A stretch of DNA of 64,000 nt, from the NCBI GenBank assembly GCA_028871815.1, contig JAGWMJ010000001.1, forward strand, positions 62,001 to 126,000, in the 5' to 3' direction. The notes under the pieces were generated by a model. That model saw only the letters and a program-made list of their open reading frames with translations, was not told where the DNA came from and did not search any database. A program made the position numbers and the translations under genes. Below are positions 1 through 64,000 of this stretch, piece after piece (position 1 is the first letter of the stretch; each line of letters begins with the position of its first letter). The stretch comes from Armatimonadota bacterium (GTDB lineage: Bacteria > Armatimonadota > Chthonomonadetes > Chthonomonadales > Chthonomonadaceae).

Positions 1-1
1 T

Positions 2-223
2 GGCTCGCTCACAGGCGAGCACGGCATTGGCGTAGAGAAGATGGACGCGATGCCGTGGATGTTTACCGACGACGACCTGAGCCTGATGCACGCCATAAAG
101 GCCGCGTTCGGCACCAGTGATTTGTGCAATCCCGGCAAGGTGCTGCCCGAAGCAAAGCGCTGCTGGGAGACGGCGCACGGACCCCGGCTGGTACGGGGCG
201 CGGCGCGCGGCGCGGCCGTTTAG
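2..223 (+). CDS. FAD-linked oxidase (GlcD-like), C-terminal fragment
   Basis: The reading frame is already open at the window edge, so only the last 73 residues are visible. The fragment contains the GEHGIG block followed by about 35 residues ending in LCNPGKVLPE. That pairing is the usual end of the FAD-oxidase C domain in glycolate oxidase subunit GlcD and D-lactate dehydrogenases. Such enzymes oxidise 2-hydroxy acids to 2-oxo acids using FAD. The last 20 or so residues (Arg/Ala rich) are not conserved in the family. The substrate cannot be told from this piece, and a GlcE or GlcF partner, if any, would lie upstream of the window or elsewhere. Confidence 0.8.
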   Translation, partial: GSLTGEHGIGVEKMDAMPWMFTDDDLSLMHAIKAAFGTSDLCNPGKVLPEAKRCWETAHGPRLVRGAARGAAV

Positions 224-603
224 AGGGGCGCACCTGCGCTCACGCCCGGCTTTTAAGGTGCTGCCCGTTTGCTACCGCCGCTTTGAGCGGCACAACCCGC
301 CCGCCTCACGACTTCTCCATGCTGCTGCGGCCGAAAACGGCAGCACGGGAGAAGGCGGCACAACCTATCCATCAGGCGATCGTATCCAGATACAACATGC
401 TCTTGCGGTTCCATCATGACGAGATGTGGCAACTCCGTTCGCAGAGGTCGACACAAGCGCCCGGCCGAAATCGGGGCACCGCAGCAGCAACGAATCCTTT
501 CTTGACTTCGTAAACACGCACAGTGGTAAGATAAGCCGCCCCGCCACGGATCAAGCTTGGGCGGGCGCAACATCCGTTCCGCCCATTGAGGTAAACCTGC
601 AGC
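224..603. other. Intergenic region between glcD-like gene and topA
   Basis: No convincing gene is seen in these 380 bases. There is a long imperfect hairpin at 301-358: arms CTTCTCC at 312-318 and GGAGAAG at 348-354, flanked by CCGCC and GGCGG, with an inner CCG-AAAA-CGG loop. It could end the upstream transcript, although no T-run follows it. The right half holds a candidate topA promoter, listed separately. A long reverse-strand open frame crosses from here into topA but has the character of an antisense shadow in high-GC DNA. Confidence 0.5.
502..532 (+). promoter_or_regulatory. Candidate sigma-70 promoter for topA
   Basis: TTGACT at 502-507 resembles the -35 box and TAAGAT at 527-532 resembles the -10 box. 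The 19-base spacer is longer than the ideal 17. The start codon of topA lies about 70 bases downstream, so a leader of about 65 bases would result. Confidence 0.35.
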
Positions 604-2793
604 ATGCCGAAATCGTTGATTATTGTGGAGTCGCCTGCCAAGACCCGAACGCTCCACAGCTTTCTGGGTGACAGTTATGAGATTATGGCGAGTAACGGCC
701 ACGTCCGCGACCTGCCGAAGCGCCGCCTGGGCGTCGACGTTGAGCACGACTTTGTACCGGCTTATGAGGCGATCCCAGACCGGCGTGATCTGCTCCAGCG
801 GCTCGCGAGCGCCGCCCGCAGAGCAGCCAATGTCTACCTGGCGTCCGATCCGGATCGCGAGGGCGAGGCGATAGCGTGGCACCTGGCGGAGGCGCTCCAT
901 CTCACCGATGCCCGCCGTATCCAGTTCAACGAAATCACGCGAGCAGCCGTCCTGGGGGCGCTGGAGCATCCGCGTGACCTGGACCTGAAACGGGTGGACG
1001 CCCAACAGGCACGTCGCGTACTCGACCGGCTCATCGGTTACAAACTCTCGCCGATCCTCTCCAGCAAGATTCAGCGCGGCCTCTCTGCCGGCCGAGTACA
1101 GTCGGTGGCGGTACGCTTGATATGCGACCGCGAGCGTGAGATTCAGGCGTTCGAGCCACAAGAGTACTGGACGCTCACCGCCAATCTCACGCCTCAACCG
1201 CCGGTCGATCCGTTTCCGTTTCCGGCAAAGCTGCACAGCCGCGCCGGCGAGCGCGTCGAACCGAAAAGCCGGGGTGACATCGACGTAGTACTCGGCGCAA
1301 TCGATGGAGCAGTGTGGCGCGTTGACGACGTGAAGGTGCGCGAGCAGAAGCGCAACGCGCCCGCGCCGTTTATCACCAGCACCTTACAGCAGGAGGCTGC
1401 GCGGAAGCTGGGATTCAGTAACAAGCGCACGATGGCGGTTGCGCAGAGCCTGTACGAAGGACTTGACCTGGGCGCGGACGGCCACGTTGGCTTGATTACC
1501 TACATGCGAACCGATTCGGTGCGCGTGGCCGCGGAGGCGCAGGCCGAGGCGCGTGCGTTCATCACCGAGCGCTACGGCGCCGTGTATGTGCCTGCCGCGG
1601 TTCGCCAGTACAAGAGCCGGGCTTCCGCTCAGGACGCGCACGAGGCTATCCGCCCAACCTCGGCATTCCGCACACCGGCGGATATGGACCGGCGGCTGGA
1701 TAACGACCAGCAGCGGCTTTACCGGCTCATCTGGCTGCGGTTTGTAGCCAGCCAGATGAACCCTGCGCGCCTGGATGTTACGACGGCGGACGTGGCGGCG
1801 ACCACCGCGGCGAGCGCTGGGCATCCGTACGTTTTTCGCGCTACCGGCTCGATCGTTCGATTCGATGGCTTTATGCGGGTCTACACGGAAGGACGAGATA
1901 CGGATGAAGAGCGCGACGAAGACAAGGCCCCGCTGCCACCACTAACAGTCGGGCAGCTGCTGGACCTTTTGAGTCTGGAGCCGAAGCAGCACTTTACCGA
2001 GCCGCCGCCTCGCTACACGGAAGCTACTCTGGTTCGCGCGATGGAAGAGAAAGGCATCGGCCGGCCAAGCACGTACGCCGCCACCATTTCGATTATTCAG
2101 GATCGTGGGTACGCCGAGCTGCGTGAGAAGCGCTTCTACCCCACGGAGCTCGGAACCACCGTGATCGATCAGTTGGTCAAACACTTTCCTACGGTGGTAG
2201 ACATCGGGTTTACAGCCGCGATGGAGACTCATCTCGATGAGGTTGAGGAAGGCACGGCCAACTGGGTCACGCTGGTACGTGATTTCTACCAGCCCTTCGC
2301 CGAAAGCATTGCCGAGGCGAAGATAAACATGGAAAACCAGAAACCGCCGCCCGTGGAGACCGATTATGTCTGTCCGGCTACGGGCGCGAAAATGCTCCTT
2401 CGCAAAGGGCGCTACGGCGCCTTTTTGGGGTGCAGCAACTACCCGAAGTGCCGCAAGCTGCTGCAGATAAATGAGGCCGGTGAGCCGCTGGACGGTCCTA
2501 ACTTTGCGTGCGGCATGGAGAAGGATCAAAGCGCGCCGGCTCTGCCAGCGAATGCCACCGCGCATACGTGCCCCGACGGGCGTGGCGTAATGGTCGTGCG
2601 ACAAAGCCGTTACGGGCCGTTCTTGGGGTGCAGCAACTACCCGAAGTGCCGCACCGCGCTCAAGATTCGCGAGGACCAGTCGCTGGAGCCGGACCAGGAG
2701 TTCAAGTGCAAATGGGGCCAGAAGGCTGCCAGGCGCACCTCGTCGCGCGCCGGCAAGCCTCCAGCACGTCCGCGGACCGGCGGCGCGTCCTAG
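604..2793 (+). CDS. topA: DNA topoisomerase I (type IA)
   Basis: Type IA topoisomerase that relaxes negatively supercoiled DNA through a 5'-phosphotyrosine intermediate. The N-terminal Toprim domain is clear: Glu9 in the IVESPAKT block, and Asp82, Asp84 and Glu86 in SDPDREGE. The active-site tyrosine is Tyr300 in ITYMRTDS, followed by the conserved HEAIRPT block. At 729 aa the length fits bacterial TopA. The C-terminus carries two topoisomerase zinc-ribbon repeats starting near Cys590 and Cys656, each ending in GCSNYPKC. Both lack the second cysteine of the usual first CxxC pair (CPATG and CPDGR), so metal binding may be weakened or lost. The ATG start gives the canonical MPKSLIIVESPAKT opening. 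The epimerase gene follows 27 bases after the stop and is probably co-transcribed. Confidence 0.97.
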   Translation: MPKSLIIVESPAKTRTLHSFLGDSYEIMASNGHVRDLPKRRLGVDVEHDFVPAYEAIPDRRDLLQRLASAARRAANVYLASDPDREGEAIAWHLAEALHLTDARRIQFNEITRAAVLGALEHPRDLDLKRVDAQQARRVLDRLIGYKLSPILSSKIQRGLSAGRVQSVAVRLICDREREIQAFEPQEYWTLTANLTPQPPVDPFPFPAKLHSRAGERVEPKSRGDIDVVLGAIDGAVWRVDDVKVREQKRNAPAPFITSTLQQEAARKLGFSNKRTMAVAQSLYEGLDLGADGHVGLITYMRTDSVRVAAEAQAEARAFITERYGAVYVPAAVRQYKSRASAQDAHEAIRPTSAFRTPADMDRRLDNDQQRLYRLIWLRFVASQMNPARLDVTTADVAATTAASAGHPYVFRATGSIVRFDGFMRVYTEGRDTDEERDEDKAPLPPLTVGQLLDLLSLEPKQHFTEPPPRYTEATLVRAMEEKGIGRPSTYAATISIIQDRGYAELREKRFYPTELGTTVIDQLVKHFPTVVDIGFTAAMETHLDEVEEGTANWVTLVRDFYQPFAESIAEAKINMENQKPPPVETDYVCPATGAKMLLRKGRYGAFLGCSNYPKCRKLLQINEAGEPLDGPNFACGMEKDQSAPALPANATAHTCPDGRGVMVVRQSRYGPFLGCSNYPKCRTALKIREDQSLEPDQEFKCKWGQKAARRTSSRAGKPPARPRTGGAS

Positions 2794-2820
2794 GCGCCGC
2801 GGACCGGCGCGCCACACCCG

Positions 2821-3915
2821 ATGCTGCAATCCGACGCGACGATCGTAACCTCCATAACGGCAGCCCCGCTCGAGACTCCGCTTCACCGGCCCTTTACGAC
2901 GGCACGTGGATCGCGCAGCGCAGCTGCTGCGGTACGTGTGACGATAACGCTCCGTTGCGGCCAGACTGGTGTTGGAGAGAGCACGCCGGTTGAGTATGTG
3001 ACCGGGGAAACGCCCGAGAGCGTGCTGCTGGCGGTGGAGACGTGCGCACCCGCGCTCATTGGCCTGGATATCCGCCGCTACAACCAGATGTTTCGCGCGA
3101 TTGCCGCCGCTGCCCCGAACAGTCCATCCGCGCGATGCGGCATGGAGATGGCGGTTTTGGACGGCCTTTGCCTTGCGCGCGGTGAGCCGCTGCAAACCCT
3201 GCTTGGTGGCGCGCTGACAAGAGTGGAAACGGACGTGACCATCCCGATCTGCGGTGAGTCGCGAGAGCTTGCCGGCCACGCATCGGAGCTTGGTATGCGA
3301 CGGTTAAAAGTGAAGCTGAGCGGCGACGCGGATGCCGATCTGCGACGGTTGGCGGAGATCCGCTCGGCCGCGCCGGATTGCCGCCTTCGTGTTGACGCCA
3401 ACCAGGCATTCTCGGTCGATGGCGCTTTGGCGTTTGTCAACCGGTTGGCGGCGACCGGCATCAGCACGGAGTTCTTTGAGCAACCAACGCCAAAGGAGGA
3501 CCTGGATGGACTGGCGCATGTGGCGGCTCACAGCCCGATACCCGTGTTCGCCGACGAATCGTGCCAAACACCGGAGCAGGCGCTCAGGATCGTCTCAACC
3601 ACGGAAGTTGCCGGACTGAACCTGAAGGCTAACAAATGCGGTATCGACGGCCTGCTGCAGATAATCCCGATTGCCCGCGCTGCCGACCGCAAAATCATGA
3701 TGGGCTGCATGCTGGAGACGCGCCGGTCCATTGCAGTGTCGCTGGCGATAGTACTCGGCACCGGCGCGTTTGATTATGTGGATCTCGACAGTCACATGCT
3801 CGTCAACGAGAATGGACCAAACCCCTGCTTCCGGCAAATCGGCGGCTGGCTGGAGTTCGCCGACGGCTGCGGCCCCGAGCTTTCGACAGCCGGTGGCAAT
3901 GACGCACCGATGTAG
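2821..3915 (+). CDS. Dipeptide epimerase, L-Ala-D/L-Glu epimerase type (enolase superfamily)
   Basis: Predicted cofactor-independent, Mg-dependent racemase of the muconate-lactonising-enzyme subgroup. It inverts the second residue of dipeptides such as L-Ala-D-Glu during murein peptide recycling. The catalytic set is complete and correctly spaced: KxK at Lys163/Lys165, metal ligands Asp192 (VDANQ), Glu220 (EQP) and Asp245 (ADES), and the second base Lys269 (LKANKCG). A DxD motif near the end (YVDLDSHML) is typical of the Ala-Glu epimerase family, where it binds the substrate amino group. The 364 aa length is normal. It lies 27 bases after topA. Exact dipeptide specificity cannot be read from sequence. 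Confidence 0.9.
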   Translation: MLQSDATIVTSITAAPLETPLHRPFTTARGSRSAAAAVRVTITLRCGQTGVGESTPVEYVTGETPESVLLAVETCAPALIGLDIRRYNQMFRAIAAAAPNSPSARCGMEMAVLDGLCLARGEPLQTLLGGALTRVETDVTIPICGESRELAGHASELGMRRLKVKLSGDADADLRRLAEIRSAAPDCRLRVDANQAFSVDGALAFVNRLAATGISTEFFEQPTPKEDLDGLAHVAAHSPIPVFADESCQTPEQALRIVSTTEVAGLNLKANKCGIDGLLQIIPIARAADRKIMMGCMLETRRSIAVSLAIVLGTGAFDYVDLDSHMLVNENGPNPCFRQIGGWLEFADGCGPELSTAGGNDAPM

Positions 3916-4244
3916 CAATTGGTATCGTTTGGGAAATGTGCCATTGTTCCCGTTAAGGCGCCGTTGATTCGGCGGGAACAAGAGGCTTGATGCGGGCCGC
4001 CTCCAGGGATTTGCAGCCGCGTACAGTATAAGCCGCCGCCGGCGGCACGAGGCGGGTACCGGCCCTGCCAAGCTGCGGCACGCTGAACTAGACCAGCAGT
4101 TCCGGCGTCTGTGGTTGCCGTCAACCGGCATGCGGCAAAAACCAGGTTGGCTGAGCCTGATCGCCACATCCGGTCAATTGGCGCCTCAAGCGCGGTCCGC
4201 TGGGTCAGGGCATCGAGGCGGGCCCGTGAGGAGTATCGAAATCG
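3916..4244. other. Convergent intergenic region with inverted repeats
   Basis: No gene is seen in this 329-base gap between convergent genes. An inverted repeat at 3944-3981 has outer arms TTGTTCC and GGAACAA and an inner CGCCG/CGGCG stem. A second perfect one at 4032-4046 reads GCCGCC-GCC-GGCGGC. Either could act as a factor-independent stop for one or both genes, but neither has a clear T-run. Confidence 0.4.
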
Positions 4245-6296
4245 CTACTCGCGGATAAATCCGTAGTATCGGCCCATCCAGTATGGAAGCAGCCACGCGG
4301 AACCGTCGTCCTCGGCGTTACCGTTCACACTGCCGCCATTCGGCTCATACGGGTTACCGTTCCACTGCATGATAACGCGCTCCGAATATGGCAGCACCCG
4401 CGTCGTCTCGACTTTGGTATCCGCATCGATGTTTACCGAGCGGAAGCCAACATCGGCTCGCTGCGTGTTGGTGCACTGCCAGTTCATCAACTCCCACGGC
4501 CAATCTTCCAGCGATTGAACCGCCTGCGGCACGTCGCAGGGCGCGCCGGTGACGCTGCCATAGACAAAATTGAAAAACGGGCTGCGCTCGGGTCTGGCAG
4601 ATTTCCAGCTGCGGTTCAGCCCCAGAATCAGCTGCGTTCGAGTGGCGGGATCCGTCGTGGTGTGCGTTATGGCCCATCGTGACATGAATGCCATCTGGTC
4701 GTCGGAGTGATTCTCCATGTACCACGGGTCTGCGATCTTTTCGTACACCGAGTTGAGCAGATAGTGATGATGCTCAATCAGGTCCTTCAACGCGGCGGTA
4801 TATTTCGGGTCGCCGGTGATATGGGCGGTCACGGTGAGGTAGGTTAGCGCCGAAAGCGAGTTCAGACCGCGCTCTTCCCACCACGTGGGGTTATCGTTGA
4901 GTTCCTGCGGGCCAAAGACGCCCCAGAGTGTGCGCCGTCCCGTAGGCCCAACCAGGTTGTAATTATGACTTAGCAGGTTATCCATGATCGCCCGGACGTG
5001 CGCGGCCAGTATCGGCTTCTCGGCAGCGTCCGCGACCAGGTCGTAGTAGACGGAGTAGGCGAAGAAGTGACCATCCAGTTCATCACTGGAGGTGTCTTGC
5101 TTGCACATCACGTTGGGATCGACGGGAGATTGGTACCAGATCTTATCGGTTTCACCGGGCAGGCGAACCGTCTCATTCGGATCGTAACCGTCAACGGTTT
5201 CGCCTTTGTGAAAAATGGCCCGCGCCGGAAAACCCGGTACGCCACTGTAATTCATGAGGTCCATCATCGCCCACATGCTCTTGTGCGCCAGTTCTCGCGC
5301 CTTCGGATCGTGCGTTGCCGCCCAGCGGAACGACTCAGCGCCCACATACACGGCCGTCCAGAGCCCGTCGTTGTCACTGGCTTCGTACGTCACGCCCTTT
5401 TCGGGGCGCCCGGGCACCTTCAGAATGCTCTCGGTTACAAACCCGTACCGGTTGTGCCGTTCGTCGGTTATCTTCTGATAGTGCTCGGCCTTTTGCGCAA
5501 GCGTCATCTCCCGGTCGTACAGGTGCGCTACGCCGTCGTTTGTGGCCACCCACGCGGAACCGTCGGGTGCAGCGGCGATAGCATTCACCCGGCTGTTCGG
5601 CAGCCACCGCGGCCCGTTGTAGTACATCCAGCGCCCGGCGCTGGTCATGCGACAGACGCCCTGGCTGGTGCCAACCCAAAGCTCCCCACGCGGACCAAAC
5701 GCCATGCAGGTCACATCCTCAAATGGCAATCCCTCCTCGCGGTTTATGGGATTCCACCAGTTGGCGCCATCTGTGGCATAAATCCCAAGCTGCGTTCCGA
5801 TCCAGACTGTGTTATTGGCGTCAACCGCTACGCAGGAGGGTATGGAATCCGGATTGATCGTCGCCTGCGCGGTCAGGTAGCTGGTTGGGAACTCAAACGG
5901 GCGCAACCGCCCAGCCATGGAGCGGTACAAACCTCTATCGGTGACCACCCATTCTGTTCCGTCCGCTGCTTTTGCAACCTGGATGGCGTGCACGCCCGTG
6001 GGCAGGCCGGGTGTCGACACGTCGATCGCTGCTGCTGCAACCGGCGGGCCGGACTTCCAGCGACCGTTGGTGAAGAGGGCGGAGCCGGCTGGGCCACTGA
6101 CCTGTACGCCTGCGCCTTCAAGCCGAACTATGGTGAAGGCGCCGGCCGGCAGGCCGTCGGCGGCGGTATATCGAGCCGACATGCGCTGGGGAAACTGGTG
6201 GACTGTCAATCCAGGCAGCGGAAGTTTTGGTGTGAGTGGATTGGTTTGTGCCACCATGAGCGTAAGCGTACAGAGGGCGTTGAATGGTAGGGCCAT
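4245..6296 (-). CDS. Secreted protein with propeller repeats and an all-alpha glycosidase-like domain
   Basis: 683 aa. The first residues contain a hydrophobic stretch compatible with a signal peptide (Leu/Ala rich, then VAQTNP). Residues from about 25 to 290 hold repeats of the two-component-regulator propeller type: GLPFEDVTCMAFGPRGELWVG, then VNAIAAAPDGSAWVAT and LYDRE. The second half is rich in Trp, His and acidic residues (ASDNDGLWTAVYVGAE, SSDELDGHFFAYSVYYD, ENHSDDQMAF). It looks like an alpha/alpha-toroid glycosidase fold, but I cannot assign a GH family. The start is 3 bases after the darA stop, so it appears to be the last gene of the R3H-tmk-darA operon, an odd place for an exported enzyme. 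Substrate unknown. Confidence 0.7.
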   Translation of the reverse strand: MALPFNALCTLTLMVAQTNPLTPKLPLPGLTVHQFPQRMSARYTAADGLPAGAFTIVRLEGAGVQVSGPAGSALFTNGRWKSGPPVAAAAIDVSTPGLPTGVHAIQVAKAADGTEWVVTDRGLYRSMAGRLRPFEFPTSYLTAQATINPDSIPSCVAVDANNTVWIGTQLGIYATDGANWWNPINREEGLPFEDVTCMAFGPRGELWVGTSQGVCRMTSAGRWMYYNGPRWLPNSRVNAIAAAPDGSAWVATNDGVAHLYDREMTLAQKAEHYQKITDERHNRYGFVTESILKVPGRPEKGVTYEASDNDGLWTAVYVGAESFRWAATHDPKARELAHKSMWAMMDLMNYSGVPGFPARAIFHKGETVDGYDPNETVRLPGETDKIWYQSPVDPNVMCKQDTSSDELDGHFFAYSVYYDLVADAAEKPILAAHVRAIMDNLLSHNYNLVGPTGRRTLWGVFGPQELNDNPTWWEERGLNSLSALTYLTVTAHITGDPKYTAALKDLIEHHHYLLNSVYEKIADPWYMENHSDDQMAFMSRWAITHTTTDPATRTQLILGLNRSWKSARPERSPFFNFVYGSVTGAPCDVPQAVQSLEDWPWELMNWQCTNTQRADVGFRSVNIDADTKVETTRVLPYSERVIMQWNGNPYEPNGGSVNGNAEDDGSAWLLPYWMGRYYGFIRE

Positions 6297-6299
6297 AGT

Positions 6300-6629
6300 C
6301 TAGAATCGCTCAAAGCGCTCCACATCCACCACGAAACAGACGGCGCCGCCCACCAGAACCTTTACGGGGCTCGGCATAAAAGTACCGACTGGTGCGGCGT
6401 CTGGTGGGAGGACGTTGACAAACTGCTCTCGCGTTTTACAACTGTCGCTGATGACGTCCACCAGGCGGTTCACTTCATCCGGCTGCACTCCGATGAGCAG
6501 CGTAACATTGCCTTCCCGGAGAAAGCCGCCGGTGCTGCCGATTTTTGTAAACTTGAACCCATTGCGGAGCAGCGCCTCGGTAATCTTGTTCTTGTCGCGG
6601 TCGTGGACCACTGTAATTACCAGCTTCAT
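6300..6629 (-). CDS. darA: Cyclic-di-AMP receptor, DarA/PstA (DUF970) family
   Basis: A 109 aa PII-like protein. The sequence MKLVITVVHDRDKNKITEAL, then FKFTKIGSTGGFLREGN and a long T-loop-like segment, matches the YaaQ/PstA/DarA family, which forms trimers that bind cyclic-di-AMP in Firmicutes. The GSTGGFL loop is the family signature. Its ATG overlaps the tmk stop (ATGA at 6626-6629), the same tmk-yaaQ order as in Bacillus. The downstream target is unknown in the family. Its presence implies c-di-AMP signalling in this organism, but no diadenylate cyclase is in the window. Confidence 0.9.
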   Translation of the reverse strand: MKLVITVVHDRDKNKITEALLRNGFKFTKIGSTGGFLREGNVTLLIGVQPDEVNRLVDVISDSCKTREQFVNVLPPDAAPVGTFMPSPVKVLVGGAVCFVVDVERFERF

Positions 6630-7285
6630 TGGATGACTCCTTCCGTGATGCGTGCTGTACTGCCGCGTATGGTGGCAATGGCCGCACCCGCGCGCTCATA
6701 GATCGACTCTTGCAGCTGTTCCGATGGCAGCGAGCCATCGAAAACTGCAAAGCGGTCGGGCTCGGCCCGGGCCATCACAGCGTACCCATCGCGAACACGC
6801 TGGTGAAACGCGAGCGGCTCGCGCTCCATGCGATTGGCCTGCTGCTGTCGCGCCATACCGACCTTTGGGTCGAGGTCGATCAGCACCGTCAGATGCGGCA
6901 TAAGGCCTCCGGTAGCAAAGCGATTGATCGTTGCGATGGTGTCAAGATCGAGGCCGCGACCGTATCCCTGGTAGGCCACGGTGGAGTCGGCGTAGCGGTC
7001 GCATATCAGGACCCCTCCGGCCTCCAGAAACGGTCTCAACTGAATTGCGACGTGCTGGGCCCGTGCTGCCAGAAACAGAAGGAGCTCGGCCGGCGCGGTA
7101 ACATCGGTTGCCAGGACTAATGCGCGGACCGCCTCCGACACGGAATCGCCACCTGGTTCACGCGTAGCCAGAACGTGCTCCCCGTCGCGCTGCAACGCCG
7201 CGCACAGCCGTGCAGCCTGGGTTGTTTTGCCCGAACCGTCAACGCCTTCGAGGCTGATAAAGACGCCGGGTATCGAGCTTTGCAT
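6626..7285 (-). CDS. tmk: Thymidylate kinase
   Basis: Phosphorylates dTMP to dTDP with ATP, an essential step in dTTP synthesis. The P-loop GVDGSGKT spans residues 14-21. The DR(Y/H) motif is DRY at 96-98 followed by STVAYQGYGRGLD, and TREPGG at 41-46 is the conserved dTMP-pocket block. The length of 219 aa is normal. The gene sits 35 bases after the R3H ATPase and overlaps darA by 4 bases, so translation is probably coupled. Confidence 0.96.
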   Translation of the reverse strand: MQSSIPGVFISLEGVDGSGKTTQAARLCAALQRDGEHVLATREPGGDSVSEAVRALVLATDVTAPAELLLFLAARAQHVAIQLRPFLEAGGVLICDRYADSTVAYQGYGRGLDLDTIATINRFATGGLMPHLTVLIDLDPKVGMARQQQANRMEREPLAFHQRVRDGYAVMARAEPDRFAVFDGSLPSEQLQESIYERAGAAIATIRGSTARITEGVIQ

Positions 7286-7320
7286 GGTTGTGAAGCCGTG
7301 GTGGAGCGGAGAGGCCGCTG

Positions 7321-9030
<1,710 letters not shown>

Positions 9031-9085
9031 GTTAGGGTGGCAACCGCCGGCTGCGCAGCACCATCTGCGGTTCAGCCGGCATGCA

Positions 9086-9091
9086 TATTAT
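9086..9091 (+). promoter_or_regulatory. Candidate -10 element of a plus-strand transcript
   Basis: An AT-rich island stands out in high-GC surroundings, with TATTAT at 9086-9091 inside a run ending at 9094. No good -35 box is seen 17 bases upstream. A transcript starting near 9099 would end at the strong terminator near 9264. Confidence 0.3.
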
Positions 9092-9098
9092 ATACGTT

Positions 9099-9264
9099 CG
9101 GGGCGGTGGCTGGGATTCCGCCGTATCCAACCACACCACCTGTGAACCCGTTTGCCCTTTTCGGCAACGAAAGAGGTCACGCAAGTCTCTATGCAATTCT
9201 GAATCACTTCAGTTCTCGATTTACCATAATCGAAGGCCCCTGCCGCCTGGCAGGGGCCATTTTT
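9099..9264 (+). ncRNA. Possible structured small RNA or 5' attenuator leader
   Basis: No open reading frame explains this stretch between the divergent R3H gene and the S1/P1 nuclease gene. It begins after an AT-rich -10-like island and ends in a near-perfect intrinsic terminator. The 5' part can fold: GGTGG near 9105 with CCACC near 9136, closing over GGAT/ATCC. A second small stem, TTGCC/GGCAA, lies near 9152-9168. It could be a free-standing sRNA of about 165 nt, or a leader whose terminator controls the nuclease gene 119 bases downstream. I do not recognise a known riboswitch class. Confidence 0.35.
9235..9264 (+). terminator. Strong intrinsic terminator
   Basis: A perfect 10-bp stem (arms 9235-9244 and 9249-9258, GGCCCCTGCC and its complement) with a GCCT tetraloop is followed directly by ATTTTTA. 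This is the best factor-independent terminator in the window and points in the plus direction, although no annotated plus-strand gene lies upstream of it within 5 kb. Confidence 0.85.
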
Positions 9265-9382
9265 ATGCCGCTCGCTCGCTCCCGCCACATGCCGGCCGGA
9301 CTTTCCGGAAATTCGTCCGCCCCGCGAGTACACTGGAGGCTGGTCCCGATTTGGAGTGAGCGCGCAGAAACCAGGGGCATAG

Positions 9383-10333
9383 ATGCGACGATTGATTGGA
9401 ACAGCGGCATCCACGCTGGTACTCGCGACCATACCCATGGCTTGTGGGGCGTGGGGCGATGCCGGTCACATGATGATCGCGGCAATCGCGTGGTCTCGTA
9501 TGAACGCTGTCGCTCGCGCTGAAGCCGCGCACCTGCTTGCGGCGCCGGGCTATGCCGGCAACGCTAACCTCAACTTCCTGGATGCATCGTACTGGGCCGA
9601 CCAGGTCCGCCGCCAGCCGGGTTTCCATTGGTCGGCGCCACTACATTTCGTGGACTATCCGTTCAGCGGCGACGGCTCTCCAACGCCCAGGGACCTTCCG
9701 GCGCCGCACAATATCGTAACGGCGCTGCCGCCACTGGTCGCCATCCTATCCAGCCACACGACGAGCGACGCGGAGAAGGCCGAGGCGCTGCGTTTCGTGA
9801 TCCACTTTGTGGGCGATATCCACCAGCCTCTGCACTGTGCCACGCGCGTAACCGCTGCGCATCCGGAAGGCGACCGTGGTGGTAACGACTTCTGGGTTGC
9901 GATTCCGGGTTACCGCGGCCGCGTTCGGCACATCCGGCTGCATGCCTGGTGGGATGAGGGGCTTGGTGATTTCCCGCCCAATGGTTCTCATGGCGCAGCG
10001 CCGGCGGCCTCTACGATACAGTCCGCAGCCGCTGCAATCGTCCGTCAGTTTCCCCCGGCTGCCGGTGGCTGGGCCGCGGGTGGCCCGTACAACTACTCCG
10101 CGTGGGCACACGAGAGCTTCGATATTGCGCGGACCGAGGTGTATGCGGGCCTGGTCGAAGAGGCGCCTGTTCCGGCTGGATATGCGCCGGCCAGTATTGC
10201 GATAGCGCGGCGTCGAATTGCCTGGGCCGGTTACCGGCTTGCGGCCCTGCTCAATGCAATATGGCCATCCCATGGGACTGCACGATCGAAAACGCAAAGC
10301 CCGGCGCACCGGAAAGCCGGTCGCCGAGCTTGA
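9383..10333 (+). CDS. Secreted S1/P1-type nuclease
   Basis: 316 aa. A signal peptide of 23 residues ends in ACGA, which would expose Trp24 as the mature N-terminus. In S1/P1 nucleases the mature Trp1 and His6 both bind zinc, and here Trp24 and His29 have exactly that spacing. Other zinc ligands are visible: Asp73 (WADQVR), His89 (PLHFVDYP), the HFVGDIHQPLHC block, and HAWWDEGL. These enzymes are extracytoplasmic trinuclear-zinc nucleases and 3'-nucleotidases acting on single-stranded DNA and RNA, often for phosphate or nucleotide scavenging. The C-terminal 25 residues are basic and not conserved. Confidence 0.93.
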   Translation: MRRLIGTAASTLVLATIPMACGAWGDAGHMMIAAIAWSRMNAVARAEAAHLLAAPGYAGNANLNFLDASYWADQVRRQPGFHWSAPLHFVDYPFSGDGSPTPRDLPAPHNIVTALPPLVAILSSHTTSDAEKAEALRFVIHFVGDIHQPLHCATRVTAAHPEGDRGGNDFWVAIPGYRGRVRHIRLHAWWDEGLGDFPPNGSHGAAPAASTIQSAAAAIVRQFPPAAGGWAAGGPYNYSAWAHESFDIARTEVYAGLVEEAPVPAGYAPASIAIARRRIAWAGYRLAALLNAIWPSHGTARSKTQSPAHRKAGRRA

Positions 10334-10337
10334 AAGA

Positions 10338-10409
10338 AGCGGGAAACGAGGTTCGAACTCGCGACTTCCTCCTTGGCAAGGAGGCGCTCTACCGCTGAGC
10401 TATTCCCGC
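10338..10409 (-). tRNA. tRNA-Gly (GCC)
   Basis: A 72-nt cloverleaf on the minus strand. The acceptor stem GCGGGAA pairs with TTCCCGC, the D-arm reads AGCTCAGCGGTAGAGC, and the T-arm contains GTTCGAAC. The anticodon loop TTGCCAA gives anticodon GCC for glycine. CCA is not encoded. Confidence 0.96.
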
Positions 10410-10432
10410 ACGATCCGCCAACCGCTGAAATG

Positions 10433-10513
10433 TGGGCAAGAGGGGATTTGAACCCCTACGCCTTTCAGCACTGGTACCTAAAACCAGCGTGTCTACCATT
10501 TCACCACTCGCCC
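10433..10513 (-). tRNA. tRNA-Leu (UAG)
   Basis: An 81-nt minus-strand tRNA with acceptor arms GGGCGAG and CTTGCCC (one G-U pair) and a T-arm holding GTTCAAAT. A long variable arm is typical of leucine tRNAs. The loop TTTAGGT between CTGGT and ACCAG gives anticodon UAG, reading CUA/CUN leucine codons. It lies 23 bases from the glycine tRNA on the same strand. Confidence 0.95.
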
Positions 10514-10601
10514 GTGGCCGGCAAACAGGCGCCGGGTTCCTATTTAACCCGATAGCGCAAAACGAGTCAAGCGGCACTCCGGCTGGTGGCTCTTACTATG
10601 G

Positions 10602-11855
10602 CTACTCGTCCATTTTGTGAAAGAGATTCGCAACGATCCAGCCGAGCAGCGCAACGGCGCCGGCCCAATTGAGCGCGAGTGAGAAGAGGGAGAAGTGACC
10701 GCCTGTGGCTACGAACGGCATCATCTGCCACGTCCACGCCGGCGCGGTGCTGCCGGCTGAGATTCCGATTCCGCACGCAATGCGTGCCACAAGCGCCACC
10801 ACAAAACAGCCAAACACGCTGGGATTGGAATCCCAGCGCGCCATGCAGACGACGCAATATGCGGCAAGCGACACCAATGGGCCGAAGACCAGCGTGAGAA
10901 GGACCAACCATACCCAGTCGGAGGCATCTTCATCCTGCCATGGCCCTACGCCCATCACGGGCAGCAGTACGCCGCCCAGGAACGTGCAGCCAAAGAGGGT
11001 TATCGCAAACATCTGGGCCGTTGGCGCCGTCCGGGTCAGGAACCCGGCAACCAGCACGATGAGCAGCAGGACCACCGCGTAGCGGAAGACGGCCACCATG
11101 TACGGTGTTTCTGCCGGAGCTTCCACGGCCGGCTCCGCCATGGGCCCGCCTTGCCGCACCACCGGCGCGGATGGCGGCATCCGTGGCGGGGCATCTGTAG
11201 GTCGGCCGGAGTCGGCATCGTACACGGTGCCGGAAACCGGGTCCACCACATGGCCAACGTAGTACTTTGACTTGGTGGGCGTAAACGTTCCTATCGGCGG
11301 TACATTCAGGTCCGCAGCCGCGTTAACCGCGGTTTCGGCTGACTCGGAAGTACCGTCCAGCAGCGGCGCCGCAGTGAGCGCTGCGGGCAGTGCGGCGCGA
11401 TTGCTGGCCGGCGCGGCACCCCCCGAAGGCTGAACGCGAGAGGGCTGCTGGACCGGCGCCGCAGGGGCTGAATGCCGGGGCGCCGGCGCCGGCCGCCGCA
11501 GCGGAATCGGCCCGGGAACGGCCGGCGCCGGCGTGCGCGCACCGGGAGTCGGACCGCGGGCTCCGGACGGGCCGGGAGTTCGCTTCAACCCGATGACGTT
11601 GTAGCGGGTTTCACCCGGCGCAGGCGCCGGCAGCACGGCATGCGGCGCCTTCGTGGGACTGGTCGTCGGCTCAGGCGCAGGGATTTCGTGCTGCTGGTCG
11701 GCGATTTCCGGGCTCGGCACGTCGGGTTCGGCAATAGCCGCCACGCTCGGTCTGGTATGCGTCGGTTCAGCTGCGGTTACTGTGGTTAGAGAGCGATGGC
11801 ACCAGCTGCACTGGTCTGCAGTCGAGCTGTCCATGCCGCACCACTTACACAGCAT
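10602..11855 (-). CDS. Zinc-ribbon, Pro/Ala-rich, multi-span membrane protein
   Basis: 417 aa from the chosen ATG, which has GGAG seven bases upstream; an earlier in-frame start at 11930 lacks a ribosome site. The N-terminus MLCKWCGMDSS...CSWC is a four-cysteine zinc ribbon. It is followed by about 170 residues very rich in Pro and Ala, a short ordered block (FTPTKSKYYVGHVVDPVSG), and then four or five hydrophobic helices from about residue 265 to the end. The likely topology is a cytoplasmic zinc ribbon on a flexible tether fixed to the membrane. I do not recognise a named family, and the function is unknown. It diverges from the small HTH gene. Confidence 0.65.
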   Translation of the reverse strand: MLCKWCGMDSSTADQCSWCHRSLTTVTAAEPTHTRPSVAAIAEPDVPSPEIADQQHEIPAPEPTTSPTKAPHAVLPAPAPGETRYNVIGLKRTPGPSGARGPTPGARTPAPAVPGPIPLRRPAPAPRHSAPAAPVQQPSRVQPSGGAAPASNRAALPAALTAAPLLDGTSESAETAVNAAADLNVPPIGTFTPTKSKYYVGHVVDPVSGTVYDADSGRPTDAPPRMPPSAPVVRQGGPMAEPAVEAPAETPYMVAVFRYAVVLLLIVLVAGFLTRTAPTAQMFAITLFGCTFLGGVLLPVMGVGPWQDEDASDWVWLVLLTLVFGPLVSLAAYCVVCMARWDSNPSVFGCFVVALVARIACGIGISAGSTAPAWTWQMMPFVATGGHFSLFSLALNWAGAVALLGWIVANLFHKMDE

Positions 11856-12019
11856 CGATGCACTCCGGGCCAAAGGTTTGTTCAGGCGACACGGTGTCGC
11901 GCTTCCGCCACTGACAAGGTATTGACGCATTAACCACGGCAGCTGTTCCTGCCGCGGGTCGAGGGCCGCGGAAAAGAAACTGTGCCATAATCCGCCACAT
12001 TGAGCATTGCATCACTACC

Positions 12020-12304
12020 TTGAGAACCCGTTCCATCACCCGCTATCGCCGGCAAAGCCGGGTGCAGCGCCAGGCCTCCGAGCGCCTGGCCGCTTCGCTG
12101 TCACACGACCAGCGCCGCATTATCGAACTGGCCGCCGCAGATTACGCGCCGGGAGAGATCGCAAGAGAACTGGCCCTGGAGACGGAGTTCGTCTCCAGCT
12201 TTATGACGAGTCTCTCTCAACGTTTAACACAGCAGGGCCTGATACCTTCGTCCGAATCCCGGCATCTGCTCCATTGGGCCACTTCGATGCGTCTAATAAA
12301 TTAG
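12020..12304 (+). CDS. Small helix-turn-helix protein (LuxR/sigma-4-like)
   Basis: 94 aa read from a TTG codon; no ATG exists in frame and no clear ribosome site precedes it, so the start is uncertain. The core LSHDQRRIIELAAADYAPGEIARELALETEFVSSFMTSLSQRL resembles the helix-turn-helix of LuxR/GerE or sigma region 4. The N-terminal 20 residues are strongly basic. A CATAAT box at 11986-11991 could be its -10 element. It ends 69 bases before the sigma-factor gene and may be co-transcribed with it, perhaps as a regulator. Function is inferred only from the fold. Confidence 0.5.
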   Translation: MRTRSITRYRRQSRVQRQASERLAASLSHDQRRIIELAAADYAPGEIARELALETEFVSSFMTSLSQRLTQQGLIPSSESRHLLHWATSMRLIN

Positions 12305-12373
12305 CGGCGTCGGGCCCCTGGCTTAACACCTGGCTCCGCGCTATCACCTGTTCCCCCCGGGGAGAGTGATACC

Positions 12374-13258
12374 TTGCAACCGCAAGTTCTACGGATTGCG
12401 CCGTCCTCCGGCACACAGGCATATGGGTCCAATTCGCCCGCGTATCCGGTTAGTCGTCTGGCGCCTACATTACCGCTCTTGACAGCAGCGGAGGAGATGG
12501 CGCTGGCTGCCCGCATTGAGCAGGGTGATGACCGTGCTCGCGAACGGCTCATCGCCTCCAACTACCGGCTTGTGGCTTCCATCGCGCTGCGGTATCAGAA
12601 TCGCGGGTTGCCGATGGAAGACCTGATGCAGGAGGGCTTGATCGGTCTGATGCGGGCCGCGGAAAAGTACAACCGCGCGCGGGGCTACCGTTTCAGCACC
12701 TACGCCACGCACTGGGTTCGGCAGGCAATATCCCGCGCGGTCGTCAACGCGGGGAGATCGGTTCGGCTGCCGTCGTACGTTATCGATCAGCTCGCTCGAA
12801 TCGGCAAGGTACGTGAAGCGCTGGAGCGGAGCCTGGGTCGCGAGGCCGCTACCAACGAACTAGCCTCGGCCTGTGGCATGCCGGCGGATTCGCTGCAATC
12901 CCTTCTTCAGGCCGTCCGCGAACCCGTTTCGCTGGACGCACCGCCGCCGGCACGAGACTCACAGCGTCTTGCCGACCAGATCGCCGACAACGACGGTCCC
13001 AGCCCGCTGCAGGTGGCCATGAAAACCGAGGAGCTCGTAGCGCTGAAGAACGCCCTCTCCCGTCTCTCGGAACGCGAGCAGCAGGTGCTTCGGCTTCGGT
13101 ACGGGCTGGGCGGCGAAGAGCCGCACACGTTGGAGACGATCGGCAAAAAGCTGGAGATGACCCGCGAGAGCGCCCGGCAGATCGAACTGAAGGCGCTTGC
13201 CGCACTGCGCCACCACCCCGATCATCGTGCCTTGCGCGAGGCGGTTCTGGGCCGCTAG
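12374..13258 (+). CDS. RNA polymerase sigma-70 family factor, group 2
   Basis: 294 aa. The TTG start is supported by GGGGAGAG seven bases upstream. Region 2 is clear: LIASNYRLVASIALRYQNRGLPMEDLMQEGLIGLMRAAEKY, then [20 protein letters not shown]. Region 3 and region 4 (LSEREQQVLRLRYGLGGEEPHTLETIGKKLEMTRESARQIE) follow. There is no region 1.1, so it is not the primary RpoD. The helix that reads the -10 box (RSVRLPSYV) departs slightly from the usual RTIRIPVHM, so it may prefer a modified promoter. It lies downstream of the small HTH gene. A second group 2 factor is encoded at 28139. Confidence 0.93.
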   Translation: MQPQVLRIAPSSGTQAYGSNSPAYPVSRLAPTLPLLTAAEEMALAARIEQGDDRARERLIASNYRLVASIALRYQNRGLPMEDLMQEGLIGLMRAAEKYNRARGYRFSTYATHWVRQAISRAVVNAGRSVRLPSYVIDQLARIGKVREALERSLGREAATNELASACGMPADSLQSLLQAVREPVSLDAPPPARDSQRLADQIADNDGPSPLQVAMKTEELVALKNALSRLSEREQQVLRLRYGLGGEEPHTLETIGKKLEMTRESARQIELKALAALRHHPDHRALREAVLGR

Positions 13259-13311
13259 CCGGGTCGCGGAGGAAGTGGGATTCCGGGCGGGGAACCTGAG
13301 TTCACCCGCCC

Positions 13312-15369
13312 ATGATCCCAGCGCTTCTCACCATCGCGGCGATAGCAGCAGCCCGGCAGCCCGTCGTGCCTGTACCGCTGCAGGCAAAAACGCTGACGCT
13401 GTTTACAGCGCCATCGGGCAGCGACGCCAATAGCGGGCGCTACGCATCGGGTCACGGCGCTGACGGCCCGGTAGCCACTCTCCAGACCGCGTGGCGGCTG
13501 TCGCAGAGATCGGCAGGCCGCGCGGTGCGAATCCTCATGTCGGGCGGTGTGTACCGATCAACGGCGCCAACGATACTGGCAACCCGGCCTGGCGCGCTGT
13601 CACCTTCCGCAGTCACGATCGAACCCCTCGCTCATGCGCATGTGGTGCTCTCGGGCGGCGTAACGCTCGATCGCTGGCGCAGGCTCACCGATCCGCGCGT
13701 TTTGGAAGCATTGCCGGAATCCGCACGGTCGCACGTGCTGGAATGCAACCTCGCCGCATGTGGCGTTACCCAGACCGGCGATCTTGGCGCAACCGGCTTT
13801 GGCCGGCCGATTGTGCCGAGGCAGGCGGAGCTGTTTTACAACCAGCGGCCGATGGCGCTGGCGCGCTGGCCGGCTGTTGGCTGGGCCGACGTTACCGGGG
13901 CGCCGGGAGGTACCACAGGCGCCACGTTTCAGTATAAGGGTGATGAGCCGGGCAGATGGCAGGCCGGAGAGGACATCTGGGTGCACGGGTTCTGGACATG
14001 GAACTGGGCCGACAGTTACGAGCAGGTGACCAAAATCGATGGCTTGAGCCATACCATTACCACGGCTCAGCCGTACGGCGTATATGGCTACAGTGCGGGC
14101 CACCGGTTTTATGCGGTGAACGTGCTGGAGGAGCTCAAGGCTGCGGGTGAATATGTACTCGATCCGGCCAGAGACCGCATCTACTTTTGGCCGCCCGAGG
14201 CCCTACGCCGGGGCTCGTGCGTACTTTCCGTGCAGACTGCCCCGGTACTTCAGCTGCAAAAAACCCGCAACACCACGCTCCGCGGATTGACGATTGCGTA
14301 CGGTCGCGGCGCCGGCGTGACGATCACCGGCGGCCGCGATAACCGCATGGTTGCGTGCCGGATCTGTAATATGGGAACTGTAGGAGTGGAAATCGCCCGC
14401 GGCCATCGGAATAGCCTGAGCAGCTGCGTTGTCTGTGACACGGGCGACGGCGCCGTACAGCTATCCGGCGGTGATCGCCGAACGCTGAATGCGGCCGACA
14501 ACACGGTGACGGAGTGTGATTTGACGCGCTTCAATCGTTGGGACTACACCTACCGGCCGGGCGTGCTGCTGGCCGGCGTTGGGAACGTGGTATCGCACAA
14601 CCATATTCACGATGCGCCACACACGGCAATCCTGCTCTCTGGAAACAACCACACCATCAGCTACAACGAGATTGACCACGTGTGCCAGCAGACGTCGGAT
14701 GCCGGCGCGTTTTACATGGGCCGCGACGCCACGATGCGCGGCAACGTTGTAGAGTTCAACTTCTTTCACGATATTCAGCCGAGGGTGAGTCCAAACGGGC
14801 AGTTCGGCGACGTCATGTCGGTCTACCTCGACGACTGCTCGTGTGGCGTCACGGTGGTAGGCAATCTGTTCGTGCGGGCCGGGCGTGGCGTGCTGATTGG
14901 TGGTGGTCGCGACAATGTGGTGCAGAACAACATTTTCGTAGATTGCAATCCTGCCATCAGCGTGGACGCGCGCGGGCAGGGATGGGCGTCATTCTGGTTT
15001 AACGGTAAGGACCCGACCATCATGAACGGCCTGGCCGCGGTTCCCTGGCAGCGTCCGCCCTGGAGTGTGGAGTATCCGCAGCTGACGCGATACCTGGCCG
15101 ACGATCCGGCTGCTCCATTGGGTAATCAGATACGTACCAACGTGTGCGTCGGCGGCAGCTGGCTGCAGCTGCAGGACGGCATTACACATGCGTCGGTCGG
15201 CGATGCCCAGAACGTGGTCGGGAGCGTGGGGATGTTTGTGGATGTCGCCCACGGCAACTACCGGCTTACGCCCGGCGCCGAGCCGCTGCAATTGGGGTTT
15301 CAGCAGCTGCCGGTGGACGAAATGGGAAGAACCGAACAGGCGCCAACCCCGCATGGAGCAAGACCTTGA
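13312..15369 (+). CDS. Secreted right-handed parallel beta-helix protein
   Basis: 685 aa with a short N-terminal hydrophobic leader (IPALLTIAAIAAA). The region TLFTAPSGSDANSGRYASG...GPVATLQTA is the usual opening of PbH1-type beta-helix carbohydrate enzymes. From about residue 310 to 560 there are repeated short units ending in N, G and V (NTTLRGLTIAYGRG, NRMVACRICNMG, NTVTECDL, NVVSHNHIHDA, HTISYNEIDHV). Such proteins include pectate lyases, alpha-1,3-galactosidases and rhamnogalacturonases. I cannot choose a GH or PL family. It heads a carbohydrate cluster; the next gene starts inside its stop codon. Confidence 0.8.
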   Translation: MIPALLTIAAIAAARQPVVPVPLQAKTLTLFTAPSGSDANSGRYASGHGADGPVATLQTAWRLSQRSAGRAVRILMSGGVYRSTAPTILATRPGALSPSAVTIEPLAHAHVVLSGGVTLDRWRRLTDPRVLEALPESARSHVLECNLAACGVTQTGDLGATGFGRPIVPRQAELFYNQRPMALARWPAVGWADVTGAPGGTTGATFQYKGDEPGRWQAGEDIWVHGFWTWNWADSYEQVTKIDGLSHTITTAQPYGVYGYSAGHRFYAVNVLEELKAAGEYVLDPARDRIYFWPPEALRRGSCVLSVQTAPVLQLQKTRNTTLRGLTIAYGRGAGVTITGGRDNRMVACRICNMGTVGVEIARGHRNSLSSCVVCDTGDGAVQLSGGDRRTLNAADNTVTECDLTRFNRWDYTYRPGVLLAGVGNVVSHNHIHDAPHTAILLSGNNHTISYNEIDHVCQQTSDAGAFYMGRDATMRGNVVEFNFFHDIQPRVSPNGQFGDVMSVYLDDCSCGVTVVGNLFVRAGRGVLIGGGRDNVVQNNIFVDCNPAISVDARGQGWASFWFNGKDPTIMNGLAAVPWQRPPWSVEYPQLTRYLADDPAAPLGNQIRTNVCVGGSWLQLQDGITHASVGDAQNVVGSVGMFVDVAHGNYRLTPGAEPLQLGFQQLPVDEMGRTEQAPTPHGARP

Positions 15370-16160
15370 ACCCAACGGCGATACCGGACCTGCTGGCGGA
15401 CTTTCATCGAGACGGCTTTCTCGTCCTGCCGGGCCTTCTGCCGCCGGATCAGGCGGGTGAACTGCGTGAAGGCGTACGGCGGGCGTTCGAAGTTCCGTGC
15501 GATGTGGAAGCGGCGTACGGCGCCGACCTCTGCAAGATATGGCGACCGCGTATGTTTGAGCATGGCGCTCCATTCGAGGCGCTGGTAGATAACCCGGCGG
15601 TCATCGATCTGGTTGAAGCTATCCTGGGTTCCGACTGCCACCTGATCGCCAACAGCGCGCTTCGCACCGGGCCCGGCGACGGTATCTCCACTTGGCACGC
15701 GGATGAGGAAGTTCGGTTCCCGCGGCCCGAGGGCGTGCCGCTGGATGATCGGATTCCGATTCCGTGCATGGTGCTGAACTTCAACTACTACCTGTGTGAT
15801 GTGGATGAAGAGCTCGGCCCAACACAACTGGTACCGGGGAGCCACCGGAGCGGACGCCAGCCTACGTCCGCCGACTTTGGCGCCGACGGCATGCCGGCCT
15901 ACAACGGCCGGAGCGCGGTCAGCGCCATAGGCTCTGCTGGAACAGCCGTGATGTGGAACGACCAGACCTGGCACCGCGGCGCTACCAACCGCAGCGCAAA
16001 CCGCATTCGGTGGGTTCAGCAAGCCCCATATGGCCGGCGGTGCATCTCGCAGCGCTACTATCCGTTCATCAACTACCGGTTACCGCCGGAGATTCTGGAG
16101 CGTGCGAATCCCCGCAGGAAGCGACTGCTGGGGCTGCACGGCGCCGGAGCATACGGTTAG
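15366..16160 (+). CDS. Phytanoyl-CoA dioxygenase family protein (1)
   Basis: 264 aa Fe(II)/2-oxoglutarate oxygenase of the PhyH family. The chosen TTG start overlaps the preceding stop (TTGA) and has GGAG seven bases upstream; the longer frame upstream only reads through the beta-helix gene. The iron-binding triad is visible: His111 and Asp113 in TWHADEE, and distal His203 in TWHRGATNRS, followed by an arginine suited to 2-oxoglutarate. Family members hydroxylate diverse small molecules. In this cluster a carbohydrate-linked substrate is possible but unproven. Confidence 0.88.
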   Translation: MNPTAIPDLLADFHRDGFLVLPGLLPPDQAGELREGVRRAFEVPCDVEAAYGADLCKIWRPRMFEHGAPFEALVDNPAVIDLVEAILGSDCHLIANSALRTGPGDGISTWHADEEVRFPRPEGVPLDDRIPIPCMVLNFNYYLCDVDEELGPTQLVPGSHRSGRQPTSADFGADGMPAYNGRSAVSAIGSAGTAVMWNDQTWHRGATNRSANRIRWVQQAPYGRRCISQRYYPFINYRLPPEILERANPRRKRLLGLHGAGAYG

Positions 16161-16191
16161 AACGATCGACCGGAAACTGGAGACCTGAACC

Positions 16192-17124
16192 ATGCCAGAG
16201 AGCGACCGGGAACAGACCCCGGGGCCGATGATCGACGTTCCGAAGCCGCTGAGCGCCAGCGAGGTATGCGCCTTTGTGGAGCAAGGCTTCGTCACGGTGC
16301 CGAACCTGGTCACGGCGGAAGAAGTCGACGAGATGCGCGCCGACACAATCCGCCTGGCGCGCGGCGAATATCCGTGCAAGGAGATCCCTCCAGCGCCGCC
16401 GGGCAGCACCGACGCCGATGTACTCTCGACCGTCCTCTGCATCCATCAGCCGCACTTCGTAAGCCCGGTTATGGAGAAGTATGTGCGGCACCCGGCTGTG
16501 TGCGGCGTACTTTCTCAGGTTACGGCGGCGCACCTGCCCTGGTGGGACGGCAGCGTAAAGTGCATGCAGTCGATGCTGTTCGTCAAGCCGCCTCAATTCC
16601 AGGGCCAGGCGTGGCACCAGGACGAAATCTACATTCCCACGCGAGACAGATCCCTGATCGGTGCGTGGATTGCGCTGGACGATGCCACTGTGGAAAACGG
16701 CTGCCTCTGGGTGATACCCGGCTCGAACAAGACCGGATATCTCTACCCGCAGCACAACCACGGCCAACCGGACGAGTTCGATACGGGCCAACAGAGTTAC
16801 GGATTCGATACCAGCAACGAGACACCGGTTGAGGTAAAGGCCGGAACCGTGGTCTTTTTTAACGGCTACCTGTTACACCGATCGGCGCGCAACCGAAGCT
16901 CCATCTACCGGCGCGTGCTGGTCAACCACTACTGCAACGCCTGGTCACTGCTGCCGTGGAGCATTGCCGAGGGCGAAAGCGTTGCATCCGCAGACCGGCG
17001 GTGCGTGGTGCCTGTGGCCGGCTCGGATCCCTATGCCTGGAAGGGGTACGTTCCTGCCCCCGATTCGGTGTGGCTTCGCACGTGCAAAACCCGCGATGAG
17101 CTGGTAGCGGGCTCGGGCAGCTGA
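16192..17124 (+). CDS. Phytanoyl-CoA dioxygenase family protein (2)
   Basis: 310 aa, a second PhyH-type Fe(II)/2-oxoglutarate oxygenase 31 bases after the first. Iron ligands are His142 and Asp144 (AWHQDEIYIP) and His229 (GYLLHRSARNRS), with the arginine of the RNRSS segment as the likely 2-oxoglutarate anchor. The sequence differs widely from the first copy, so they are old paralogues rather than a recent duplication. It has no signal peptide and should be cytoplasmic. Its stop is adjacent to the start of the GH51 gene, indicating one operon. Confidence 0.9.
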   Translation: MPESDREQTPGPMIDVPKPLSASEVCAFVEQGFVTVPNLVTAEEVDEMRADTIRLARGEYPCKEIPPAPPGSTDADVLSTVLCIHQPHFVSPVMEKYVRHPAVCGVLSQVTAAHLPWWDGSVKCMQSMLFVKPPQFQGQAWHQDEIYIPTRDRSLIGAWIALDDATVENGCLWVIPGSNKTGYLYPQHNHGQPDEFDTGQQSYGFDTSNETPVEVKAGTVVFFNGYLLHRSARNRSSIYRRVLVNHYCNAWSLLPWSIAEGESVASADRRCVVPVAGSDPYAWKGYVPAPDSVWLRTCKTRDELVAGSGS

Positions 17125-19527
17125 ATGGCTGATCCCGCGGGAGAGGTTTGTCGTCGCCGCCGCGCGGCGCGCACGTTTGCAGCGCTGGGCGGCATCCTGC
17201 TGCTGGCAGGGCAGCACGCGACCGCAGCGGCTCAGTCGCCGGCTGCGCTTCAGGGAGGCCGCCTGAACGCAACGGCCGACCTCACTTATTGGCAGGTAAC
17301 CAGCTATGGCGCGGCGCCGATAATCGCGATTGGATCCCGTCAGGGGCCGGCGCTGCAAATCCACTCAGGCGCGCCATCCGATACCGCGGTCGCACAGGAG
17401 CTGCACCTTCAGCCGCATGCGTTCTATCGCATCGAGGCCGGTATCGCCACCGATGACCTGGACGCGCATGGCGCGCCGATCTGCGGGGCCGTTGAGGTGC
17501 AGCGCCACAACGGCACGGGCGTTCTTGCGGCATCAGCCAATCGCTACGGAACTTCGCCGTGGCGGACCGTATCGGTTTTCTTTCGCGTTCCTTCAGACGG
17601 CATCGCGCGCATCTGCCTCTTCTTCACAGGCTTTGCGGCGGGCGGCGGCGGAACCGGAACCGCGTGGTTCAGGAGTGTGAGGATCAGAAAGGTGGACCCC
17701 AGTATGGCGCCACTCAAGATCACTTCGGAGCTACTCAAGAATGCCCGAATCAGCCGATTTCAATATGGGCAGTTCGTGGAGTACCTCTGCACGCTGATAC
17801 CGGCGATGTGGGCGGAGAAGCTGTACGATGGCAGCTTTGAAGGCCTGGGCCCGCCGGATGGCGCCGATCCGTACAACTTTGAGTTTATTCGCCAGACCGA
17901 CTACAAGGAAAAGCCGTGGTACCCCTGCGGCGAGGTGAACCGCGGCGAATACAGCCACGACTCCACCACGCGGGTAAGCGGAGCGGTATCGCAGCGAATC
18001 GCGATCACCGGAAACACACCGGCCACGGCAGGAATTGCCCAGGATGGTGTCGCCGTGAACCGGCGCATACCATGCAAGTTCCATATCTGGCTGCGCGCGG
18101 ATGGCGTCTCTGGGCCGGTGATGGTGCGCCTCCATAGGGGACCACGACTGCTTGCGGAGTGCCATTTTACGCCCACTACGAAGTGGGCGCGGTATGCCGC
18201 AACTTTAAGCGCAGCTGCTACGACCAACGACGCAACCCTCTCGATTGAGTTTCGTGGTCCGGGAACTCTGTGGCTGGATAGCGCGTCGCTGACGCCCACG
18301 GACGCGATTCTCGGCTGGCGGCGTGATGTAGTGAAGGCCGTGCGCGCGTTGAAGCCACGGATCATCCGATTTGGTGGCAGCGCCCTCGACGACCCTGCCC
18401 GCGGGAAGTTCAACTGGAAGGCAACCATCGGCGATCCCGACAAGCGAGCGCCATTCCGCGCCTGGGGCGGGCTGCAGCCTGCCGGCGCCGGGCTAGAGGA
18501 GATCGTTCAGTTTTGCGGCCTCGTCGGCGCCAAGGTACTGATGTGCGTGCGCACCACGAACAATACTCCGGAGAATGCTGCCGAGGAAGTGCAGTACTTC
18601 AACGGCGCGGTAACTACCCCGATGGGCGCACTGCGTGCCAGGAATGGTCATCCAGAGCCATACGGGATAACCTGGTGGCAGGTTGGGAACGAGCGCGCAA
18701 GCAAGGAGTATGAGACCGAACTGCCGGAGTTCTGCCGTGCCATGTTGGCAGCCGACCCCAACATCCGCCTCATGTCATCGTATCCCACGCCCGGAGTTCT
18801 CGAGGGGGCCGGACAATACCTCTCATGCGTCTGTCCCCATCACTACAACATCGGCGACATGATCGGCACACGCGAGGGCCTGGAGAGCGTCCGCGAGCTG
18901 ATCCAAAAACATGGCAGCGGGCGGAACATTCATGTTGGCGTTACCGAGTGGAACACGACCGGTGGAGACGAAGGCGTTCATCGTGCCAGGCTCTGGACGC
19001 TGGAGAATGCGCTTGCCTGCTCGCGATACCAGAACCTCCTGCAGCGCAACTCCGATCTCGTTGTGATTGCAAACCGGTCTAACCTGATCAACAGCTTCTG
19101 CAGCGGAATAGTTCAGACGAATAACCACGCGCTGTGGGTTACGCCGACCTACTATGCGCAGCAGCTCTACTCCACAATGGCCGGAGACTATCCCCTGAAG
19201 ATCGACTCCGAGACCGGCGTGGAACTGGACCCGGACATCAGCGCAACGATATCGGCGGATCGAAAGACCGTTACCGTGTTTGCCGTCAACGAATCGGGCC
19301 GGGGCGTGGCGCGGCCGCTGGATTTCAGCGCGTTCGGGCATCCGGGCACCGTGCAGGTAACCACGCTAGCCGACTCTCGGGCCGCCGGTGAGCCGGACGC
19401 GTTCAATAGCTTCGATCACCCAACCCGAGTAGGATTGACCCACGCCGAGCTGCACGTTCAATCGGCCAAATTCGACTATACGTTTCCGCCATGGTCGCTC
19501 ACCGTGTTGAGGCTGAAAATGCCATAG
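17125..19527 (+). CDS. Alpha-L-arabinofuranosidase, GH51-type, with N-terminal CBM-like domain
   Basis: 800 aa. The basic N-terminus and hydrophobic stretch to about residue 37 (ALGGILLLAGQHATAAAQ) suggest export. Residues about 45-195 look like a CBM4/9-type beta-sandwich. The catalytic part starts near ISRFQYGQFVEYL. The acid/base is Glu523 in WWQVGNE and the nucleophile is Glu608 in GVTEWN, the GH51 pair. It removes arabinofuranosyl side chains from arabinan, arabinoxylan or arabinogalactan. The catalytic region is followed by a C-terminal beta-sandwich typical of GH51. It starts directly after the PhyH stop with no visible ribosome site, so translation may be coupled. Confidence 0.92.
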   Translation: MADPAGEVCRRRRAARTFAALGGILLLAGQHATAAAQSPAALQGGRLNATADLTYWQVTSYGAAPIIAIGSRQGPALQIHSGAPSDTAVAQELHLQPHAFYRIEAGIATDDLDAHGAPICGAVEVQRHNGTGVLAASANRYGTSPWRTVSVFFRVPSDGIARICLFFTGFAAGGGGTGTAWFRSVRIRKVDPSMAPLKITSELLKNARISRFQYGQFVEYLCTLIPAMWAEKLYDGSFEGLGPPDGADPYNFEFIRQTDYKEKPWYPCGEVNRGEYSHDSTTRVSGAVSQRIAITGNTPATAGIAQDGVAVNRRIPCKFHIWLRADGVSGPVMVRLHRGPRLLAECHFTPTTKWARYAATLSAAATTNDATLSIEFRGPGTLWLDSASLTPTDAILGWRRDVVKAVRALKPRIIRFGGSALDDPARGKFNWKATIGDPDKRAPFRAWGGLQPAGAGLEEIVQFCGLVGAKVLMCVRTTNNTPENAAEEVQYFNGAVTTPMGALRARNGHPEPYGITWWQVGNERASKEYETELPEFCRAMLAADPNIRLMSSYPTPGVLEGAGQYLSCVCPHHYNIGDMIGTREGLESVRELIQKHGSGRNIHVGVTEWNTTGGDEGVHRARLWTLENALACSRYQNLLQRNSDLVVIANRSNLINSFCSGIVQTNNHALWVTPTYYAQQLYSTMAGDYPLKIDSETGVELDPDISATISADRKTVTVFAVNESGRGVARPLDFSAFGHPGTVQVTTLADSRAAGEPDAFNSFDHPTRVGLTHAELHVQSAKFDYTFPPWSLTVLRLKMP

Positions 19528-19583
19528 GGCGCCATGCTTCCTTCACGCGCCGCTGACCGCACGCGTCGCCTGAAGGAGTTCAA

Positions 19584-19664
19584 ATGGCCAGGCGTGAAGT
19601 GTATGGGGGTTGGCGACCGGTGTTGCAAAAACCGCCTGCCATCCTGAGATTGACCGGAGGATGA
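19584..19664 (+). CDS. Possible 26-residue upstream ORF before fucI
   Basis: A short frame with AAGGAG at 19573-19578, five bases before its ATG. It runs 26 codons (MARREVYGGWRPVLQKPP...) and its TGA lies six bases before the fucI start. The GGAGG that serves fucI (19656-19660) is inside its last codons. The arrangement suits a leader peptide coupling translation to fucI. It may also be a chance frame; no family is recognised. Confidence 0.35.
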   Translation: MARREVYGGWRPVLQKPPAILRLTGG

Positions 19665-19670
19665 CACGGC

Positions 19671-21476
19671 ATGGGTTCAGCAGTCAATGCATCCGTAGGG
19701 AACCGTTTGCGCGGCAGTTTGCCACGAATTGGCGTCCGCCCCGTGATAGATGGCCGGTACGGTGGCGTACGCGAGTCGCTGGAAGAGCCGGTGCTTCAGC
19801 TGGCGCGGAGCGTTGCCGGAATGCTGCAAAGCAATCTCCGCCACGCGTGCGGCATGCCGGTGGAAACGATAATGCCGCCGTTTTGCATCGGTGGCGTTGC
19901 CGAAGCCGCGGCGTGTGAGGAGCTGTTTCTGCGCGAGGGCGCCGGGCTGAGTATCAGCGTGACGCCATCGTGGTGCTACGGCAGCGAAACCATCGATATG
20001 AATCCCCACCGGCCCAAGGCCATCTGGGGCTTTAACGGCACCGAGCGGCCCGGCGCCGTCTACCTGGCCGCGGCCCTGGCCGGGCACACGCAAAAAGGCA
20101 TGCCGGCGTTCGGTATCTATGGGCGAGACGTCCAGGATATGGGTGACCCGGCGATACCGGCCGATGTGCAGGCGAAGATTCTGCAGTTTGCGCGTGCCGG
20201 CCTTGCCGTTGCCACCATGCGAGGCGCCTCGTATCTCAGCATGGGCGGCATTTCAATGGGTATCGCGGGAACCATCGTCGATCACAGCTTTTTTGAAGAG
20301 TTTCTCGGCATGCGGTGCGAAGCCGTGGATATGACGGAGTTTATCCGGAGGATCGATCTGAGCATCTTCGACCTGGAGGAGCTTGAACGAGCTCTTGCGT
20401 GGACGCGCAGCCACTGCACCGAAGGCGACGACCCGAATCCGCCGGAACGGCAGCGCTCCCGGCAGCAGAAGGATGATGACTGGGTATTCTCGGTCAAAAT
20501 GGCACTCATTGCGCGGGACCTGATGGTGGGCAATCGGCGCCTGGCGGATCTTGGATTTCTGGAGGAGTCTCGAGGTCATAACGCGATCGCCGCAGGCTTT
20601 CAGGGCCAACGGCAGTGGACGGATCACTGGCCAAACGGCGACTTTCTCGAAGCGATCCTCACCTCCTCATTCGATTGGAACGGAAGCCGCCAGCCCTACA
20701 TGGTCGCCACGGAAAACGATTCGCTCAACGCGGTCTCCATGCTGTTCGGCAACCTTCTCACCGGCACGGCGCAGCTGTTTGCCGACGTGCGCACCTACTG
20801 GAGCCCGGAGGCGGTTCTACGCGTTACCGGGCACACGCTGCAGGGCCGCGCGGAAGGCGGCGTCATTCATCTCATAAACTCCGGGCCGGCGGCGCTCGAT
20901 TGGACGGCCGAGCAGACGACCGACGGACGACCGGCGATCAAGCCATTCTGGGAGGCCGGCCGGGAGGATGCGGAACGCTGCCTGCAGAAGACGCGCTGGT
21001 GTCCCGGCATCCTCGAGTACTTCCGCGGCAGCGGCTACTCCACCGATTTCCTTACGCGCGGTGGAATGCCGGTGACCATGTGTCGCATCAATATCGCCAA
21101 AGGTTTGGGCCCGGCGCTCAACATTGCCGAAGGTTGGACCGTGGAGCTGCCACCGGAGGTTCACGATGTGCTGGATCGCCGGACCAATCCGACCTGGCCC
21201 ACGACGTGGTTTGTTCCCAACCTGAACGGTCAGGGCCCGTTCCGCGATGTCTACTCGGTGATGAATGCCTGGGGCGCCAACCACGGCGCCATCTCGGTGG
21301 GGCACATTGGCGGTGACCTGGCGGCTCTGGCCTCGATGCTTCGCATCCCCGTGGCGTTTCACAACCTGGAGAGCGACCGGATATTCCGGCCGGCTTCATG
21401 GACGCTATTCGGAGGCCTGGAGCTTCAAAACGCGGATTACCGCGCCTGCAAGGAGTACGGTCCGCTGTACCGCTGA
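19671..21476 (+). CDS. fucI: L-fucose isomerase
   Basis: Mn-dependent isomerase converting L-fucose to L-fuculose; it can also act on D-arabinose. 601 aa, collinear with the E. coli enzyme over the whole length: [49 protein letters not shown] and [17 protein letters not shown]. Active-site residues are present: Glu348 (ATEND) and Asp372 (FADVRTYW), 24 residues apart as in E. coli, plus His538 (GANHG). Cytoplasmic. It follows the GH51 gene by 143 bases with a possible short leader ORF between, and precedes the fucosidase that would supply its substrate. Fuculokinase and aldolase genes are not in the window. Confidence 0.96.
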
Positions 21477-21538
21477 TCTCGGGTTGACGTGGCCGACACC
21501 ATTTTCACCGAACGACGGGATCAAGGAGCCTCAACGCT

Positions 21539-22837
21539 ATGCTGCATCCGGAGCCAACACAGGGCGATACGAAGTGGTTTGTGCACGACCGATTTGGCAT
21601 GTTCATCCATTGGGGCACCTATTCGGCCGCCGCACGCCATGAGTGGGTCCGCAACCACGAAAAAACGCCGATGGAGCAGTATCAGAAGTACTTTGACCAC
21701 TTCTCACCCGACCTGTACGAGCCGCGAGAGTGGGCCAGAACGGCACGCGAGGCCGGCATGAAGTACTTTGTGATCACCACCAAGCACCACGAGGGCTTTT
21801 GCCTGTGGGATACGCGTTACACAGCGTACAAGGCGCCCAACACACCCATTGGTCGCGACCTGCTGACGCCGATGGTGGACGCCTTTCGCGCGGAAGGGCT
21901 GCGCGTAGGGTTCTACTACTCGCTCATCGATTGGCACCACCCGGAGTTTCCGATCGACGGCATCCATCCGCTTCGCGATCATCCGGATGCCATCGAGATG
22001 AACAAGACGCGCGACGTGACGAAGTATGCCGAGTACATGCGCAATCAGGTGACCGAGCTGCTGACCCAGTTCGGCCAGGTCGATATCCTCTGGTTCGATT
22101 TCTCTTATCCCGGCAGCGAATACCGCGGCATGAAGGGCAAGGGCCACGATGATTGGGAGAGCGAGGAGCTGCTGGCGCTTGTGAGGAAGCTGCAGCCGGG
22201 CATCATCGTGGACAACCGGCTGGATCTACCCAACGCGATGGCCGACATCCACACTCCGGAACAGTGGCAGCCACACAAATGGGTGCATGTAGACGGCAAA
22301 CCCGTGGTATGGGAGGCATGCCAGACGTTCAGTGGGTCCTGGGGCTACTATCGCGACGAACAGACGTGGAAGTCACCGGAGCAGCTGGTGCAGATGCTGA
22401 TCAACAGCGTTTCCCTGGGCGGAAACCTGCTCATGAATGTGGGCCCCACCGCTCGCGGCACATTCGACTATCGCGCTGTGGCTGCCCTGGGCGCGTACCG
22501 CGACTGGATGCGGCTGCATCGGCGGTCCATTGAGGGCTGCACACAGTCGGAATTCACCGCGCCGTCCGACTGCCGCTATACGCAAAACGGCAGCCGCCTT
22601 TACGTGCATATTTACGCGTGGCCATTCCGGCATCTGCACCTTCCCGGGCTCGCGAACCGGGTGGATTATGCGCAGCTGCTGAACGATGGGAGCGAGGTTC
22701 AGTTCCGGAACTCATCGGGCGACGAGAACGGCCACGGCGGCAAGGAGGCCACGCACCTCACGCTGGAGCTTCCGGTACAGCGGCCGGGCGTCACGGTACC
22801 TGTGATCGAGCTGTTTCTGAAAGAGCCGGCCGGTTAA
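21539..22837 (+). CDS. Alpha-L-fucosidase, GH29
   Basis: 432 aa retaining fucosidase that releases L-fucose from glycan ends. The opening KWFVHDRFGMFIHWGTYS and the KYFVITTKHHEGFCLWDT block are diagnostic for GH29. The nucleophile is Asp187 in ILWFDFSYPG. AAGGAG lies about ten bases before the ATG. I see no signal peptide, so it may act in the cytoplasm on imported oligosaccharides, or leave by another path. It is the last gene of the carbohydrate cluster and ends tail-to-tail with the barrel-sandwich gene (4-base overlap of the two 3' ends at 22834-22837). Confidence 0.95.
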   Translation: MLHPEPTQGDTKWFVHDRFGMFIHWGTYSAAARHEWVRNHEKTPMEQYQKYFDHFSPDLYEPREWARTAREAGMKYFVITTKHHEGFCLWDTRYTAYKAPNTPIGRDLLTPMVDAFRAEGLRVGFYYSLIDWHHPEFPIDGIHPLRDHPDAIEMNKTRDVTKYAEYMRNQVTELLTQFGQVDILWFDFSYPGSEYRGMKGKGHDDWESEELLALVRKLQPGIIVDNRLDLPNAMADIHTPEQWQPHKWVHVDGKPVVWEACQTFSGSWGYYRDEQTWKSPEQLVQMLINSVSLGGNLLMNVGPTARGTFDYRAVAALGAYRDWMRLHRRSIEGCTQSEFTAPSDCRYTQNGSRLYVHIYAWPFRHLHLPGLANRVDYAQLLNDGSEVQFRNSSGDENGHGGKEATHLTLELPVQRPGVTVPVIELFLKEPAG

Positions 22838-23988
22838 CCCAGATCGATTATCTCCACATTCGCGCGAGGAACCGTAACTTCTCGCCCATCTGCAAGTTTG
22901 GCGCGAAGCACGCGCACCATCGTCTCGGACTCAACCATCACCAGCTCCTGGGGAAGGTCCGACACGTCGCCGAGGAGGCCAAAATACGGTTCACGGATGA
23001 TGCGAATCGGCGTGCCGATGCGGAGTTCGCCTCCTTCATTCGCATTTTCCTGGGCCAGCTCGACGCTGGAATCCTCGAGTGAGACCAGCACCTCCGGCCG
23101 TATAACGCCTGCGCGGATCTGCGTAGCGCCGTTGATCGATGCCCGCTTCCCTTCCAGCGACCGCAGCAGCGAGAAAGTCCGGTTGGCCATCGGGATCCGG
23201 CCGAACCCTTCCGTTACCAGCATGGTGAATGGTATGGCCTCGGTACCGGTAATGGCAACGCCGATGTCGTAGCCGGGCGTTTTGAGTGCGGCGGCCAGGT
23301 AGTCCATCAGATCACGATCGATCACTCCGCCGGCAACAATGCCCACGGCGCCGACCTCGGCGGCTTTGTCAAATGCCGCGCGCTCTATGGTGGATCCGCC
23401 CACGATAATCCGGCCGGCATGGGCCGCCGTGATCCGGTCGGCAGTAAGGGGTTCGTCCGGGCCGCCGGTCACCACCGAGATGTCGCCCTGCCGCTCACCC
23501 CCCACACCAAAAATGCCCTGGATCTGCGCGCCGATGCAGCTGACTACGGCGCCTTCCCGCGGCAGCACTTCGGTGATGACGCCATGGATGTAGGCATCGC
23601 GTTCCACCGGCTTGGGCGCTTCGCGGATTCCAACATGACCCGATTTGCTGGAGATCATCTCCACCACGCCGGCGGCAGGCGATTTGAACGCGCTTCGGAA
23701 GTAGCGTCCGAACACGCCTTTCGTTTCGGCCAGCACGTCACCTACCTGTACCGTATCGCCTTCCGCGATACGCAGCGCACCCATCAGGTCGGTAGGCTCG
23801 ATGCCCAGCCGCTCGGCCACCTTCACCGTCTGCATCAAGCCCGGTATTTCGGTACGGGCGACCACGGTATCGGGCGCAACAATGTCGCCCACCTTCACCA
23901 TAACGTCGCCCTTGAGTGGAAGGCGTCGCAGCTTGTGAATTGTGGTCCGCGAACTGACTTTCAACCCGGGTGTGTAGGCACTTCCCAC
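22834..23988 (-). CDS. Barrel-sandwich/KOW protein of the GlmL-associated type
   Basis: 384 aa, no signal peptide or membrane helix. The N-terminal part (LPLKGDVMVKVGDIVAPDTVVA...IAEGDTVQVGDVLAE...FKSPAAGVVEMIS) has biotinyl/RnfC-like barrel-sandwich hammerheads. The middle is glycine-rich (AGRIIVGGSTIERAAFDKA). The end (RIIREPYFGLLGDVSDLP...VLRAKLADGREVTVPRANVEII) resembles a KOW/NusG-type beta-barrel. It is the last of four same-strand genes beginning with the GlmL-like ATPase. I recall similar proteins beside GlmL-like genes in other non-Proteobacteria, but that is memory, not a search. Function unknown. Confidence 0.65.
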   Translation of the reverse strand: MGSAYTPGLKVSSRTTIHKLRRLPLKGDVMVKVGDIVAPDTVVARTEIPGLMQTVKVAERLGIEPTDLMGALRIAEGDTVQVGDVLAETKGVFGRYFRSAFKSPAAGVVEMISSKSGHVGIREAPKPVERDAYIHGVITEVLPREGAVVSCIGAQIQGIFGVGGERQGDISVVTGGPDEPLTADRITAAHAGRIIVGGSTIERAAFDKAAEVGAVGIVAGGVIDRDLMDYLAAALKTPGYDIGVAITGTEAIPFTMLVTEGFGRIPMANRTFSLLRSLEGKRASINGATQIRAGVIRPEVLVSLEDSSVELAQENANEGGELRIGTPIRIIREPYFGLLGDVSDLPQELVMVESETMVRVLRAKLADGREVTVPRANVEIIDLG

Positions 23989-24011
23989 GTGTTTCTCCTC
24001 AGGATGGGCCG

Positions 24012-24683
24012 CTACGGGCCACCTGCACCAGACTGCTCGAGATCCTTCCGCGTATACACCACAATGCTGCCGCTCGCGAACAGCACCACAGTTGAAGCGT
24101 GCTTCGGATCGGAGGCGTAGTGCACAAACTGCAGCTGCTTCAGAAAGGCCGCCTGTGCCTGAGCGCTTACCTGTGGCGGAATATCTACAGTGGCATTTGC
24201 CGGTGCATTGAGCCGCTCAACCAGGAGCGGCAGCGTAGCCGGATCCACGTAGTGACGGTTTTCTGCTGAGCCGACGGGCGCCAGGTTGTAGCGCGACGCC
24301 CGAATGTTGAAGGCGTAACTGACCGTCCCGTTATCCGCCGGGCCATGTAACGCCGCCAGCGCCCCACCCGGCGTATCACTGGGTGCAGAGAGGTAGCCGG
24401 CAACGTCGTCGGTCCATTTGGATGCGGTTGGCAGATGATCATCCCAATCGTCGGCGTAGTGGCGCATGCCCTTATAGAGCGCCAGCAGGTTCTCTTTGGC
24501 GATGACAATATCACGCTGCGACTTGAAGTTGAGGTAGACGTGGTACATGCCGAAGAGCACGCCTACGAGAATCAGCGCACCAAATCCCATCGTGATTCGC
24601 GACAGCTCTCTCTGGCCGAGTCGCAGCGTGGCACGACGCTCAAATCGCGGTTCCGGCTCGGGGCCATCCGTTCCGGTCGTCAT
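24012..24683 (-). CDS. Single-span membrane protein with pseudopilin-like ectodomain
   Basis: 223 aa from the ATG chosen here, with AGGA about ten bases upstream; the longer frame only reads into the methyltransferase gene. After about 28 polar residues there is one transmembrane helix (ITMGFGALILVGVLFGMYHVYL). Then comes LLALYKGMRHYADDWDDHLPTASKW, a pattern common in DUF1559-like and type II pseudopilin proteins. The rest reads NGTVSYAFNIRASRYNL and ends near a VVLFASGSIVVYTRKDL strand. The soluble domain probably faces outward. It sits 41 bases after the methyltransferase and 23 bases before the barrel-sandwich gene. Function unknown. Confidence 0.6.
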   Translation of the reverse strand: MTTGTDGPEPEPRFERRATLRLGQRELSRITMGFGALILVGVLFGMYHVYLNFKSQRDIVIAKENLLALYKGMRHYADDWDDHLPTASKWTDDVAGYLSAPSDTPGGALAALHGPADNGTVSYAFNIRASRYNLAPVGSAENRHYVDPATLPLLVERLNAPANATVDIPPQVSAQAQAAFLKQLQFVHYASDPKHASTVVLFASGSIVVYTRKDLEQSGAGGP

Positions 24684-24724
24684 CGTAAAGGTTTCCTGCA
24701 AAGCATGGTTAACGGCATCACAAC

Positions 24725-25597
24725 CTATACGGAATCGGAGCGCTGCAGTGTGGCGGCGGCGGCGCGGTCTCCCGCGGGCCGGCACGTTGCCATAAAGTGG
24801 TAGACCAGCGAGCCGGAGACGGTGTCTACGTGCATGGCGGTAGACAGCAGCGCCCGCAGCTCATTCCTGCCGAACCTGTAGTAGTAGATGCCGCCGCTGT
24901 GTTCACCCTCTTTCCGGTCAAATGCACGCGTAAATACAGAATGCTGGTACGCGGAGACAACGATCCGGGCGTCGGGCGCGGCCACTCGCGCCAGATGGCG
25001 AACCATCTCGTCACGCGCTGTCGCCGAGGGAATGTGTTCCAGAACCTGGCACGATGCGATGCGATGGAACGCGCCATCTGCCAGCGGCATCCGGCAAAGA
25101 TCGGCCTGGATCAGGTCTACATTCTGTACGCCGGCCGTGTCGAGTTTGCGGCGGCAGCTCAGCAGCGATTCCCATGAAAAATCGACCGCAACAAGGCTGG
25201 CGCAGTTCGCGGCGAACGCGCGCGTCATCCGGCCGGTGCCGCAGCCGGCTTCCAACATGATATGCGCGGAGCCAACCTGAACCCGGCGCATCGTGGCAGG
25301 AAGCTCCAACACGCCAAAGAGCTTGAGGCCGAGCATCCTGTCATACGCGGCCGCCTGGGCATCACGGGCCCGCATTTCACTCTTTTTCCGCCCGGCGTCA
25401 CCGGTTGCCTGCGCAGTTTTCATCTCACCCGGCAGCATTCGGGCGATCCCCTGTTCGATCGGGTATTCGCCGCCGCATTCTGCGCAGTGGAGGCTGCCGG
25501 TCTGTATCCGACCTTCCTCCTCAAGGCTGGAGCGTGCCTCCAGGCTCTTCAGGCAGCCCGTGGGACATCGCAGCAGCCGCAGCGCCGATCGCCTCAT
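24725..25597 (-). CDS. Class I SAM-dependent methyltransferase with N-terminal Trm112-like zinc domain
   Basis: 290 aa. Residues 1-55 hold a Trm112-like zinc ribbon (LRCPTGC ... HCAECGGEYPIEQGIARML). The methyltransferase core follows: motif I MLEAGCGTGRMTR, the acidic end of beta-2 in LVAVDFSWESL, motif II/III DLIQADLCRMPLADGAFHRI, and the post-motif SCQVLEHI. The same domain order occurs in UbiE/Methyltransf_11-type enzymes acting on small molecules or lipids. The ATG overlaps the stop of the GlmL-like gene (ATGA), so the two are translationally coupled. Substrate unknown. Confidence 0.82.
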   Translation of the reverse strand: MRRSALRLLRCPTGCLKSLEARSSLEEEGRIQTGSLHCAECGGEYPIEQGIARMLPGEMKTAQATGDAGRKKSEMRARDAQAAAYDRMLGLKLFGVLELPATMRRVQVGSAHIMLEAGCGTGRMTRAFAANCASLVAVDFSWESLLSCRRKLDTAGVQNVDLIQADLCRMPLADGAFHRIASCQVLEHIPSATARDEMVRHLARVAAPDARIVVSAYQHSVFTRAFDRKEGEHSGGIYYYRFGRNELRALLSTAMHVDTVSGSLVYHFMATCRPAGDRAAAATLQRSDSV

Positions 25598-27426
25598 GCC
25601 TTGCCGCTCAGCGGAATGCCCATGGCCGTCATCCAGGCGCGCAGAGAAGCGATGCGAGCGGCCGAGTCGTTCGGCAGCTGCAGCGGCCGCCCGCGTGCAT
25701 CGATGATCACGCCCACCGTTCCGCCCTTGACAGTCACTTTGAGCTCGCGGCCCTTACCGGCGCCCACGTCGAAGTTACGCGCAGGCGAGAGCAGCGCTTC
25801 ACGGCTGGCCGGCTCTCCCTCATCGCCGCTCTCGAAGCCGAGTGGCAATACCTGGATATCGCCGAAGTTGACTGCGTGCGCCGTACCATCGACGGTAACC
25901 GTGATGCAGTGCTCGCCTGCCTTGCCGACGCCCACCGGAGCGATACAGGCGCCGAGGTACACCAGGCAGTCGCGCTCAAAAACCTGGGTTGCGGCGTCGG
26001 GCTGGACGGTAGTCAGTACGCCGAGCTGCGGCATCATAAAGATGGAGTCGACGGTCAGCAGCGTAACGCCTTCGGGCTGGTACGCGTCCATCATCATCAA
26101 GGCGGCCTGCGCGCGGCGCGGCGCGTGGGAGAGAACTCCGCCGGAGCCGACAATCATATCCAGCTCCATCATGCGTACCAATGTCTGTCCCGAACCGGCC
26201 TGGCCGAAGATGTTGCCGATGTTCTTCTCTGTCGCCGTGCCGGTCAATCCCCGGGCCAGCGACTTATGGTGGTCAAACGCGAGGCGCAGCGCTTCGCGGC
26301 TTACCGCCTGTTCGATCTGCAGATCCGAGAGCTGCTGTGGGATGGTTGTCGGCCGGATCATCTTGTTGCGCAGCTGGTTACGGAGTTCCGCCTGCGATAC
26401 CTCGAACGGCAGCCAGCGATTGATATTGCCGGCGCCGGCTTCGGTAAGGACATTGCAGATGGAGTACGACATGCCAAGGTTGGCCGACACGGTCCTGTTG
26501 AATGTGCCGCCGAAAACCGAGAAGACGTCGGTGGTGGCGCCGCCGATATCCACGCCGAGGACGTTCATTTCACGCTGACGGGCAATCGTCTCCATGATCT
26601 TGCCGACAGCGTTGGGGGTCGACATGATGCCGGAGCTTGTCCAGCCCGACAGCTTGCTGTAGCCGGGCGCCTGCTGCATGACGTGTTCCAGAAACAAATC
26701 GTGTATCGCCTCACGCGCAGGCAGCAGATTCTCGCGATCGAGCGTAGGCCGAAGGTTGTCAACCTGACGCAGCGCTACGCGCTCCTCCAGAAGCTCGTGC
26801 ACCGGCGCGTAGGCATCCCGATTGCCGGCGTAGATCACCGGCAGCTTCAGCCCGATGCCGAGCCGCGGTCTGGGATCGGCCGAGACCAGCATTTCGGCCA
26901 GCTCCACAAGGTGGTTGACCGTGCCGCCATCGGTGCCGCCGGACATCAGAATCATGTCGGGCCGGAGCTGTCGTAACCGCTCGACGCGCTGGTACTCCTT
27001 ACGCCCATCGTCAACGGCAATCACGTCGATGATGATGGCTCCGGCGCCAAGGGCTGCCCGCTGGGCGCTCTCTGCGCTCATCGCTTTGACCACACCGGCC
27101 ACGGTCATCTGCAGTCCGCCGCCGGCGCTGGATGTGGACAGGTAGAGGTCCACGCCGCTGCCATCTGCCGCCATCGGCGTTGTGGGCTTGCCATCGCTGC
27201 CCAGCAGCTTGCGTCCGCTGAGCTCCTCAACTTCCCGCACCGCATTCACCACGCCTACCGTCACATCATCAAAAGGGGCTTCAACGGTCGTTGGCGCCTC
27301 GCCGCGGACCGCCAGGCGATATCCACCGTCAGGCTGCTGCAGGATAAGGATCGCCTTGGTGGTTGTACTGCCACAATCGGTGGCCAGAATGGAGCGGACC
27401 GGTGCGCCGGATGAAGGTTGACTCAT
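25594..27426 (-). CDS. GlmL/MutL-like ATPase (glutamate mutase chaperone family, ASKHA fold)
   Basis: 610 aa. The phosphate-1 loop ATDCGSTTTKAIL near residue 15 and a second LGVDIGGATTDVFSVFGG near residue 290 mark an actin/Hsp70-like ATPase. The blocks LYLSTSSAGGGLQM, DMILMSGGTDGG, LPVIYAGNRDA and NAVGKIMETIA match MutL_2, the glutamate mutase reactivating factor GlmL. No glutamate mutase subunits (GlmS/GlmE) and no B12 enzyme are in the window, so its client may be something else. It heads a four-gene operon. An extended -10 promoter lies about 60 bases upstream. Confidence 0.85.
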   Translation of the reverse strand: MSQPSSGAPVRSILATDCGSTTTKAILILQQPDGGYRLAVRGEAPTTVEAPFDDVTVGVVNAVREVEELSGRKLLGSDGKPTTPMAADGSGVDLYLSTSSAGGGLQMTVAGVVKAMSAESAQRAALGAGAIIIDVIAVDDGRKEYQRVERLRQLRPDMILMSGGTDGGTVNHLVELAEMLVSADPRPRLGIGLKLPVIYAGNRDAYAPVHELLEERVALRQVDNLRPTLDRENLLPAREAIHDLFLEHVMQQAPGYSKLSGWTSSGIMSTPNAVGKIMETIARQREMNVLGVDIGGATTDVFSVFGGTFNRTVSANLGMSYSICNVLTEAGAGNINRWLPFEVSQAELRNQLRNKMIRPTTIPQQLSDLQIEQAVSREALRLAFDHHKSLARGLTGTATEKNIGNIFGQAGSGQTLVRMMELDMIVGSGGVLSHAPRRAQAALMMMDAYQPEGVTLLTVDSIFMMPQLGVLTTVQPDAATQVFERDCLVYLGACIAPVGVGKAGEHCITVTVDGTAHAVNFGDIQVLPLGFESGDEGEPASREALLSPARNFDVGAGKGRELKVTVKGGTVGVIIDARGRPLQLPNDSAARIASLRAWMTAMGIPLSGKA

Positions 27427-28138
27427 AGGGGGTAAAGGTGCGTAACGGGAGTAAGCGCAAGCCGTGGTTCAGGCTAAGCGGGATATTTTAGCACAGGCCG
27501 CAACCGTACGTCCGTACCCTTGCGTTGCCTCGCCGAAAACCTGACCGGCGTGGAATCGCTGCCTCACTTATCAACGTGACCGGCGGCCCAAAAGTTTGCC
27601 TGCTTTCGGAAAGAGGCCTACCGGCGCCAGCCTGCAGCGACACCGTACCGAGGGTCATGGAATTACCCGCTGGATTCTGCGGGGCGAGGTGCTTGAGGAG
27701 AAACGCAACCGGCCGGCCTCCACAGATACGCGGCGGCGGATACTCGTCGTAAAGGGGCGTTGCTGAAATCGGCAAACAGCGAAGGGGAGCTGGGCTCAAG
27801 GCTGGGATATCTTAGCCGCTGTGGCTTTCCGGCTCTTCGACGCTCAGATTCCCACGTGAACCGAAACGCATCCAATCGCTCGGCCAGGGCGCCCTATCAT
27901 CACCGGCAGGCCGGATCTCTATGGAACCTCAAGGGCAGTTCCTGCGTCGGAAGACGTGCGGCGCGGTACCGGCAAAGATTGTAGGAGGAATCCTGCATTC
28001 CGGCGTCGCACTACTCCATCCCCGCTGGTGTGCGGGCAAGCAATCGCCGCACGGTTGCACGGGGTGGCAGCGTGCCGGAACATACACTATACCGGCGTGC
28101 GCGTGACGCATCGGATCGCGGCGCGGTTGGGGAGCAGT
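27427..28138. other. Long divergent intergenic region
   Basis: About 710 bases between the divergent GlmL-like operon and a sigma-factor gene. Apart from the minus-strand promoter at 27485-27493 I see no convincing gene. Short frames on both strands have no ribosome sites and no family likeness. The sigma-factor frame stays open back to 27956, but that part looks untranslated. A region this long could hold the regulatory sites for both transcripts or an unrecognised small RNA. Confidence 0.4.
27485..27493 (-). promoter_or_regulatory. Extended -10 promoter for the GlmL-like operon
   Basis: On the minus strand the bases read TGCTAAAAT: an extended -10 (TGn) directly before TAAAAT. Transcription would begin near 27478, giving a leader of about 50 bases. 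No good -35 box is seen, as allowed for extended -10 promoters. Confidence 0.4.
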
Positions 28139-29107
28139 ATGCCCGCAGCATTGGAATCAAAAACGAAAACGGACCGGCGCGTACCGCGTCTCAAATCGAA
28201 ATCAGCGCCGGCAGCTGAATCGTCTGCGCACGCCGGACGCACCACGCCCGAGCCGGAGCCGGCGGAACTCGAGGACTGCGCGCAGGCATGGCTCCGGCGA
28301 GCCGGGCGCGTTCCTCTGCTCACGCATGCTCAGGAGATCGACCTGGCTGCGCGACTCGAGGCGGCAACCACGCCTCGCGCGGCTGCCGCGGCGCGTGACG
28401 CGATGGTGCTGGCAAATCTTCGGATGGTAGCTTCCGTAGCCCGCAAATACCTGGGACACGGTCTACCGCTCGAAGACCTGATGCAGGAAGGCATTATCGG
28501 CCTGATGCGAGCGGTGGAGAGATTTGATTACCGCAAAGGCTACCGGTTCAGCACGTACGCCATCTGGTGGATCCGCAGAAGCATCACGAGGGCAATCGCC
28601 GACCAATCGCGCGTGATCCGTCTGCCGGTTCACGTGACCGATACGCTTTGCCGCATGAACCGCGTACGCACGGAACTCCGCGAAAGGACTGGACGGCCAC
28701 CGTCGCGCGCAGAGATCGCCGACGCCCTGGGCATGACCGAGGAGAAGGTGAACGAGCTGCTGCGCAACACGGTTCAGCCACTCTCACTCGAGATGCCTGT
28801 CGGCGAAGAAGGCGAAGGGCGTCTGGCGGACCTGATTCCCGCCCCGGACACGAGTAACCCTGCTATGGCGAGCAATGCGCTGGCGCTGAAGGATGAGATA
28901 AGCGCAGTACTCAGCGACCTGAGTGACCGGGAACGCGACGTCATTGAGCTCCGGTACGGACTGCGTGGCGAGCGTCCGCATACTCTGGAGGAAGTTGGAC
29001 AAGCGCTTGAGGTTACCCGTGAGCGCGTCCGTCAGATTGAGCACCTTGCCCTGAACAAGATGCGCCGGCGAAACAAGGGCCGCAACCTCCACGAATTGTT
29101 GGCTTGA
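28139..29107 (+). CDS. RNA polymerase sigma-70 family factor, group 2 (RpoD/SigA-like)
   Basis: 322 aa from an ATG with GGGGAG four bases upstream; the frame is open further back but has no site and no conserved residues. A basic linker precedes region 1.2 ([16 protein letters not shown]). Region 2 is classical ([70 protein letters not shown]). Region 4 ([38 protein letters not shown]) closes it. The -10 reading helix is close to the primary sigma consensus, so it should use ordinary TATAAT promoters. It lacks the long region 1.1/non-conserved insert of a full RpoD, so it is probably an alternative factor. Confidence 0.93.
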
Positions 29108-29246
29108 GCGCTCGCGGCTGCGCCGCGACACAGGCACGCTTGTAACGGCTTCGAGGCCGTTCACACGGGGTTCCTGAGGCTCGTCAAAGCGCCGGCCGGC
29201 CGTATGGCGCGGCGGTTCGCTTCAGAGTAACCGCCTACCGGCAAGG

Positions 29247-29252
29247 TATAAT
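29247..29252 (+). promoter_or_regulatory. Perfect -10 box upstream of hisG
   Basis: TATAAT at 29247-29252 sits only 14 bases before the first hisG ATG (29266). Transcription would start near 29259, so that ATG would have a leader of about six bases. No clear -35 box is seen (TTCAGA lies 20 bases upstream). Confidence 0.45.
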
Positions 29253-29265
29253 TCCCGGTGCGCGC

Positions 29266-30216
29266 ATGGCTGACCCGGAATGTTGCACCCCGGGAGTCCG
29301 CGCCGGTTCACGTCTCAACCTGGCCCCTATTCACATCGTGAGTTCCATCCTCAAGCTCGGTATACCCAAAGGCAGCCTTCAGGAAGCCACCTTCGCGCTC
29401 TTCAAGCGCGCCGGCTTCGAGCTGCGCATGAGCAGCGGTCGCAGTTACCACCCTACGGTAAACGATCCCGAGCTGGAGCCGGTGCTGATTCGCCCGCAGG
29501 AGATACCGCGGTACGTTCAGGAAGGGATTCTGGATGCCGGCATAACAGGCAAAGACTGGATCGACGACAACGGCGCCGACGTACATGAAGTGGTTGAACT
29601 GGCCTACTCCAAAGCCACACACAATCCCATCCGTATTGTGCTGGCGGCGCCTGCAGATGGCGACGTCCACAGCGTGAAGGAGCTGGAGGGCCGGCGTATC
29701 GCCACCGAGTACGTTCGCCTTACGCAGCGGTATCTGGACGAGCATGGAGTGAGCGCGCACGTAGAGTTCTCGTGGGGCGCGTGTGAAGTCAAAACACCGA
29801 CGCTGGTGGACGCCATCGTAGTGAACACCGAAACCGGGAGCAGCCTTCGTGCGCACAACTTGAAGATCGTGGATACGCTGCTCATCTCAACCACGAGACT
29901 GGTTGCCAACCGCAATGCGTGGGACGAGCCGTGGAAGCGTACCAAGCTGGAGAATATGGCGATGCTGCTGCGCGGCGCGCTGAACGCGGACGAACTGGTC
30001 GGATTGAAGATGAATGTGGTCAAGACCAACCTGGCGGCGGTCACGCAGCTTTTACCGGCCCTTAAGAAGCCGACCATCGCGCACCTCTCAGATGACGAAT
30101 GGCTTGCGCTTGAGATCATCGTGGCTCAGAGTACCGTGAGGGAGCTGCTGCCGCAGCTGAAGCGCGCCGGAGCCGAAGGCATCGTGGAGTACCCGCTTAA
30201 CAAGGTGGTCTACTGA
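29266..30216 (+). CDS. hisG: ATP phosphoribosyltransferase, long form
   Basis: Catalyses the first step of histidine synthesis, joining ATP and PRPP, and is normally feedback-inhibited by histidine. Recognised by LKLGIPKGSLQEATFALFKRAGF, the LIRPQEIPRYVQEGILDAGITGKDW block, and VDAIVVNTETGSSLRAHNL in the PRPP site. The C-terminal 90 residues form the regulatory domain of the long form (IVAQSTVRELLPQLKRAGAEGIVEYPLNKVVY). Two starts are possible: ATG 29266, near-leaderless from the TATAAT box, or GTG 29338, which gives the usual family N-terminus (292 aa). Neither has a good ribosome site. No other his genes are nearby. Confidence 0.93.
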   Translation: MADPECCTPGVRAGSRLNLAPIHIVSSILKLGIPKGSLQEATFALFKRAGFELRMSSGRSYHPTVNDPELEPVLIRPQEIPRYVQEGILDAGITGKDWIDDNGADVHEVVELAYSKATHNPIRIVLAAPADGDVHSVKELEGRRIATEYVRLTQRYLDEHGVSAHVEFSWGACEVKTPTLVDAIVVNTETGSSLRAHNLKIVDTLLISTTRLVANRNAWDEPWKRTKLENMAMLLRGALNADELVGLKMNVVKTNLAAVTQLLPALKKPTIAHLSDDEWLALEIIVAQSTVRELLPQLKRAGAEGIVEYPLNKVVY

Positions 30217-30242
30217 ATGAGGCGCCGAGACCGGGCGCAGCG

Positions 30243-30869
30243 ATGATCGCACAGATCACCGGTCGCGTGGTTAATGCCGACGGCGCCCTGCTGGTCGTGG
30301 AGGTTCAGGGTATCGGGTACGCCGTTCAGGTTCCATCCGGCGCGGCAGCATCGCCCCCAGCGGAAGGCGACACCGTTACGCTCTTCACACATCTGGCGCT
30401 GAGCCCGAATACGATGGACATCGCGCTTTACGGCTTCAACTCTTCCGCAGATCTGCGTGCGTTCAAGCTTCTCATCTCCACGTCCGGCGTTGGCCCGCGA
30501 GTGGCACTGGGCATCCTCGGCGCTCTTTCGGTGGATGAGCTTGCCGACGCGCTGCATACCAACGATATACGGACGATCACTGCGGCGCCCGGTGTGGGGC
30601 CCAAGCTGGCGCAGAGGATGTGCCTCGAACTTGGCGACAAGATGGCAGAGCAGGCCATCGAGACGCGATTGTCTGCCGGAGGGCCGCTGCGAGGCGCTTC
30701 CGCATCCAATGCGATGCGGGAGGACGTGGTGGAGGCCCTGGTGAGTTTGGGTTACAACCGGATCGACGCACGGCGAGCGGCCGATCTGGCGCTTTCAAGT
30801 ACCGAGGAAGGCACAGGCGCCGGGCCACTGGTCGCGGCGGCACTGGCTACGCTCTCGGCAGCACACTAG
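30243..30869 (+). CDS. ruvA: Holliday junction branch migration protein RuvA
   Basis: 208 aa DNA-binding subunit that loads the RuvB motor onto Holliday junctions. Domain I opens with MIAQITGRVV. Domain II carries the paired helix-hairpin-helix motifs (LISTSGVGPRVALGILG and ITAAPGVGPKLAQRMCLEL). Domain III (EDVVEALVSLGYNRIDARRAADLAL) is the RuvB-binding three-helix bundle. It follows hisG by 26 bases. RuvB and RuvC are not adjacent, which is common outside Proteobacteria. Confidence 0.96.
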   Translation: MIAQITGRVVNADGALLVVEVQGIGYAVQVPSGAAASPPAEGDTVTLFTHLALSPNTMDIALYGFNSSADLRAFKLLISTSGVGPRVALGILGALSVDELADALHTNDIRTITAAPGVGPKLAQRMCLELGDKMAEQAIETRLSAGGPLRGASASNAMREDVVEALVSLGYNRIDARRAADLALSSTEEGTGAGPLVAAALATLSAAH

Positions 30870-30918
30870 TGGACTACCAGGCAAATAACGCAGCAGCGCA
30901 AAGAGTGAAAGGTACCCA

Positions 30919-32937
30919 ATGAGCCGTAACGTCCAGGTCGACGATTTTGCACGCATCGCAATGGTCGGTGATCCGCAGGTTTCACCGGATGGCAGCCGGT
31001 ATGCATGCGTCGTGACGCGCGTCAACCTCCCGAAGAACAAGTACACCAGCCAGATCTACGTCGGGATGGTGCACGGCGATGAACCGCAGCCCTGGACCAA
31101 TTCCGAGTCGAATGCCTCTTCGCCAAGATGGTCGCCGGACGGGACGCGGTTGGCATTCACATCGGACCGCGCGAAACCACTCAGCCAGATCTACCTCATG
31201 GCGGCCCATGGCGGCGAGGCGCGAGCACTGACATCGCTGGTCGACGAAGGAGCTATTACGGAACCGGTCTGGTCGCCGAACGGCGCTCAGATCGCGTTCC
31301 TGTTCCGCGCCACGCCGGCGTCCTCCACTACAAAAGCGGTTGAGGAACGTAAGGAGAAGGAGCTTCCGTCGCCTGTCAGGCGCCACACTCGCCTGAGTTA
31401 CCGTGAGGATGGTTTTGGCTACTACGACGATTCGTACTGGCAGATCTGGACGGCCGATGCGCGAACCGGCGAAGCGCGGGCGTTGACCGAGGGTCCATTC
31501 AACTGCGGCCCGCCGGTTTGGTCGCCCGACAGCGCCAGGCTGGCATTCATCTCCGACCGGCGTGAGGATTGCGACATTCCACCGGGGCGTGACGAGATAT
31601 GGCTGCTGAGCATTGAGACCAGGGAGCTGACCAGGATCGAGAGTCGCGAAGGCTGGAAAAACAGCCTGGCGTGGTCGCCGGATGGCGAGCGCTTCGCGTG
31701 GATATCCGATTCCAACCCCGATGAGCAATGGGGCGGACAGAACGAACGCCTGTACGTGCAGGATGCCCGGGGCGGGCCGGCGACCGACCTGACAGCGAAC
31801 TGTGACATCGCAATGGGGCATCTGACTCTTTCGGATGTGCATGCAGTGGGCAGCGGGCTCGTGTGGTCACCGGATTCTCGATCCATTTATGGCGCGATGA
31901 GTTCGTTTGGTGATACGGTCCTCGCTGTACTGCCGGCACAGGACGCTAACGGCACAATTGCAACACTGACACCGCCGAAGCATGAGATGGGCGGCTTCAG
32001 CCTTTCTGCCGACGGCCTCGTGCTGGCCGTAACGCTGGGCACATCCACAATGCCGCACGAGTTGTACATCGCCTCTCGCGAGGGCACGGGCCAGCCACCC
32101 TGGCAGAGGCGTTCCAACTTCAACGCCGCGTGGCTGACAGAGGTGCAGGTACCGGAGCCGCGAGCCGTCGAGATCACCAGCGGCGGCGGCGAGGTGACTG
32201 TGCATGGATGGCTCATCCCACCGGCAGATGCGGAGGCCGGCAGACGATACCCGCTGATCCTGTACGTTCACGGCGGGCCGCATCTGCAGTACGGCAACAC
32301 GCTTTTCCATGAACTTCAGTGGCTGGCGGCCGAAGGTTATGGAGTGCTCTTTACCAATCCACGTGGAAGCAAGGGCTATGGCGAGAAGCACACGCTGGCC
32401 ATTCGCGGCAACTGGGGCGAGGCCGATTACGAAGACGTTATGGCGGCTGCGGACTTTGCCGCCGCTCAACCCTGGGTGGATCGAGAGCGGATGGCGATAA
32501 TGGGCGGATCCTACGGTGGGTTTATGACGGCGTGGGCAATCGGGCAGACGTCGCGATTCCGTTGCGCGATTGCCGACCGGCTGGTCTCCAACCTCGTCAG
32601 CATGTCGGGAACGACGGACTTCGCCTGGAGCCACGGCACCAGCTGGCGCGGCAACAGCTGGAGCGAGCCGCAGGATCTTCAGCGATGTTCGCCGTTGACC
32701 TATGCCGGCAGCGTCACCACACCGGTGCTGATCATCCACAGCGACGGAGACCTGCGGTGCCCGGTTGGGCAGGCAGAAGAGTATTTTGAAGCGCTTCGAC
32801 TCCAGCGAAAAACGGTGGAGTTCATACGCTATCCGGCCGAAACCTCGCACGGCCTGTCCAGAAATGGTCCACCGAACCTGCGCCTGGACCGGCTCAGGCA
32901 GAACCTGCGCTGGCTGGACCGATGGCTTCGGGACTGA
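30919..32937 (+). CDS. S9 family peptidase (acylaminoacyl-peptidase/prolyl oligopeptidase type)
   Basis: 672 aa. The first about 400 residues form a beta-propeller of TolB/WD40-like blades (SPRWSPDGTRLAFTSDR, PVWSPNGAQIAF, LAWSPDGERFAW). The C-terminal alpha/beta-hydrolase holds the triad Ser531 (GGSYGGFM), Asp611 (HSDGDLRCP) and His644 (TSHGLSRNG). It should cleave short peptides, with the propeller filtering substrate size. There is no signal peptide, so it is cytoplasmic. It starts 49 bases after ruvA. The family includes dipeptidyl peptidases and acylaminoacyl peptidases, and specificity is not readable. Confidence 0.94.
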   Translation: MSRNVQVDDFARIAMVGDPQVSPDGSRYACVVTRVNLPKNKYTSQIYVGMVHGDEPQPWTNSESNASSPRWSPDGTRLAFTSDRAKPLSQIYLMAAHGGEARALTSLVDEGAITEPVWSPNGAQIAFLFRATPASSTTKAVEERKEKELPSPVRRHTRLSYREDGFGYYDDSYWQIWTADARTGEARALTEGPFNCGPPVWSPDSARLAFISDRREDCDIPPGRDEIWLLSIETRELTRIESREGWKNSLAWSPDGERFAWISDSNPDEQWGGQNERLYVQDARGGPATDLTANCDIAMGHLTLSDVHAVGSGLVWSPDSRSIYGAMSSFGDTVLAVLPAQDANGTIATLTPPKHEMGGFSLSADGLVLAVTLGTSTMPHELYIASREGTGQPPWQRRSNFNAAWLTEVQVPEPRAVEITSGGGEVTVHGWLIPPADAEAGRRYPLILYVHGGPHLQYGNTLFHELQWLAAEGYGVLFTNPRGSKGYGEKHTLAIRGNWGEADYEDVMAAADFAAAQPWVDRERMAIMGGSYGGFMTAWAIGQTSRFRCAIADRLVSNLVSMSGTTDFAWSHGTSWRGNSWSEPQDLQRCSPLTYAGSVTTPVLIIHSDGDLRCPVGQAEEYFEALRLQRKTVEFIRYPAETSHGLSRNGPPNLRLDRLRQNLRWLDRWLRD

Positions 32938-32986
32938 TGCGCGGCGCACCCCGCCATCGGCCGATTCGTGACGGGCAAAGGGCCGG

Positions 32987-33979
32987 ATGAGCGTTCGCGT
33001 TGCGCGCCGGCGGTACGAGGAGATCGTGCGCGGCTTCAGCCGGGCACATGTGCTGGTGGTTGGCGACGTGATGATCGACGAATACCTGATGGGCTCCGCG
33101 CGGCGGATTTCGCCGGAGGGACCCGTCATGATCGTGGATGTTCACACCGACGACTTCAAGCCGGGTGGCGCGGCAAACGTGGTGAACAACCTGCTTGCTC
33201 TCGGCTCCCGGGTTTCGGTTGCCGGTGCGATTGGCGACGATGAAATGGGTAAGCGGCTGAGATCGGACCTGGCCAGCCACGGCGCCGCTGTAGACGGGCT
33301 GATTGTGGACCCCGCACGGCCGACGACGCGGAAGACGCGGATTGTTGCGCAGCGTCAGCAGGTGCTCCGCGTGGACCGGGAGCATACGGTTCCGATCGGC
33401 GAGGCCATAGTATCCCAGCTGCTCCGGTTCAGCGGCGCCTGCCTTCCCCAGGCGGATGCCGCATTGATTTCGGATTACCGCAAGGGCGTTGTGACGCGCG
33501 ATGTGGCTTTGGGCGTGTGCGCACAGGCGAAGGGAGCGAACAAGCGCGTCATCGGGAATCCAAAGCCCGCCAGCGCCGCCTGGCTTGCCGGCGCCGACGT
33601 TTTGTCGCTGAACCAGGTGGAGGCCGAGGAGCTGGCGCGCGAGCCGATTCCGGAAGAGCCGACCGCGCTCCGCGAGTTCGGCGCCACTCTGCGGATGGCG
33701 CTGGATGTGGATACGCTGGTGGTAACGCGTGGCTCGCGCGGCCTGGCCTACTGGCGAAGCACCGGCGAGCACCGCGTTGTTGCCGCGCATCCCGTTGAGG
33801 TGTACGACGTTGCCGGAGCCGGAGACACGACGATCAGCGCGATGACCCTGGCGCTGGTGAGTGGCGCCACACACCTGGAGGCGGCCTTTATTGCGAATCA
33901 CGCCGGAGCGTGCGTCGTACGCAAGTCGGGCGTAGCCACCACAACGCCGGATGAATTGATCGAAGACTGGCAGCCCTGA
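32987..33979 (+). CDS. D-glycero-D-manno-heptose-7-phosphate kinase (RfaE domain I / HldA type)
   Basis: 330 aa PfkB-family sugar kinase. Family features include VLVVGDVMIDEYLMGSARRISPEGPV, KPGGAANVVNNLLALG, and the anion-hole block DVAGAGDTT with catalytic Asp near residue 274. The overall match is to the kinase half of HldE; the adenylyltransferase half is absent, as in split HldA systems. It would phosphorylate heptose-7-phosphate at C1. The gene lies 49 bases after the S9 peptidase and 3 bases before a GT9 glycosyltransferase, with gmhA next, so the context supports heptose metabolism. The matching HldC and phosphatase GmhB are not in view. Confidence 0.88.
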   Translation: MSVRVARRRYEEIVRGFSRAHVLVVGDVMIDEYLMGSARRISPEGPVMIVDVHTDDFKPGGAANVVNNLLALGSRVSVAGAIGDDEMGKRLRSDLASHGAAVDGLIVDPARPTTRKTRIVAQRQQVLRVDREHTVPIGEAIVSQLLRFSGACLPQADAALISDYRKGVVTRDVALGVCAQAKGANKRVIGNPKPASAAWLAGADVLSLNQVEAEELAREPIPEEPTALREFGATLRMALDVDTLVVTRGSRGLAYWRSTGEHRVVAAHPVEVYDVAGAGDTTISAMTLALVSGATHLEAAFIANHAGACVVRKSGVATTTPDELIEDWQP

Positions 33980-33982
33980 TTC

Positions 33983-35131
33983 GTGGCCACCGCGCCATCG
34001 TCACCACCTACAGCCGAAAGCAGCGCGCCCAATCTGCTCGATGGGCCGAGCCGGCTGACGCTTGCCATTTGCCCGGTGGGCATTGGCAACTTCATCATGG
34101 TTCTGCCGGCGCTGCGTTTGCTGAGCGATGCTATTGGCAGGCAGAACCTCTCGCTGCTTACGGTACGTGGCGCGGTGAGCGACCTAGCCAGGGCATCGGG
34201 CCTGTTTGACCAGGTCTATCTGTGGAGTCCCGAACGGGAGTCCTTGGCTGCCGGCATGCGCCTCGCCCTCCGCATGCGCCGGCGGCACTTCGCGCAATCG
34301 GTTTCGCTGTTTCCAACTGCCGACGCGCGATTTGCCCTCTACACGCGATTGGCCGGCGCGCCCGAACGCGTGGGCTTTGACTACGCCAACGTGCCGATTG
34401 CCCGGCGGCTGCAAACCTGGTCGGCGCCGGTAAACCTGATGGCGCACGATACCGACCAAAACTGCGACCTCGTGGAGCAGATACTGCGGCGCCCCGGTGG
34501 CGCGAACCGCCAGCTTGAGTTTCCGATACAGCCGGCGCATGCCCGGGAGGGCGAACTCCGGCAGACACGGTACTATGTGTGTCATCCCGGCTCCAGCACC
34601 CAACGGGGCATGGCCGAAAAGCGCCTCCCCGCTGCGGCTTTTGCCGACGTCATCACGCGATTGTGGCGCAGGTTCGGCATGGCCTGCGTTCTGGTGGGCG
34701 GACCGGAGGAGACCGAGACCCGATCCGCCATCACTGCTGCGGCGCCGGAAGCCACACTGGATATCCAGTCTGAGTCGTTTGCCGAACTAGCCGCTGTGGT
34801 TCAGAACGCGCGTTTCTACCTTGGCAATGACTCCGGCGTAATGCACATCGCAACAGCGCTCGGCCGGCGCGCTGCCGTATTCTTCGGACCTACCGATCCG
34901 CGGCGGAACGGACCATACAGCCAGGCGCGGGGTTCGCAGGCGCCGCTGGAACACCTGATCCTCCGGAATCCGGAGGCCAGCTGCTCGCCCTGTTGGTCGG
35001 CTAAAACGGTGGGCCGTAACCCTCCATGCATTTTCGCCGATACAAGGTGTCTGCAGCGGATGCCGATTGGGCGCATCTGGAGCGAACTTGAAGCCTGGGT
35101 GCAGCGTGGAGTTGATCAGGATGGATGGTAA
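33983..35131 (+). CDS. Glycosyltransferase family 9 (heptosyltransferase-like)
   Basis: 382 aa GT-B fold enzyme read from GTG. LAICPVGIGNFIMVLPALRLLSDAI is the GT9 N-terminal signature, and YLGNDSGVMHIATALGRRAAVFFGPTDPRRNGPY is the nucleotide-sugar site of ADP-heptose transferases. It should add a heptose, or related sugar, to a lipid-A core-like glycan at the inner membrane face. A short C-terminal cysteine cluster (CSPCW...CIFADTRCLQ) is also seen in heptosyltransferases of this branch. It sits between the heptose kinase and gmhA genes. Confidence 0.9.
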   Translation: MATAPSSPPTAESSAPNLLDGPSRLTLAICPVGIGNFIMVLPALRLLSDAIGRQNLSLLTVRGAVSDLARASGLFDQVYLWSPERESLAAGMRLALRMRRRHFAQSVSLFPTADARFALYTRLAGAPERVGFDYANVPIARRLQTWSAPVNLMAHDTDQNCDLVEQILRRPGGANRQLEFPIQPAHAREGELRQTRYYVCHPGSSTQRGMAEKRLPAAAFADVITRLWRRFGMACVLVGGPEETETRSAITAAAPEATLDIQSESFAELAAVVQNARFYLGNDSGVMHIATALGRRAAVFFGPTDPRRNGPYSQARGSQAPLEHLILRNPEASCSPCWSAKTVGRNPPCIFADTRCLQRMPIGRIWSELEAWVQRGVDQDGW

Positions 35132-35137
35132 CCAGCA

Positions 35138-35743
35138 ATGAAATCGCCAGGTGAACCGGCCGCCATCGCGGCGCTTCTGGACGCCGTGGAGCAGAGCTGC
35201 GCCGTGAAGCAGCAGTTGGTGGCCGCATGCGGCGCGCAGATACATGCGGCGACCGCGACCATCATTCAGACGCTGGACAAGGGCGGCAAGCTGCTGCTAT
35301 GCGGCAATGGCGGAAGCGCGGCAGACGCGCAGCACGTAGCAGGCGAGTTTGTTGGGCGTTTTTTATCCGACCGCCGGCCGCTTCCGGCCATCGCGCTGAC
35401 CGCGGACAGCTCCGTGGGCACCTGCATTGGTAACGATTACTCGTTCGAGGCGGTATTCGAGCGGCAGGTAATGGCGCTTGCCCGTCCCGAAGACCTCGTG
35501 GTGGGCATCAGCACCAGCGGAAATTCCAGGAACGTGGTGCGCGCCATTGAGGCCGCCGGTCGCGCGGGCTGTGGCACACTTGGCCTCACCGGTGACCCCG
35601 GCGGCAAACTGCGCGACGTGGCACGCATATGCATTTGCGTCCCATCCAACGTAACCGCGCGCATCCAGGAGGCGCACATCACCATCTGGCATGTCATCTG
35701 TACTCTTGTGGATGCTGCTATTGCATCTGAGGCTTCCGCCTAG
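35138..35743 (+). CDS. gmhA: Sedoheptulose-7-phosphate isomerase (SIS domain)
   Basis: 201 aa. Converts sedoheptulose-7-phosphate to D-glycero-D-manno-heptose-7-phosphate, the first step of ADP-heptose synthesis. The SIS signature GKLLLCGNGGSAADAQHVAGEFVGRF and the LVVGISTSGNSRNVVRAIEAA block are characteristic. The C-terminal EAHITIWHVICTLVD holds the conserved histidine of GmhA. It is 6 bases after the GT9 gene. The sequence just after its stop is foreign RHS-type coding sequence, so the operon end is a recombination boundary. Confidence 0.94.
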   Translation: MKSPGEPAAIAALLDAVEQSCAVKQQLVAACGAQIHAATATIIQTLDKGGKLLLCGNGGSAADAQHVAGEFVGRFLSDRRPLPAIALTADSSVGTCIGNDYSFEAVFERQVMALARPEDLVVGISTSGNSRNVVRAIEAAGRAGCGTLGLTGDPGGKLRDVARICICVPSNVTARIQEAHITIWHVICTLVDAAIASEASA

Positions 35744-35775
35744 TATCGCGAGACCGTGGTAAGCAGTACCCATGC

Positions 35776-37173
35776 TCCGGCCGTCTCGCCCAGGTTGCCG
35801 GCGGCAGCCTGGTGAGCTACTGCCAGGCGGCCTACACCTACATCAGCACCACGATGCCGTCGGGCAACATCGAGGAGGAGCCGTGGATCCAGACCCTCGC
35901 CAATACCTGGAACTACGTCGATTCAAACGGCACCTGGCACAGCAGCACTCTGGTTCAGAACGATTACACCTACGATAACAACGGTCAGCGGCTGACGAAT
36001 AAGATCACCGCGGCAGACGGCTCGAGCCGAACGGAAACGTATGGCTACGACAACATTAATCGTCTCACCAGCGTCAACTACGGCGATGGCGAAACCCAGG
36101 GTTATACCTTCGACGCGATGGGCAACCGCCTGCAGAAAACCGATTCTGCAACGGGAAACGAAGGATATACGTATAATGCGGCGAACATGCTGCTGACCCG
36201 CGGTACGGGCAGCTATACAAACGATCTGAATGGCAACACCCTCACAGCAGCCGCGCCATCCGGCACGCGCACCTGCGTTTGGGACAGCGAAAACCGCATG
36301 GTTTCGTGTGTGTACAACGGCAACAACTGCGCCTACACCTACGGAGCGGATGGCATCCGCCGCCGCGGCGTGGTGAACGGCGTAACAACCGATTACGTGT
36401 TGGATAACAGCATGTTTGTTCAGGAACTTAGAGCCGGCTCACCGATCGCCACTTCCCTCATGGGTCCCCGCGGGCCCGAGTACCGACGCGATGACGTCGC
36501 CGGCACCGTGCGCTGGTACTTGTATGATGGACTGGGATCGGTGTTGGGAGAGGTCGATCCCTCGGGCAACCTCACCTGCTCGCGCAAGTATGACGTGTAC
36601 GGAGCAGTGAGGTCGTTCACCGGTACGCAAACCAGTAAGCACCGGTTCGTAGGGGCCCTCGGCCATCCCAGCGAAGATGAAACCGGGCTTATATACATGC
36701 AGGCGCGGTACATGGATCCGGCGACCGGAAGGTTTGTGAGTGAGGATCCGGGGAGGAATGGCGAGAACTGGTTTACTTACTGCGATGCGAATCCGGTTGG
36801 CTCCGTTGACCGGGACGGCCGGGACAGCAACCCGTTACAGTGGCTATTCGAATTGCTTGGCACCACCCTGGTCGCCAAATTCCTCATTGACAAACCGCTC
36901 ACTCTCGGGCTCCGGAACCTCACGAGCTGGCTTGGCTGGATGTCACGGTGGCTGATCGACGGAGGAAGGGAGCAGATGGGCCAAGGCGCGGTCGAAATCG
37001 AGATCGGTAACGAGCAGGATTTCACGCCGTCCGGGTTCAGTATCGCCGGGCTCAGCCTCGGCAGCGGGGCGATGGACTCCACGTTCGGTGCCTCTCGGCT
37101 CGCGCTTGGCATCATACTTCAGTACGTCGTGGAATACATGGAATACATGTTGGACATGAACCCCGACCAATGA
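35776..37173 (+). CDS. RHS-repeat C-terminal tip with variable domain 1 (5'-truncated)
   Basis: RHS homology begins abruptly at the GRLAQVAGGS block, 30 or so bases after the gmhA stop; the first start codon available is GTG at 35812 (453 aa). YD-repeats (YDNNGQRLTNK, GYDNINRLTS, YTFDAMGNRL) lead to the RHS core end (RYMDPATGRFVSEDPGRNGENWFTYCDANPVGSVDRDG). After that comes a unique domain of about 125 residues with hydrophobic segments (LFELLGTTLVAKFLID, LASRLALGIILQYV). The 5' part of a full RHS protein and its secretion signal are absent, so this is a displaced tip. A small membrane-protein gene follows, as toxin/immunity pairs do. Toxin activity is inference. Confidence 0.65.
   Translation, partial: SGRLAQVAGGSLVSYCQAAYTYISTTMPSGNIEEEPWIQTLANTWNYVDSNGTWHSSTLVQNDYTYDNNGQRLTNKITAADGSSRTETYGYDNINRLTSVNYGDGETQGYTFDAMGNRLQKTDSATGNEGYTYNAANMLLTRGTGSYTNDLNGNTLTAAAPSGTRTCVWDSENRMVSCVYNGNNCAYTYGADGIRRRGVVNGVTTDYVLDNSMFVQELRAGSPIATSLMGPRGPEYRRDDVAGTVRWYLYDGLGSVLGEVDPSGNLTCSRKYDVYGAVRSFTGTQTSKHRFVGALGHPSEDETGLIYMQARYMDPATGRFVSEDPGRNGENWFTYCDANPVGSVDRDGRDSNPLQWLFELLGTTLVAKFLIDKPLTLGLRNLTSWLGWMSRWLIDGGREQMGQGAVEIEIGNEQDFTPSGFSIAGLSLGSGAMDSTFGASRLALGIILQYVVEYMEYMLDMNPDQ
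36126..36819 (+). repeat. RHS core repeat, copy 1
   Basis: This 694-base segment is nearly identical to 37629-38322, with mostly synonymous or single-residue changes and no length change. It encodes the end of the RHS core, from the NRLQKTD block to the DRDG boundary. The sequences on either side of the two copies are unrelated. Confidence 0.93.
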
Positions 37174-37188
37174 AGGGGGGTCGACCGA

Positions 37189-37497
37189 ATGCCTCGCTTC
37201 ATCAGCGGCAGGAGACGCGTTCGCTTCGGAGCAGCCATGGTGGCGCTAGGCACGCATCTCGGTGTCGGCGCGTCTTGGCTCGGCCGTTCTACGGCGGGGC
37301 CGGCCGGCCCCAGGCTGTATCTCCGCGTCCTGTCGTCGCTGATCGGCGGCTGGGTTGTGTATTATCTCCTTCCCCGCGTGCCGCCGTTCCGGCCATGGCC
37401 TGTTGCACTACCGGTGTTCCTCGGCATCTTGGTTCCCTTTCGGCTCGCATTCGACTGTATCTGGGACCGCGCGGCATCGTACCTTCGCAAGCGTTAG
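37189..37497 (+). CDS. Small membrane protein, putative immunity protein 1
   Basis: 102 aa. After a basic start (MPRFISGRRRVRFG) there are two or three hydrophobic segments (AAMVALGTHLGVGASWL, LRVLSSLIGGWVVYYLL, WPVALPVFLGILVPF) and a basic tail. It begins 15 bases after the first RHS tip and ends before the second, which is where an immunity gene for an RHS toxin would sit. No family is recognised. The proposal that it protects against the tip 1 domain rests on position and membrane character only. Confidence 0.5.
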   Translation: MPRFISGRRRVRFGAAMVALGTHLGVGASWLGRSTAGPAGPRLYLRVLSSLIGGWVVYYLLPRVPPFRPWPVALPVFLGILVPFRLAFDCIWDRAASYLRKR

Positions 37498-37515
37498 ACG
37501 CGCAGGCAAATAGCC

Positions 37516-38739
37516 TTGCCGCGGGCCAGCGTTGCGCGCGACGGCGTACATGCGGGGCGCGTTCGAAGAAACGCACGGCGCAAGCCGACCGCGGCACAGC
37601 GCCTCGGCATGAGGGCATCTTCCGATAGCCGCCTGCAGAAAACCGATTCCTCCACCGGAAATGAAGGATATACGTATAATGCGGCGAACATGCTGCTGAC
37701 CCGCGGTACGGGCAGCTATACAAACGATCTGAACGGCAACACCCTCACAGCGGCCGCGCCATCCGGCACGCGCACCTGCGTTTGGGACAGCGAAAACCGC
37801 ATGGTTTCGTGTGCGTACAACGGCAACAACTGCACCTATACCTACGGAGCGGATGGTATCCGCAGGCAGTCCGTGGTGAACGGCGTAAGAACCGATTACG
37901 TGTTGGATAACAGCATGTTTGTTCAGGAACTTAGAGCCGGCTCACCCATCGCCACTTACCTCATGGGTCCCCGCGGTCCCGATTACAGACGCAATGACGC
38001 CGCCGGAACGGTTCGGTGGTACCTCTACGATGGTCTGGGATCGGTGTTGGGAGGGGTCGATCCCTCGGGCAACCTCACCTGCTCGCGCAAGTATGATGTT
38101 TACGGCGCCGTGAGGTCCTTCACCGGTACGCAAACCAGTAAGCACCGGTTCGTAGGTGCCCTCGGCCATCCCAGCGAAGATGAAACCGGGCTCATATACA
38201 TGCAGGCGCGGTACATGGATCCGACGGTTGGGAGGTTTGTGAGCGAGGATCCGGGGCGGAATGGGGGGAATTGGTTCGGTTACTGTCACGGCAACCCCGT
38301 GTCCGGCTTCGACCGCGATGGCAAGGATGACGAATTTGGCGATGGCGGTCCCGAAATGCCGGACTACGAGCTGCCGGGCACCGCCGCGGCCGGGGAGCTC
38401 TTCACGTGGTTCGACATTATGTACTGGTCGGTCGTTACGGTTTACGACATCTCATGGCTGGCGACGCTCGGTCATGCCATCAATGCTGCCAAGGACTCCC
38501 TGGCCGTCGAGCTTGCATGGGGCGAGTTCATGGGCCATTGGGCCCGATGGTGTGACCCTTCGAGCATGTTGAACAGCGATATCCTCGGCTCGATCGGCGT
38601 CGCCACCAATATGTTCGGGCTCGCGTGCTCTCCGTTCGGCTCGGCGTCCGGAATCGGCGCCGCCACAAACGTCGTTATCATGTTCCTGGGGTATGACTAC
38701 AGGCTCGAATGGTACATCAACGCGGTTGACACGGATTAA
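37516..38739 (+). CDS. RHS C-terminal tip with variable domain 2 (orphan cassette)
   Basis: The open frame is 407 aa, but RHS homology starts only at about residue 39 (RLQKTDSSTG). The Arg/Ala-rich lead-in is probably not native coding sequence. The core end matches copy 1 closely up to the RDGKD boundary. The tail of about 140 residues is different from tip 1: acidic at first (DDEFGDGGPEMPDYELPG), then hydrophobic (ELFTWFDIMYWSVVTVYDISW, ILGSIGVATNMFGLACSPFGSASGIGAATNVVIMF). A second membrane-protein gene follows six bases later. This is the structure of orphan CT cassettes in polymorphic toxin loci. Expression without recombination into a full rhs gene is doubtful. Confidence 0.6.
   Translation: MPRASVARDGVHAGRVRRNARRKPTAAQRLGMRASSDSRLQKTDSSTGNEGYTYNAANMLLTRGTGSYTNDLNGNTLTAAAPSGTRTCVWDSENRMVSCAYNGNNCTYTYGADGIRRQSVVNGVRTDYVLDNSMFVQELRAGSPIATYLMGPRGPDYRRNDAAGTVRWYLYDGLGSVLGGVDPSGNLTCSRKYDVYGAVRSFTGTQTSKHRFVGALGHPSEDETGLIYMQARYMDPTVGRFVSEDPGRNGGNWFGYCHGNPVSGFDRDGKDDEFGDGGPEMPDYELPGTAAAGELFTWFDIMYWSVVTVYDISWLATLGHAINAAKDSLAVELAWGEFMGHWARWCDPSSMLNSDILGSIGVATNMFGLACSPFGSASGIGAATNVVIMFLGYDYRLEWYINAVDTD
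37629..38322 (+). repeat. RHS core repeat, copy 2
   Basis: Second copy of the 694-base RHS core end. Homology begins at the CCGCCTGCAG block and stops at the DRDG codons. The sequence before it (37498-37628) has no likeness to the first copy, so this tip arrived without its own 5' part. Confidence 0.93.
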
Positions 38740-38744
38740 CTGCC

Positions 38745-39275
38745 ATGGGACCTCTGCTGCCACGCGAATGCGGCCAGAGGCATGCGCGCTACGCGCCGTA
38801 TCTGCGTCCGTGCGTCCGGATCGCGGTGGTTGTCGGCCTTTGGTCTGGCCTCGCTGGGGCAGCGCCCCTGGTAATGGCGGGATTCCACCTCGGATGGACG
38901 CGGGCCGCCGCCGACCTTCACTACACGCTGGGCACCGTCGGTGGGGGCCTGTGGGGTGCGGTCATTATTCTCGCTATCGGGGGCCCTGGCGGCTTTGCGC
39001 TCGGAATGGCCACGGTCTTGGACAGACGTTTGCGGGGCCCGTTGCCTTTGGTATTCGGGCGAGCGGTATCGGTGGCCGTCGCTGGTCTAGTCTACGGGGC
39101 GGCGGCGATTGCTCTCTCTATATGGCTTTCCGCATCATCCGGCGGCACCGTGTTAAGTGGCGACGGCACCTGGGTCCAGGGGCTGTTTCGGCTCGATTGC
39201 TACACAATGGGGCTCTCGGGGGCGGTGACGCATTGCCTTGTCCTCAGACGACTTAGGTCGGCTCGGATCCCATGA
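38745..39275 (+). CDS. Membrane protein, putative immunity protein 2
   Basis: 176 aa with about four predicted helices: CVRIAVVVGLWSGLAGAAPLVMAGF, TVGGGLWGAVIILAIGGPGGFALG, VSVAVAGLVYGAAAIALSIWL, and a weaker last one near YTMGLSGAVTHCLVL. It starts six bases after the second RHS tip. As with the 37189 gene, position and membrane nature suggest an immunity role against the preceding tip. It shows no likeness to that gene. Function not established. Confidence 0.5.
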   Translation: MGPLLPRECGQRHARYAPYLRPCVRIAVVVGLWSGLAGAAPLVMAGFHLGWTRAAADLHYTLGTVGGGLWGAVIILAIGGPGGFALGMATVLDRRLRGPLPLVFGRAVSVAVAGLVYGAAAIALSIWLSASSGGTVLSGDGTWVQGLFRLDCYTMGLSGAVTHCLVLRRLRSARIP

Positions 39276-39615
39276 GGCAAGGTGGCCGGGGCGCAAACGC
39301 GTGCGGGCCCGCTGTGAGCAACAACGGTGGCGGGCATTGACTGCCGGGCACGATCCGACGCGGCGCCGCGGGCCTCCGCAGTGTCCGCCTCAGCGTGCCG
39401 CAAAAGTCGACGCTGAACTCCACCCTCAGCGACGGCGGCTTACTCACGCACGGCCCCCTGACGCCTTGCTTCCCGCCACCAGGCACGAAGTAGTTGCCAC
39501 GCAGCGACGCCTGCAGACGGCAACAGCCTGCCAGCGAGTTAGGGCGCGCGGCACGTCCACACAATGCCAGCGCGTTTTGGCATTTATCGGGCTGGGCCAT
39601 CCGCTCTCCGCGGCC
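39276..39615. other. Intergenic stretch before T2SSF-domain gene
   Basis: About 340 bases in which a frame is open in phase with the following gene, but its translation is Arg/Pro/Gln-rich with no conserved blocks. I read it as non-coding or as debris of a recombined gene. No repeat or RNA structure stands out. Confidence 0.4.
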
Positions 39616-40437
39616 ATGTGGGGCTGGGAGGGACCTCGTGCGGACTACGCGGCGCTCTTCGAGGTCGTCTATGCGATGTATGAGAACGGCTGGCCGCTGG
39701 ATGCAGCACTGGCCGCCGGGTGCGAGAGCGCACCGCAATATCTCGCCGCGCGTTTCGTACCGTGCATGGAGGCTCTGGCACGTGGTGAGATGCTCTCACA
39801 GGCAATGGCCGGTCAGGCCGGAATCGACCCGGGCGTGCTCGCGCTTATCGAAGTCGGGGACCTGGAGGGGCGCCTCGGCGAAGTGATGCAGTACATCGCG
39901 CACGAGTTCCGGACCTACGTGGAGCGCCAGCATACGTGGGATTACAATTTGATTATTGCCAATCTCCACTGGATCGCGCCATCGCGCCGCCTGTTCGCGT
40001 TCGCCGCCCGGCCACTGCAGGAGACGGAGTGCACGCGCGAGTTCGCCATGCTGTACCGCGGCGGCGTGCCGGTTGCGCGGGCGCTGGAGGTGGCCGCGTC
40101 CCGAGCATTGCTGCCCGAGTACGGAGACGCGTTGCGGAACGCCGCGGAGAATACCCGGAACGGATGTACAATTGCCGAGAGCCTGACGATGGCGGGAGCC
40201 GGCGGCCCGGAAGCACGGGCCATTGCCGAAACGGCGGGCGAGAGCGGCGAATTTGCCGAGTTGTTGGAGGGCCGCGCCCGCGTAACCGAGGGTGACGCGA
40301 AGAACAATGGTAACATTATCGTTGCCATTGTCCTGGTGTCTATTATGTTGGGCCTGGCAGCCGGGATTATCCTGCCGCTGCTCGGTGCGCTGGTTGCAAC
40401 GACCTATATGCGCCACCATCACATCTTTCATCGCTGA
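39616..40437 (+). CDS. Type II secretion/pilus assembly F-domain (GspF/PilC-like) protein, probably partial
   Basis: About 273 aa from the ATG chosen here; the true start is uncertain and no ribosome site is clear. Two T2SSF-type domains are recognisable. The first runs YAMYENGWPLDAALAAG ... LALIEVGDLEGRLGEVMQYIAHEFRTYVERQ, the second FAMLYRGGVPVARALEVAA ... ARAIAETAGESGEFAELLEG. The C-terminal helix is NIIVAIVLVSIMLGLAAGIILPLLGALVA. GspF-type proteins are inner-membrane platforms for pilus or type II systems. Here the first domain lacks its own helix pair (only a degraded YNLIIANLHWIAP segment lies between). The gene lies alone among RHS fragments, so it may be a stranded or decaying copy. 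Confidence 0.55.
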   Translation: MWGWEGPRADYAALFEVVYAMYENGWPLDAALAAGCESAPQYLAARFVPCMEALARGEMLSQAMAGQAGIDPGVLALIEVGDLEGRLGEVMQYIAHEFRTYVERQHTWDYNLIIANLHWIAPSRRLFAFAARPLQETECTREFAMLYRGGVPVARALEVAASRALLPEYGDALRNAAENTRNGCTIAESLTMAGAGGPEARAIAETAGESGEFAELLEGRARVTEGDAKNNGNIIVAIVLVSIMLGLAAGIILPLLGALVATTYMRHHHIFHR

Positions 40438-40458
40438 TTGCCACTGTTGCACAGCCAT

Positions 40459-40608
40459 TCGTCGTACCAACCTCGACGGCGGCGATGGCGAAACCCAGGG
40501 CTACACCTTTGACGCTATGGGCAACCGCAGCATGTTCGTTCAGGAACTTAAAGCCGGCTCACCCATCGCGACCTGGCTCATGAGGCCTCTGGGGCCCGAG
40601 TACCGACA
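40459..40608 (+). pseudogene. RHS remnant, copy 3 with internal deletion
   Basis: Bases from the GGCGATGGCGAAACC block (copy 1 near 36080) run to the MGNR codons, then jump directly to the SMFVQEL codons (copy 1 near 36409) and end near PEYRQS. About 278 bases of core are missing, yet the frame is kept across the joint. No variable domain follows. It is a non-functional leftover of a third RHS tip. Confidence 0.85.
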
Positions 40609-40737
40609 GTCGTGTAACGACCGCCGCCAATCGCGCTTTACCGCGAGGCCAACTTAGACGGTACGCCACAGAGGCGCCACACGTCCGCCGACTGCAATTA
40701 CAGCACAATCATACGCCGTGCCGGCCCTCGCGCCCTG

Positions 40738-41682
40738 CTACTCCCTCAATCGCGGATCCAGCGCATCCCGCATGGCGTCGCCAAGGAAGTTGAACGCCAT
40801 CACGGTAAGCGCCAGAGCGAGGCTTGGGAACATAAGAAGGAGCGGATGTGCCTCCTTGTAAGGCAGCGCATCGTTGATCATCCTGCCCCAACTCGGAAAC
40901 GGAGGCTGCACGCCGAGCCCGAGGAATGAGAGCGTGGCCTCCGCCAGAACCACGCTCGCCACGTCCTGAGTGATCTGGACGATAACGGGACCCATGAGGT
41001 TCGGCGCGATGTGCCTCCAGATAATCGCGCCGGAACGGACACCTGCGGCGCGAGCTGCGTCGACAAACTCGCGGTCACGCAGCGCCATAGCCTGGCCGCG
41101 CACCAGGCGCGCCATCGCCGGCCACGCAACGATTCCCAACGCGGCGAACAGCGTCAGAAAGTTGAATGCCGGAGGCAGCGCCGTGTTGCCCGACATGATT
41201 ATGGCCTGCAGCAGGATGGCCAGCAGGATGTCGGGAAAGGCGAACATGGCGTCGGTGACGCGCATCAGTATCAGGTCGGTGGCGCCACCACGGTAGCCGG
41301 CGACCAGTCCGAGGGGCAGGCCGATGGATACCTCTATCGCGATAACGATCAATGCGACGCCGAGCGACACACGCGCGCCGTAAACGAGTCGGCTCAGTAC
41401 ATCCTCGCCGAGATTATCGGTGCCAAGCGGGTGCTTGCCGCCCGGTGGCGAGAGAAGCGCGCTGTAATCCTGTGTATCGTACCGGTAGTGCGCCACAAGC
41501 GGCGCCGCTGCCGCCAGCACCACAAGTCCAACGATGTAGAGCATGCAGAGAACCGCAACGGGGTTATGCAGCAGCCGGCGCCATGCATCGCGCGTCGGGC
41601 TGCTGCTTCGTACCGGCGTGCCCGCAAGCGTCGCCGACGGCTGGACTTCGGTCGGAGGTTCGTGTGCTGTGCCTCCCGTCAT
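40738..41682 (-). CDS. Oligopeptide/dipeptide ABC transporter permease (DppC/OppC type)
   Basis: 314 aa inner-membrane permease. After an N-terminal Pro/Ser-rich tail come the OppC N-terminal helix (NPVAVLCMLYIVGLVVLAAAAPLVA) and HPLGTDNLGEDVLSRLVYGARVSL, the family signature. The binding-protein-dependent transport core has the EAA loop EFVDAARAAGVRSGAIIWRHIAPNLMGPVIV, which contacts the ATPase. Pairs with the permease gene 6 bases upstream. No ATP-binding subunit is present downstream within the window, so the ATPases must be encoded elsewhere. The gene ends 130 bases from the RHS remnant. Confidence 0.94.
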   Translation of the reverse strand: MTGGTAHEPPTEVQPSATLAGTPVRSSSPTRDAWRRLLHNPVAVLCMLYIVGLVVLAAAAPLVAHYRYDTQDYSALLSPPGGKHPLGTDNLGEDVLSRLVYGARVSLGVALIVIAIEVSIGLPLGLVAGYRGGATDLILMRVTDAMFAFPDILLAILLQAIIMSGNTALPPAFNFLTLFAALGIVAWPAMARLVRGQAMALRDREFVDAARAAGVRSGAIIWRHIAPNLMGPVIVQITQDVASVVLAEATLSFLGLGVQPPFPSWGRMINDALPYKEAHPLLLMFPSLALALTVMAFNFLGDAMRDALDPRLRE

Positions 41683-41688
41683 AGGCCG

Positions 41689-42618
41689 CTACGCCTCAAC
41701 CCGCACGCGCGGATCCAATACTCCGTACAGAACATCCACAAGAAGGTTGACGCCAATATAGATCACGGCCACCAGAAGCGCCATGCCCTGCACCACCGGA
41801 TAGTCGCGGCGCGTGATGCTGTTGATCGACTCGAACCCGATGCCGGGTACCTGAAAGATGGTCTCCACCACGAACGAGCCGGTGAGCAGCGCGCCGAAGT
41901 TGGTGCCCAGCACGGTGAGCACCGGCATGAAGGCGTTTTTGAGCCCGTGCCGCCAAACGGTTCGTCCCCGCGAGAGGCCCTTCGCCATCGCGGTGCGGAT
42001 GTACTCCTGCCGCAGCACGTCTAGAAGCGATGAGCGCATAAAACGCGCGAACAGTGCCGCGGAGCGGGCGCCGAGGGTGATGGTGGGGAGGATCGTATAG
42101 ATTGGAGAATCCCATCCGCTGACGGGCAGCACGCGGAAATGCACAGCAAACGCGTAGACGAGCAGCGGTCCAAGAACGATGCTCGGCACCGAGACCAGTG
42201 CGACCACCACCGACATGGCTGCCCGGTCGAACCAAGAGTTATGATACAGAGCGGCCAAAACGCCGGCAGGCAGGCCGAGCAGCAGCGCAAACGCGAAGGC
42301 GGAGATCGCGAGTTGAGCGGTTACCGGAAAGTCGCGCAGCATCATGCGCGAAACAGGCTCCTGTCCACGGCTGAATGAGCGGCCGAAATCTCCGCGCGTG
42401 GCGATGCCCCACACATAGTCGACGTATTGCACCAGAAACGGTCGATCCATTCCATACTCGTGCTTCAATCTGGCAACCGCCTGGGGCGTCGCCTTTTCGC
42501 CCAGCATGATCTCGATGGGATCGGAAGGCGCCATTCGAGCAGCAACGAAGACGAGAAACGAGACCGCTATGAGCGTGGGGATTGCCAGCCCGAGTCGCCG
42601 CAGGATGAATGAGACCAT
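41689..42618 (-). CDS. Oligopeptide/dipeptide ABC transporter permease (DppB/OppB type)
   Basis: 309 aa, six-helix permease starting MVSFILRRLGLAIPTLIAVSFLVFVAARMAPSDP, the DppB opening. The EAA loop is EYIRTAMAKGLSRGRTVWRHGLKNAFMPVLTVLG, and the C-terminal VQGMALLVAVIYIGVNLLVDVLYGVLDPRVR is characteristic. It lies 12 bases downstream of the binding-protein gene. Two short pieces of a second copy of this gene survive at 45062-45113, showing that it once was part of a larger tandem duplication. Confidence 0.95.
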   Translation of the reverse strand: MVSFILRRLGLAIPTLIAVSFLVFVAARMAPSDPIEIMLGEKATPQAVARLKHEYGMDRPFLVQYVDYVWGIATRGDFGRSFSRGQEPVSRMMLRDFPVTAQLAISAFAFALLLGLPAGVLAALYHNSWFDRAAMSVVVALVSVPSIVLGPLLVYAFAVHFRVLPVSGWDSPIYTILPTITLGARSAALFARFMRSSLLDVLRQEYIRTAMAKGLSRGRTVWRHGLKNAFMPVLTVLGTNFGALLTGSFVVETIFQVPGIGFESINSITRRDYPVVQGMALLVAVIYIGVNLLVDVLYGVLDPRVRVEA

Positions 42619-42630
42619 AAATGAAACAGG

Positions 42631-44256
42631 TTACGACGACGTCTTGTACGTAGCGGTGTCGGGCAGGTAGTTGCAGAGGTTGATCTGCCAGCCATGCACG
42701 TTATTCCGCGCGAGAACGATCCGGCGCGTCTGCGCAACCGGTAGAACGCCCACATCCTGCATTAGAACAGCGTTCGCCCGTGCGTAGAGGCGTACCCGAG
42801 TGGGCCCTTCGGGCTCACGGTCGGCCTTACGGCACAGAGCGTCAAAGGCGGCATTGGCGTACCCAACGTGGTTGAGGGGTGCGTTCGATACGAAGAGCGT
42901 GGAGAGGAAGTCCTGCAAATCCGGGTAGTCGGCGACCCAACCTGTGAAGCAGAATGGTATCGTCTGGTTGCCCGTATCAGCCCAGAACTGCGCCGCTTCG
43001 CGCACCTGGAGGTCGACGGATATTCCCAGATTTGCCTGCAGGCCGGCGGCCGCGATCTGGCATGCGAGTATATACCCCTCTTCGTGTTCCAGCGTGACCA
43101 AAGCCACCCTGGGAAACCCCTTGCCGCCCGCGAATCCGGCTTGTGCCAGCAATCGGCGTGCTGCCACCGGATCGTACACCGCGGCAGGTGGCGGCGTGGC
43201 GCCACCTGCAAGGGCATCTGGAACCATGCCGTGAGGCGGGAGCGCAATGCCCAGATAGGCGACCCGGAGAATCTGATCGATGTCGATGGCGCCGGCAAAT
43301 GCACGGCGGACGCGCTGATCGGCAAACACAGGCTGCAGCTTTGGATGCATCACAAAGTAGGTGATGCTAGGCTGGGGCTCCAGATGGTACTCACCGGGAT
43401 ACCTGTGCGCGGCCTCATCCTGTAGGTATCGCGAACCCGTTGCATCCTTCCACATGTCGATGGAGTTGGCCTGGAAGTTATTGATGATCGTGTCGGAATC
43501 CAGCATCACCGGCATATCGATTCCGCGGAGTCGTGGCGGGCCGCCCCAATAGTCGGCATTCGCCCTCAGGCGTACCATCACACCGGGTTCGTAAGATTGC
43601 AGCGTATAGGGACCGGTACCGCAAAGTGTGTGCTGGTCAATCCGGTTATTGGCTTCGGCCATACTGCGTGAGCTGAGCACGAAGTTGGTGGGATATGAGA
43701 GCATACCGAGGAAGTAGGAGCGCGGACGATCGAGCGTGACGCGGAGGGTGCCGGGGTCGAGCGCCTCCACACCCGCAAGGTGCGCGGATCTACCGGCCAC
43801 GATATCGGAAACACCCACGACACCCGCAAGATAGTTTGGCGCAATGGAGGCGATTGTTTTGGGAGAAAGTGCGCGCTCCCACGACGCCTTCACATCGTCG
43901 GCCGTCAGCGGGTCACCGTTCGAGAATCGCGCGCCCTGCCGCAAATGGAAGGTGTAGACGAGCCGATCGGTACTGATATCCCAGCCCTGTGCGAGGCAGG
44001 CGCCGGGCTTGTTATCCGGTGTGTACCGGATGAGTGGCTCGGCAACATGGCTGAGCATCTCAGCAGTGTCCTGGTCGGATACCTTGGCCGGATCGAAGGT
44101 TCCCGGTTCGGTCGTCAAGGCAACGCGCAGCACATCGGCGCTGGCAGCGGAGCCTGTACCGCTTCTACGGAACGAGCAGCCTGCGGCGGCCACTGGCCCT
44201 GCGGCTATGAGTGCGAGCACCTGGCGGCGGGTTAACGTGGTACCGCGTCTTGCCAT
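42631..44256 (-). CDS. Peptide ABC transporter substrate-binding lipoprotein, SBP_bac_5 (copy A)
   Basis: 541 aa. The N-terminus has twin arginines and a lipobox (TRRQVLALIAAGPVAAAGCSF), so it is probably a lipoprotein anchored by Cys27, perhaps via Tat. Family 5 blocks are clear: EPGTFDPAKVSDQDTAEMLSHVAEPLIRY, YTFHLRQGARFSNGDPLTADDVKASWERAL, and GTGPYTLQSYEPGVMVRLRANADYW. It binds peptides or similar solutes for the OppBC-type permease 12 bases downstream. It is a recent duplicate of the 45127 gene, with differences concentrated in ligand-lobe segments such as DMWKDATGSRYLQ and LEHEEGYILACQ. Confidence 0.94.
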   Translation of the reverse strand: MARRGTTLTRRQVLALIAAGPVAAAGCSFRRSGTGSAASADVLRVALTTEPGTFDPAKVSDQDTAEMLSHVAEPLIRYTPDNKPGACLAQGWDISTDRLVYTFHLRQGARFSNGDPLTADDVKASWERALSPKTIASIAPNYLAGVVGVSDIVAGRSAHLAGVEALDPGTLRVTLDRPRSYFLGMLSYPTNFVLSSRSMAEANNRIDQHTLCGTGPYTLQSYEPGVMVRLRANADYWGGPPRLRGIDMPVMLDSDTIINNFQANSIDMWKDATGSRYLQDEAAHRYPGEYHLEPQPSITYFVMHPKLQPVFADQRVRRAFAGAIDIDQILRVAYLGIALPPHGMVPDALAGGATPPPAAVYDPVAARRLLAQAGFAGGKGFPRVALVTLEHEEGYILACQIAAAGLQANLGISVDLQVREAAQFWADTGNQTIPFCFTGWVADYPDLQDFLSTLFVSNAPLNHVGYANAAFDALCRKADREPEGPTRVRLYARANAVLMQDVGVLPVAQTRRIVLARNNVHGWQINLCNYLPDTATYKTSS

Positions 44257-44750
44257 CGGCTAGCCCGAAACCCAGGTGGCGGTATGCGGCAGGTGACCAA
44301 AGACGCTGTCGCGGATGCCGTGCAGGCGCGGCTTGTCGAGCTCGAGGGCACGGCGAAAATAGAGCGGGACCCACGGAAGTTCGTTGACAGCTTCGGGGTG
44401 GTCTTCCTGACCGTTTATGAGGCGATTGGTGTGCAGCAGCACCGAAAGGAAATCCTGTGGATCGAGGTAGTCCGCCGCCCATCGGATGATGTAGATCGCG
44501 AGCGTTTTCTGAAGCCGCTCCTGAAGCAACTGCGTCCACTCCATCGGTTTCAGCTGAAGCGTGGTCCCGAGATTGGTTTTGAGTTGCGCGGCGATCACCT
44601 GGGCCACATCGGCGACTTCGGGTTGGTCCTGCCGAAATGCAACAGGATCCAGGCTCATCGGCTTGATGTGCGCAGCGTAGCCGGGCACCTCCGCCGGAAC
44701 GATGCTGTTGGCGACGTCGCACGTGTTCCGGAGCGCGATGGGGACTAGTT
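44257..44750 (-). pseudogene. Decayed copy of second peptide-binding protein
   Basis: Matches the 46759 gene only in its C-terminal half. Compared with the intact gene it lacks 36 codons (between HPE and AVNE) and about 22 codons (between DP and AFRQDQ). It also lacks everything upstream of the RIALRNTCD block. Both internal deletions keep the frame, so an open stretch of about 160 residues remains, but the N-terminus, signal and first lobe are gone. Upstream it is fused to a glycosylase-gene fragment in another frame. Confidence 0.9.
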
Positions 44751-45066
44751 CGCTCACGCGGCTGCAATATCCTCTATCAAAGAACCTCGGGCAGCCTCCT
44801 ACGCCGTGCCATGCTGCGGCAGAACGTACGCAGGGTGCATGGCCGCGATTGCGCTGCAAGCAACAAGAGTGGCAAAGAACTGGCCGCGCTCCTGCATCAT
44901 CCGGAAGTTCTTGTGGATGATTACCCCGGCCGACGGCGCACCCAGACACAGGATTACCATAGGCGCCGAAATCTCAATGGTCTTCCTTAGCCACGATGTG
45001 CAGGAGGAAATCTCGTCGGGAGTTGGCGGCCGGTTTCGAATACTGCCGGATTCCCGAATACACGCG
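44751..45066 (-). pseudogene. Fragment of duplicated uracil-DNA glycosylase gene
   Basis: About 310 bases that align without gaps to the 3' portion of the intact glycosylase gene (48583-48895, constant offset of 3822 bases). Many point changes have accumulated. The 5' half of the gene, with the first Fe-S cysteines and the GEGPG loop, is absent. The fragment joins the binding-protein pseudogene on one side and a permease fragment on the other, at a short shared CGCGC. Confidence 0.9.
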
Positions 45067-45113
45067 CAGCATCATGCGCGAAACGGACTCCTGTCCACCG
45101 CTGAATGAGACCA
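45062..45113 (-). pseudogene. Residual fragments of duplicated oppB gene
   Basis: Bases 45067-45108 match an interior part of oppB (42336-42379), then jump at the shared octamer TGAATGAG to the oppB start codon region (42606-42613). In the intact gene these octamers are 234 bases apart, so the loss is an in-frame deletion between short direct repeats. Only about 50 bases of this oppB copy remain. Confidence 0.88.
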
Positions 45114-47420
45114 TAAATGAAACAGGTTACGACGACGTCTTGTATGTAGCGGTGTCGGGCAGGTAGTTGCAGAGGTTGATCTGCCAACCATGCACGTTAC
45201 TCCGAGCGAGAACGATCCGGGGCTCCTGCGCAACCGGTAGAACGCCGACATCTTGCATCAGAACCGCGTTCGCCCGCGCGTAGAGGCGTACGCGATTGGG
45301 CCCGTCGGGCTCACCGTCGGCCTTACGGCACAGAGCGTCAAAGGCGGAATTGGCGTACCCAACGCGGTTGATGGGTGCATGCGATACGAAGAGCGCGGAG
45401 AGGAAGTCCTGCAAATCCGGGTAGTCCGCAACCCAGCCTGTGAAGTAGAACGGGATCGTCTGGTTGTCCTGATCCGCCCAGAACTGCGCCGCTTCGCGCA
45501 CCTGGAGGTCGACCGATATTCCCAGATTTGCCTGCAGGCCGGCGGCCGCGATCTGGCATGCCTGTATAAACGGCGGAGAGTCTTCCAGCGTAACCAAAGC
45601 CACCCGGGGAAACCCCTTGCCGCCCGCGAATCCCGCTTGTGCCAGCAATCGGCGTGCTGCCACCGGATCGTACGCAATGACGGGTGGCGGCGTGGCGCCA
45701 CCTGCAAGGGCATCTGGAACCATGCCGTGAGGCGGGAGCGCCACGCCCAGATAGGCTACCCGGAGGATCTGATCCACGTCGATTGCGCCGGCAAATGCAC
45801 GGCGGACGCGCGGATCGGCAAACACCGGCTGCAGCTTTGGATGCATCACAAAATAGTCGATGCTAGCCATGGGCTCGAGATGGTACTCACCAGGATACCT
45901 ATGCGCGGCCTCATCCTGTGCGTATCGCGAAAACGGTATCTGTACATTCCACATGTCGATGGAGTTGGCGTGGAAGTTGTTGATGATCGTGTCGGGATTC
46001 AGCATCACCGGCATATCGATTCCGCGGAGTCGTGGAGGGCCGCCCCAATAGTCGGCATTCGCCTTCAGGCGTACCATAACGCCGGGCTCGTAAGATTGCA
46101 GCGTGTAGGGACCGGTACCGCAAAGTGTGTGCTGGTCAATCCGGTTCCCGGCTTCGGCCATACTGCGTGAGCTGAGCACGAAGTTGGTCGGATATGAGAC
46201 CATGCCGAGGAAGTAGGAGCGCGGATGATCGAGCGTGACGCGGAGGGTGCTGGAGTCGAGCGCCTCCACACCCGCGAGGTGCGCGGATCTGCCGGCCACG
46301 ATATCGGAAACACCCACCACGCCCGCAAGATAGTTTGGCGCAATAGGCGCGATTGTCTTGGGAGAAAGCGCGCGCTCCCACGATGCCTTCACATCGTTGG
46401 CCGTCAGCGGGTCACCGTTCGAGAATCGCGCGCCCTGCCGCAAATGGAAGGTGTAGACGAGCCGATCGGTGCTGATCTCCCAGCCCTGTGCGAGGCAGGC
46501 GCCGGGCTTGTTATCCGCCGTGTACCGGATGAGTGGCTCGGCAACATGGCTGAGCATCTCAGCAGTGACCAGGTCGGGTACCTTGGCCGGATCGAAGGTT
46601 CCCGGTTCGGCCAACAAGGCAACGCGCAGCACATCGGCGCTGGCAGCGGAGCCTGTACCGCTTCTACGGAACGAGCACCCTGCGGCTGCAAGTGGACCTG
46701 CGGTTATGAGTGCGAGCGCCTGACGGCGGGTTAACGCGGTACCGCGTTTTGCCATCGGCTAGCCCGAAACCCAGGTGGTGGTGTGCGGCAGGTGACCAAA
46801 GACGCTGTCGCGGATGCCGTGCAGGCGCGGCTTGTCGAGCTCGAGGGCACGGCGAAAATAGAGCGGGACCCACGGCGCTTCGTTGACCGCGATCTGCTCA
46901 GCCTGCGCGTACCATGCGAAGCGCTGCCTGGGGTTGATGCAGGTATCGGCCTCATCACACAGTTTGTCGAATACCGGATTGCTGTACCCCACCCCATTTT
47001 CGGGGTGGTCTTCCTGCCCGTTGACCAGGTGACTGGTGTGCAGCAGTACCGAAAGGAAATCCTGTGGATCGAGGTAGTCTGCCGCCCATCGGATGATGTA
47101 GATGGCGAGCGTTTTCTGAAGCCGCTCCTGAAGCAGCTGCGTCCACTCCATCGGCTTCAGCTGCAGCGTGATCCCGAGATTGGTTTTGAGCTGCGCGGCA
47201 ATAACCTGGGCCACATCGGCGACTTCGGGTTGATCCTGCCGAAAGGCAAACGGCAGGGCTGGGAAGCCCTTTCCGCCGGCAAACCCGGCCTGCGCAAGCA
47301 GTGAGCGAGCAGCGGCAGGATCAAAGCTCATGGGCTTGATGTGCGGAGCGTAGCCGGGCACCTCCGGCGGAACGATGCTGTTGGCGACGTCGCACGTATT
47401 CCGGAGCGCGATGCGGACTA
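45103..47420 (-). repeat. Tandem duplication, copy B (intact)
   Basis: Counterpart of 42606-44750. It includes the bases immediately before the binding-protein stop, the full binding-protein gene, the short gap, and the 3' half of the second binding-protein gene. Here the second gene is complete. Confidence 0.93.
45127..46755 (-). CDS. Peptide ABC transporter substrate-binding lipoprotein, SBP_bac_5 (copy B)
   Basis: 542 aa, the sister of the 42631 gene and highly similar throughout. The leader TRRQALALITAGPLAAAGCSF again gives a lipobox Cys. Differences include LLAEPGTFDPAKVPDLVTAE, DMWNVQIPFSRYAQ, LEDSPPFIQACQ and ADQDNQTIPFYF, all in or near the solute lobes, so specificity may have shifted. 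It starts 3 bases after the second binding-protein gene. In copy B no permease follows directly, only the residual oppB pieces and pseudogenes. Confidence 0.94.
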   Translation of the reverse strand: MAKRGTALTRRQALALITAGPLAAAGCSFRRSGTGSAASADVLRVALLAEPGTFDPAKVPDLVTAEMLSHVAEPLIRYTADNKPGACLAQGWEISTDRLVYTFHLRQGARFSNGDPLTANDVKASWERALSPKTIAPIAPNYLAGVVGVSDIVAGRSAHLAGVEALDSSTLRVTLDHPRSYFLGMVSYPTNFVLSSRSMAEAGNRIDQHTLCGTGPYTLQSYEPGVMVRLKANADYWGGPPRLRGIDMPVMLNPDTIINNFHANSIDMWNVQIPFSRYAQDEAAHRYPGEYHLEPMASIDYFVMHPKLQPVFADPRVRRAFAGAIDVDQILRVAYLGVALPPHGMVPDALAGGATPPPVIAYDPVAARRLLAQAGFAGGKGFPRVALVTLEDSPPFIQACQIAAAGLQANLGISVDLQVREAAQFWADQDNQTIPFYFTGWVADYPDLQDFLSALFVSHAPINRVGYANSAFDALCRKADGEPDGPNRVRLYARANAVLMQDVGVLPVAQEPRIVLARSNVHGWQINLCNYLPDTATYKTSS

Positions 47421-48528
47421 CTTCCTGCTTGTTGATGGCCAATGCGATAGCCTGGCGGACGCGCATATTGACGAACGGCGACCCCGAAGCGGCCTGGTTG
47501 AGCGCAACGTACCAGAGTTCCGCGCGCGGATAGGTGTGCAGCTGCGCCTTCAGCCCTGCCGAAGTGTCGATGCGATCGAGGTCACTGGGCGATATCTCCA
47601 GGTAGTCACAGTCGCCGGCGATATACTGGTTGAGCCGGGTATCGCCATCCATGATCACCGGCCGCTCGATGAAATCGAGCTTCGGCGGACCGCCGTGGTA
47701 CGCTGCGTTGCGGGCGAGCACAACGCGATAGCCGTTTCGGAACTCGGCGAGTTTGAACGGGCCGGTGCCGACCATCGAGTCGCGCGTCACGGCTCCGTTG
47801 GTCCTTTCGATCGCTTCCCGGCATACGACCCACGCCGTCGGATAGGTGAGGTTGCCCATCCAGTAGGGCTTGGTACCGTCGATGGTTATCTCGAGTGTGG
47901 TGTCGTCGATGGCCTTGATGCCCGTAACGGTATCGGCTTTTCCATCGATGCGATCCTGCGCGCCAACAACATCCTTGAGATAGGTCGGAGCGGTTGGAGA
48001 CTTGATGGCAGGATCGCAGGCGCGATCCATACTCCAGCGGAAGTCTTCGGCCGTGACGGTGCGGCCATTAAAGAACTTGATATCGGGCCGAAGGTGAAAC
48101 GTGTACCGCGTGAGATCCTTGCTGACGGTCCAGCCCGCAGCCAGGTTTGGAACGATCTGATTGTGCGTATCCCACCGCACCAATCCCTCAAAGATCTGCT
48201 GCAGCAGGTCGATGGTCATGCCATCTTCCACCGTCGCCGGGTCCAGGCTGGTGGGATCGCTGTTGATCGCGTAGTGAAGCGTGTTCTTTGTAAGGTGGAT
48301 CGGGCCGCCAGGTCCCGAACGACCGGTGGTACAGCCCGTGATGGCCGCGCCGGCACCCGCTGCGGCCGCGGCGAGCACCTGACGCCGCGAAAGGCGAATA
48401 GCGGATCGGGGCTGGAAGCGCGGTTTTGTCAATCTGACCTCTCTACGCCCATGTGACTTGCTGCGAGCGTCATCATACCCAAAAACCCCGTGAAGCCAAC
48501 AGCAATGTTGCTTCCCACACGGGCGCAC
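46759..48528 (-). CDS. Peptide ABC transporter substrate-binding protein, SBP_bac_5 (second type)
   Basis: 589 aa. The annotated frame begins with about 35 extra residues; the export signal appears after RLSRRQVLAAAAAGAGAAITGCTTG, a twin-arginine plus lipobox leader, so translation may begin at an internal codon. Family 5 motifs are NSDPTSLDPATVEDGMTIDLLQQIFEGLVRWD, YTFHLRPDIKFFNGRTVTAEDFRWSMDRA and GTGPFKLAEFRNGYRVVLARNAAY. It is only distantly related to the two copy A/B proteins, so the operon carries two types of receptor for one permease pair. Its start overlaps the glycosylase stop. A truncated duplicate lies at 44257. Confidence 0.92.
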   Translation of the reverse strand: MRPCGKQHCCWLHGVFGYDDARSKSHGRREVRLTKPRFQPRSAIRLSRRQVLAAAAAGAGAAITGCTTGRSGPGGPIHLTKNTLHYAINSDPTSLDPATVEDGMTIDLLQQIFEGLVRWDTHNQIVPNLAAGWTVSKDLTRYTFHLRPDIKFFNGRTVTAEDFRWSMDRACDPAIKSPTAPTYLKDVVGAQDRIDGKADTVTGIKAIDDTTLEITIDGTKPYWMGNLTYPTAWVVCREAIERTNGAVTRDSMVGTGPFKLAEFRNGYRVVLARNAAYHGGPPKLDFIERPVIMDGDTRLNQYIAGDCDYLEISPSDLDRIDTSAGLKAQLHTYPRAELWYVALNQAASGSPFVNMRVRQAIALAINKQEVVRIALRNTCDVANSIVPPEVPGYAPHIKPMSFDPAAARSLLAQAGFAGGKGFPALPFAFRQDQPEVADVAQVIAAQLKTNLGITLQLKPMEWTQLLQERLQKTLAIYIIRWAADYLDPQDFLSVLLHTSHLVNGQEDHPENGVGYSNPVFDKLCDEADTCINPRQRFAWYAQAEQIAVNEAPWVPLYFRRALELDKPRLHGIRDSVFGHLPHTTTWVSG

Positions 48529-49304
48529 TATAGCAGCGCACTGGCCGGCTGCCGTTTCAACTCTATCACTTTCGCTCGCGCGGCTGCAATATCCTCTATC
48601 AATGAGCCTCGGGCAGCCTCGTACGCCGCGCCATGCTGCCGCAGAACGTATGCAGGGTGCATGGCCGCGATTGCGCTGCGGGCAAAAGGAGTGGCAAAAA
48701 ACCGGCCGCGCTCCTGCATCATCCGGAAGTTCTTGTGGATGATTACCCCGGCCGACGGCGCACCGAGACAGAGGATTACCATTGGCGCCGCAATCTCAAT
48801 GGTCTGCCTCAGCCACGATGTGCAGGCGGATATCTCGTCGGGAGTTGGCGGCCGGTTTCGAATACTGCCGGATTCCCGAATACACGCGCGGCATCGCACT
48901 ACATTGCAGATGTAAACGTGGCGGCGACTTAGGCCACACTCCTGCAGGCACTCATCCAGCAGTTTTCCGGCGCGACCCACAAACGGGCGGCCAGTGGCAT
49001 CTTCCTCATGCCCGGGACCCTCACCGACAAGCATCAATGGAGATTCCGGATTGCCTTCGCCGAAGACGGTTTGCGTTCGCATCGCGGCAAGCGCGCACCG
49101 CCGGCACTCCGCGACCTGTTTGGCCAGTGTGGCGAGCTGTACCGCTTTGGCCGGTACAGATGGTTCAGAAGCCTCATGAACCGCGCTCGCCGGCGGTACG
49201 GGCTCCGACGGAATCGACACCTCCGCGGGCTGCATCGCGCTGAAGTCCAACCGCGGCATCTCCCGGCCGTCCTCATCCTTGCGACGCCCGGCGCCGCGTC
49301 TCAT
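48528..49304 (-). CDS. Uracil-DNA glycosylase, Fe-S type (family 4/5)
   Basis: 258 aa. Removes uracil from DNA, starting base-excision repair. After a variable 55-residue N-terminus comes [19 protein letters not shown] with the first two Fe-S cysteines, the [24 protein letters not shown] active-site loop, and the HPAYVLRQ motif. The third and fourth cysteines are in [28 protein letters not shown], which has a few extra residues compared with the usual short NVVKCRPPGNRTPT-like form. The gene overlaps the HIT gene upstream and the peptide-binding gene downstream by 1-4 bases, an unusual operon mix of repair and transport. Part of it was duplicated and decayed at 44751. Confidence 0.92.
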
Positions 49305-49816
49305 GTCGCGTCGTTTCCCTTCAGAGCTTGCGGAAGCAAGGTGTTCAGCCGCTGCCAGGCGGCGTCGAGGCTCTGTGGGATGACTCGAACGTCGGCGAGA
49401 ACGGGCATGAAGTTCGTGTCACCGCTCCATCGAGGAACGATGTGCCAGTGCAAGTGCTGCTCGATACCGGCACCCGCGGCGCGACCAACGTTGATGCCGC
49501 AGTTGAAGCCATCAGGCGCGCACGCGATAGTGAGCAGGCTGGTTGCCAGCCGTGTCAGCGACATCACTTCGGTCAGCACCGGATCCGGGTACGCCTGCAG
49601 CGAGCTGGCGTGCTGGTACGGCGCTACCATCAGGTGGCCGTTTGCATACGGAAACGCATTGAGCATCAGGAACGCATGGGCGCCGCGATGGAGCAGCAGA
49701 TGCTCCCGATCCGAGGCGGGATCCGCGGACGGCAAATCGCAGAAGATGCATCCCTCCGGTTTGTTCGCCGCTTCGATGTACTGCAGCCTCCAAGGCGCCC
49801 AGAGCGGCTCGGGCAT
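49301..49816 (-). CDS. HIT family protein (Ap4A hydrolase/phosphorylase-like)
   Basis: 171 aa nucleotide hydrolase or transferase of the histidine-triad fold. The triad is in QHLHWHIVPRW, and a CIFCDL zinc-type pair plus RWSGDTNFMPV fit the FHIT/Ap4A-phosphorylase branch found in actinobacteria and others. The opening MPEPLWAPWRLQYIEA is also typical of that branch. It heads the minus-strand operon leading to the glycosylase and transport genes. Confidence 0.93.
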   Translation of the reverse strand: MPEPLWAPWRLQYIEAANKPEGCIFCDLPSADPASDREHLLLHRGAHAFLMLNAFPYANGHLMVAPYQHASSLQAYPDPVLTEVMSLTRLATSLLTIACAPDGFNCGINVGRAAGAGIEQHLHWHIVPRWSGDTNFMPVLADVRVIPQSLDAAWQRLNTLLPQALKGNDAT

Positions 49817-49905
49817 GGCACAACCTTTCCTGTGCTAACGCAGACGCGCGTGTTGGAACGTACCTGAGTACCTCACGAATCTCCCGTAAACCAGAGACAC
49901 GGAAG

Positions 49906-49937
49906 GCCCCGCTTCAAGCATGCCGAGCGGGGCCCTC
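49906..49937 (-). terminator. Hairpin downstream of the propeller genes
   Basis: GGCCCCGCT at 49906-49914 pairs with AGCGGGGCC at 49926-49934 over a 12-base loop, just past the stop of the 49965 gene. In the minus direction only TTCC follows, so the T-run is poor. A likely transcript end, but not a model intrinsic terminator. Confidence 0.45.
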
Positions 49938-49964
49938 CAGAGCGTTCACCAATGACCGGCGGAA

Positions 49965-52900
49965 TCAGTCCCCGGCCTTACCCAGGTTGGATTCCACAAT
50001 CGCGAGGTCACGGCTGGTCACGCGCCCGTCACCATCCACGTCCTCCGGCCCACTGTACCATTGGCCCATTCGCAGCAATACAGCAACCACGTCCTTTGCA
50101 TCGATGACGTTATCCCCATACCGTACGATCTGCAGCGTCGTGGGATCCTTCACAGGATTTACATCGCCGAGGATCATGGAGGTGGAGATCAACTGGTGCG
50201 CCGGAATGTTGGCGCGGGTCACGCGCCTGCGCAGGCATTTGGGAATGGTGATGTACACGTCCGACGTTTCATCGCTGGTCAGACTGGTGGTAAACCAGCC
50301 AGCCGGAGTAAGCGCCTGAGTACGCTGCTCCGTGGGCGCCGTGTCGAGCTGAAACGCGTTCAGCAGGCGCGGATCCTCGAGTACCGGTTGATTGTATGGG
50401 TAGAGCTGCACGGTTGTCTGGAGTGCGGATAGCGATCCCCGATACATGGGTATGACGGGATAGAGTGCGAACGGCACATTATTCCCAGCGTTCTGAAGCC
50501 TCCAGATACCGCGACCATACGTAGTGGCTTCCAGATTTCCGGTGCTCACATCCAGCGTTAGCTGCGTGATCATCACCTGTGGGAGGTTGCCCAGGCTGCC
50601 GGTGTCGGACCAGGATGCGCCGCCGTTGTTGGTATAGTACACACCCAGATCGTCCGATACGTAGAAACCCTGCTCATCATCCCGCGGGACCATTACCAGA
50701 GAGGTCGCCGGATTATCGGGCAGCCGTCCAGCGCCTGTACCGCTGATATCCACCCACTGCTGCGGTACTTCCGTGATGTTCTGGCATTCGTACACGTGTC
50801 CGGTGCCGGTGCCACCCAGCGCCACGTACATCCGGTAGTTGACGCGAGGACTGAAGACGATACCCACCACGGATCGGGCCGGGAGTCCGCCGGGACCACC
50901 CTGGTTGTCGATCTCCGTGAATGTGCCGCCGTTATCGCTGGAGAGCCACAAACCGCCATACATCGTCCCGGCCGCCAAGATATTGGGATTGGTTTGCGAT
51001 ACGGCCACGGAGTAGCATACGTCGGGGAAGGTGAAGCCGGGAGTACTGAGGGCAAGCGTTTTGGGTGAGCCTTCCGCGGTCCAGGTTCCCGCCGTAGGAT
51101 ACGGGCTGTCGGTTTGATGTATAGGCCCAAACGGCTGATGCTGATACTTGTGCACTACGGTATCGGCCATAAAGAGCTGGAATGTATCCGGCTGCGATAT
51201 GGTCATTGGCGTCTGCCATTCGGCATATCCGGAACCGGGACCGATATCGATCGGGCTCTGCTGCCAGTCGAAGTCATCCTGGAAGATGTCGGCATAGATG
51301 ATTGAGCAGTATTGCGTCTGCGGGAAGGTCGGGCAGATTGCCGCCATACTGCCGTCGCCGCCGATCAGCTCCTGCCAGTTGCTCAGGTCGCCATCCGCCC
51401 AGGGCTGGCCGTTATCCTGTTCACCGGATACGACGTCGGTAGTCTTATAGGGATTATAGGCTGCGCCGAAGACCTGGCCGATGCCCAGGTTTGTATTAAG
51501 ACCGGACCACTTGAATGCCTGGCTGACTGGAGAGTACGCGAGCCGGTAGACGCCTCCATCGTTGCCGACGAGAACGTCGTTTGGCGAGCGGGGATCCACG
51601 GCAATTGCGTGCTGATCGGTGTGAATCAGGTCGTTGCCGGTGTACGTGAACGTTATGGTGCTCCAGGAAGAGCCGTTGTCCACAGACTGGAACACGTCAA
51701 ACAGGCCCACATAGATGGCGTCATCTACCACGTATTTGTTGGTTGTGGGATCGAGTACCGTGGCGCTTGAGGTTCCGATAAAGAAGTCATAGAAGGCCTG
51801 ACCAAAGCTGCCGGCGGTATCCAGCCCGAAAGTGCCCGGGAATCCGTTGGTGGTATCGGCGAAGGTGGCGCCACCGTCGGTACTCTTGTAGATCTTTTCG
51901 TCATCCTCGCTGAGCACATAGAGGGTATCTGGGTGCACCTGTGAGGTGGCGACGTCCATGCGGAATGTGACGAACGGGTTGGGGTTATTCGGCAGGCCGG
52001 CATTAATACTGCCCAGCTGCTGCCAACTGTCGCCGTTCATCGATTTGAAGATGCCCATGTAGTCGACGGCGGCATAGAAATCGGTTGCGCCCGATGCGGT
52101 CTTACCCGCGACAATCCTATCCACCCATCCCGGGAAGTTCGCATCCTGTGTCCATGTGGCGCCGCCGTCGTGAGACGAGTAGATAAAGCCATCCGGGTTC
52201 CAGTTTGGAGTGAAGCCCCGGATCAGGAAATCGAGCAGCACCTGGTCACGACCCGTGCCCACGATGATGTGGTTGTGGTCGTTGGGATCGATGATAAGCG
52301 CCTTGATGCACGCGTCACCAAACAGCGGAAGTCCGCCCTGGAGATCGATGCGCTTCCACGTTGCGCCGCCGTCGGTCGACTTCATCAGCCCGCTGCCGAG
52401 CTGGAACGTTGCGTCGTAGTCACCTGTGCCGGCATAGATAACCTGGTCGTTGGTGGGGTCGATCGCCAGACTGCTGATGGAGGTACCGCCCATCACCGGA
52501 TTGGTTGATGGCGTCCAGCTCTGTCCAGCATTCGTGGACTTCCAAACTCCGCCTTGAGCGGAGCCAAGGTAGAAGATGCTGGGATTGACGGGATCGAACG
52601 CCACGGCATTGACGCGCCCAGCCATTGCGTAGGGACCACTGCCGAAGAGGCCGGCCGGCATGTAGTTGTTCGGTCCGATGTAGGTCCACTTTGGCGCGGC
52701 TCCGCCACCGGTGGGCGCCCCAACTCCATCGAATCTGGGCGTTCCGGCGGCCAGGCTGGAGACCGCTCCGCGGACGGGCACCGGCGGCACCAAGTCCTGC
52801 GGGCGCGTTTTCGGCATCAGCGCCTTATGCTGTTCGGCGCGAACATAAGCGTTCCAGTTGATCGTGGCGTACGGATACTTCCGCGGCCCGTCAAACTCCT

Positions 52901-53075
52901 GCATCCAGGGCAGGATGCTGTAAGGAACGCTGATGCCGGCGTTTTGCAGCATTTGGGCTGTGAGCGGCTGATAGTGTGGGGCCGCTGTTTGCGCGCCGGC
53001 GCCAATGGCGGAAACGCCAAGCGCCAACGCGGAGCCGAGAACCCATTTTGCAGCTGATACCTTAAAGGATTGCAT
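49965..53075 (-). CDS. Secreted sortilin/BNR-type propeller protein with C-terminal dockerin-like domain
   Basis: 1036 aa with a typical signal peptide (WVLGSALALGVSAIGAGAQ) and a strong GGGGAG eight bases before the ATG. Repeated BNR/VPS10 blades run from about residue 130 (GSAQGGVWKSTNAGQSWTPS, GLMKSTDGGATWKRID, IYSSHDGGATWTQD, VYYTNNGGASWSDTG). The last about 65 residues (GDNVIDAKDVVAVLLRMGQ ... DVDGDGRVTSRDLAIVESNLG) form two calcium-binding dockerin-like repeats, which may dock it to a cohesin partner. No cohesin is in the window. It lies 18 bases after a related gene. Binding target unknown. Confidence 0.85.
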   Translation of the reverse strand: MQSFKVSAAKWVLGSALALGVSAIGAGAQTAAPHYQPLTAQMLQNAGISVPYSILPWMQEFDGPRKYPYATINWNAYVRAEQHKALMPKTRPQDLVPPVPVRGAVSSLAAGTPRFDGVGAPTGGGAAPKWTYIGPNNYMPAGLFGSGPYAMAGRVNAVAFDPVNPSIFYLGSAQGGVWKSTNAGQSWTPSTNPVMGGTSISSLAIDPTNDQVIYAGTGDYDATFQLGSGLMKSTDGGATWKRIDLQGGLPLFGDACIKALIIDPNDHNHIIVGTGRDQVLLDFLIRGFTPNWNPDGFIYSSHDGGATWTQDANFPGWVDRIVAGKTASGATDFYAAVDYMGIFKSMNGDSWQQLGSINAGLPNNPNPFVTFRMDVATSQVHPDTLYVLSEDDEKIYKSTDGGATFADTTNGFPGTFGLDTAGSFGQAFYDFFIGTSSATVLDPTTNKYVVDDAIYVGLFDVFQSVDNGSSWSTITFTYTGNDLIHTDQHAIAVDPRSPNDVLVGNDGGVYRLAYSPVSQAFKWSGLNTNLGIGQVFGAAYNPYKTTDVVSGEQDNGQPWADGDLSNWQELIGGDGSMAAICPTFPQTQYCSIIYADIFQDDFDWQQSPIDIGPGSGYAEWQTPMTISQPDTFQLFMADTVVHKYQHQPFGPIHQTDSPYPTAGTWTAEGSPKTLALSTPGFTFPDVCYSVAVSQTNPNILAAGTMYGGLWLSSDNGGTFTEIDNQGGPGGLPARSVVGIVFSPRVNYRMYVALGGTGTGHVYECQNITEVPQQWVDISGTGAGRLPDNPATSLVMVPRDDEQGFYVSDDLGVYYTNNGGASWSDTGSLGNLPQVMITQLTLDVSTGNLEATTYGRGIWRLQNAGNNVPFALYPVIPMYRGSLSALQTTVQLYPYNQPVLEDPRLLNAFQLDTAPTEQRTQALTPAGWFTTSLTSDETSDVYITIPKCLRRRVTRANIPAHQLISTSMILGDVNPVKDPTTLQIVRYGDNVIDAKDVVAVLLRMGQWYSGPEDVDGDGRVTSRDLAIVESNLGKAGD

Positions 53076-53093
53076 TGTACGATCTCTCCCCGA

Positions 53094-56000
53094 TTACGGC
53101 TCTACCGTCACGACGAACGATACCGACACGCCGAGGTAAGTTGCCGTGATGGTGACCGGTGTGGGAACCGACACCAAGGTGGTGGTCACTCCAAACGTTT
53201 GACTGGCCGAGTTGAAAGGAATCTTCAACTCTCCGGGCACCGTCAGAACTGCGGGATTGCTGCTCTTGACGTACACGAGCGCACCACCGGCAAGCGCCGG
53301 AGCCGTGAGGGTAACCGTTCCCGTTCCGGATAGCGTGCTGACGATGCTGCTCGGTGTTACGGCAACCGACTGCAGCGCCGGCGGCACCACATTGATCACC
53401 GCCTGGGCACTGGCGCCGAGGTAGGTTGCGGTAACCGTAACCGGAAGGTCCAACGGCACCGGGCCCGCGGTGACCGTGAAGGTTACTTGCGACTTGCCTG
53501 CAGGTACGGTAACGGTAGCGGGAACGGGGAAAGCGCCGGAGTTGCCACTCTGCAGCGCGACGACTGCGCCGCCATTTGGCGCCGGACCATTCAGGCTGAC
53601 TGTGCCCTTCACCTGGGTGTTGGATATCACGGTTCCTGAAGCGAACGCCAGTCCGAGGAGCCGGACCGGCTCAACAACCAGGGTCTGCGACTTCGACGAT
53701 GAGTACGAGCCATCCGTATAGGTGGCCGAGATGGTGGCGACCTGATCGGAAGTCACGGCCTGCGTGCCGATGGTAAATGTGGCGCTGGTGGTTCCAACGG
53801 GTATCGTTACGGAAGTGGGCACGGAGGCTGCCACATTGGTGCTGCCCAGACCTATCTTCAACCCACCGGACGGCGCCGGATAGTTGATGGTGACGGATGC
53901 CGAAGTCGGGTTTCCGCCCTGCACCGTGGGACTTGCGAGCAGAAGCGAAGTGACCACGAACGGCTCGACCTTCACCACTACCTTTTGTGGCGCCGCGTTT
54001 GGACCGGTGGCGGTCACTGTGACGGTCTGCTCCGATGTGACGAACGAGGTGGTCACCGGGAACTGGACCGATTCCTGGCCGCCGGGTACCGTCACCGTGG
54101 CCGGTACCGAAAGCACAGTCGGCTCGGACGAGGTGAGACTTATGGTTGCCCCGGTTGGACGCGCCTGCCCGTACAACGTTACCGTTCCAATTGCGTCTTC
54201 ATCGCCCGCAATCACGGCGGGGTTGATGGTGAGGTATCGCAGGTAGTCCTGGTACGGGATCTTGATGCGCCAGATACCTCGACCGTAGGTGGCGGCGTTG
54301 AGGTAGCGCGTACCCGGAACCTCTTTGAGCTCGTTGACCTGCACGTTCGGCAAGCCGAGCGAGTTGGTAGCGTTTTGCCAGGTGTTTCCGCCATCGGTTG
54401 TTACGAACATGCCGATATCGGTACCGGCGTAGATCACCTGCTGGGGCTGATCCACGTCGAGCGCCAGGCAATCTACCGGGATATCCGGCAGGGTGGTGCC
54501 TGCTCCGGAGCCACTGATAGGTGTGAAGAGCGGGGTGGCAGCCGTGGTATCCAGGCACCGCCAAACGTGCGCATAGCCGAACCCGGAGAGTCCCACTGTA
54601 ATGCTGAAGGGATCTGCCGGGTCGATCTTGATGGCGGTGATCGCGGCCACGGGAAGCGCGGTCCCGCTGCCGTTTACCTGCCGCCAGGTAAGGCCCGAAT
54701 CGGAGGTCACCCAGACCTGGCCGTCGGCTGAGCCGGTGTAGATGACATAGTCATCGGGATAGGCAACGGCGATGCAGGTGGCCGGTGCGCCGCCGATCGC
54801 CTGCGCATCGGCGGTCCACGTAGACGTGACGTCGTTCCACAAATAGAGAACCGTGGAGGCCGTGTAGACCAGGTCCGGCTCGACCGGATCGATTGTGATT
54901 GGCGTGACAAACCCGAACGATCCGGTTGGATTGCTCGGCCCGATGTTGACTCCGTTTCGATAAACAGCGCCAAATTGGGAAGTCGAATAGACGATGGACG
55001 GGTTCTGCCAGTTGATAGCGCAGCCGCCGCCGTCGCCGCCCGAAACCAGATCCCAACTGCCGCTGGAACTTGGCAGTTGCGCGGAGCCATTATCCTGAGC
55101 GCCAAAGATCACATCGTCCGGATCCGTCGGACCCCAGTCGGCGTGATAGATCTGCGTGTCACGCAGCAGGCCGCTGAGGCTGGTCGGCGTGTAAACGCCT
55201 GTTGAGTGATTTAGCTTGACCGACCAGACGCCTCCATCATTTGCGACCGCGAACTCGTTGGCGATCTGCGGGTCCACCGCCATGCCATGCTGATCCACGT
55301 GAAAGAGATCGTTGCCGGTGTATGCCTGATCAACCGAGAACCACGATCCGCCGGGCGGCGCGCCGACAACATCGATGAGGCCCATGTAGAGGAAGTCGCT
55401 CACCGTGGTCGGCGTAACCAGCGGTACGTTGGTCATGTAGAAGTCGTACCACTGCTGCGAGGTATCGGGGTTCAGGTTTCCGGTAATGTCGGCCCAGTTG
55501 GTTCCGGCGTCATGGGTTACGGCTACGCGCGTCAGGCCACCGTTGGCGGGGCCTGATGCCACATAGAGCGTGTTCGCATCGGTCACCGAGGTGGCGATAC
55601 GCAAGCGGCCGGAGCCACCAAGGTAGTGATTGGGTACATAGACCTTCTGCCATGTGGCGCCGTTATTGAGCGAGCGCCACAATCCGCCGAGTGTAGTGCC
55701 GCCCGTGGCGGATGTGTAGGTTGCGACGGTCCAGAGCCAGCGCTGGCCGGTGCTGAGCTTGCGACTGTACTGCAGGTCGGTAAAGTCGCCGGTTTGCGCC
55801 AGGTAGCGGTTCCAGCTTACACCGCCATCAGTGGTGCGCCAAACGGAACCATCCAGCGCGGATGGGCCGCGACCGCCCTCGACGTTGACGGCATTATGGT
55901 TCTCGGGATCGATCGAGATACTGCTGATGGGAAAGGAGTCGAATTCACCGACGCCCAGTTGTTCCCACGTATCACCGCCATCGGTGCTTTTCATAACACC

Positions 56001-56555
56001 GGCCGAATAGGCGCCGTAGGCGTCAAAGTCACCGGTACCTACCCAGACGATGTTCGGATTGCTGGGATCAACGGTGACGCACGAGGTGTAAAGGGTCGGC
56101 CAGTTATCACTCAGCGGCGTCCAGGTGAGCCCACCGTCTGTGGTTCTCATTACCCCGCCGCCGGCTGTGGCGGCAAACATCGTTCCGGGCACCAGCGAGG
56201 AATATGCCACGCCATTGACGCGCCCGCAGATGGATCCGACGCCAAATCCCCACTGATAGTGGTTGGAGTAGTTGATCGGGCCAAGGAACTGCCACAGCAC
56301 GCCGGACAGGCTGTTGCCGGCGCGTGTGCCGCCGGGCCGGTTCATCTGATTGGCAGCTTGCACGGCCAGACCATAATCGTTCCAGTTTACGCCCGCGCTT
56401 CCGAAGGTGCGAAGCGACATCCAGTAGTCATGCGCTGCCTTCGCGTTGCTGGGCCGCTGTGCGGCTACGGGATTCCCGAGCACTGCCATAGCTCCAACGA
56501 TCACGGCTGCCAGGCGGCCGAGTCGGAGCAGTCTGCGAGAGGTATCCGCAAGCAT
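53094..56555 (-). CDS. Secreted sortilin/BNR-type propeller protein with C-terminal Ig-like repeats
   Basis: 1153 aa from an ATG with GGAG eight bases upstream; the first in-frame codon at 56606 would place non-signal residues ahead of the leader. The signal peptide is RLAAVIVGAMAVLGNPVAAQ. Propeller blades match those of the neighbouring gene (GGGVMRTTDGGLTWTPL, GVMKSTDGGDTWEQLG). From about residue 780 there are about five Ig-like/Calx-type repeats of around 80-90 residues, each with VTIPVG-, ATFTI- and VTVTATY-like strands. The dockerin of the sister protein is absent here. The two are probably co-transcribed and exported together. Confidence 0.85.
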   Translation of the reverse strand: MLADTSRRLLRLGRLAAVIVGAMAVLGNPVAAQRPSNAKAAHDYWMSLRTFGSAGVNWNDYGLAVQAANQMNRPGGTRAGNSLSGVLWQFLGPINYSNHYQWGFGVGSICGRVNGVAYSSLVPGTMFAATAGGGVMRTTDGGLTWTPLSDNWPTLYTSCVTVDPSNPNIVWVGTGDFDAYGAYSAGVMKSTDGGDTWEQLGVGEFDSFPISSISIDPENHNAVNVEGGRGPSALDGSVWRTTDGGVSWNRYLAQTGDFTDLQYSRKLSTGQRWLWTVATYTSATGGTTLGGLWRSLNNGATWQKVYVPNHYLGGSGRLRIATSVTDANTLYVASGPANGGLTRVAVTHDAGTNWADITGNLNPDTSQQWYDFYMTNVPLVTPTTVSDFLYMGLIDVVGAPPGGSWFSVDQAYTGNDLFHVDQHGMAVDPQIANEFAVANDGGVWSVKLNHSTGVYTPTSLSGLLRDTQIYHADWGPTDPDDVIFGAQDNGSAQLPSSSGSWDLVSGGDGGGCAINWQNPSIVYSTSQFGAVYRNGVNIGPSNPTGSFGFVTPITIDPVEPDLVYTASTVLYLWNDVTSTWTADAQAIGGAPATCIAVAYPDDYVIYTGSADGQVWVTSDSGLTWRQVNGSGTALPVAAITAIKIDPADPFSITVGLSGFGYAHVWRCLDTTAATPLFTPISGSGAGTTLPDIPVDCLALDVDQPQQVIYAGTDIGMFVTTDGGNTWQNATNSLGLPNVQVNELKEVPGTRYLNAATYGRGIWRIKIPYQDYLRYLTINPAVIAGDEDAIGTVTLYGQARPTGATISLTSSEPTVLSVPATVTVPGGQESVQFPVTTSFVTSEQTVTVTATGPNAAPQKVVVKVEPFVVTSLLLASPTVQGGNPTSASVTINYPAPSGGLKIGLGSTNVAASVPTSVTIPVGTTSATFTIGTQAVTSDQVATISATYTDGSYSSSKSQTLVVEPVRLLGLAFASGTVISNTQVKGTVSLNGPAPNGGAVVALQSGNSGAFPVPATVTVPAGKSQVTFTVTAGPVPLDLPVTVTATYLGASAQAVINVVPPALQSVAVTPSSIVSTLSGTGTVTLTAPALAGGALVYVKSSNPAVLTVPGELKIPFNSASQTFGVTTTLVSVPTPVTITATYLGVSVSFVVTVEP

Positions 56556-56796
56556 CGTCAAATCTCCTAAGTGGCCGAACGATTCGCGCTGGTTACCACG
56601 AGTCATTTAATTGGTAGGATTCCATGCGCCGGATTCGGTCCGGCGGCACGCACGCACCCAGCATCCGTATTCAAAACGCCGGCGCTTTGCCGGTACAGCA
56701 AAATCCGGCTCACGCTCTTCGCCACAGTCAATTCGGCGCCAGTATACCAATAACCTTCCTGGTTCGACGTAAACCGGCAAAAAACGTCCAGTCTGT
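56556..56796. other. Gap between DNA polymerase and propeller operon
   Basis: About 240 bases. On the minus strand TATACT (plus-strand 56741-56746) could be a -10 box for the propeller genes, though no good -35 lies 17 bases before it. No gene or RNA structure is seen. Confidence 0.35.
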
Positions 56797-59013
56797 TCAA
56801 AACAGATCCAGTTCGCCCTGTCGCTCATCGGCCTCGCCCTTTCGGCGCAGCGGCGGGATGATCCTTCGGAAGTCCTCCCCAATGACTGGTTCCAGCCTTG
56901 CCGCAAACCGATACAGCTTCTCAAGGTAGTAGGCTGTATCCTCATCGCGGTTGAACTGCTCGGCTCGTGCCAGGTCGCCATCAGCACGCTGGTAAACCAT
57001 CATGAAGTCGCCGGTCTTAAGGCCCTTTGCCGCTTCGGCCTCACGCCGTTTCAGGCTGCTGCTAAAGGTCTTGCCCGTCACGCGTTCACGCCGCGCTAGC
57101 TGCGCAATCGTCATCTGGTGGTCCAGGATGCGGCGCGCCGCCGCCTGGTACAGGCTCCCGACTCCCTCAACGTCCCGACGGAGCAGGCAGTCGATTGCGC
57201 CCGCAAGAAAATCCCTGCCGAAAGGCTCATCTGCGCGCGACCGCAGCGCCGCGCCTTTCAGAATCCGTCTGCCATCGTATGTTTCCAGGACGTAGTTCTT
57301 TATCTTAAGCGACAACATGGCGCGATATCGTCCGTCAAATGCCAGCCGGATCCCCGTTGGCAGAACGCTGCCGACGGTCTCCACGATCCTCCTTTCGGCT
57401 TCCTCACCTTCCGTACCCGGTGGCGGAGAAACGTACACGCCGTCGGTATCCACCTCAATAACCGTCGCTCCCAGCTCTTCAAACCGGCGACAGATGCTCA
57501 AGGCGACTTCACGCCCCAGCGCCGTTACGCGTTCAGCAGCGCCCATATCGTTGAAGTTCATCGGCGCGCCCAGGTACCCGTAGAACGAGTTAATGAGCAC
57601 CTTGAACGAGCCCTGCACACCGTCCCAATATCGGGCATCGGCGGAGTCTCCCCGATGCTCAGCCTCCGACGCCTGGCGCTTGGCGGAAAGCCGCCTCTCG
57701 GTAAGGCTTTTCAGCGCAGGAAGGAAAACACCAAGACGGTCGGACCGGGGCGCTATGGAGTGGGTGAGCATCAGGCTGGGATAGAGGCTCTCGACGTCGG
57801 CCTTCACCACGTGCTCGAACAGACCGACGTGGCGCACTTCCGTGTAGGCGCCGGCATAGGCGCGTGACGGCTGGGCGAGTGGAACCGCAGCTCCAGCCCG
57901 AAGGTAGGCCCGGACCATCAGCGCGTTGATCTTTTCGCCGGCTCCCGCGAGCGCCACCTGCTGATAGTTATCCGGCGACATCTGTGTCTGGTAGAAATCT
58001 ACCGGTGATATCAGCTCGGCCAGGCGAGCGGTCTCTACCGCGTCTTGCAGGGCGTACTTCCTCACGCGCGCCGGATCTTCCGCGTACAGCCGCTCCATCT
58101 GGTCGCGCGGCAGCTCGATACGGTCCTCGTGAGCGATACCGAAGGTGCGCGCGCACTCCTTCAGCCCATATCCGCTCAGCTCGCCACGCGCCCAATCGTA
58201 ACGCTGCACTACCAGCAGGGTATCGATAACGCTTCTGCCGAAGATCGAGATCGGCGTGAACGGGCGGGTGTTACCCCCAATAGCCGTGTTGCGCGGCCGA
58301 CCGATGACCGGTGGAGATCCATCGCGTCCCCAACCAATCGGTATATCCAGAGCGTTCGCTCGGGTCAAAAGAAACGGCAAGTCAAAGCCAAAAACATTAT
58401 GGCCTTCAATAACGTCCGGATCGCGGGAGGTCACCAGCGACGTCAGCGCCTCCAGCATCTCTCCTTCGGTTCCGGAGAGCACCTCCTGCAGTCCCAGGCT
58501 ATCGGTGACGGCTACAAGCAGCAGGCGGTCGGTTTCGGCGTTCAGGCCCGTGGTCTCGATATCCACCTGCATGCGAACCAACTCATCGAACGCCATTCCC
58601 TTAAATGGCGTTATGCCCAGGCGCGTCATGGCCAGTTTGGGCAACGCCCCGTACGTAAGCAGCTCAGCGTGTTGATCGCGCAGCTGAAACAGCGCACTGC
58701 GATAGGCCGTGGTGGTTTGAAAGGCAGCGAGCCAGCACAAGCCCTCACCTTCCAGGCGCGTCCAGGTGGCGCCACTCAGGCCACCGGCAGGCTGAGTTGT
58801 GGTGAGTATCCAGGGCTCAAATGGGCGTACGTCAACGGTTACGCCTTCCGGTCGGCGGCGATAGATACGGATCCCGGCGTCGCCGTTGGACTCAATGGCG
58901 ACAACGCGCTCCAGGGGATCGGCGCCGAAGAGGATCGCCCCTGGATCCAGGCGCGGATCCGTGACGGATGACTGTGGTTCCGAGGTAAACAGTGGGCCGC
59001 CGCTGCCGGTCAC
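56797..59013 (-). CDS. polB: Family B DNA polymerase (Pol II-like) with 3'-5' exonuclease
   Basis: 738 aa. Exonuclease motifs: Exo I VDIETTGLN (Asp151/Glu153), Exo II GHNVFGFDLPFL (Asp211), Exo III YALQDAVETARL (Tyr320, Asp324). Polymerase motifs: A DVESLYPS (Asp406), B KVLINSFYGYLG (Lys471), and C VDTDGVYV (Asp522/Asp524). All catalytic residues are kept, so both activities should work. The last residues QGELDLF resemble the bacterial sliding-clamp binding motif. The start overlaps the stop of the preceding secreted GloVer gene (ATGA), so it is translated in an operon with no obvious link to DNA metabolism. The gene symbol is by analogy to E. coli Pol II. Confidence 0.94.
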   Translation of the reverse strand: MTGSGGPLFTSEPQSSVTDPRLDPGAILFGADPLERVVAIESNGDAGIRIYRRRPEGVTVDVRPFEPWILTTTQPAGGLSGATWTRLEGEGLCWLAAFQTTTAYRSALFQLRDQHAELLTYGALPKLAMTRLGITPFKGMAFDELVRMQVDIETTGLNAETDRLLLVAVTDSLGLQEVLSGTEGEMLEALTSLVTSRDPDVIEGHNVFGFDLPFLLTRANALDIPIGWGRDGSPPVIGRPRNTAIGGNTRPFTPISIFGRSVIDTLLVVQRYDWARGELSGYGLKECARTFGIAHEDRIELPRDQMERLYAEDPARVRKYALQDAVETARLAELISPVDFYQTQMSPDNYQQVALAGAGEKINALMVRAYLRAGAAVPLAQPSRAYAGAYTEVRHVGLFEHVVKADVESLYPSLMLTHSIAPRSDRLGVFLPALKSLTERRLSAKRQASEAEHRGDSADARYWDGVQGSFKVLINSFYGYLGAPMNFNDMGAAERVTALGREVALSICRRFEELGATVIEVDTDGVYVSPPPGTEGEEAERRIVETVGSVLPTGIRLAFDGRYRAMLSLKIKNYVLETYDGRRILKGAALRSRADEPFGRDFLAGAIDCLLRRDVEGVGSLYQAAARRILDHQMTIAQLARRERVTGKTFSSSLKRREAEAAKGLKTGDFMMVYQRADGDLARAEQFNRDEDTAYYLEKLYRFAARLEPVIGEDFRRIIPPLRRKGEADERQGELDLF

Positions 59014-61982
59014 CGCTCCACGGGCGCCCAGGAAAGGGCAAGGTTTGCAATCACACCCGTCTGAACCGTTGCCGGCCCATGCATCAGCCAGTAGACCATG
59101 TCACCGGAGGTTGTGCTGTGCCAGAGTAGATCCGGAGAGAAGTCGCCGTTGAGGTCTACCGCTCCCACCAACTGCCACGACGGCAGCAGCCCGGTGGCCA
59201 GGTAACCGCTGGCCAGCACGGAGAGGTTCTGCATATAGAGACAGGTCACGTCGCCGGTAGTGCTGTTCTGGAAGATAAGGTCCGGATAGCCGTCACCATT
59301 TATATCGGCTGCCGCCACCAGTTTGAGCGTTGGCGGTATGGAGGGAAAAAGCGTTCCGGTGTTGGTGACCACCGTCCCGTCAAGGTGCCAGTAGACCACG
59401 GCCCCTGTTGTGGAGTTTTGCCACAGTAGGTACGGGTTGCCGGTGCCATCCATATCGGCAATAGTGATCGGCTGCCAGGCCGCGCTGGAGCCCTTGCTCA
59501 GCACGCCCGAGCCGATGACGGAAGCGCCGTTCATCAGCCAGTAGACGAGCGCTCCCGTCGTTTTGTTATGCAGGATCAGGTCGGGATGCCCGTCCAGGTT
59601 CAGATCATAGCTGCAGACCAACTGCCAGTCCGGATTCAGCGAGGTTGTAATGGTGCCGCTGCCAGTTTTTGTTACGCCATTCATCGTCCAGTAGACAATA
59701 TCTCCGGTGGTGGAGTTCTGGAAGAGGATGTCGGGATGCGCATCACCATTTATATCGTGATCGTGCAGGTTCAGATTGAGGCGGAGCAACGTTCCATCGG
59801 CGTTTATTGTAGAGGCGGGCCCGCCGGTTGCATCCACATAATAGAGGTCACCGCCGATTTCGGCTGGTGGCGAGGTAATACCGGTACCGTCAACCAGCGG
59901 GCGTGAGCTATGCAGCAGCGTGAAGGCGCCCGACAGGGTGAGCCGGTACATCGCGCCGGCGCCGGCCTTTCCACCGCCTTGAGTCGCGCCGTACAGGTTG
60001 CCATCCGATGCCAACATGGGCGGACCCGTTGGAGCGCCTGCGGTAATCCGGTCGAAGGCGTAGACTTCCCGCACGGTTGGCGCGGCGCCCGGCGTGATTT
60101 CAAAAACGGTGCCACCGCCGTTCGCACCACCCAGAACGGTCACGCCGTACAGGTCGCCGTTACTGGCGAGGGTCAGTCCGCCAACAGGTTCCTCACCATC
60201 GAGTCCATTGAATGAGAAGACCACGGTTTCGTTACCGCTCAAATCCATGCGGTAGATGGCGCCACAGCCATTCGCGCCTCCGGCCTCCGTTTCACCATAA
60301 AGCTTGCCGTCAGCGGCCTGCACAGGGCTGCCCTGCGTGTTCGCGCCATCTGCTGCTGTGAGTCCGAACGTGTATAAAACTTTATACACTCCAGCCGGCG
60401 TGACCTGGTACAGAACATTGGGGCCGCCCTGGCCGGGCGGGGCGCCATAAACCTGGTTGCCGCTGACGCCGTAGAGGTTCCCGTCGGCTGCAAGCGTCAC
60501 TCCGGAACCAGCCGGCGCGACCGTATCATAGGAGAAGACTGTCGTCGATACTCCGGTGGCGCTCAGGTGGTAGAGGACCGCCGGAGTGAAGACCGCCGCC
60601 TGCGTGACCCCGTAAAAGGAGCCATCCGCCGCTTTGAAAAGCGGGAACTGCGGCGCATTATTGCCGGGATTGTTGAAGGTGGTGAAAGCCGTTGAGAAAC
60701 CGGAGTGATCCACCTGATCGATCGCGCCGCAGTTAGCCGCGCCATACATGCCCATCGGCAGGTAGAGCTTGCCGTCGTTCCCCAGTGTTGGCGCGGCAGC
60801 AGGATTGGAGCCGCCGGTATTGGCGTTTTGAAAGTTGTGAATTACGGAGTAGACCGACGCACTGCTGATGGTCCAGACGGTACCAGACGCCTCCGCGCCG
60901 CCACCGCTGGTAACGCCATACAGGGCGCCGGACGGACCTACGGTAACCGGCGCAAGCGGGGCATAACCATCGGAGCCGGTGAACGCGTGCACTTTGTGCA
61001 AAGTCCCGGAGGTACTGCACGAGAAGACCTCGCCCGGCAGGAACCCATCACTGAAGGCGCAAGCGTAGAGGAGGTTTCCGCTCGCTGTGAGCGCCCCCTG
61101 AACCTGCTGCTCACTGGACGAAAGAGTCGCGACTGTTGAGAACAGCGCTTGTGGCAACGTAACCTTGTAGATGATGCCGGGGCTGATGAGCGCCCCGTAC
61201 AGCGAGCCATCTCCGCCAATGGTCACGCCGGCCGCAGGATAGCCGGTGTCGGCTGTGAAGCTGTAAAGGACATGTTCGACGAAGCTGGAACTCACCGTGA
61301 AGATGGCCCCGGCTCCATTTGCAGTACCGTAGGATGTAACACCATATAGTGTGCCATCCGGCCCCTGCACCAGGCGGCCAACCGGCGTGTTTCCGTCGGC
61401 AGTGACGCCGCCAAAAGACCAGAGCAGCCGGAACGCTCCGTTCGGAGTCAGCTGGTAGAGAGCGCCGAGGCCGAACGCGCCGCCCCGCTGGGTTGTGCCG
61501 TAGAAGTTCCCATCCGCTGCCAGCATCAGCCCGTTGGGTGTCTGCCCATCGCCTGAGGTAAAGCTGTGCACAATCTGAAATGTCTGGCTGGGTGTCACGC
61601 GGTAGATGACGCCGGCGCCAATTGGGCCGCCGGTGGCAGCCCCCCAGATGGAACCGTCTGCGGCGAGCGCAACGTGGCCGTATGGCGATCCGCCGCTAAT
61701 GTTATCAAACGAGTGCATCACGGTGACAACGCCGGCCGGCGTAACCTGGTAGACACAGCCGTATCCGTAGGCGCCGCCACGTGTGGCCGCCCCATAGAAG
61801 TTTCCATCTTGTCCGAGTGTCAACGGCGCCTGCGCATCCAGCGGCTCTGTTGAACCCGCGAGGAATGTATGCAGGATCAACTCCGCTTGAGCGCGGGCAG
61901 ATGGATGGCTGCCGATCAGCAGTACTGCTGCTAGAACGATGCGAACCCACCCTGACCGGCGCCAGCGACTGCGGTTTACCAT
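59010..61982 (-). CDS. Secreted GloVer-repeat protein with C-terminal VCBS/FG-GAP repeats (1)
   Basis: 990 aa. The signal peptide is clear (VRIVLAAVLLIGSHPSARA), with GGAG seven bases before the ATG. About 18 tandem GloVer-type units of roughly 40 residues follow, of the form LGQDGNFYGAATRGGAYGYGCVYQVTPAGVVTVMHSF. The last about 240 residues are FG-GAP/VCBS-like repeats (DINGDAHPDILFQNSTTGDIVYW), each with a calcium-loop-like DxNxDxxxD. Both repeat types form beta-propellers. Likely an extracellular or surface adhesion protein; role unknown. Close paralogue of the following gene. Confidence 0.85.
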   Translation of the reverse strand: MVNRSRWRRSGWVRIVLAAVLLIGSHPSARAQAELILHTFLAGSTEPLDAQAPLTLGQDGNFYGAATRGGAYGYGCVYQVTPAGVVTVMHSFDNISGGSPYGHVALAADGSIWGAATGGPIGAGVIYRVTPSQTFQIVHSFTSGDGQTPNGLMLAADGNFYGTTQRGGAFGLGALYQLTPNGAFRLLWSFGGVTADGNTPVGRLVQGPDGTLYGVTSYGTANGAGAIFTVSSSFVEHVLYSFTADTGYPAAGVTIGGDGSLYGALISPGIIYKVTLPQALFSTVATLSSSEQQVQGALTASGNLLYACAFSDGFLPGEVFSCSTSGTLHKVHAFTGSDGYAPLAPVTVGPSGALYGVTSGGGAEASGTVWTISSASVYSVIHNFQNANTGGSNPAAAPTLGNDGKLYLPMGMYGAANCGAIDQVDHSGFSTAFTTFNNPGNNAPQFPLFKAADGSFYGVTQAAVFTPAVLYHLSATGVSTTVFSYDTVAPAGSGVTLAADGNLYGVSGNQVYGAPPGQGGPNVLYQVTPAGVYKVLYTFGLTAADGANTQGSPVQAADGKLYGETEAGGANGCGAIYRMDLSGNETVVFSFNGLDGEEPVGGLTLASNGDLYGVTVLGGANGGGTVFEITPGAAPTVREVYAFDRITAGAPTGPPMLASDGNLYGATQGGGKAGAGAMYRLTLSGAFTLLHSSRPLVDGTGITSPPAEIGGDLYYVDATGGPASTINADGTLLRLNLNLHDHDINGDAHPDILFQNSTTGDIVYWTMNGVTKTGSGTITTSLNPDWQLVCSYDLNLDGHPDLILHNKTTGALVYWLMNGASVIGSGVLSKGSSAAWQPITIADMDGTGNPYLLWQNSTTGAVVYWHLDGTVVTNTGTLFPSIPPTLKLVAAADINGDGYPDLIFQNSTTGDVTCLYMQNLSVLASGYLATGLLPSWQLVGAVDLNGDFSPDLLWHSTTSGDMVYWLMHGPATVQTGVIANLALSWAPVER

Positions 61983-62034
61983 TTCATCTCTCCGAAAACC
62001 TCAAAATCAACATCTGCCCGATTGTGCAAAGCCA

Positions 62035-64000
62035 TCACCGTTCAATGGGCGCCCACTGCGTGGATAGTGTCGCGATTTCTCCACTGCCGATCGTTTCCGT
62101 GCCGCTCAGAAGCCAGTAGACCATAGCGCCGGTAACCGTGTTGTGCCAGAGCAGATCGGGATGGTAATCGCCATTGAAATCGGCCAATCCGCATGCCGAC
62201 CAATCGGCATCGAGACCCGTGGCCAGGTAACCGGATGCCAGCACGGAGAGGTTCTGCATAAAAAGGCAGGTCACGTCACCCGTGGAAGTGTTTTGAAACA
62301 CCAGGTCTGGATATCCATCGCCGTTCAGATCGGCCGCTCCCACCAGTCGCAGCGAGGTTGGAAGCGATGGAAACAGCGTTCCCGTGTTGGTGACCTTTGT
62401 GCCATTCAGGTGCCAGTAGACCACGGAGCCGGTACTGGCGTTCTGCCACAAGAGGTATGGATTGCCATTACCGTCCATATCAGCAATGGTGATGGGATTC
62501 CACGCCAATCCCACGCCCGGCGTCAAGGTTCCACTTCCAGTTATCGTGGTTCCGTTCATCAACCAGTAGACCACAGCGCCGGTTTTGGTGTTGTGGAAGA
62601 TGAGGTCCGGATGGCCGGAAAGCGTGAGATCGTAGCTGCATACCAGTTGCCACGATGGATCCAGTGAACTCGTTATGACTCCGCTGCCGGTCTTGACCAG
62701 GCCGTTCATTGCCCAATAGACCACGTCGCCGGTAACGGTGTTCTGAAACAGGATGTCGGGATGAGCATCGCCGGTAACGTCGTGGTCGTGGAGGTTGAGG
62801 TTGATGCGGAACATGGTGCCGGAGGCCCCGGCGACAGCCGGTGAGCCGCCGGACTGCGTGAGTCCGTACAAGTCGCCGCCAAGCTCACTGAGCGGACCGA
62901 CGGGTGAGCCGCCATCGACGAAGAGTGAAAATGAGCGGAGCAGCCGGAAGTCTCCCGAAAGATCACATCGGTATACGGCGCCGACCGAATTCGCTCCTCC
63001 GTTTTGAGTCACGCCATAGAGCGCGCCGTCGGAGGCGGAAACGGCATAGCCGAGCGGAGAACCTTCAAACGCGGAGAAGTTATGCAGTACTGAGAACTGC
63101 GGCGAATTGCCGATTGTGGTTTGGAAGAGCACGCCGTTCAAGTTAGCGCCACCCGTGGTGCAGGCGCCGCTGATCGAACCGCTGTTTATCGCCACCACAC
63201 CGCTGGGGTACGCACCATCCGTTCCGTCAAAGGAGTGTACGGTGGTGATGGCGCCGGCCAGCGTTATTCGATAAACAACACCCAGATTGTCCAGACCGCC
63301 GAGATAGGTGGACCCGTACAGATTGTGATCGGATGCCTGCAGCACCTGTCCGGATGGCTCGTATCCCGTGAGATCACCGGGATTGAAAGTGTGCACCACC
63401 GAGAGAACACCCGCTGTTGTGAGCCGGTAGAGCGCAGAAACGGTGGATCCGGCACCAACCACAATCGAACCGCATCCGTAGAGGTTGCCATCGGACGCCA
63501 GTATCACGCCCGACGTGAGCTGGTTGCCTGCGGGAAACGTATAGAGCACAGAGTACACGCCTGCGGGGCTGATGCGATATACCACAGGAAACAGCGTGGA
63601 AGTGCTTGCCTGCGTTACGCCATAGACCGAACCGTCCTGCGCTCGGAAGAGCGGATAGCTGGGGTTAGCACCGTCGCCGGGTAACAGACTTTGCACCACA
63701 GTGACAGCCCCAGAGTGATCGATGCTATCTACTGAACCATATCCTGCCACACCACCCTGCAGCATGCTGGCGTAGAAGCTAGCCCCACCGGCAGACAGCA
63801 GTCCGGCAGCGGGCGGATAGCCCTCGGCATTACCATTGCCGAACGGTGTGATGGCCACAACCGGTCCACCGTTCCTGGCCGTCCAGAACAGACCGTCGGC
63901 GTCTGTGCCTCCGAGAGCGGTTACGCCGTTGTAAGAACCATCGGCGCCGAGCGTCACTCCGGCAAACGGAAACACGCCGGCACTGGCGGCAAAGCTTGAT
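62035..64000 (-). CDS. Secreted GloVer-repeat protein with C-terminal VCBS/FG-GAP repeats (2), 5'-partial
   Basis: The frame remains open to the window edge, so the N-terminus and signal peptide are not seen. The visible 655 or so residues carry the same two repeat types as the previous protein: GloVer units (LGADGSYNGVTALGG, LRGLYGVTQNGGANSVGAVYR-like) and then VCBS/FG-GAP blades ending VTGAMVYWLLSGTETIGSGEI. The two C-terminal regions are very alike (DINGDAHPDILFQN, NPYLLWQN, FMQNLSVLASGYLATGL), so they arose by duplication. It is separated from the next gene by 52 bases. Confidence 0.85.
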   Translation of the reverse strand, partial: SSFAASAGVFPFAGVTLGADGSYNGVTALGGTDADGLFWTARNGGPVVAITPFGNGNAEGYPPAAGLLSAGGASFYASMLQGGVAGYGSVDSIDHSGAVTVVQSLLPGDGANPSYPLFRAQDGSVYGVTQASTSTLFPVVYRISPAGVYSVLYTFPAGNQLTSGVILASDGNLYGCGSIVVGAGSTVSALYRLTTAGVLSVVHTFNPGDLTGYEPSGQVLQASDHNLYGSTYLGGLDNLGVVYRITLAGAITTVHSFDGTDGAYPSGVVAINSGSISGACTTGGANLNGVLFQTTIGNSPQFSVLHNFSAFEGSPLGYAVSASDGALYGVTQNGGANSVGAVYRCDLSGDFRLLRSFSLFVDGGSPVGPLSELGGDLYGLTQSGGSPAVAGASGTMFRINLNLHDHDVTGDAHPDILFQNTVTGDVVYWAMNGLVKTGSGVITSSLDPSWQLVCSYDLTLSGHPDLIFHNTKTGAVVYWLMNGTTITGSGTLTPGVGLAWNPITIADMDGNGNPYLLWQNASTGSVVYWHLNGTKVTNTGTLFPSLPTSLRLVGAADLNGDGYPDLVFQNTSTGDVTCLFMQNLSVLASGYLATGLDADWSACGLADFNGDYHPDLLWHNTVTGAMVYWLLSGTETIGSGEIATLSTQWAPIER

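What the first reader, a model, noticed from the sequence alone, without database searches (positions are those of the whole stretch)
15366..17124. Two unlike phytanoyl-CoA-type dioxygenases inside a carbohydrate cluster
Fe(II)/2-oxoglutarate oxygenases with full metal triads sit between a beta-helix enzyme and GH51/GH29 glycosidases. Such enzymes are not standard parts of sugar catabolism, so an oxidative step on a modified sugar or aglycone is possible, for example removing methyl groups from methylated sugars. They overlap or abut their neighbours, so they are likely part of the same operon.
Basis: partly seen in the sequence, partly recalled or inferred. Interest (0 to 1): 0.5.

Follow-up and report, generated by a model that had tools for sequence, protein, structure and literature searches.

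The report
Two PhyH oxygenases beside sugar genes
Two intact, only distantly related iron/2-oxoglutarate oxygenase genes lie between sugar-cleaving enzyme genes in a bacterium of the phylum Armatimonadota, but their relatives in other genomes have other neighbours, so they look like two members of a very large enzyme family rather than a special step of this sugar pathway.

Summary
Spacing is tight (-4, 31, 0 nt), so local co-transcription is likely. The two proteins fall in different halves of a family tree: PhyH1 near the FtmOx1/DhiD group, PhyH2 near PHYH/PHYHD1. The host belongs to Chthonomonadaceae (Armatimonadota); its 3.68 Mb genome has 31 PhyH genes. In the stretches fetched around close relatives of PhyH1 (10 genomes) and PhyH2 (25 genomes), neither lies beside the other or beside homologues of the window's GH51, GH29, FucI or beta-helix protein. 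PhyH2 is in 15 of 17 family genomes without fixed neighbours. PhyH1 relatives recur near other sugar genes with varying partners. Best reading: lineage-specific placement of two members of an expanded family. PhyH2 is perhaps a PHYHD1/FJS-like demethylase of 2'-O-methyl nucleosides; PhyH1 perhaps oxidises modified sugars. Substrates are unproven. Ordinary to mildly interesting; new member of a known kind.

The parts
15366..16160 (+). PhyH1: PF05721 Fe(II)/2-oxoglutarate oxygenase, TTG start, 264 aa, FtmOx1/DhiD-like half of the family
   Evidence: Pfam 83.1 bits; invariant H111/D113/H203/R215; model pLDDT 88.3; fold matches Z about 24-25
16192..17124 (+). PhyH2: PF05721 Fe(II)/2-oxoglutarate oxygenase, 310 aa, PHYH/PHYHD1 side of the family
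   Evidence: Pfam 148.4 bits; invariant H142/D144/H229/R240/R241; model pLDDT 89.9; tree
15355..15358 (+). GGAG, Shine-Dalgarno-like, 7 nt before the TTG of PhyH1
   Evidence: read directly from sequence
16179..16182 (+). GGAG, Shine-Dalgarno-like, 9 nt before the ATG of PhyH2
   Evidence: read directly from sequence
12374..13258 (+). sigma-70 family factor, first gene of the co-directional run (start may be 12497)
   Evidence: Pfam Sigma70_r1_2, r2, r3, r4; gap of 53 nt to the next gene
13312..15369 (+). right-handed beta-helix protein (Beta_helix/NosD domains), common in the phylum
   Evidence: matches at E <= 1e-60 in 74 of 151 genomes, own included
17125..19527 (+). GH51-type alpha-L-arabinofuranosidase
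   Evidence: Pfam Alpha-L-AF_C and ASD1_dom
19671..21476 (+).
   Evidence: Pfam Fucose_iso_N1, N2, C; coordinates
21539..22837 (+). GH29 alpha-L-fucosidase, 62 nt after the isomerase
   Evidence: Pfam Alpha_L_fucos 283 bits

Best explanation
The two genes are intact members of the PhyH family (PF05721), which is strongly expanded in Chthonomonadaceae. By the standard chemistry of the family (recalled) each protein would bind Fe(II) by its H-x-D...H triad and 2-oxoglutarate by an arginine, activate O2, and hydroxylate a small molecule; if the carbon carries an O-methyl group the product would fall apart to alcohol and formaldehyde. They lie in an operon-like run with a beta-helix protein and GH51 in this genome, but no relative examined has this arrangement. 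PhyH2 is a near-core gene of the family without fixed neighbours and belongs on the PHYH/PHYHD1 side of the tree; my specific guess is demethylation of a small free substrate such as 2'-O-methyl nucleosides, independent of the sugar cluster (about 0.2 for that substrate). PhyH1 belongs to an orthologue group seen near varied sugar-utilisation genes in several phyla; my guess is oxidation of a modified sugar or aglycone, with no particular tie to fucose or arabinose (about 0.3). Shown: gene integrity, triads, family placement, expansion, lack of linkage in the relatives examined. Inferred: cytosolic location, co-transcription, reaction and substrate.
For: Family and triads. Fold. Deep split of the two proteins. 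Expansion: 31 PhyH in the own genome, all over the cut-off; in a search of 61 genomes 41 have at least one, and the 13 Chthonomonadaceae genomes among them, own included, have 15 to 40, 40 being the most that is scored per genome. PhyH2: close relatives (62-75% identity) in 25 of 150 other genomes and in 15 of the 17 family genomes, own included. PhyH1: close relatives (55-73%) in 10 of 150 other genomes and in 6 of the same 17. In 53 fetched loci (33 PhyH2, 8 of them more distant at 46-54%; 20 PhyH1, 10 of them more distant) no neighbour matched the window's GH51 or beta-helix protein, and no gene family recurred within six genes in more than 3 loci of either group (L098 not included). Reverse check: 16 loci around relatives of GH51 (4), beta-helix (6) or GH29 (6) held one weak PhyH match (22 bits, L274). 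PhyH1 group near sugar genes: among 108 neighbours at 30 loci, GH38 in 8, BNR_2 in 6, DegT in 6, PhyH in 14, solute-binding protein SBP_bac_1 in 2; among 93 neighbours at 25 PhyH2 loci none of GH38, BNR_2 or SBP_bac_1 reaches 2. PHYHD1 link: tblastn of a PHYHD1 fragment against 30 of the 31 own PhyH loci gives PhyH2 70.9 bits, next 61.6; single-sequence search puts PHYHD1 first among solved structures (63.4 bits, PHYH 52.2); Q139 and F161 of PHYHD1, named in PMC12709175, align with invariant Q126 and invariant Y147 of PhyH2, tyrosine being what the paper reports for bacterial demethylases.
Against: The tight spacing and the five-gene run argue for some shared regulation. Of 110 neighbours of own PhyH genes 6 have a GFO/IDH/MocA domain and 2 an AP_endonuc_2 domain; neither reaches 2 in 110 random genes, so some link to sugar chemistry is plausible family-wide. 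One Latescibacterota locus (L219) has a PhyH1-like gene (39%) flanked by two GH29-like genes, and one Chthonomonadaceae locus (L103 = L217) has a fucose isomerase near a 40% PhyH1-like gene; L142 has a weak GH29-like hit (29%) near a 53% PhyH2 relative. The grouping of PhyH2 with PHYHD1 has support of only 94/73, and on profile score human PHYH (91.8 bits), reported inactive on these nucleosides, exceeds PHYHD1 (85.4 bits). No NCBIfam model reaches its cut-off for either protein.
Confidence: 0.6

Rival explanations
1. One reading: the two oxygenases are dedicated members of this glycan operon and remove a decoration, for example an O-methyl group, from fucose or arabinose units so that FucI and the glycosidases can work.
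For: Tight co-directional spacing in a run of a length seen in 2 of 124 runs of random stretches; FucI and GH29 side by side; 2OG O-demethylation of a methylated ribose is established for PF05721 enzymes (PMC12709175); a 2OG-dependent step in sugar use is known elsewhere, SqoD on sulfoquinovose (PMC12890257, passages; its relation to PhyH not tested); structural relatives KanJ and EvdO2 come from antibiotics that contain sugars (recalled).
Against: No linkage with GH51 or beta-helix homologues in 53 loci, one FucI and one weak GH29-like hit, both near more distant relatives; one weak PhyH in 16 reverse loci. PhyH2 occurs in 15 of 17 family genomes, while a GH51 relative at E <= 1e-60 occurs in 8 of 151 genomes, own included. 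FucI follows after a larger gap (143 nt).
Confidence: 0.15
2. PhyH2 alone is a 2'-O-methyl nucleoside demethylase of the PHYHD1/FJS type, a housekeeping salvage function, and has no link to the cluster.
For: Best match to a PHYHD1 fragment among 30 own PhyH loci; PHYHD1 is the best solved relative by single-sequence search; tree places it with PHYHD1 and one own paralogue (94/73); Q126 and Y147 as in demethylases; near-core distribution without fixed neighbours.
Confidence: 0.2
3. Both are biosynthetic tailoring oxygenases of unknown small natural products rather than catabolic enzymes.
For: Nearest solved structures of PhyH1 are mostly tailoring enzymes (FtmOx1, DhiD, PrhA, KanJ; roles partly recalled); those of PhyH2 include SnoK/SnoN and MysH.
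Against: No biosynthetic core gene among the eight neighbouring proteins scanned; solved structures are biased to natural-product enzymes (inference).
Confidence: 0.05

Closest known systems
PHYHD1 / FJS 2'-O-methyl nucleoside demethylases (PF05721)
   Same: PhyH2: same Pfam family, triad, Q126 and Y147 at positions named for demethylases; tree neighbourhood with PHYHD1
   Different: about 35% identity over 138 residues only; grouping not firmly supported; activity unknown
Human phytanoyl-CoA 2-hydroxylase PHYH (2a1x)
   Same: PhyH2: top fold row, tied with others (Z 24.6), and top profile score (91.8 bits)
   Different: about 23% identity; no evidence for an acyl-CoA substrate
FtmOx1 / DhiD / PrhA / KanJ group of PhyH-fold oxygenases
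   Same: PhyH1: full-length fold match (Z 24-25; KanJ by Foldseek) and best sequence matches
   Different: about 20-23% identity; substrate cannot be carried over; the aligned PhyH1 relatives carry their own C-terminal GAYG ending
PhyH expansion of Poribacteria (PMC3909097, passages)
   Same: very many diverse PhyH genes per genome, mostly without assigned function
   Different: other phylum; here 31 genes in a 3.68 Mb genome
Ectoine hydroxylase (TIGR02408) and PhnY-type methylphosphonate hydroxylase (NF052437)
   Same: same superfamily
   Different: PhyH2 scores 45.2 and 41.3 bits against cut-offs of 336.5 and 500

Membership tests
PhyH family PF05721 | score above Pfam's curated cut-off (22 bits) | tested here: met
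   83.1 and 148.4 bits
PhyH family PF05721 | H-x-D...H metal triad and arginine for 2-oxoglutarate | tested here: met
   invariant in 20 and 30 aligned sequences; role of each residue inferred from the family
PhyH family PF05721 | double-stranded beta-helix fold of the family | tested here: met
   models with mean pLDDT 88.3 and 89.9; the top rows are PhyH-fold oxygenases
PHYHD1/FJS 2'-O-methyl nucleoside demethylase (PhyH2) | falls in one clade with PHYHD1 | tested here: inconclusive
   94/73, PHYHD1 represented by a fragment on a long branch
PHYHD1/FJS 2'-O-methyl nucleoside demethylase (PhyH2) | glutamine at PHYHD1 Q139 and aromatic residue at F161 (tyrosine in bacterial enzymes) | tested here: met
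   Q126 and Y147, both invariant in A1
PHYHD1/FJS 2'-O-methyl nucleoside demethylase (PhyH2) | equivalents of K102, H105 and W277 | not tested
   outside the aligned part of the second domain; the fold aligners gave no residue pairs
PHYHD1/FJS 2'-O-methyl nucleoside demethylase (PhyH2) | 2OG-dependent demethylation of free 2'-O-methyl nucleosides | not testable with these tools
   needs purified enzyme
Ectoine hydroxylase (TIGR02408), PhyH2 | score above the equivalog cut-off | tested here: not met
   45.2 bits against 336.5
SyrB2-type chlorinating enzyme (TIGR01762), PhyH2 | metal-binding Asp replaced by a small residue (recalled) and score above cut-off | tested here: not met
   D144 invariant; 39.7 bits against 226.3
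FtmOx1/DhiD/PrhA group, PhyH1 | same fold over full length | tested here: met
   best rows Z 24-25, 231-240 residues aligned, rmsd 2.5-2.8
FtmOx1/DhiD/PrhA group, PhyH1 | one clade with DhiD and SptF | tested here: inconclusive
   the fork that joins them also holds several own paralogues and has 85/67
Conserved member of a fucose/arabinose utilisation locus | linkage to GH29, GH51 or FucI kept in relatives | tested here: not met
   no GH51 neighbour in 53 loci; one FucI (L103, near a 40% PhyH1-like gene) and one weak GH29-like hit (L142, 29%, near a 53% PhyH2 relative); reverse check; some loci are cut by contig ends

The most novel reading that the evidence does not exclude
The PhyH1 orthologue group (C-terminal ...RRKRLLG..GAYG ending in the aligned Armatimonadota members), with relatives in Opitutaceae, Latescibacterota, Planctomycetota and, more distantly, Paenibacillus, is an undescribed class of cytosolic oxygenases that strip or oxidise decorations (for example O-methyl groups) on imported sugars, one tool of a large oxidative set in the PhyH-rich Chthonomonadaceae. 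In this genome it would have been recruited to a fucose/arabinose cluster together with a PHYHD1-like demethylase.
Probability: 0.14. Interest if true: 0.55.

Novelty: new member of a known kind. Interest (0 to 1): 0.25.

Why it matters
What is shown is smaller: a family of bacteria carries 15 to 40 or more PhyH matches per genome (13 genomes), and one of these proteins, PhyH2, is similar enough to the newly described 2'-O-methyl nucleoside demethylases to be worth testing at once. It is also a caution: a neighbourhood in one genome of a lineage described as having scattered gene order is weak evidence for pathway membership.

Tried and rejected
Rejected or led nowhere. (1) Conserved linkage to GH51/FucI/GH29: not found. 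Several loci are cut short by contig ends (for example L097, L123, L132, L134, L135), so absence there is weak. The PhyH1 frame was not recovered in L098. In one search PhyH was sought with profiles built from A1 and A2, which may miss divergent members, and the gene caller missed the GH51 frame in L262; the 16 loci are a chosen part of the matches (4 of 7 other genomes with a GH51 match). (2) GH29 and FucI near the PhyH1 group in the 80 loci: one locus each (L219, L217); no control was computed. (3) Viral relatives of PhyH2: one scan, 12 stretches matched a pattern, none confirmed. (4) Plasmid relatives: 53 records for PhyH2 and 10 for PhyH1, all under 60% identity, the listed ones at most 32.9% and 31.7%. 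(5) Promoters and terminators: fewer hits than in shuffles. (6) RNA families in 9000-28500: two tRNAs only. (7) Fold search cannot decide the substrate: for PhyH2 many families tie at Z 23-25. (8) Named equivalogs: none over cut-off. (9) Own-genome neighbour control: 6 of 110 against fewer than 2 of 110 for GFO/IDH/MocA; small, not tested for significance; the control is 110 of 172 genes from 20 random stretches kept 16 kb or more from any PhyH, and single matches in it are not all listed. (10) Fucose downstream genes in the own genome: 2 class II aldolase matches and 6 FGGY kinase matches (5 over cut-off), none in the window; not pursued. (11) Literature in the held library: phytanoyl-CoA dioxygenase with Armatimonadetes, Armatimonadota, fucosidase plus bacterium, glycoside hydrolase plus gene cluster plus Planctomycetes gave 0 papers each; with Paenibacillus plus glycoside 1, about a fungus, listing only; with polysaccharide plus Verrucomicrobia 3, one of them opened; with Poribacteria 2, both opened.

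Limits of the counts: L144-L149, L152, L172 and some others repeat contigs already fetched as L091-L110; the tally used L144-L172 and L181 only. Of its 30 loci 20 are Opitutaceae/Verrucomicrobia and not independent. In six of them (L155, L156, L157, L160, L161, L165) my gene caller did not call the PhyH1 frame, so neighbours were taken by position. Gene calls come from a simple codon-usage script, not a standard program. Alignments A3-A6 join unrelated proteins and served only to scan them in batches. L300 was fetched but not counted.


Full report
The reported features are real. The window holds two adjacent complete ORFs, 15366-16160 (PhyH1, TTG start, 264 aa) and 16192-17124 (PhyH2, 310 aa). 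Both pass Pfam's curated cut-off for PF05721 (83.1 and 148.4 bits against 22). The metal-binding H-x-D...H and the arginine expected for 2-oxoglutarate are invariant in alignments of 20 PhyH1 and 30 PhyH2 sequences, the window's included. Each gene has a GGAG 7 or 9 nt before its start.

The arrangement is operon-like. Gaps between sigma factor, beta-helix, PhyH1, PhyH2 and GH51 are 53, -4, 31 and 0 nt; GH51 to FucI is 143 nt with the ATG at 19671 (215 with the later start) and FucI to GH29 is 62 nt. In 20 random 12-kb stretches of the same genome, 57 of 128 co-directional neighbouring pairs have gaps of 31 nt or less, but only 2 of 124 runs have five or more genes with all gaps at 62 nt or less; the short stretches cut long runs, so this understates them. 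A single tight pair means little here, while a five-gene run is uncommon; co-transcription is likely but unproven. The promoter scan gave fewer hits than shuffled sequence.

The host is a member of Chthonomonadaceae, phylum Armatimonadota. I infer this because contigs of genomes that the tool marks as the same family have the same lengths as named records: G016:C45 and CAMCUQ010000045.1 (Chthonomonas calidirosea isolate, 21,546), G005:C64 and JANXSG010000007.1 (Chthonomonadaceae bacterium, 16,503), G010:C23 and JANWZQ010000153.1 (Chthonomonadaceae bacterium, 21,577).

The genome has 31 PhyH matches in 3.68 Mb. In a search of 61 genomes, 41 had at least one and 20 none; the 13 Chthonomonadaceae genomes among them, own included, had 15 to 40, 40 being the most that the tool scores. 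Such an expansion has been described for Poribacteria with most functions unknown (PMC3909097, passages seen). Two searches of the held library for it in Armatimonadetes or Armatimonadota gave no paper.

The two proteins are unlike. A tree of 54 rows (31 own PhyH, 15 relatives, 8 fragments of solved proteins) puts them on opposite sides of a branch with support 95/89. PhyH1 falls with its relatives in the half that holds DhiD and SptF; its predicted structure (pLDDT 88.3) matches FtmOx1, DhiD and PrhA over nearly its whole length (Z 24-25) and KanJ by Foldseek. PhyH2 falls with PHYH (92/92) and, more weakly, with PHYHD1 and one own paralogue (94/73); its model (pLDDT 89.9) matches PHYH, proline hydroxylase H11, SnoN/SnoK and PHYHD1 with near-equal scores (Z 23-25). 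Fold alone does not give a substrate.

The central test was whether the link to the sugar cluster is kept. PhyH2 has close relatives (62-75% identity) in 25 of 150 other genomes, and in 15 of 17 genomes of its own family counting itself; of the two others, one has only a 43% match and one is 64% complete. PhyH1 has close relatives (55-73%) in 10 of 150 other genomes, and is in 6 of the 17. I fetched 33 PhyH2 and 20 PhyH1 loci, 8 and 10 of which hold more distant relatives. No neighbour matched the window's GH51 or beta-helix protein; one locus (L103) had a fucose isomerase near a 40% PhyH1-like gene, and one (L142) a weak GH29-like hit near a 53% PhyH2 relative. Close PhyH1 and PhyH2 relatives were not found together in any of these loci; other, distant PhyH genes are neighbours in some. 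Within six genes no family recurred in more than 3 loci of either group (L098 not included). In the reverse direction, 16 chosen loci around GH51 (4), beta-helix (6) and GH29 (6) relatives contained one weak PhyH match (22 bits, L274). Several loci are short because contigs end. In a related species, Chthonomonas calidirosea, functionally related genes are described as scattered (PMC4959169, passages), so lack of conserved order is less damning here than elsewhere, but by the same token proximity in a single genome says little.

There is still a general hint of sugar chemistry for PhyH1. At 30 loci of relatives from several phyla, 108 neighbours included GH38 in 8, DegT aminotransferase in 6, BNR_2 (sialidase-like) in 6, other PhyH in 14, GH116 in 2 and solute-binding proteins in 2. 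Single loci add ABC permeases, a GH39-like and an MGH1-like glycosidase; at a more distant 42% relative there are GFO/IDH/MocA, AP_endonuc_2 and a sulfatase. For PhyH2, 93 neighbours at 25 loci showed PhyH in 6, beta-lactamase-like in 4, AP_endonuc_2 in 3, AXE1-type esterase in 3 and GH44 in 1. Twenty of the 30 PhyH1 loci are from Opitutaceae/Verrucomicrobia and share ancestry, so these are not independent counts. In the own genome 6 of 110 PhyH neighbours carry a GFO/IDH/MocA domain; in 110 random genes no such family reached 2.

A paper of December 2025 (PMC12709175; abstract, passages and two result sections read) shows such a reaction in this Pfam family: human PHYHD1, the soil-library enzyme FJS and relatives demethylate free 2'-O-methyl nucleosides with 2OG, FJS releasing formaldehyde, while human PHYH showed no activity. 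PhyH2 is the best match to a PHYHD1 fragment among 30 of the 31 own PhyH loci (70.9 bits, next 61.6), PHYHD1 is its best solved relative by single-sequence search (63.4 bits, PHYH 52.2), and two positions named in the paper's docking are kept: Q139 as invariant Q126 and F161 as invariant Y147, tyrosine being reported for bacterial demethylases. Against this, the profile of the group scores PHYH above PHYHD1 (91.8 and 85.4 bits), three further positions could not be aligned, and FJS itself was not available. I give about 0.2 to this substrate for PhyH2. If right, it would be a function independent of the glycosidases.

Verdict: observation confirmed; interpretation partly supported. The most likely state of affairs is lineage-specific placement of two distantly related members of a large family beside glycan genes, with co-transcription likely and a shared pathway unproven. 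New member of a known kind; modest interest.

Noticed in passing
L280:7535-8323 (own genome C1, about 550,034-550,822): One own PhyH paralogue is strikingly close to EvdO2 (208.6 bits, E 1.3e-60; an oxygenase of orthosomycin antibiotic biosynthesis, recalled), far above its next solved match (59.2 bits).
   Followed up: partly
own genome, 31 places listed; relatives: Very large expansion of PF05721 in Chthonomonadaceae (15 to at least 40 per genome in 13 genomes), while 20 of 61 genomes searched, some of the same order, have none.
   Followed up: partly
L153-L171 and L181 (Opitutaceae and other Verrucomicrobia): A recurrent gene set near PhyH1 relatives in 20 loci: DegT aminotransferase in 12, an unannotated 250-residue protein in 9, GH38 in 7, an amidohydrolase in 6, a DHDPS-like protein in 5; substrate unknown.
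   Followed up: partly
L219:3222-7364: In a Latescibacterota contig a PhyH1-like gene (39%) and an unannotated 417-residue protein lie between two GH29-like genes.
   Followed up: no
window 42631-44133 and 45127-46632, minus strand: Two neighbouring ORFs have nearly the same N-terminal sequence (VLRVAL..EPGTFDPAKV) and may be duplicated extracellular binding proteins.
   Followed up: no
window 10338-10409 and 10433-10513, minus strand: Two tRNA genes side by side (Rfam RF00005).
   Followed up: no
GH29 matches in relatives: Many GH29 matches are listed with one stop codon inside the aligned stretch; probably the end of the gene inside the alignment, but not checked.
   Followed up: no
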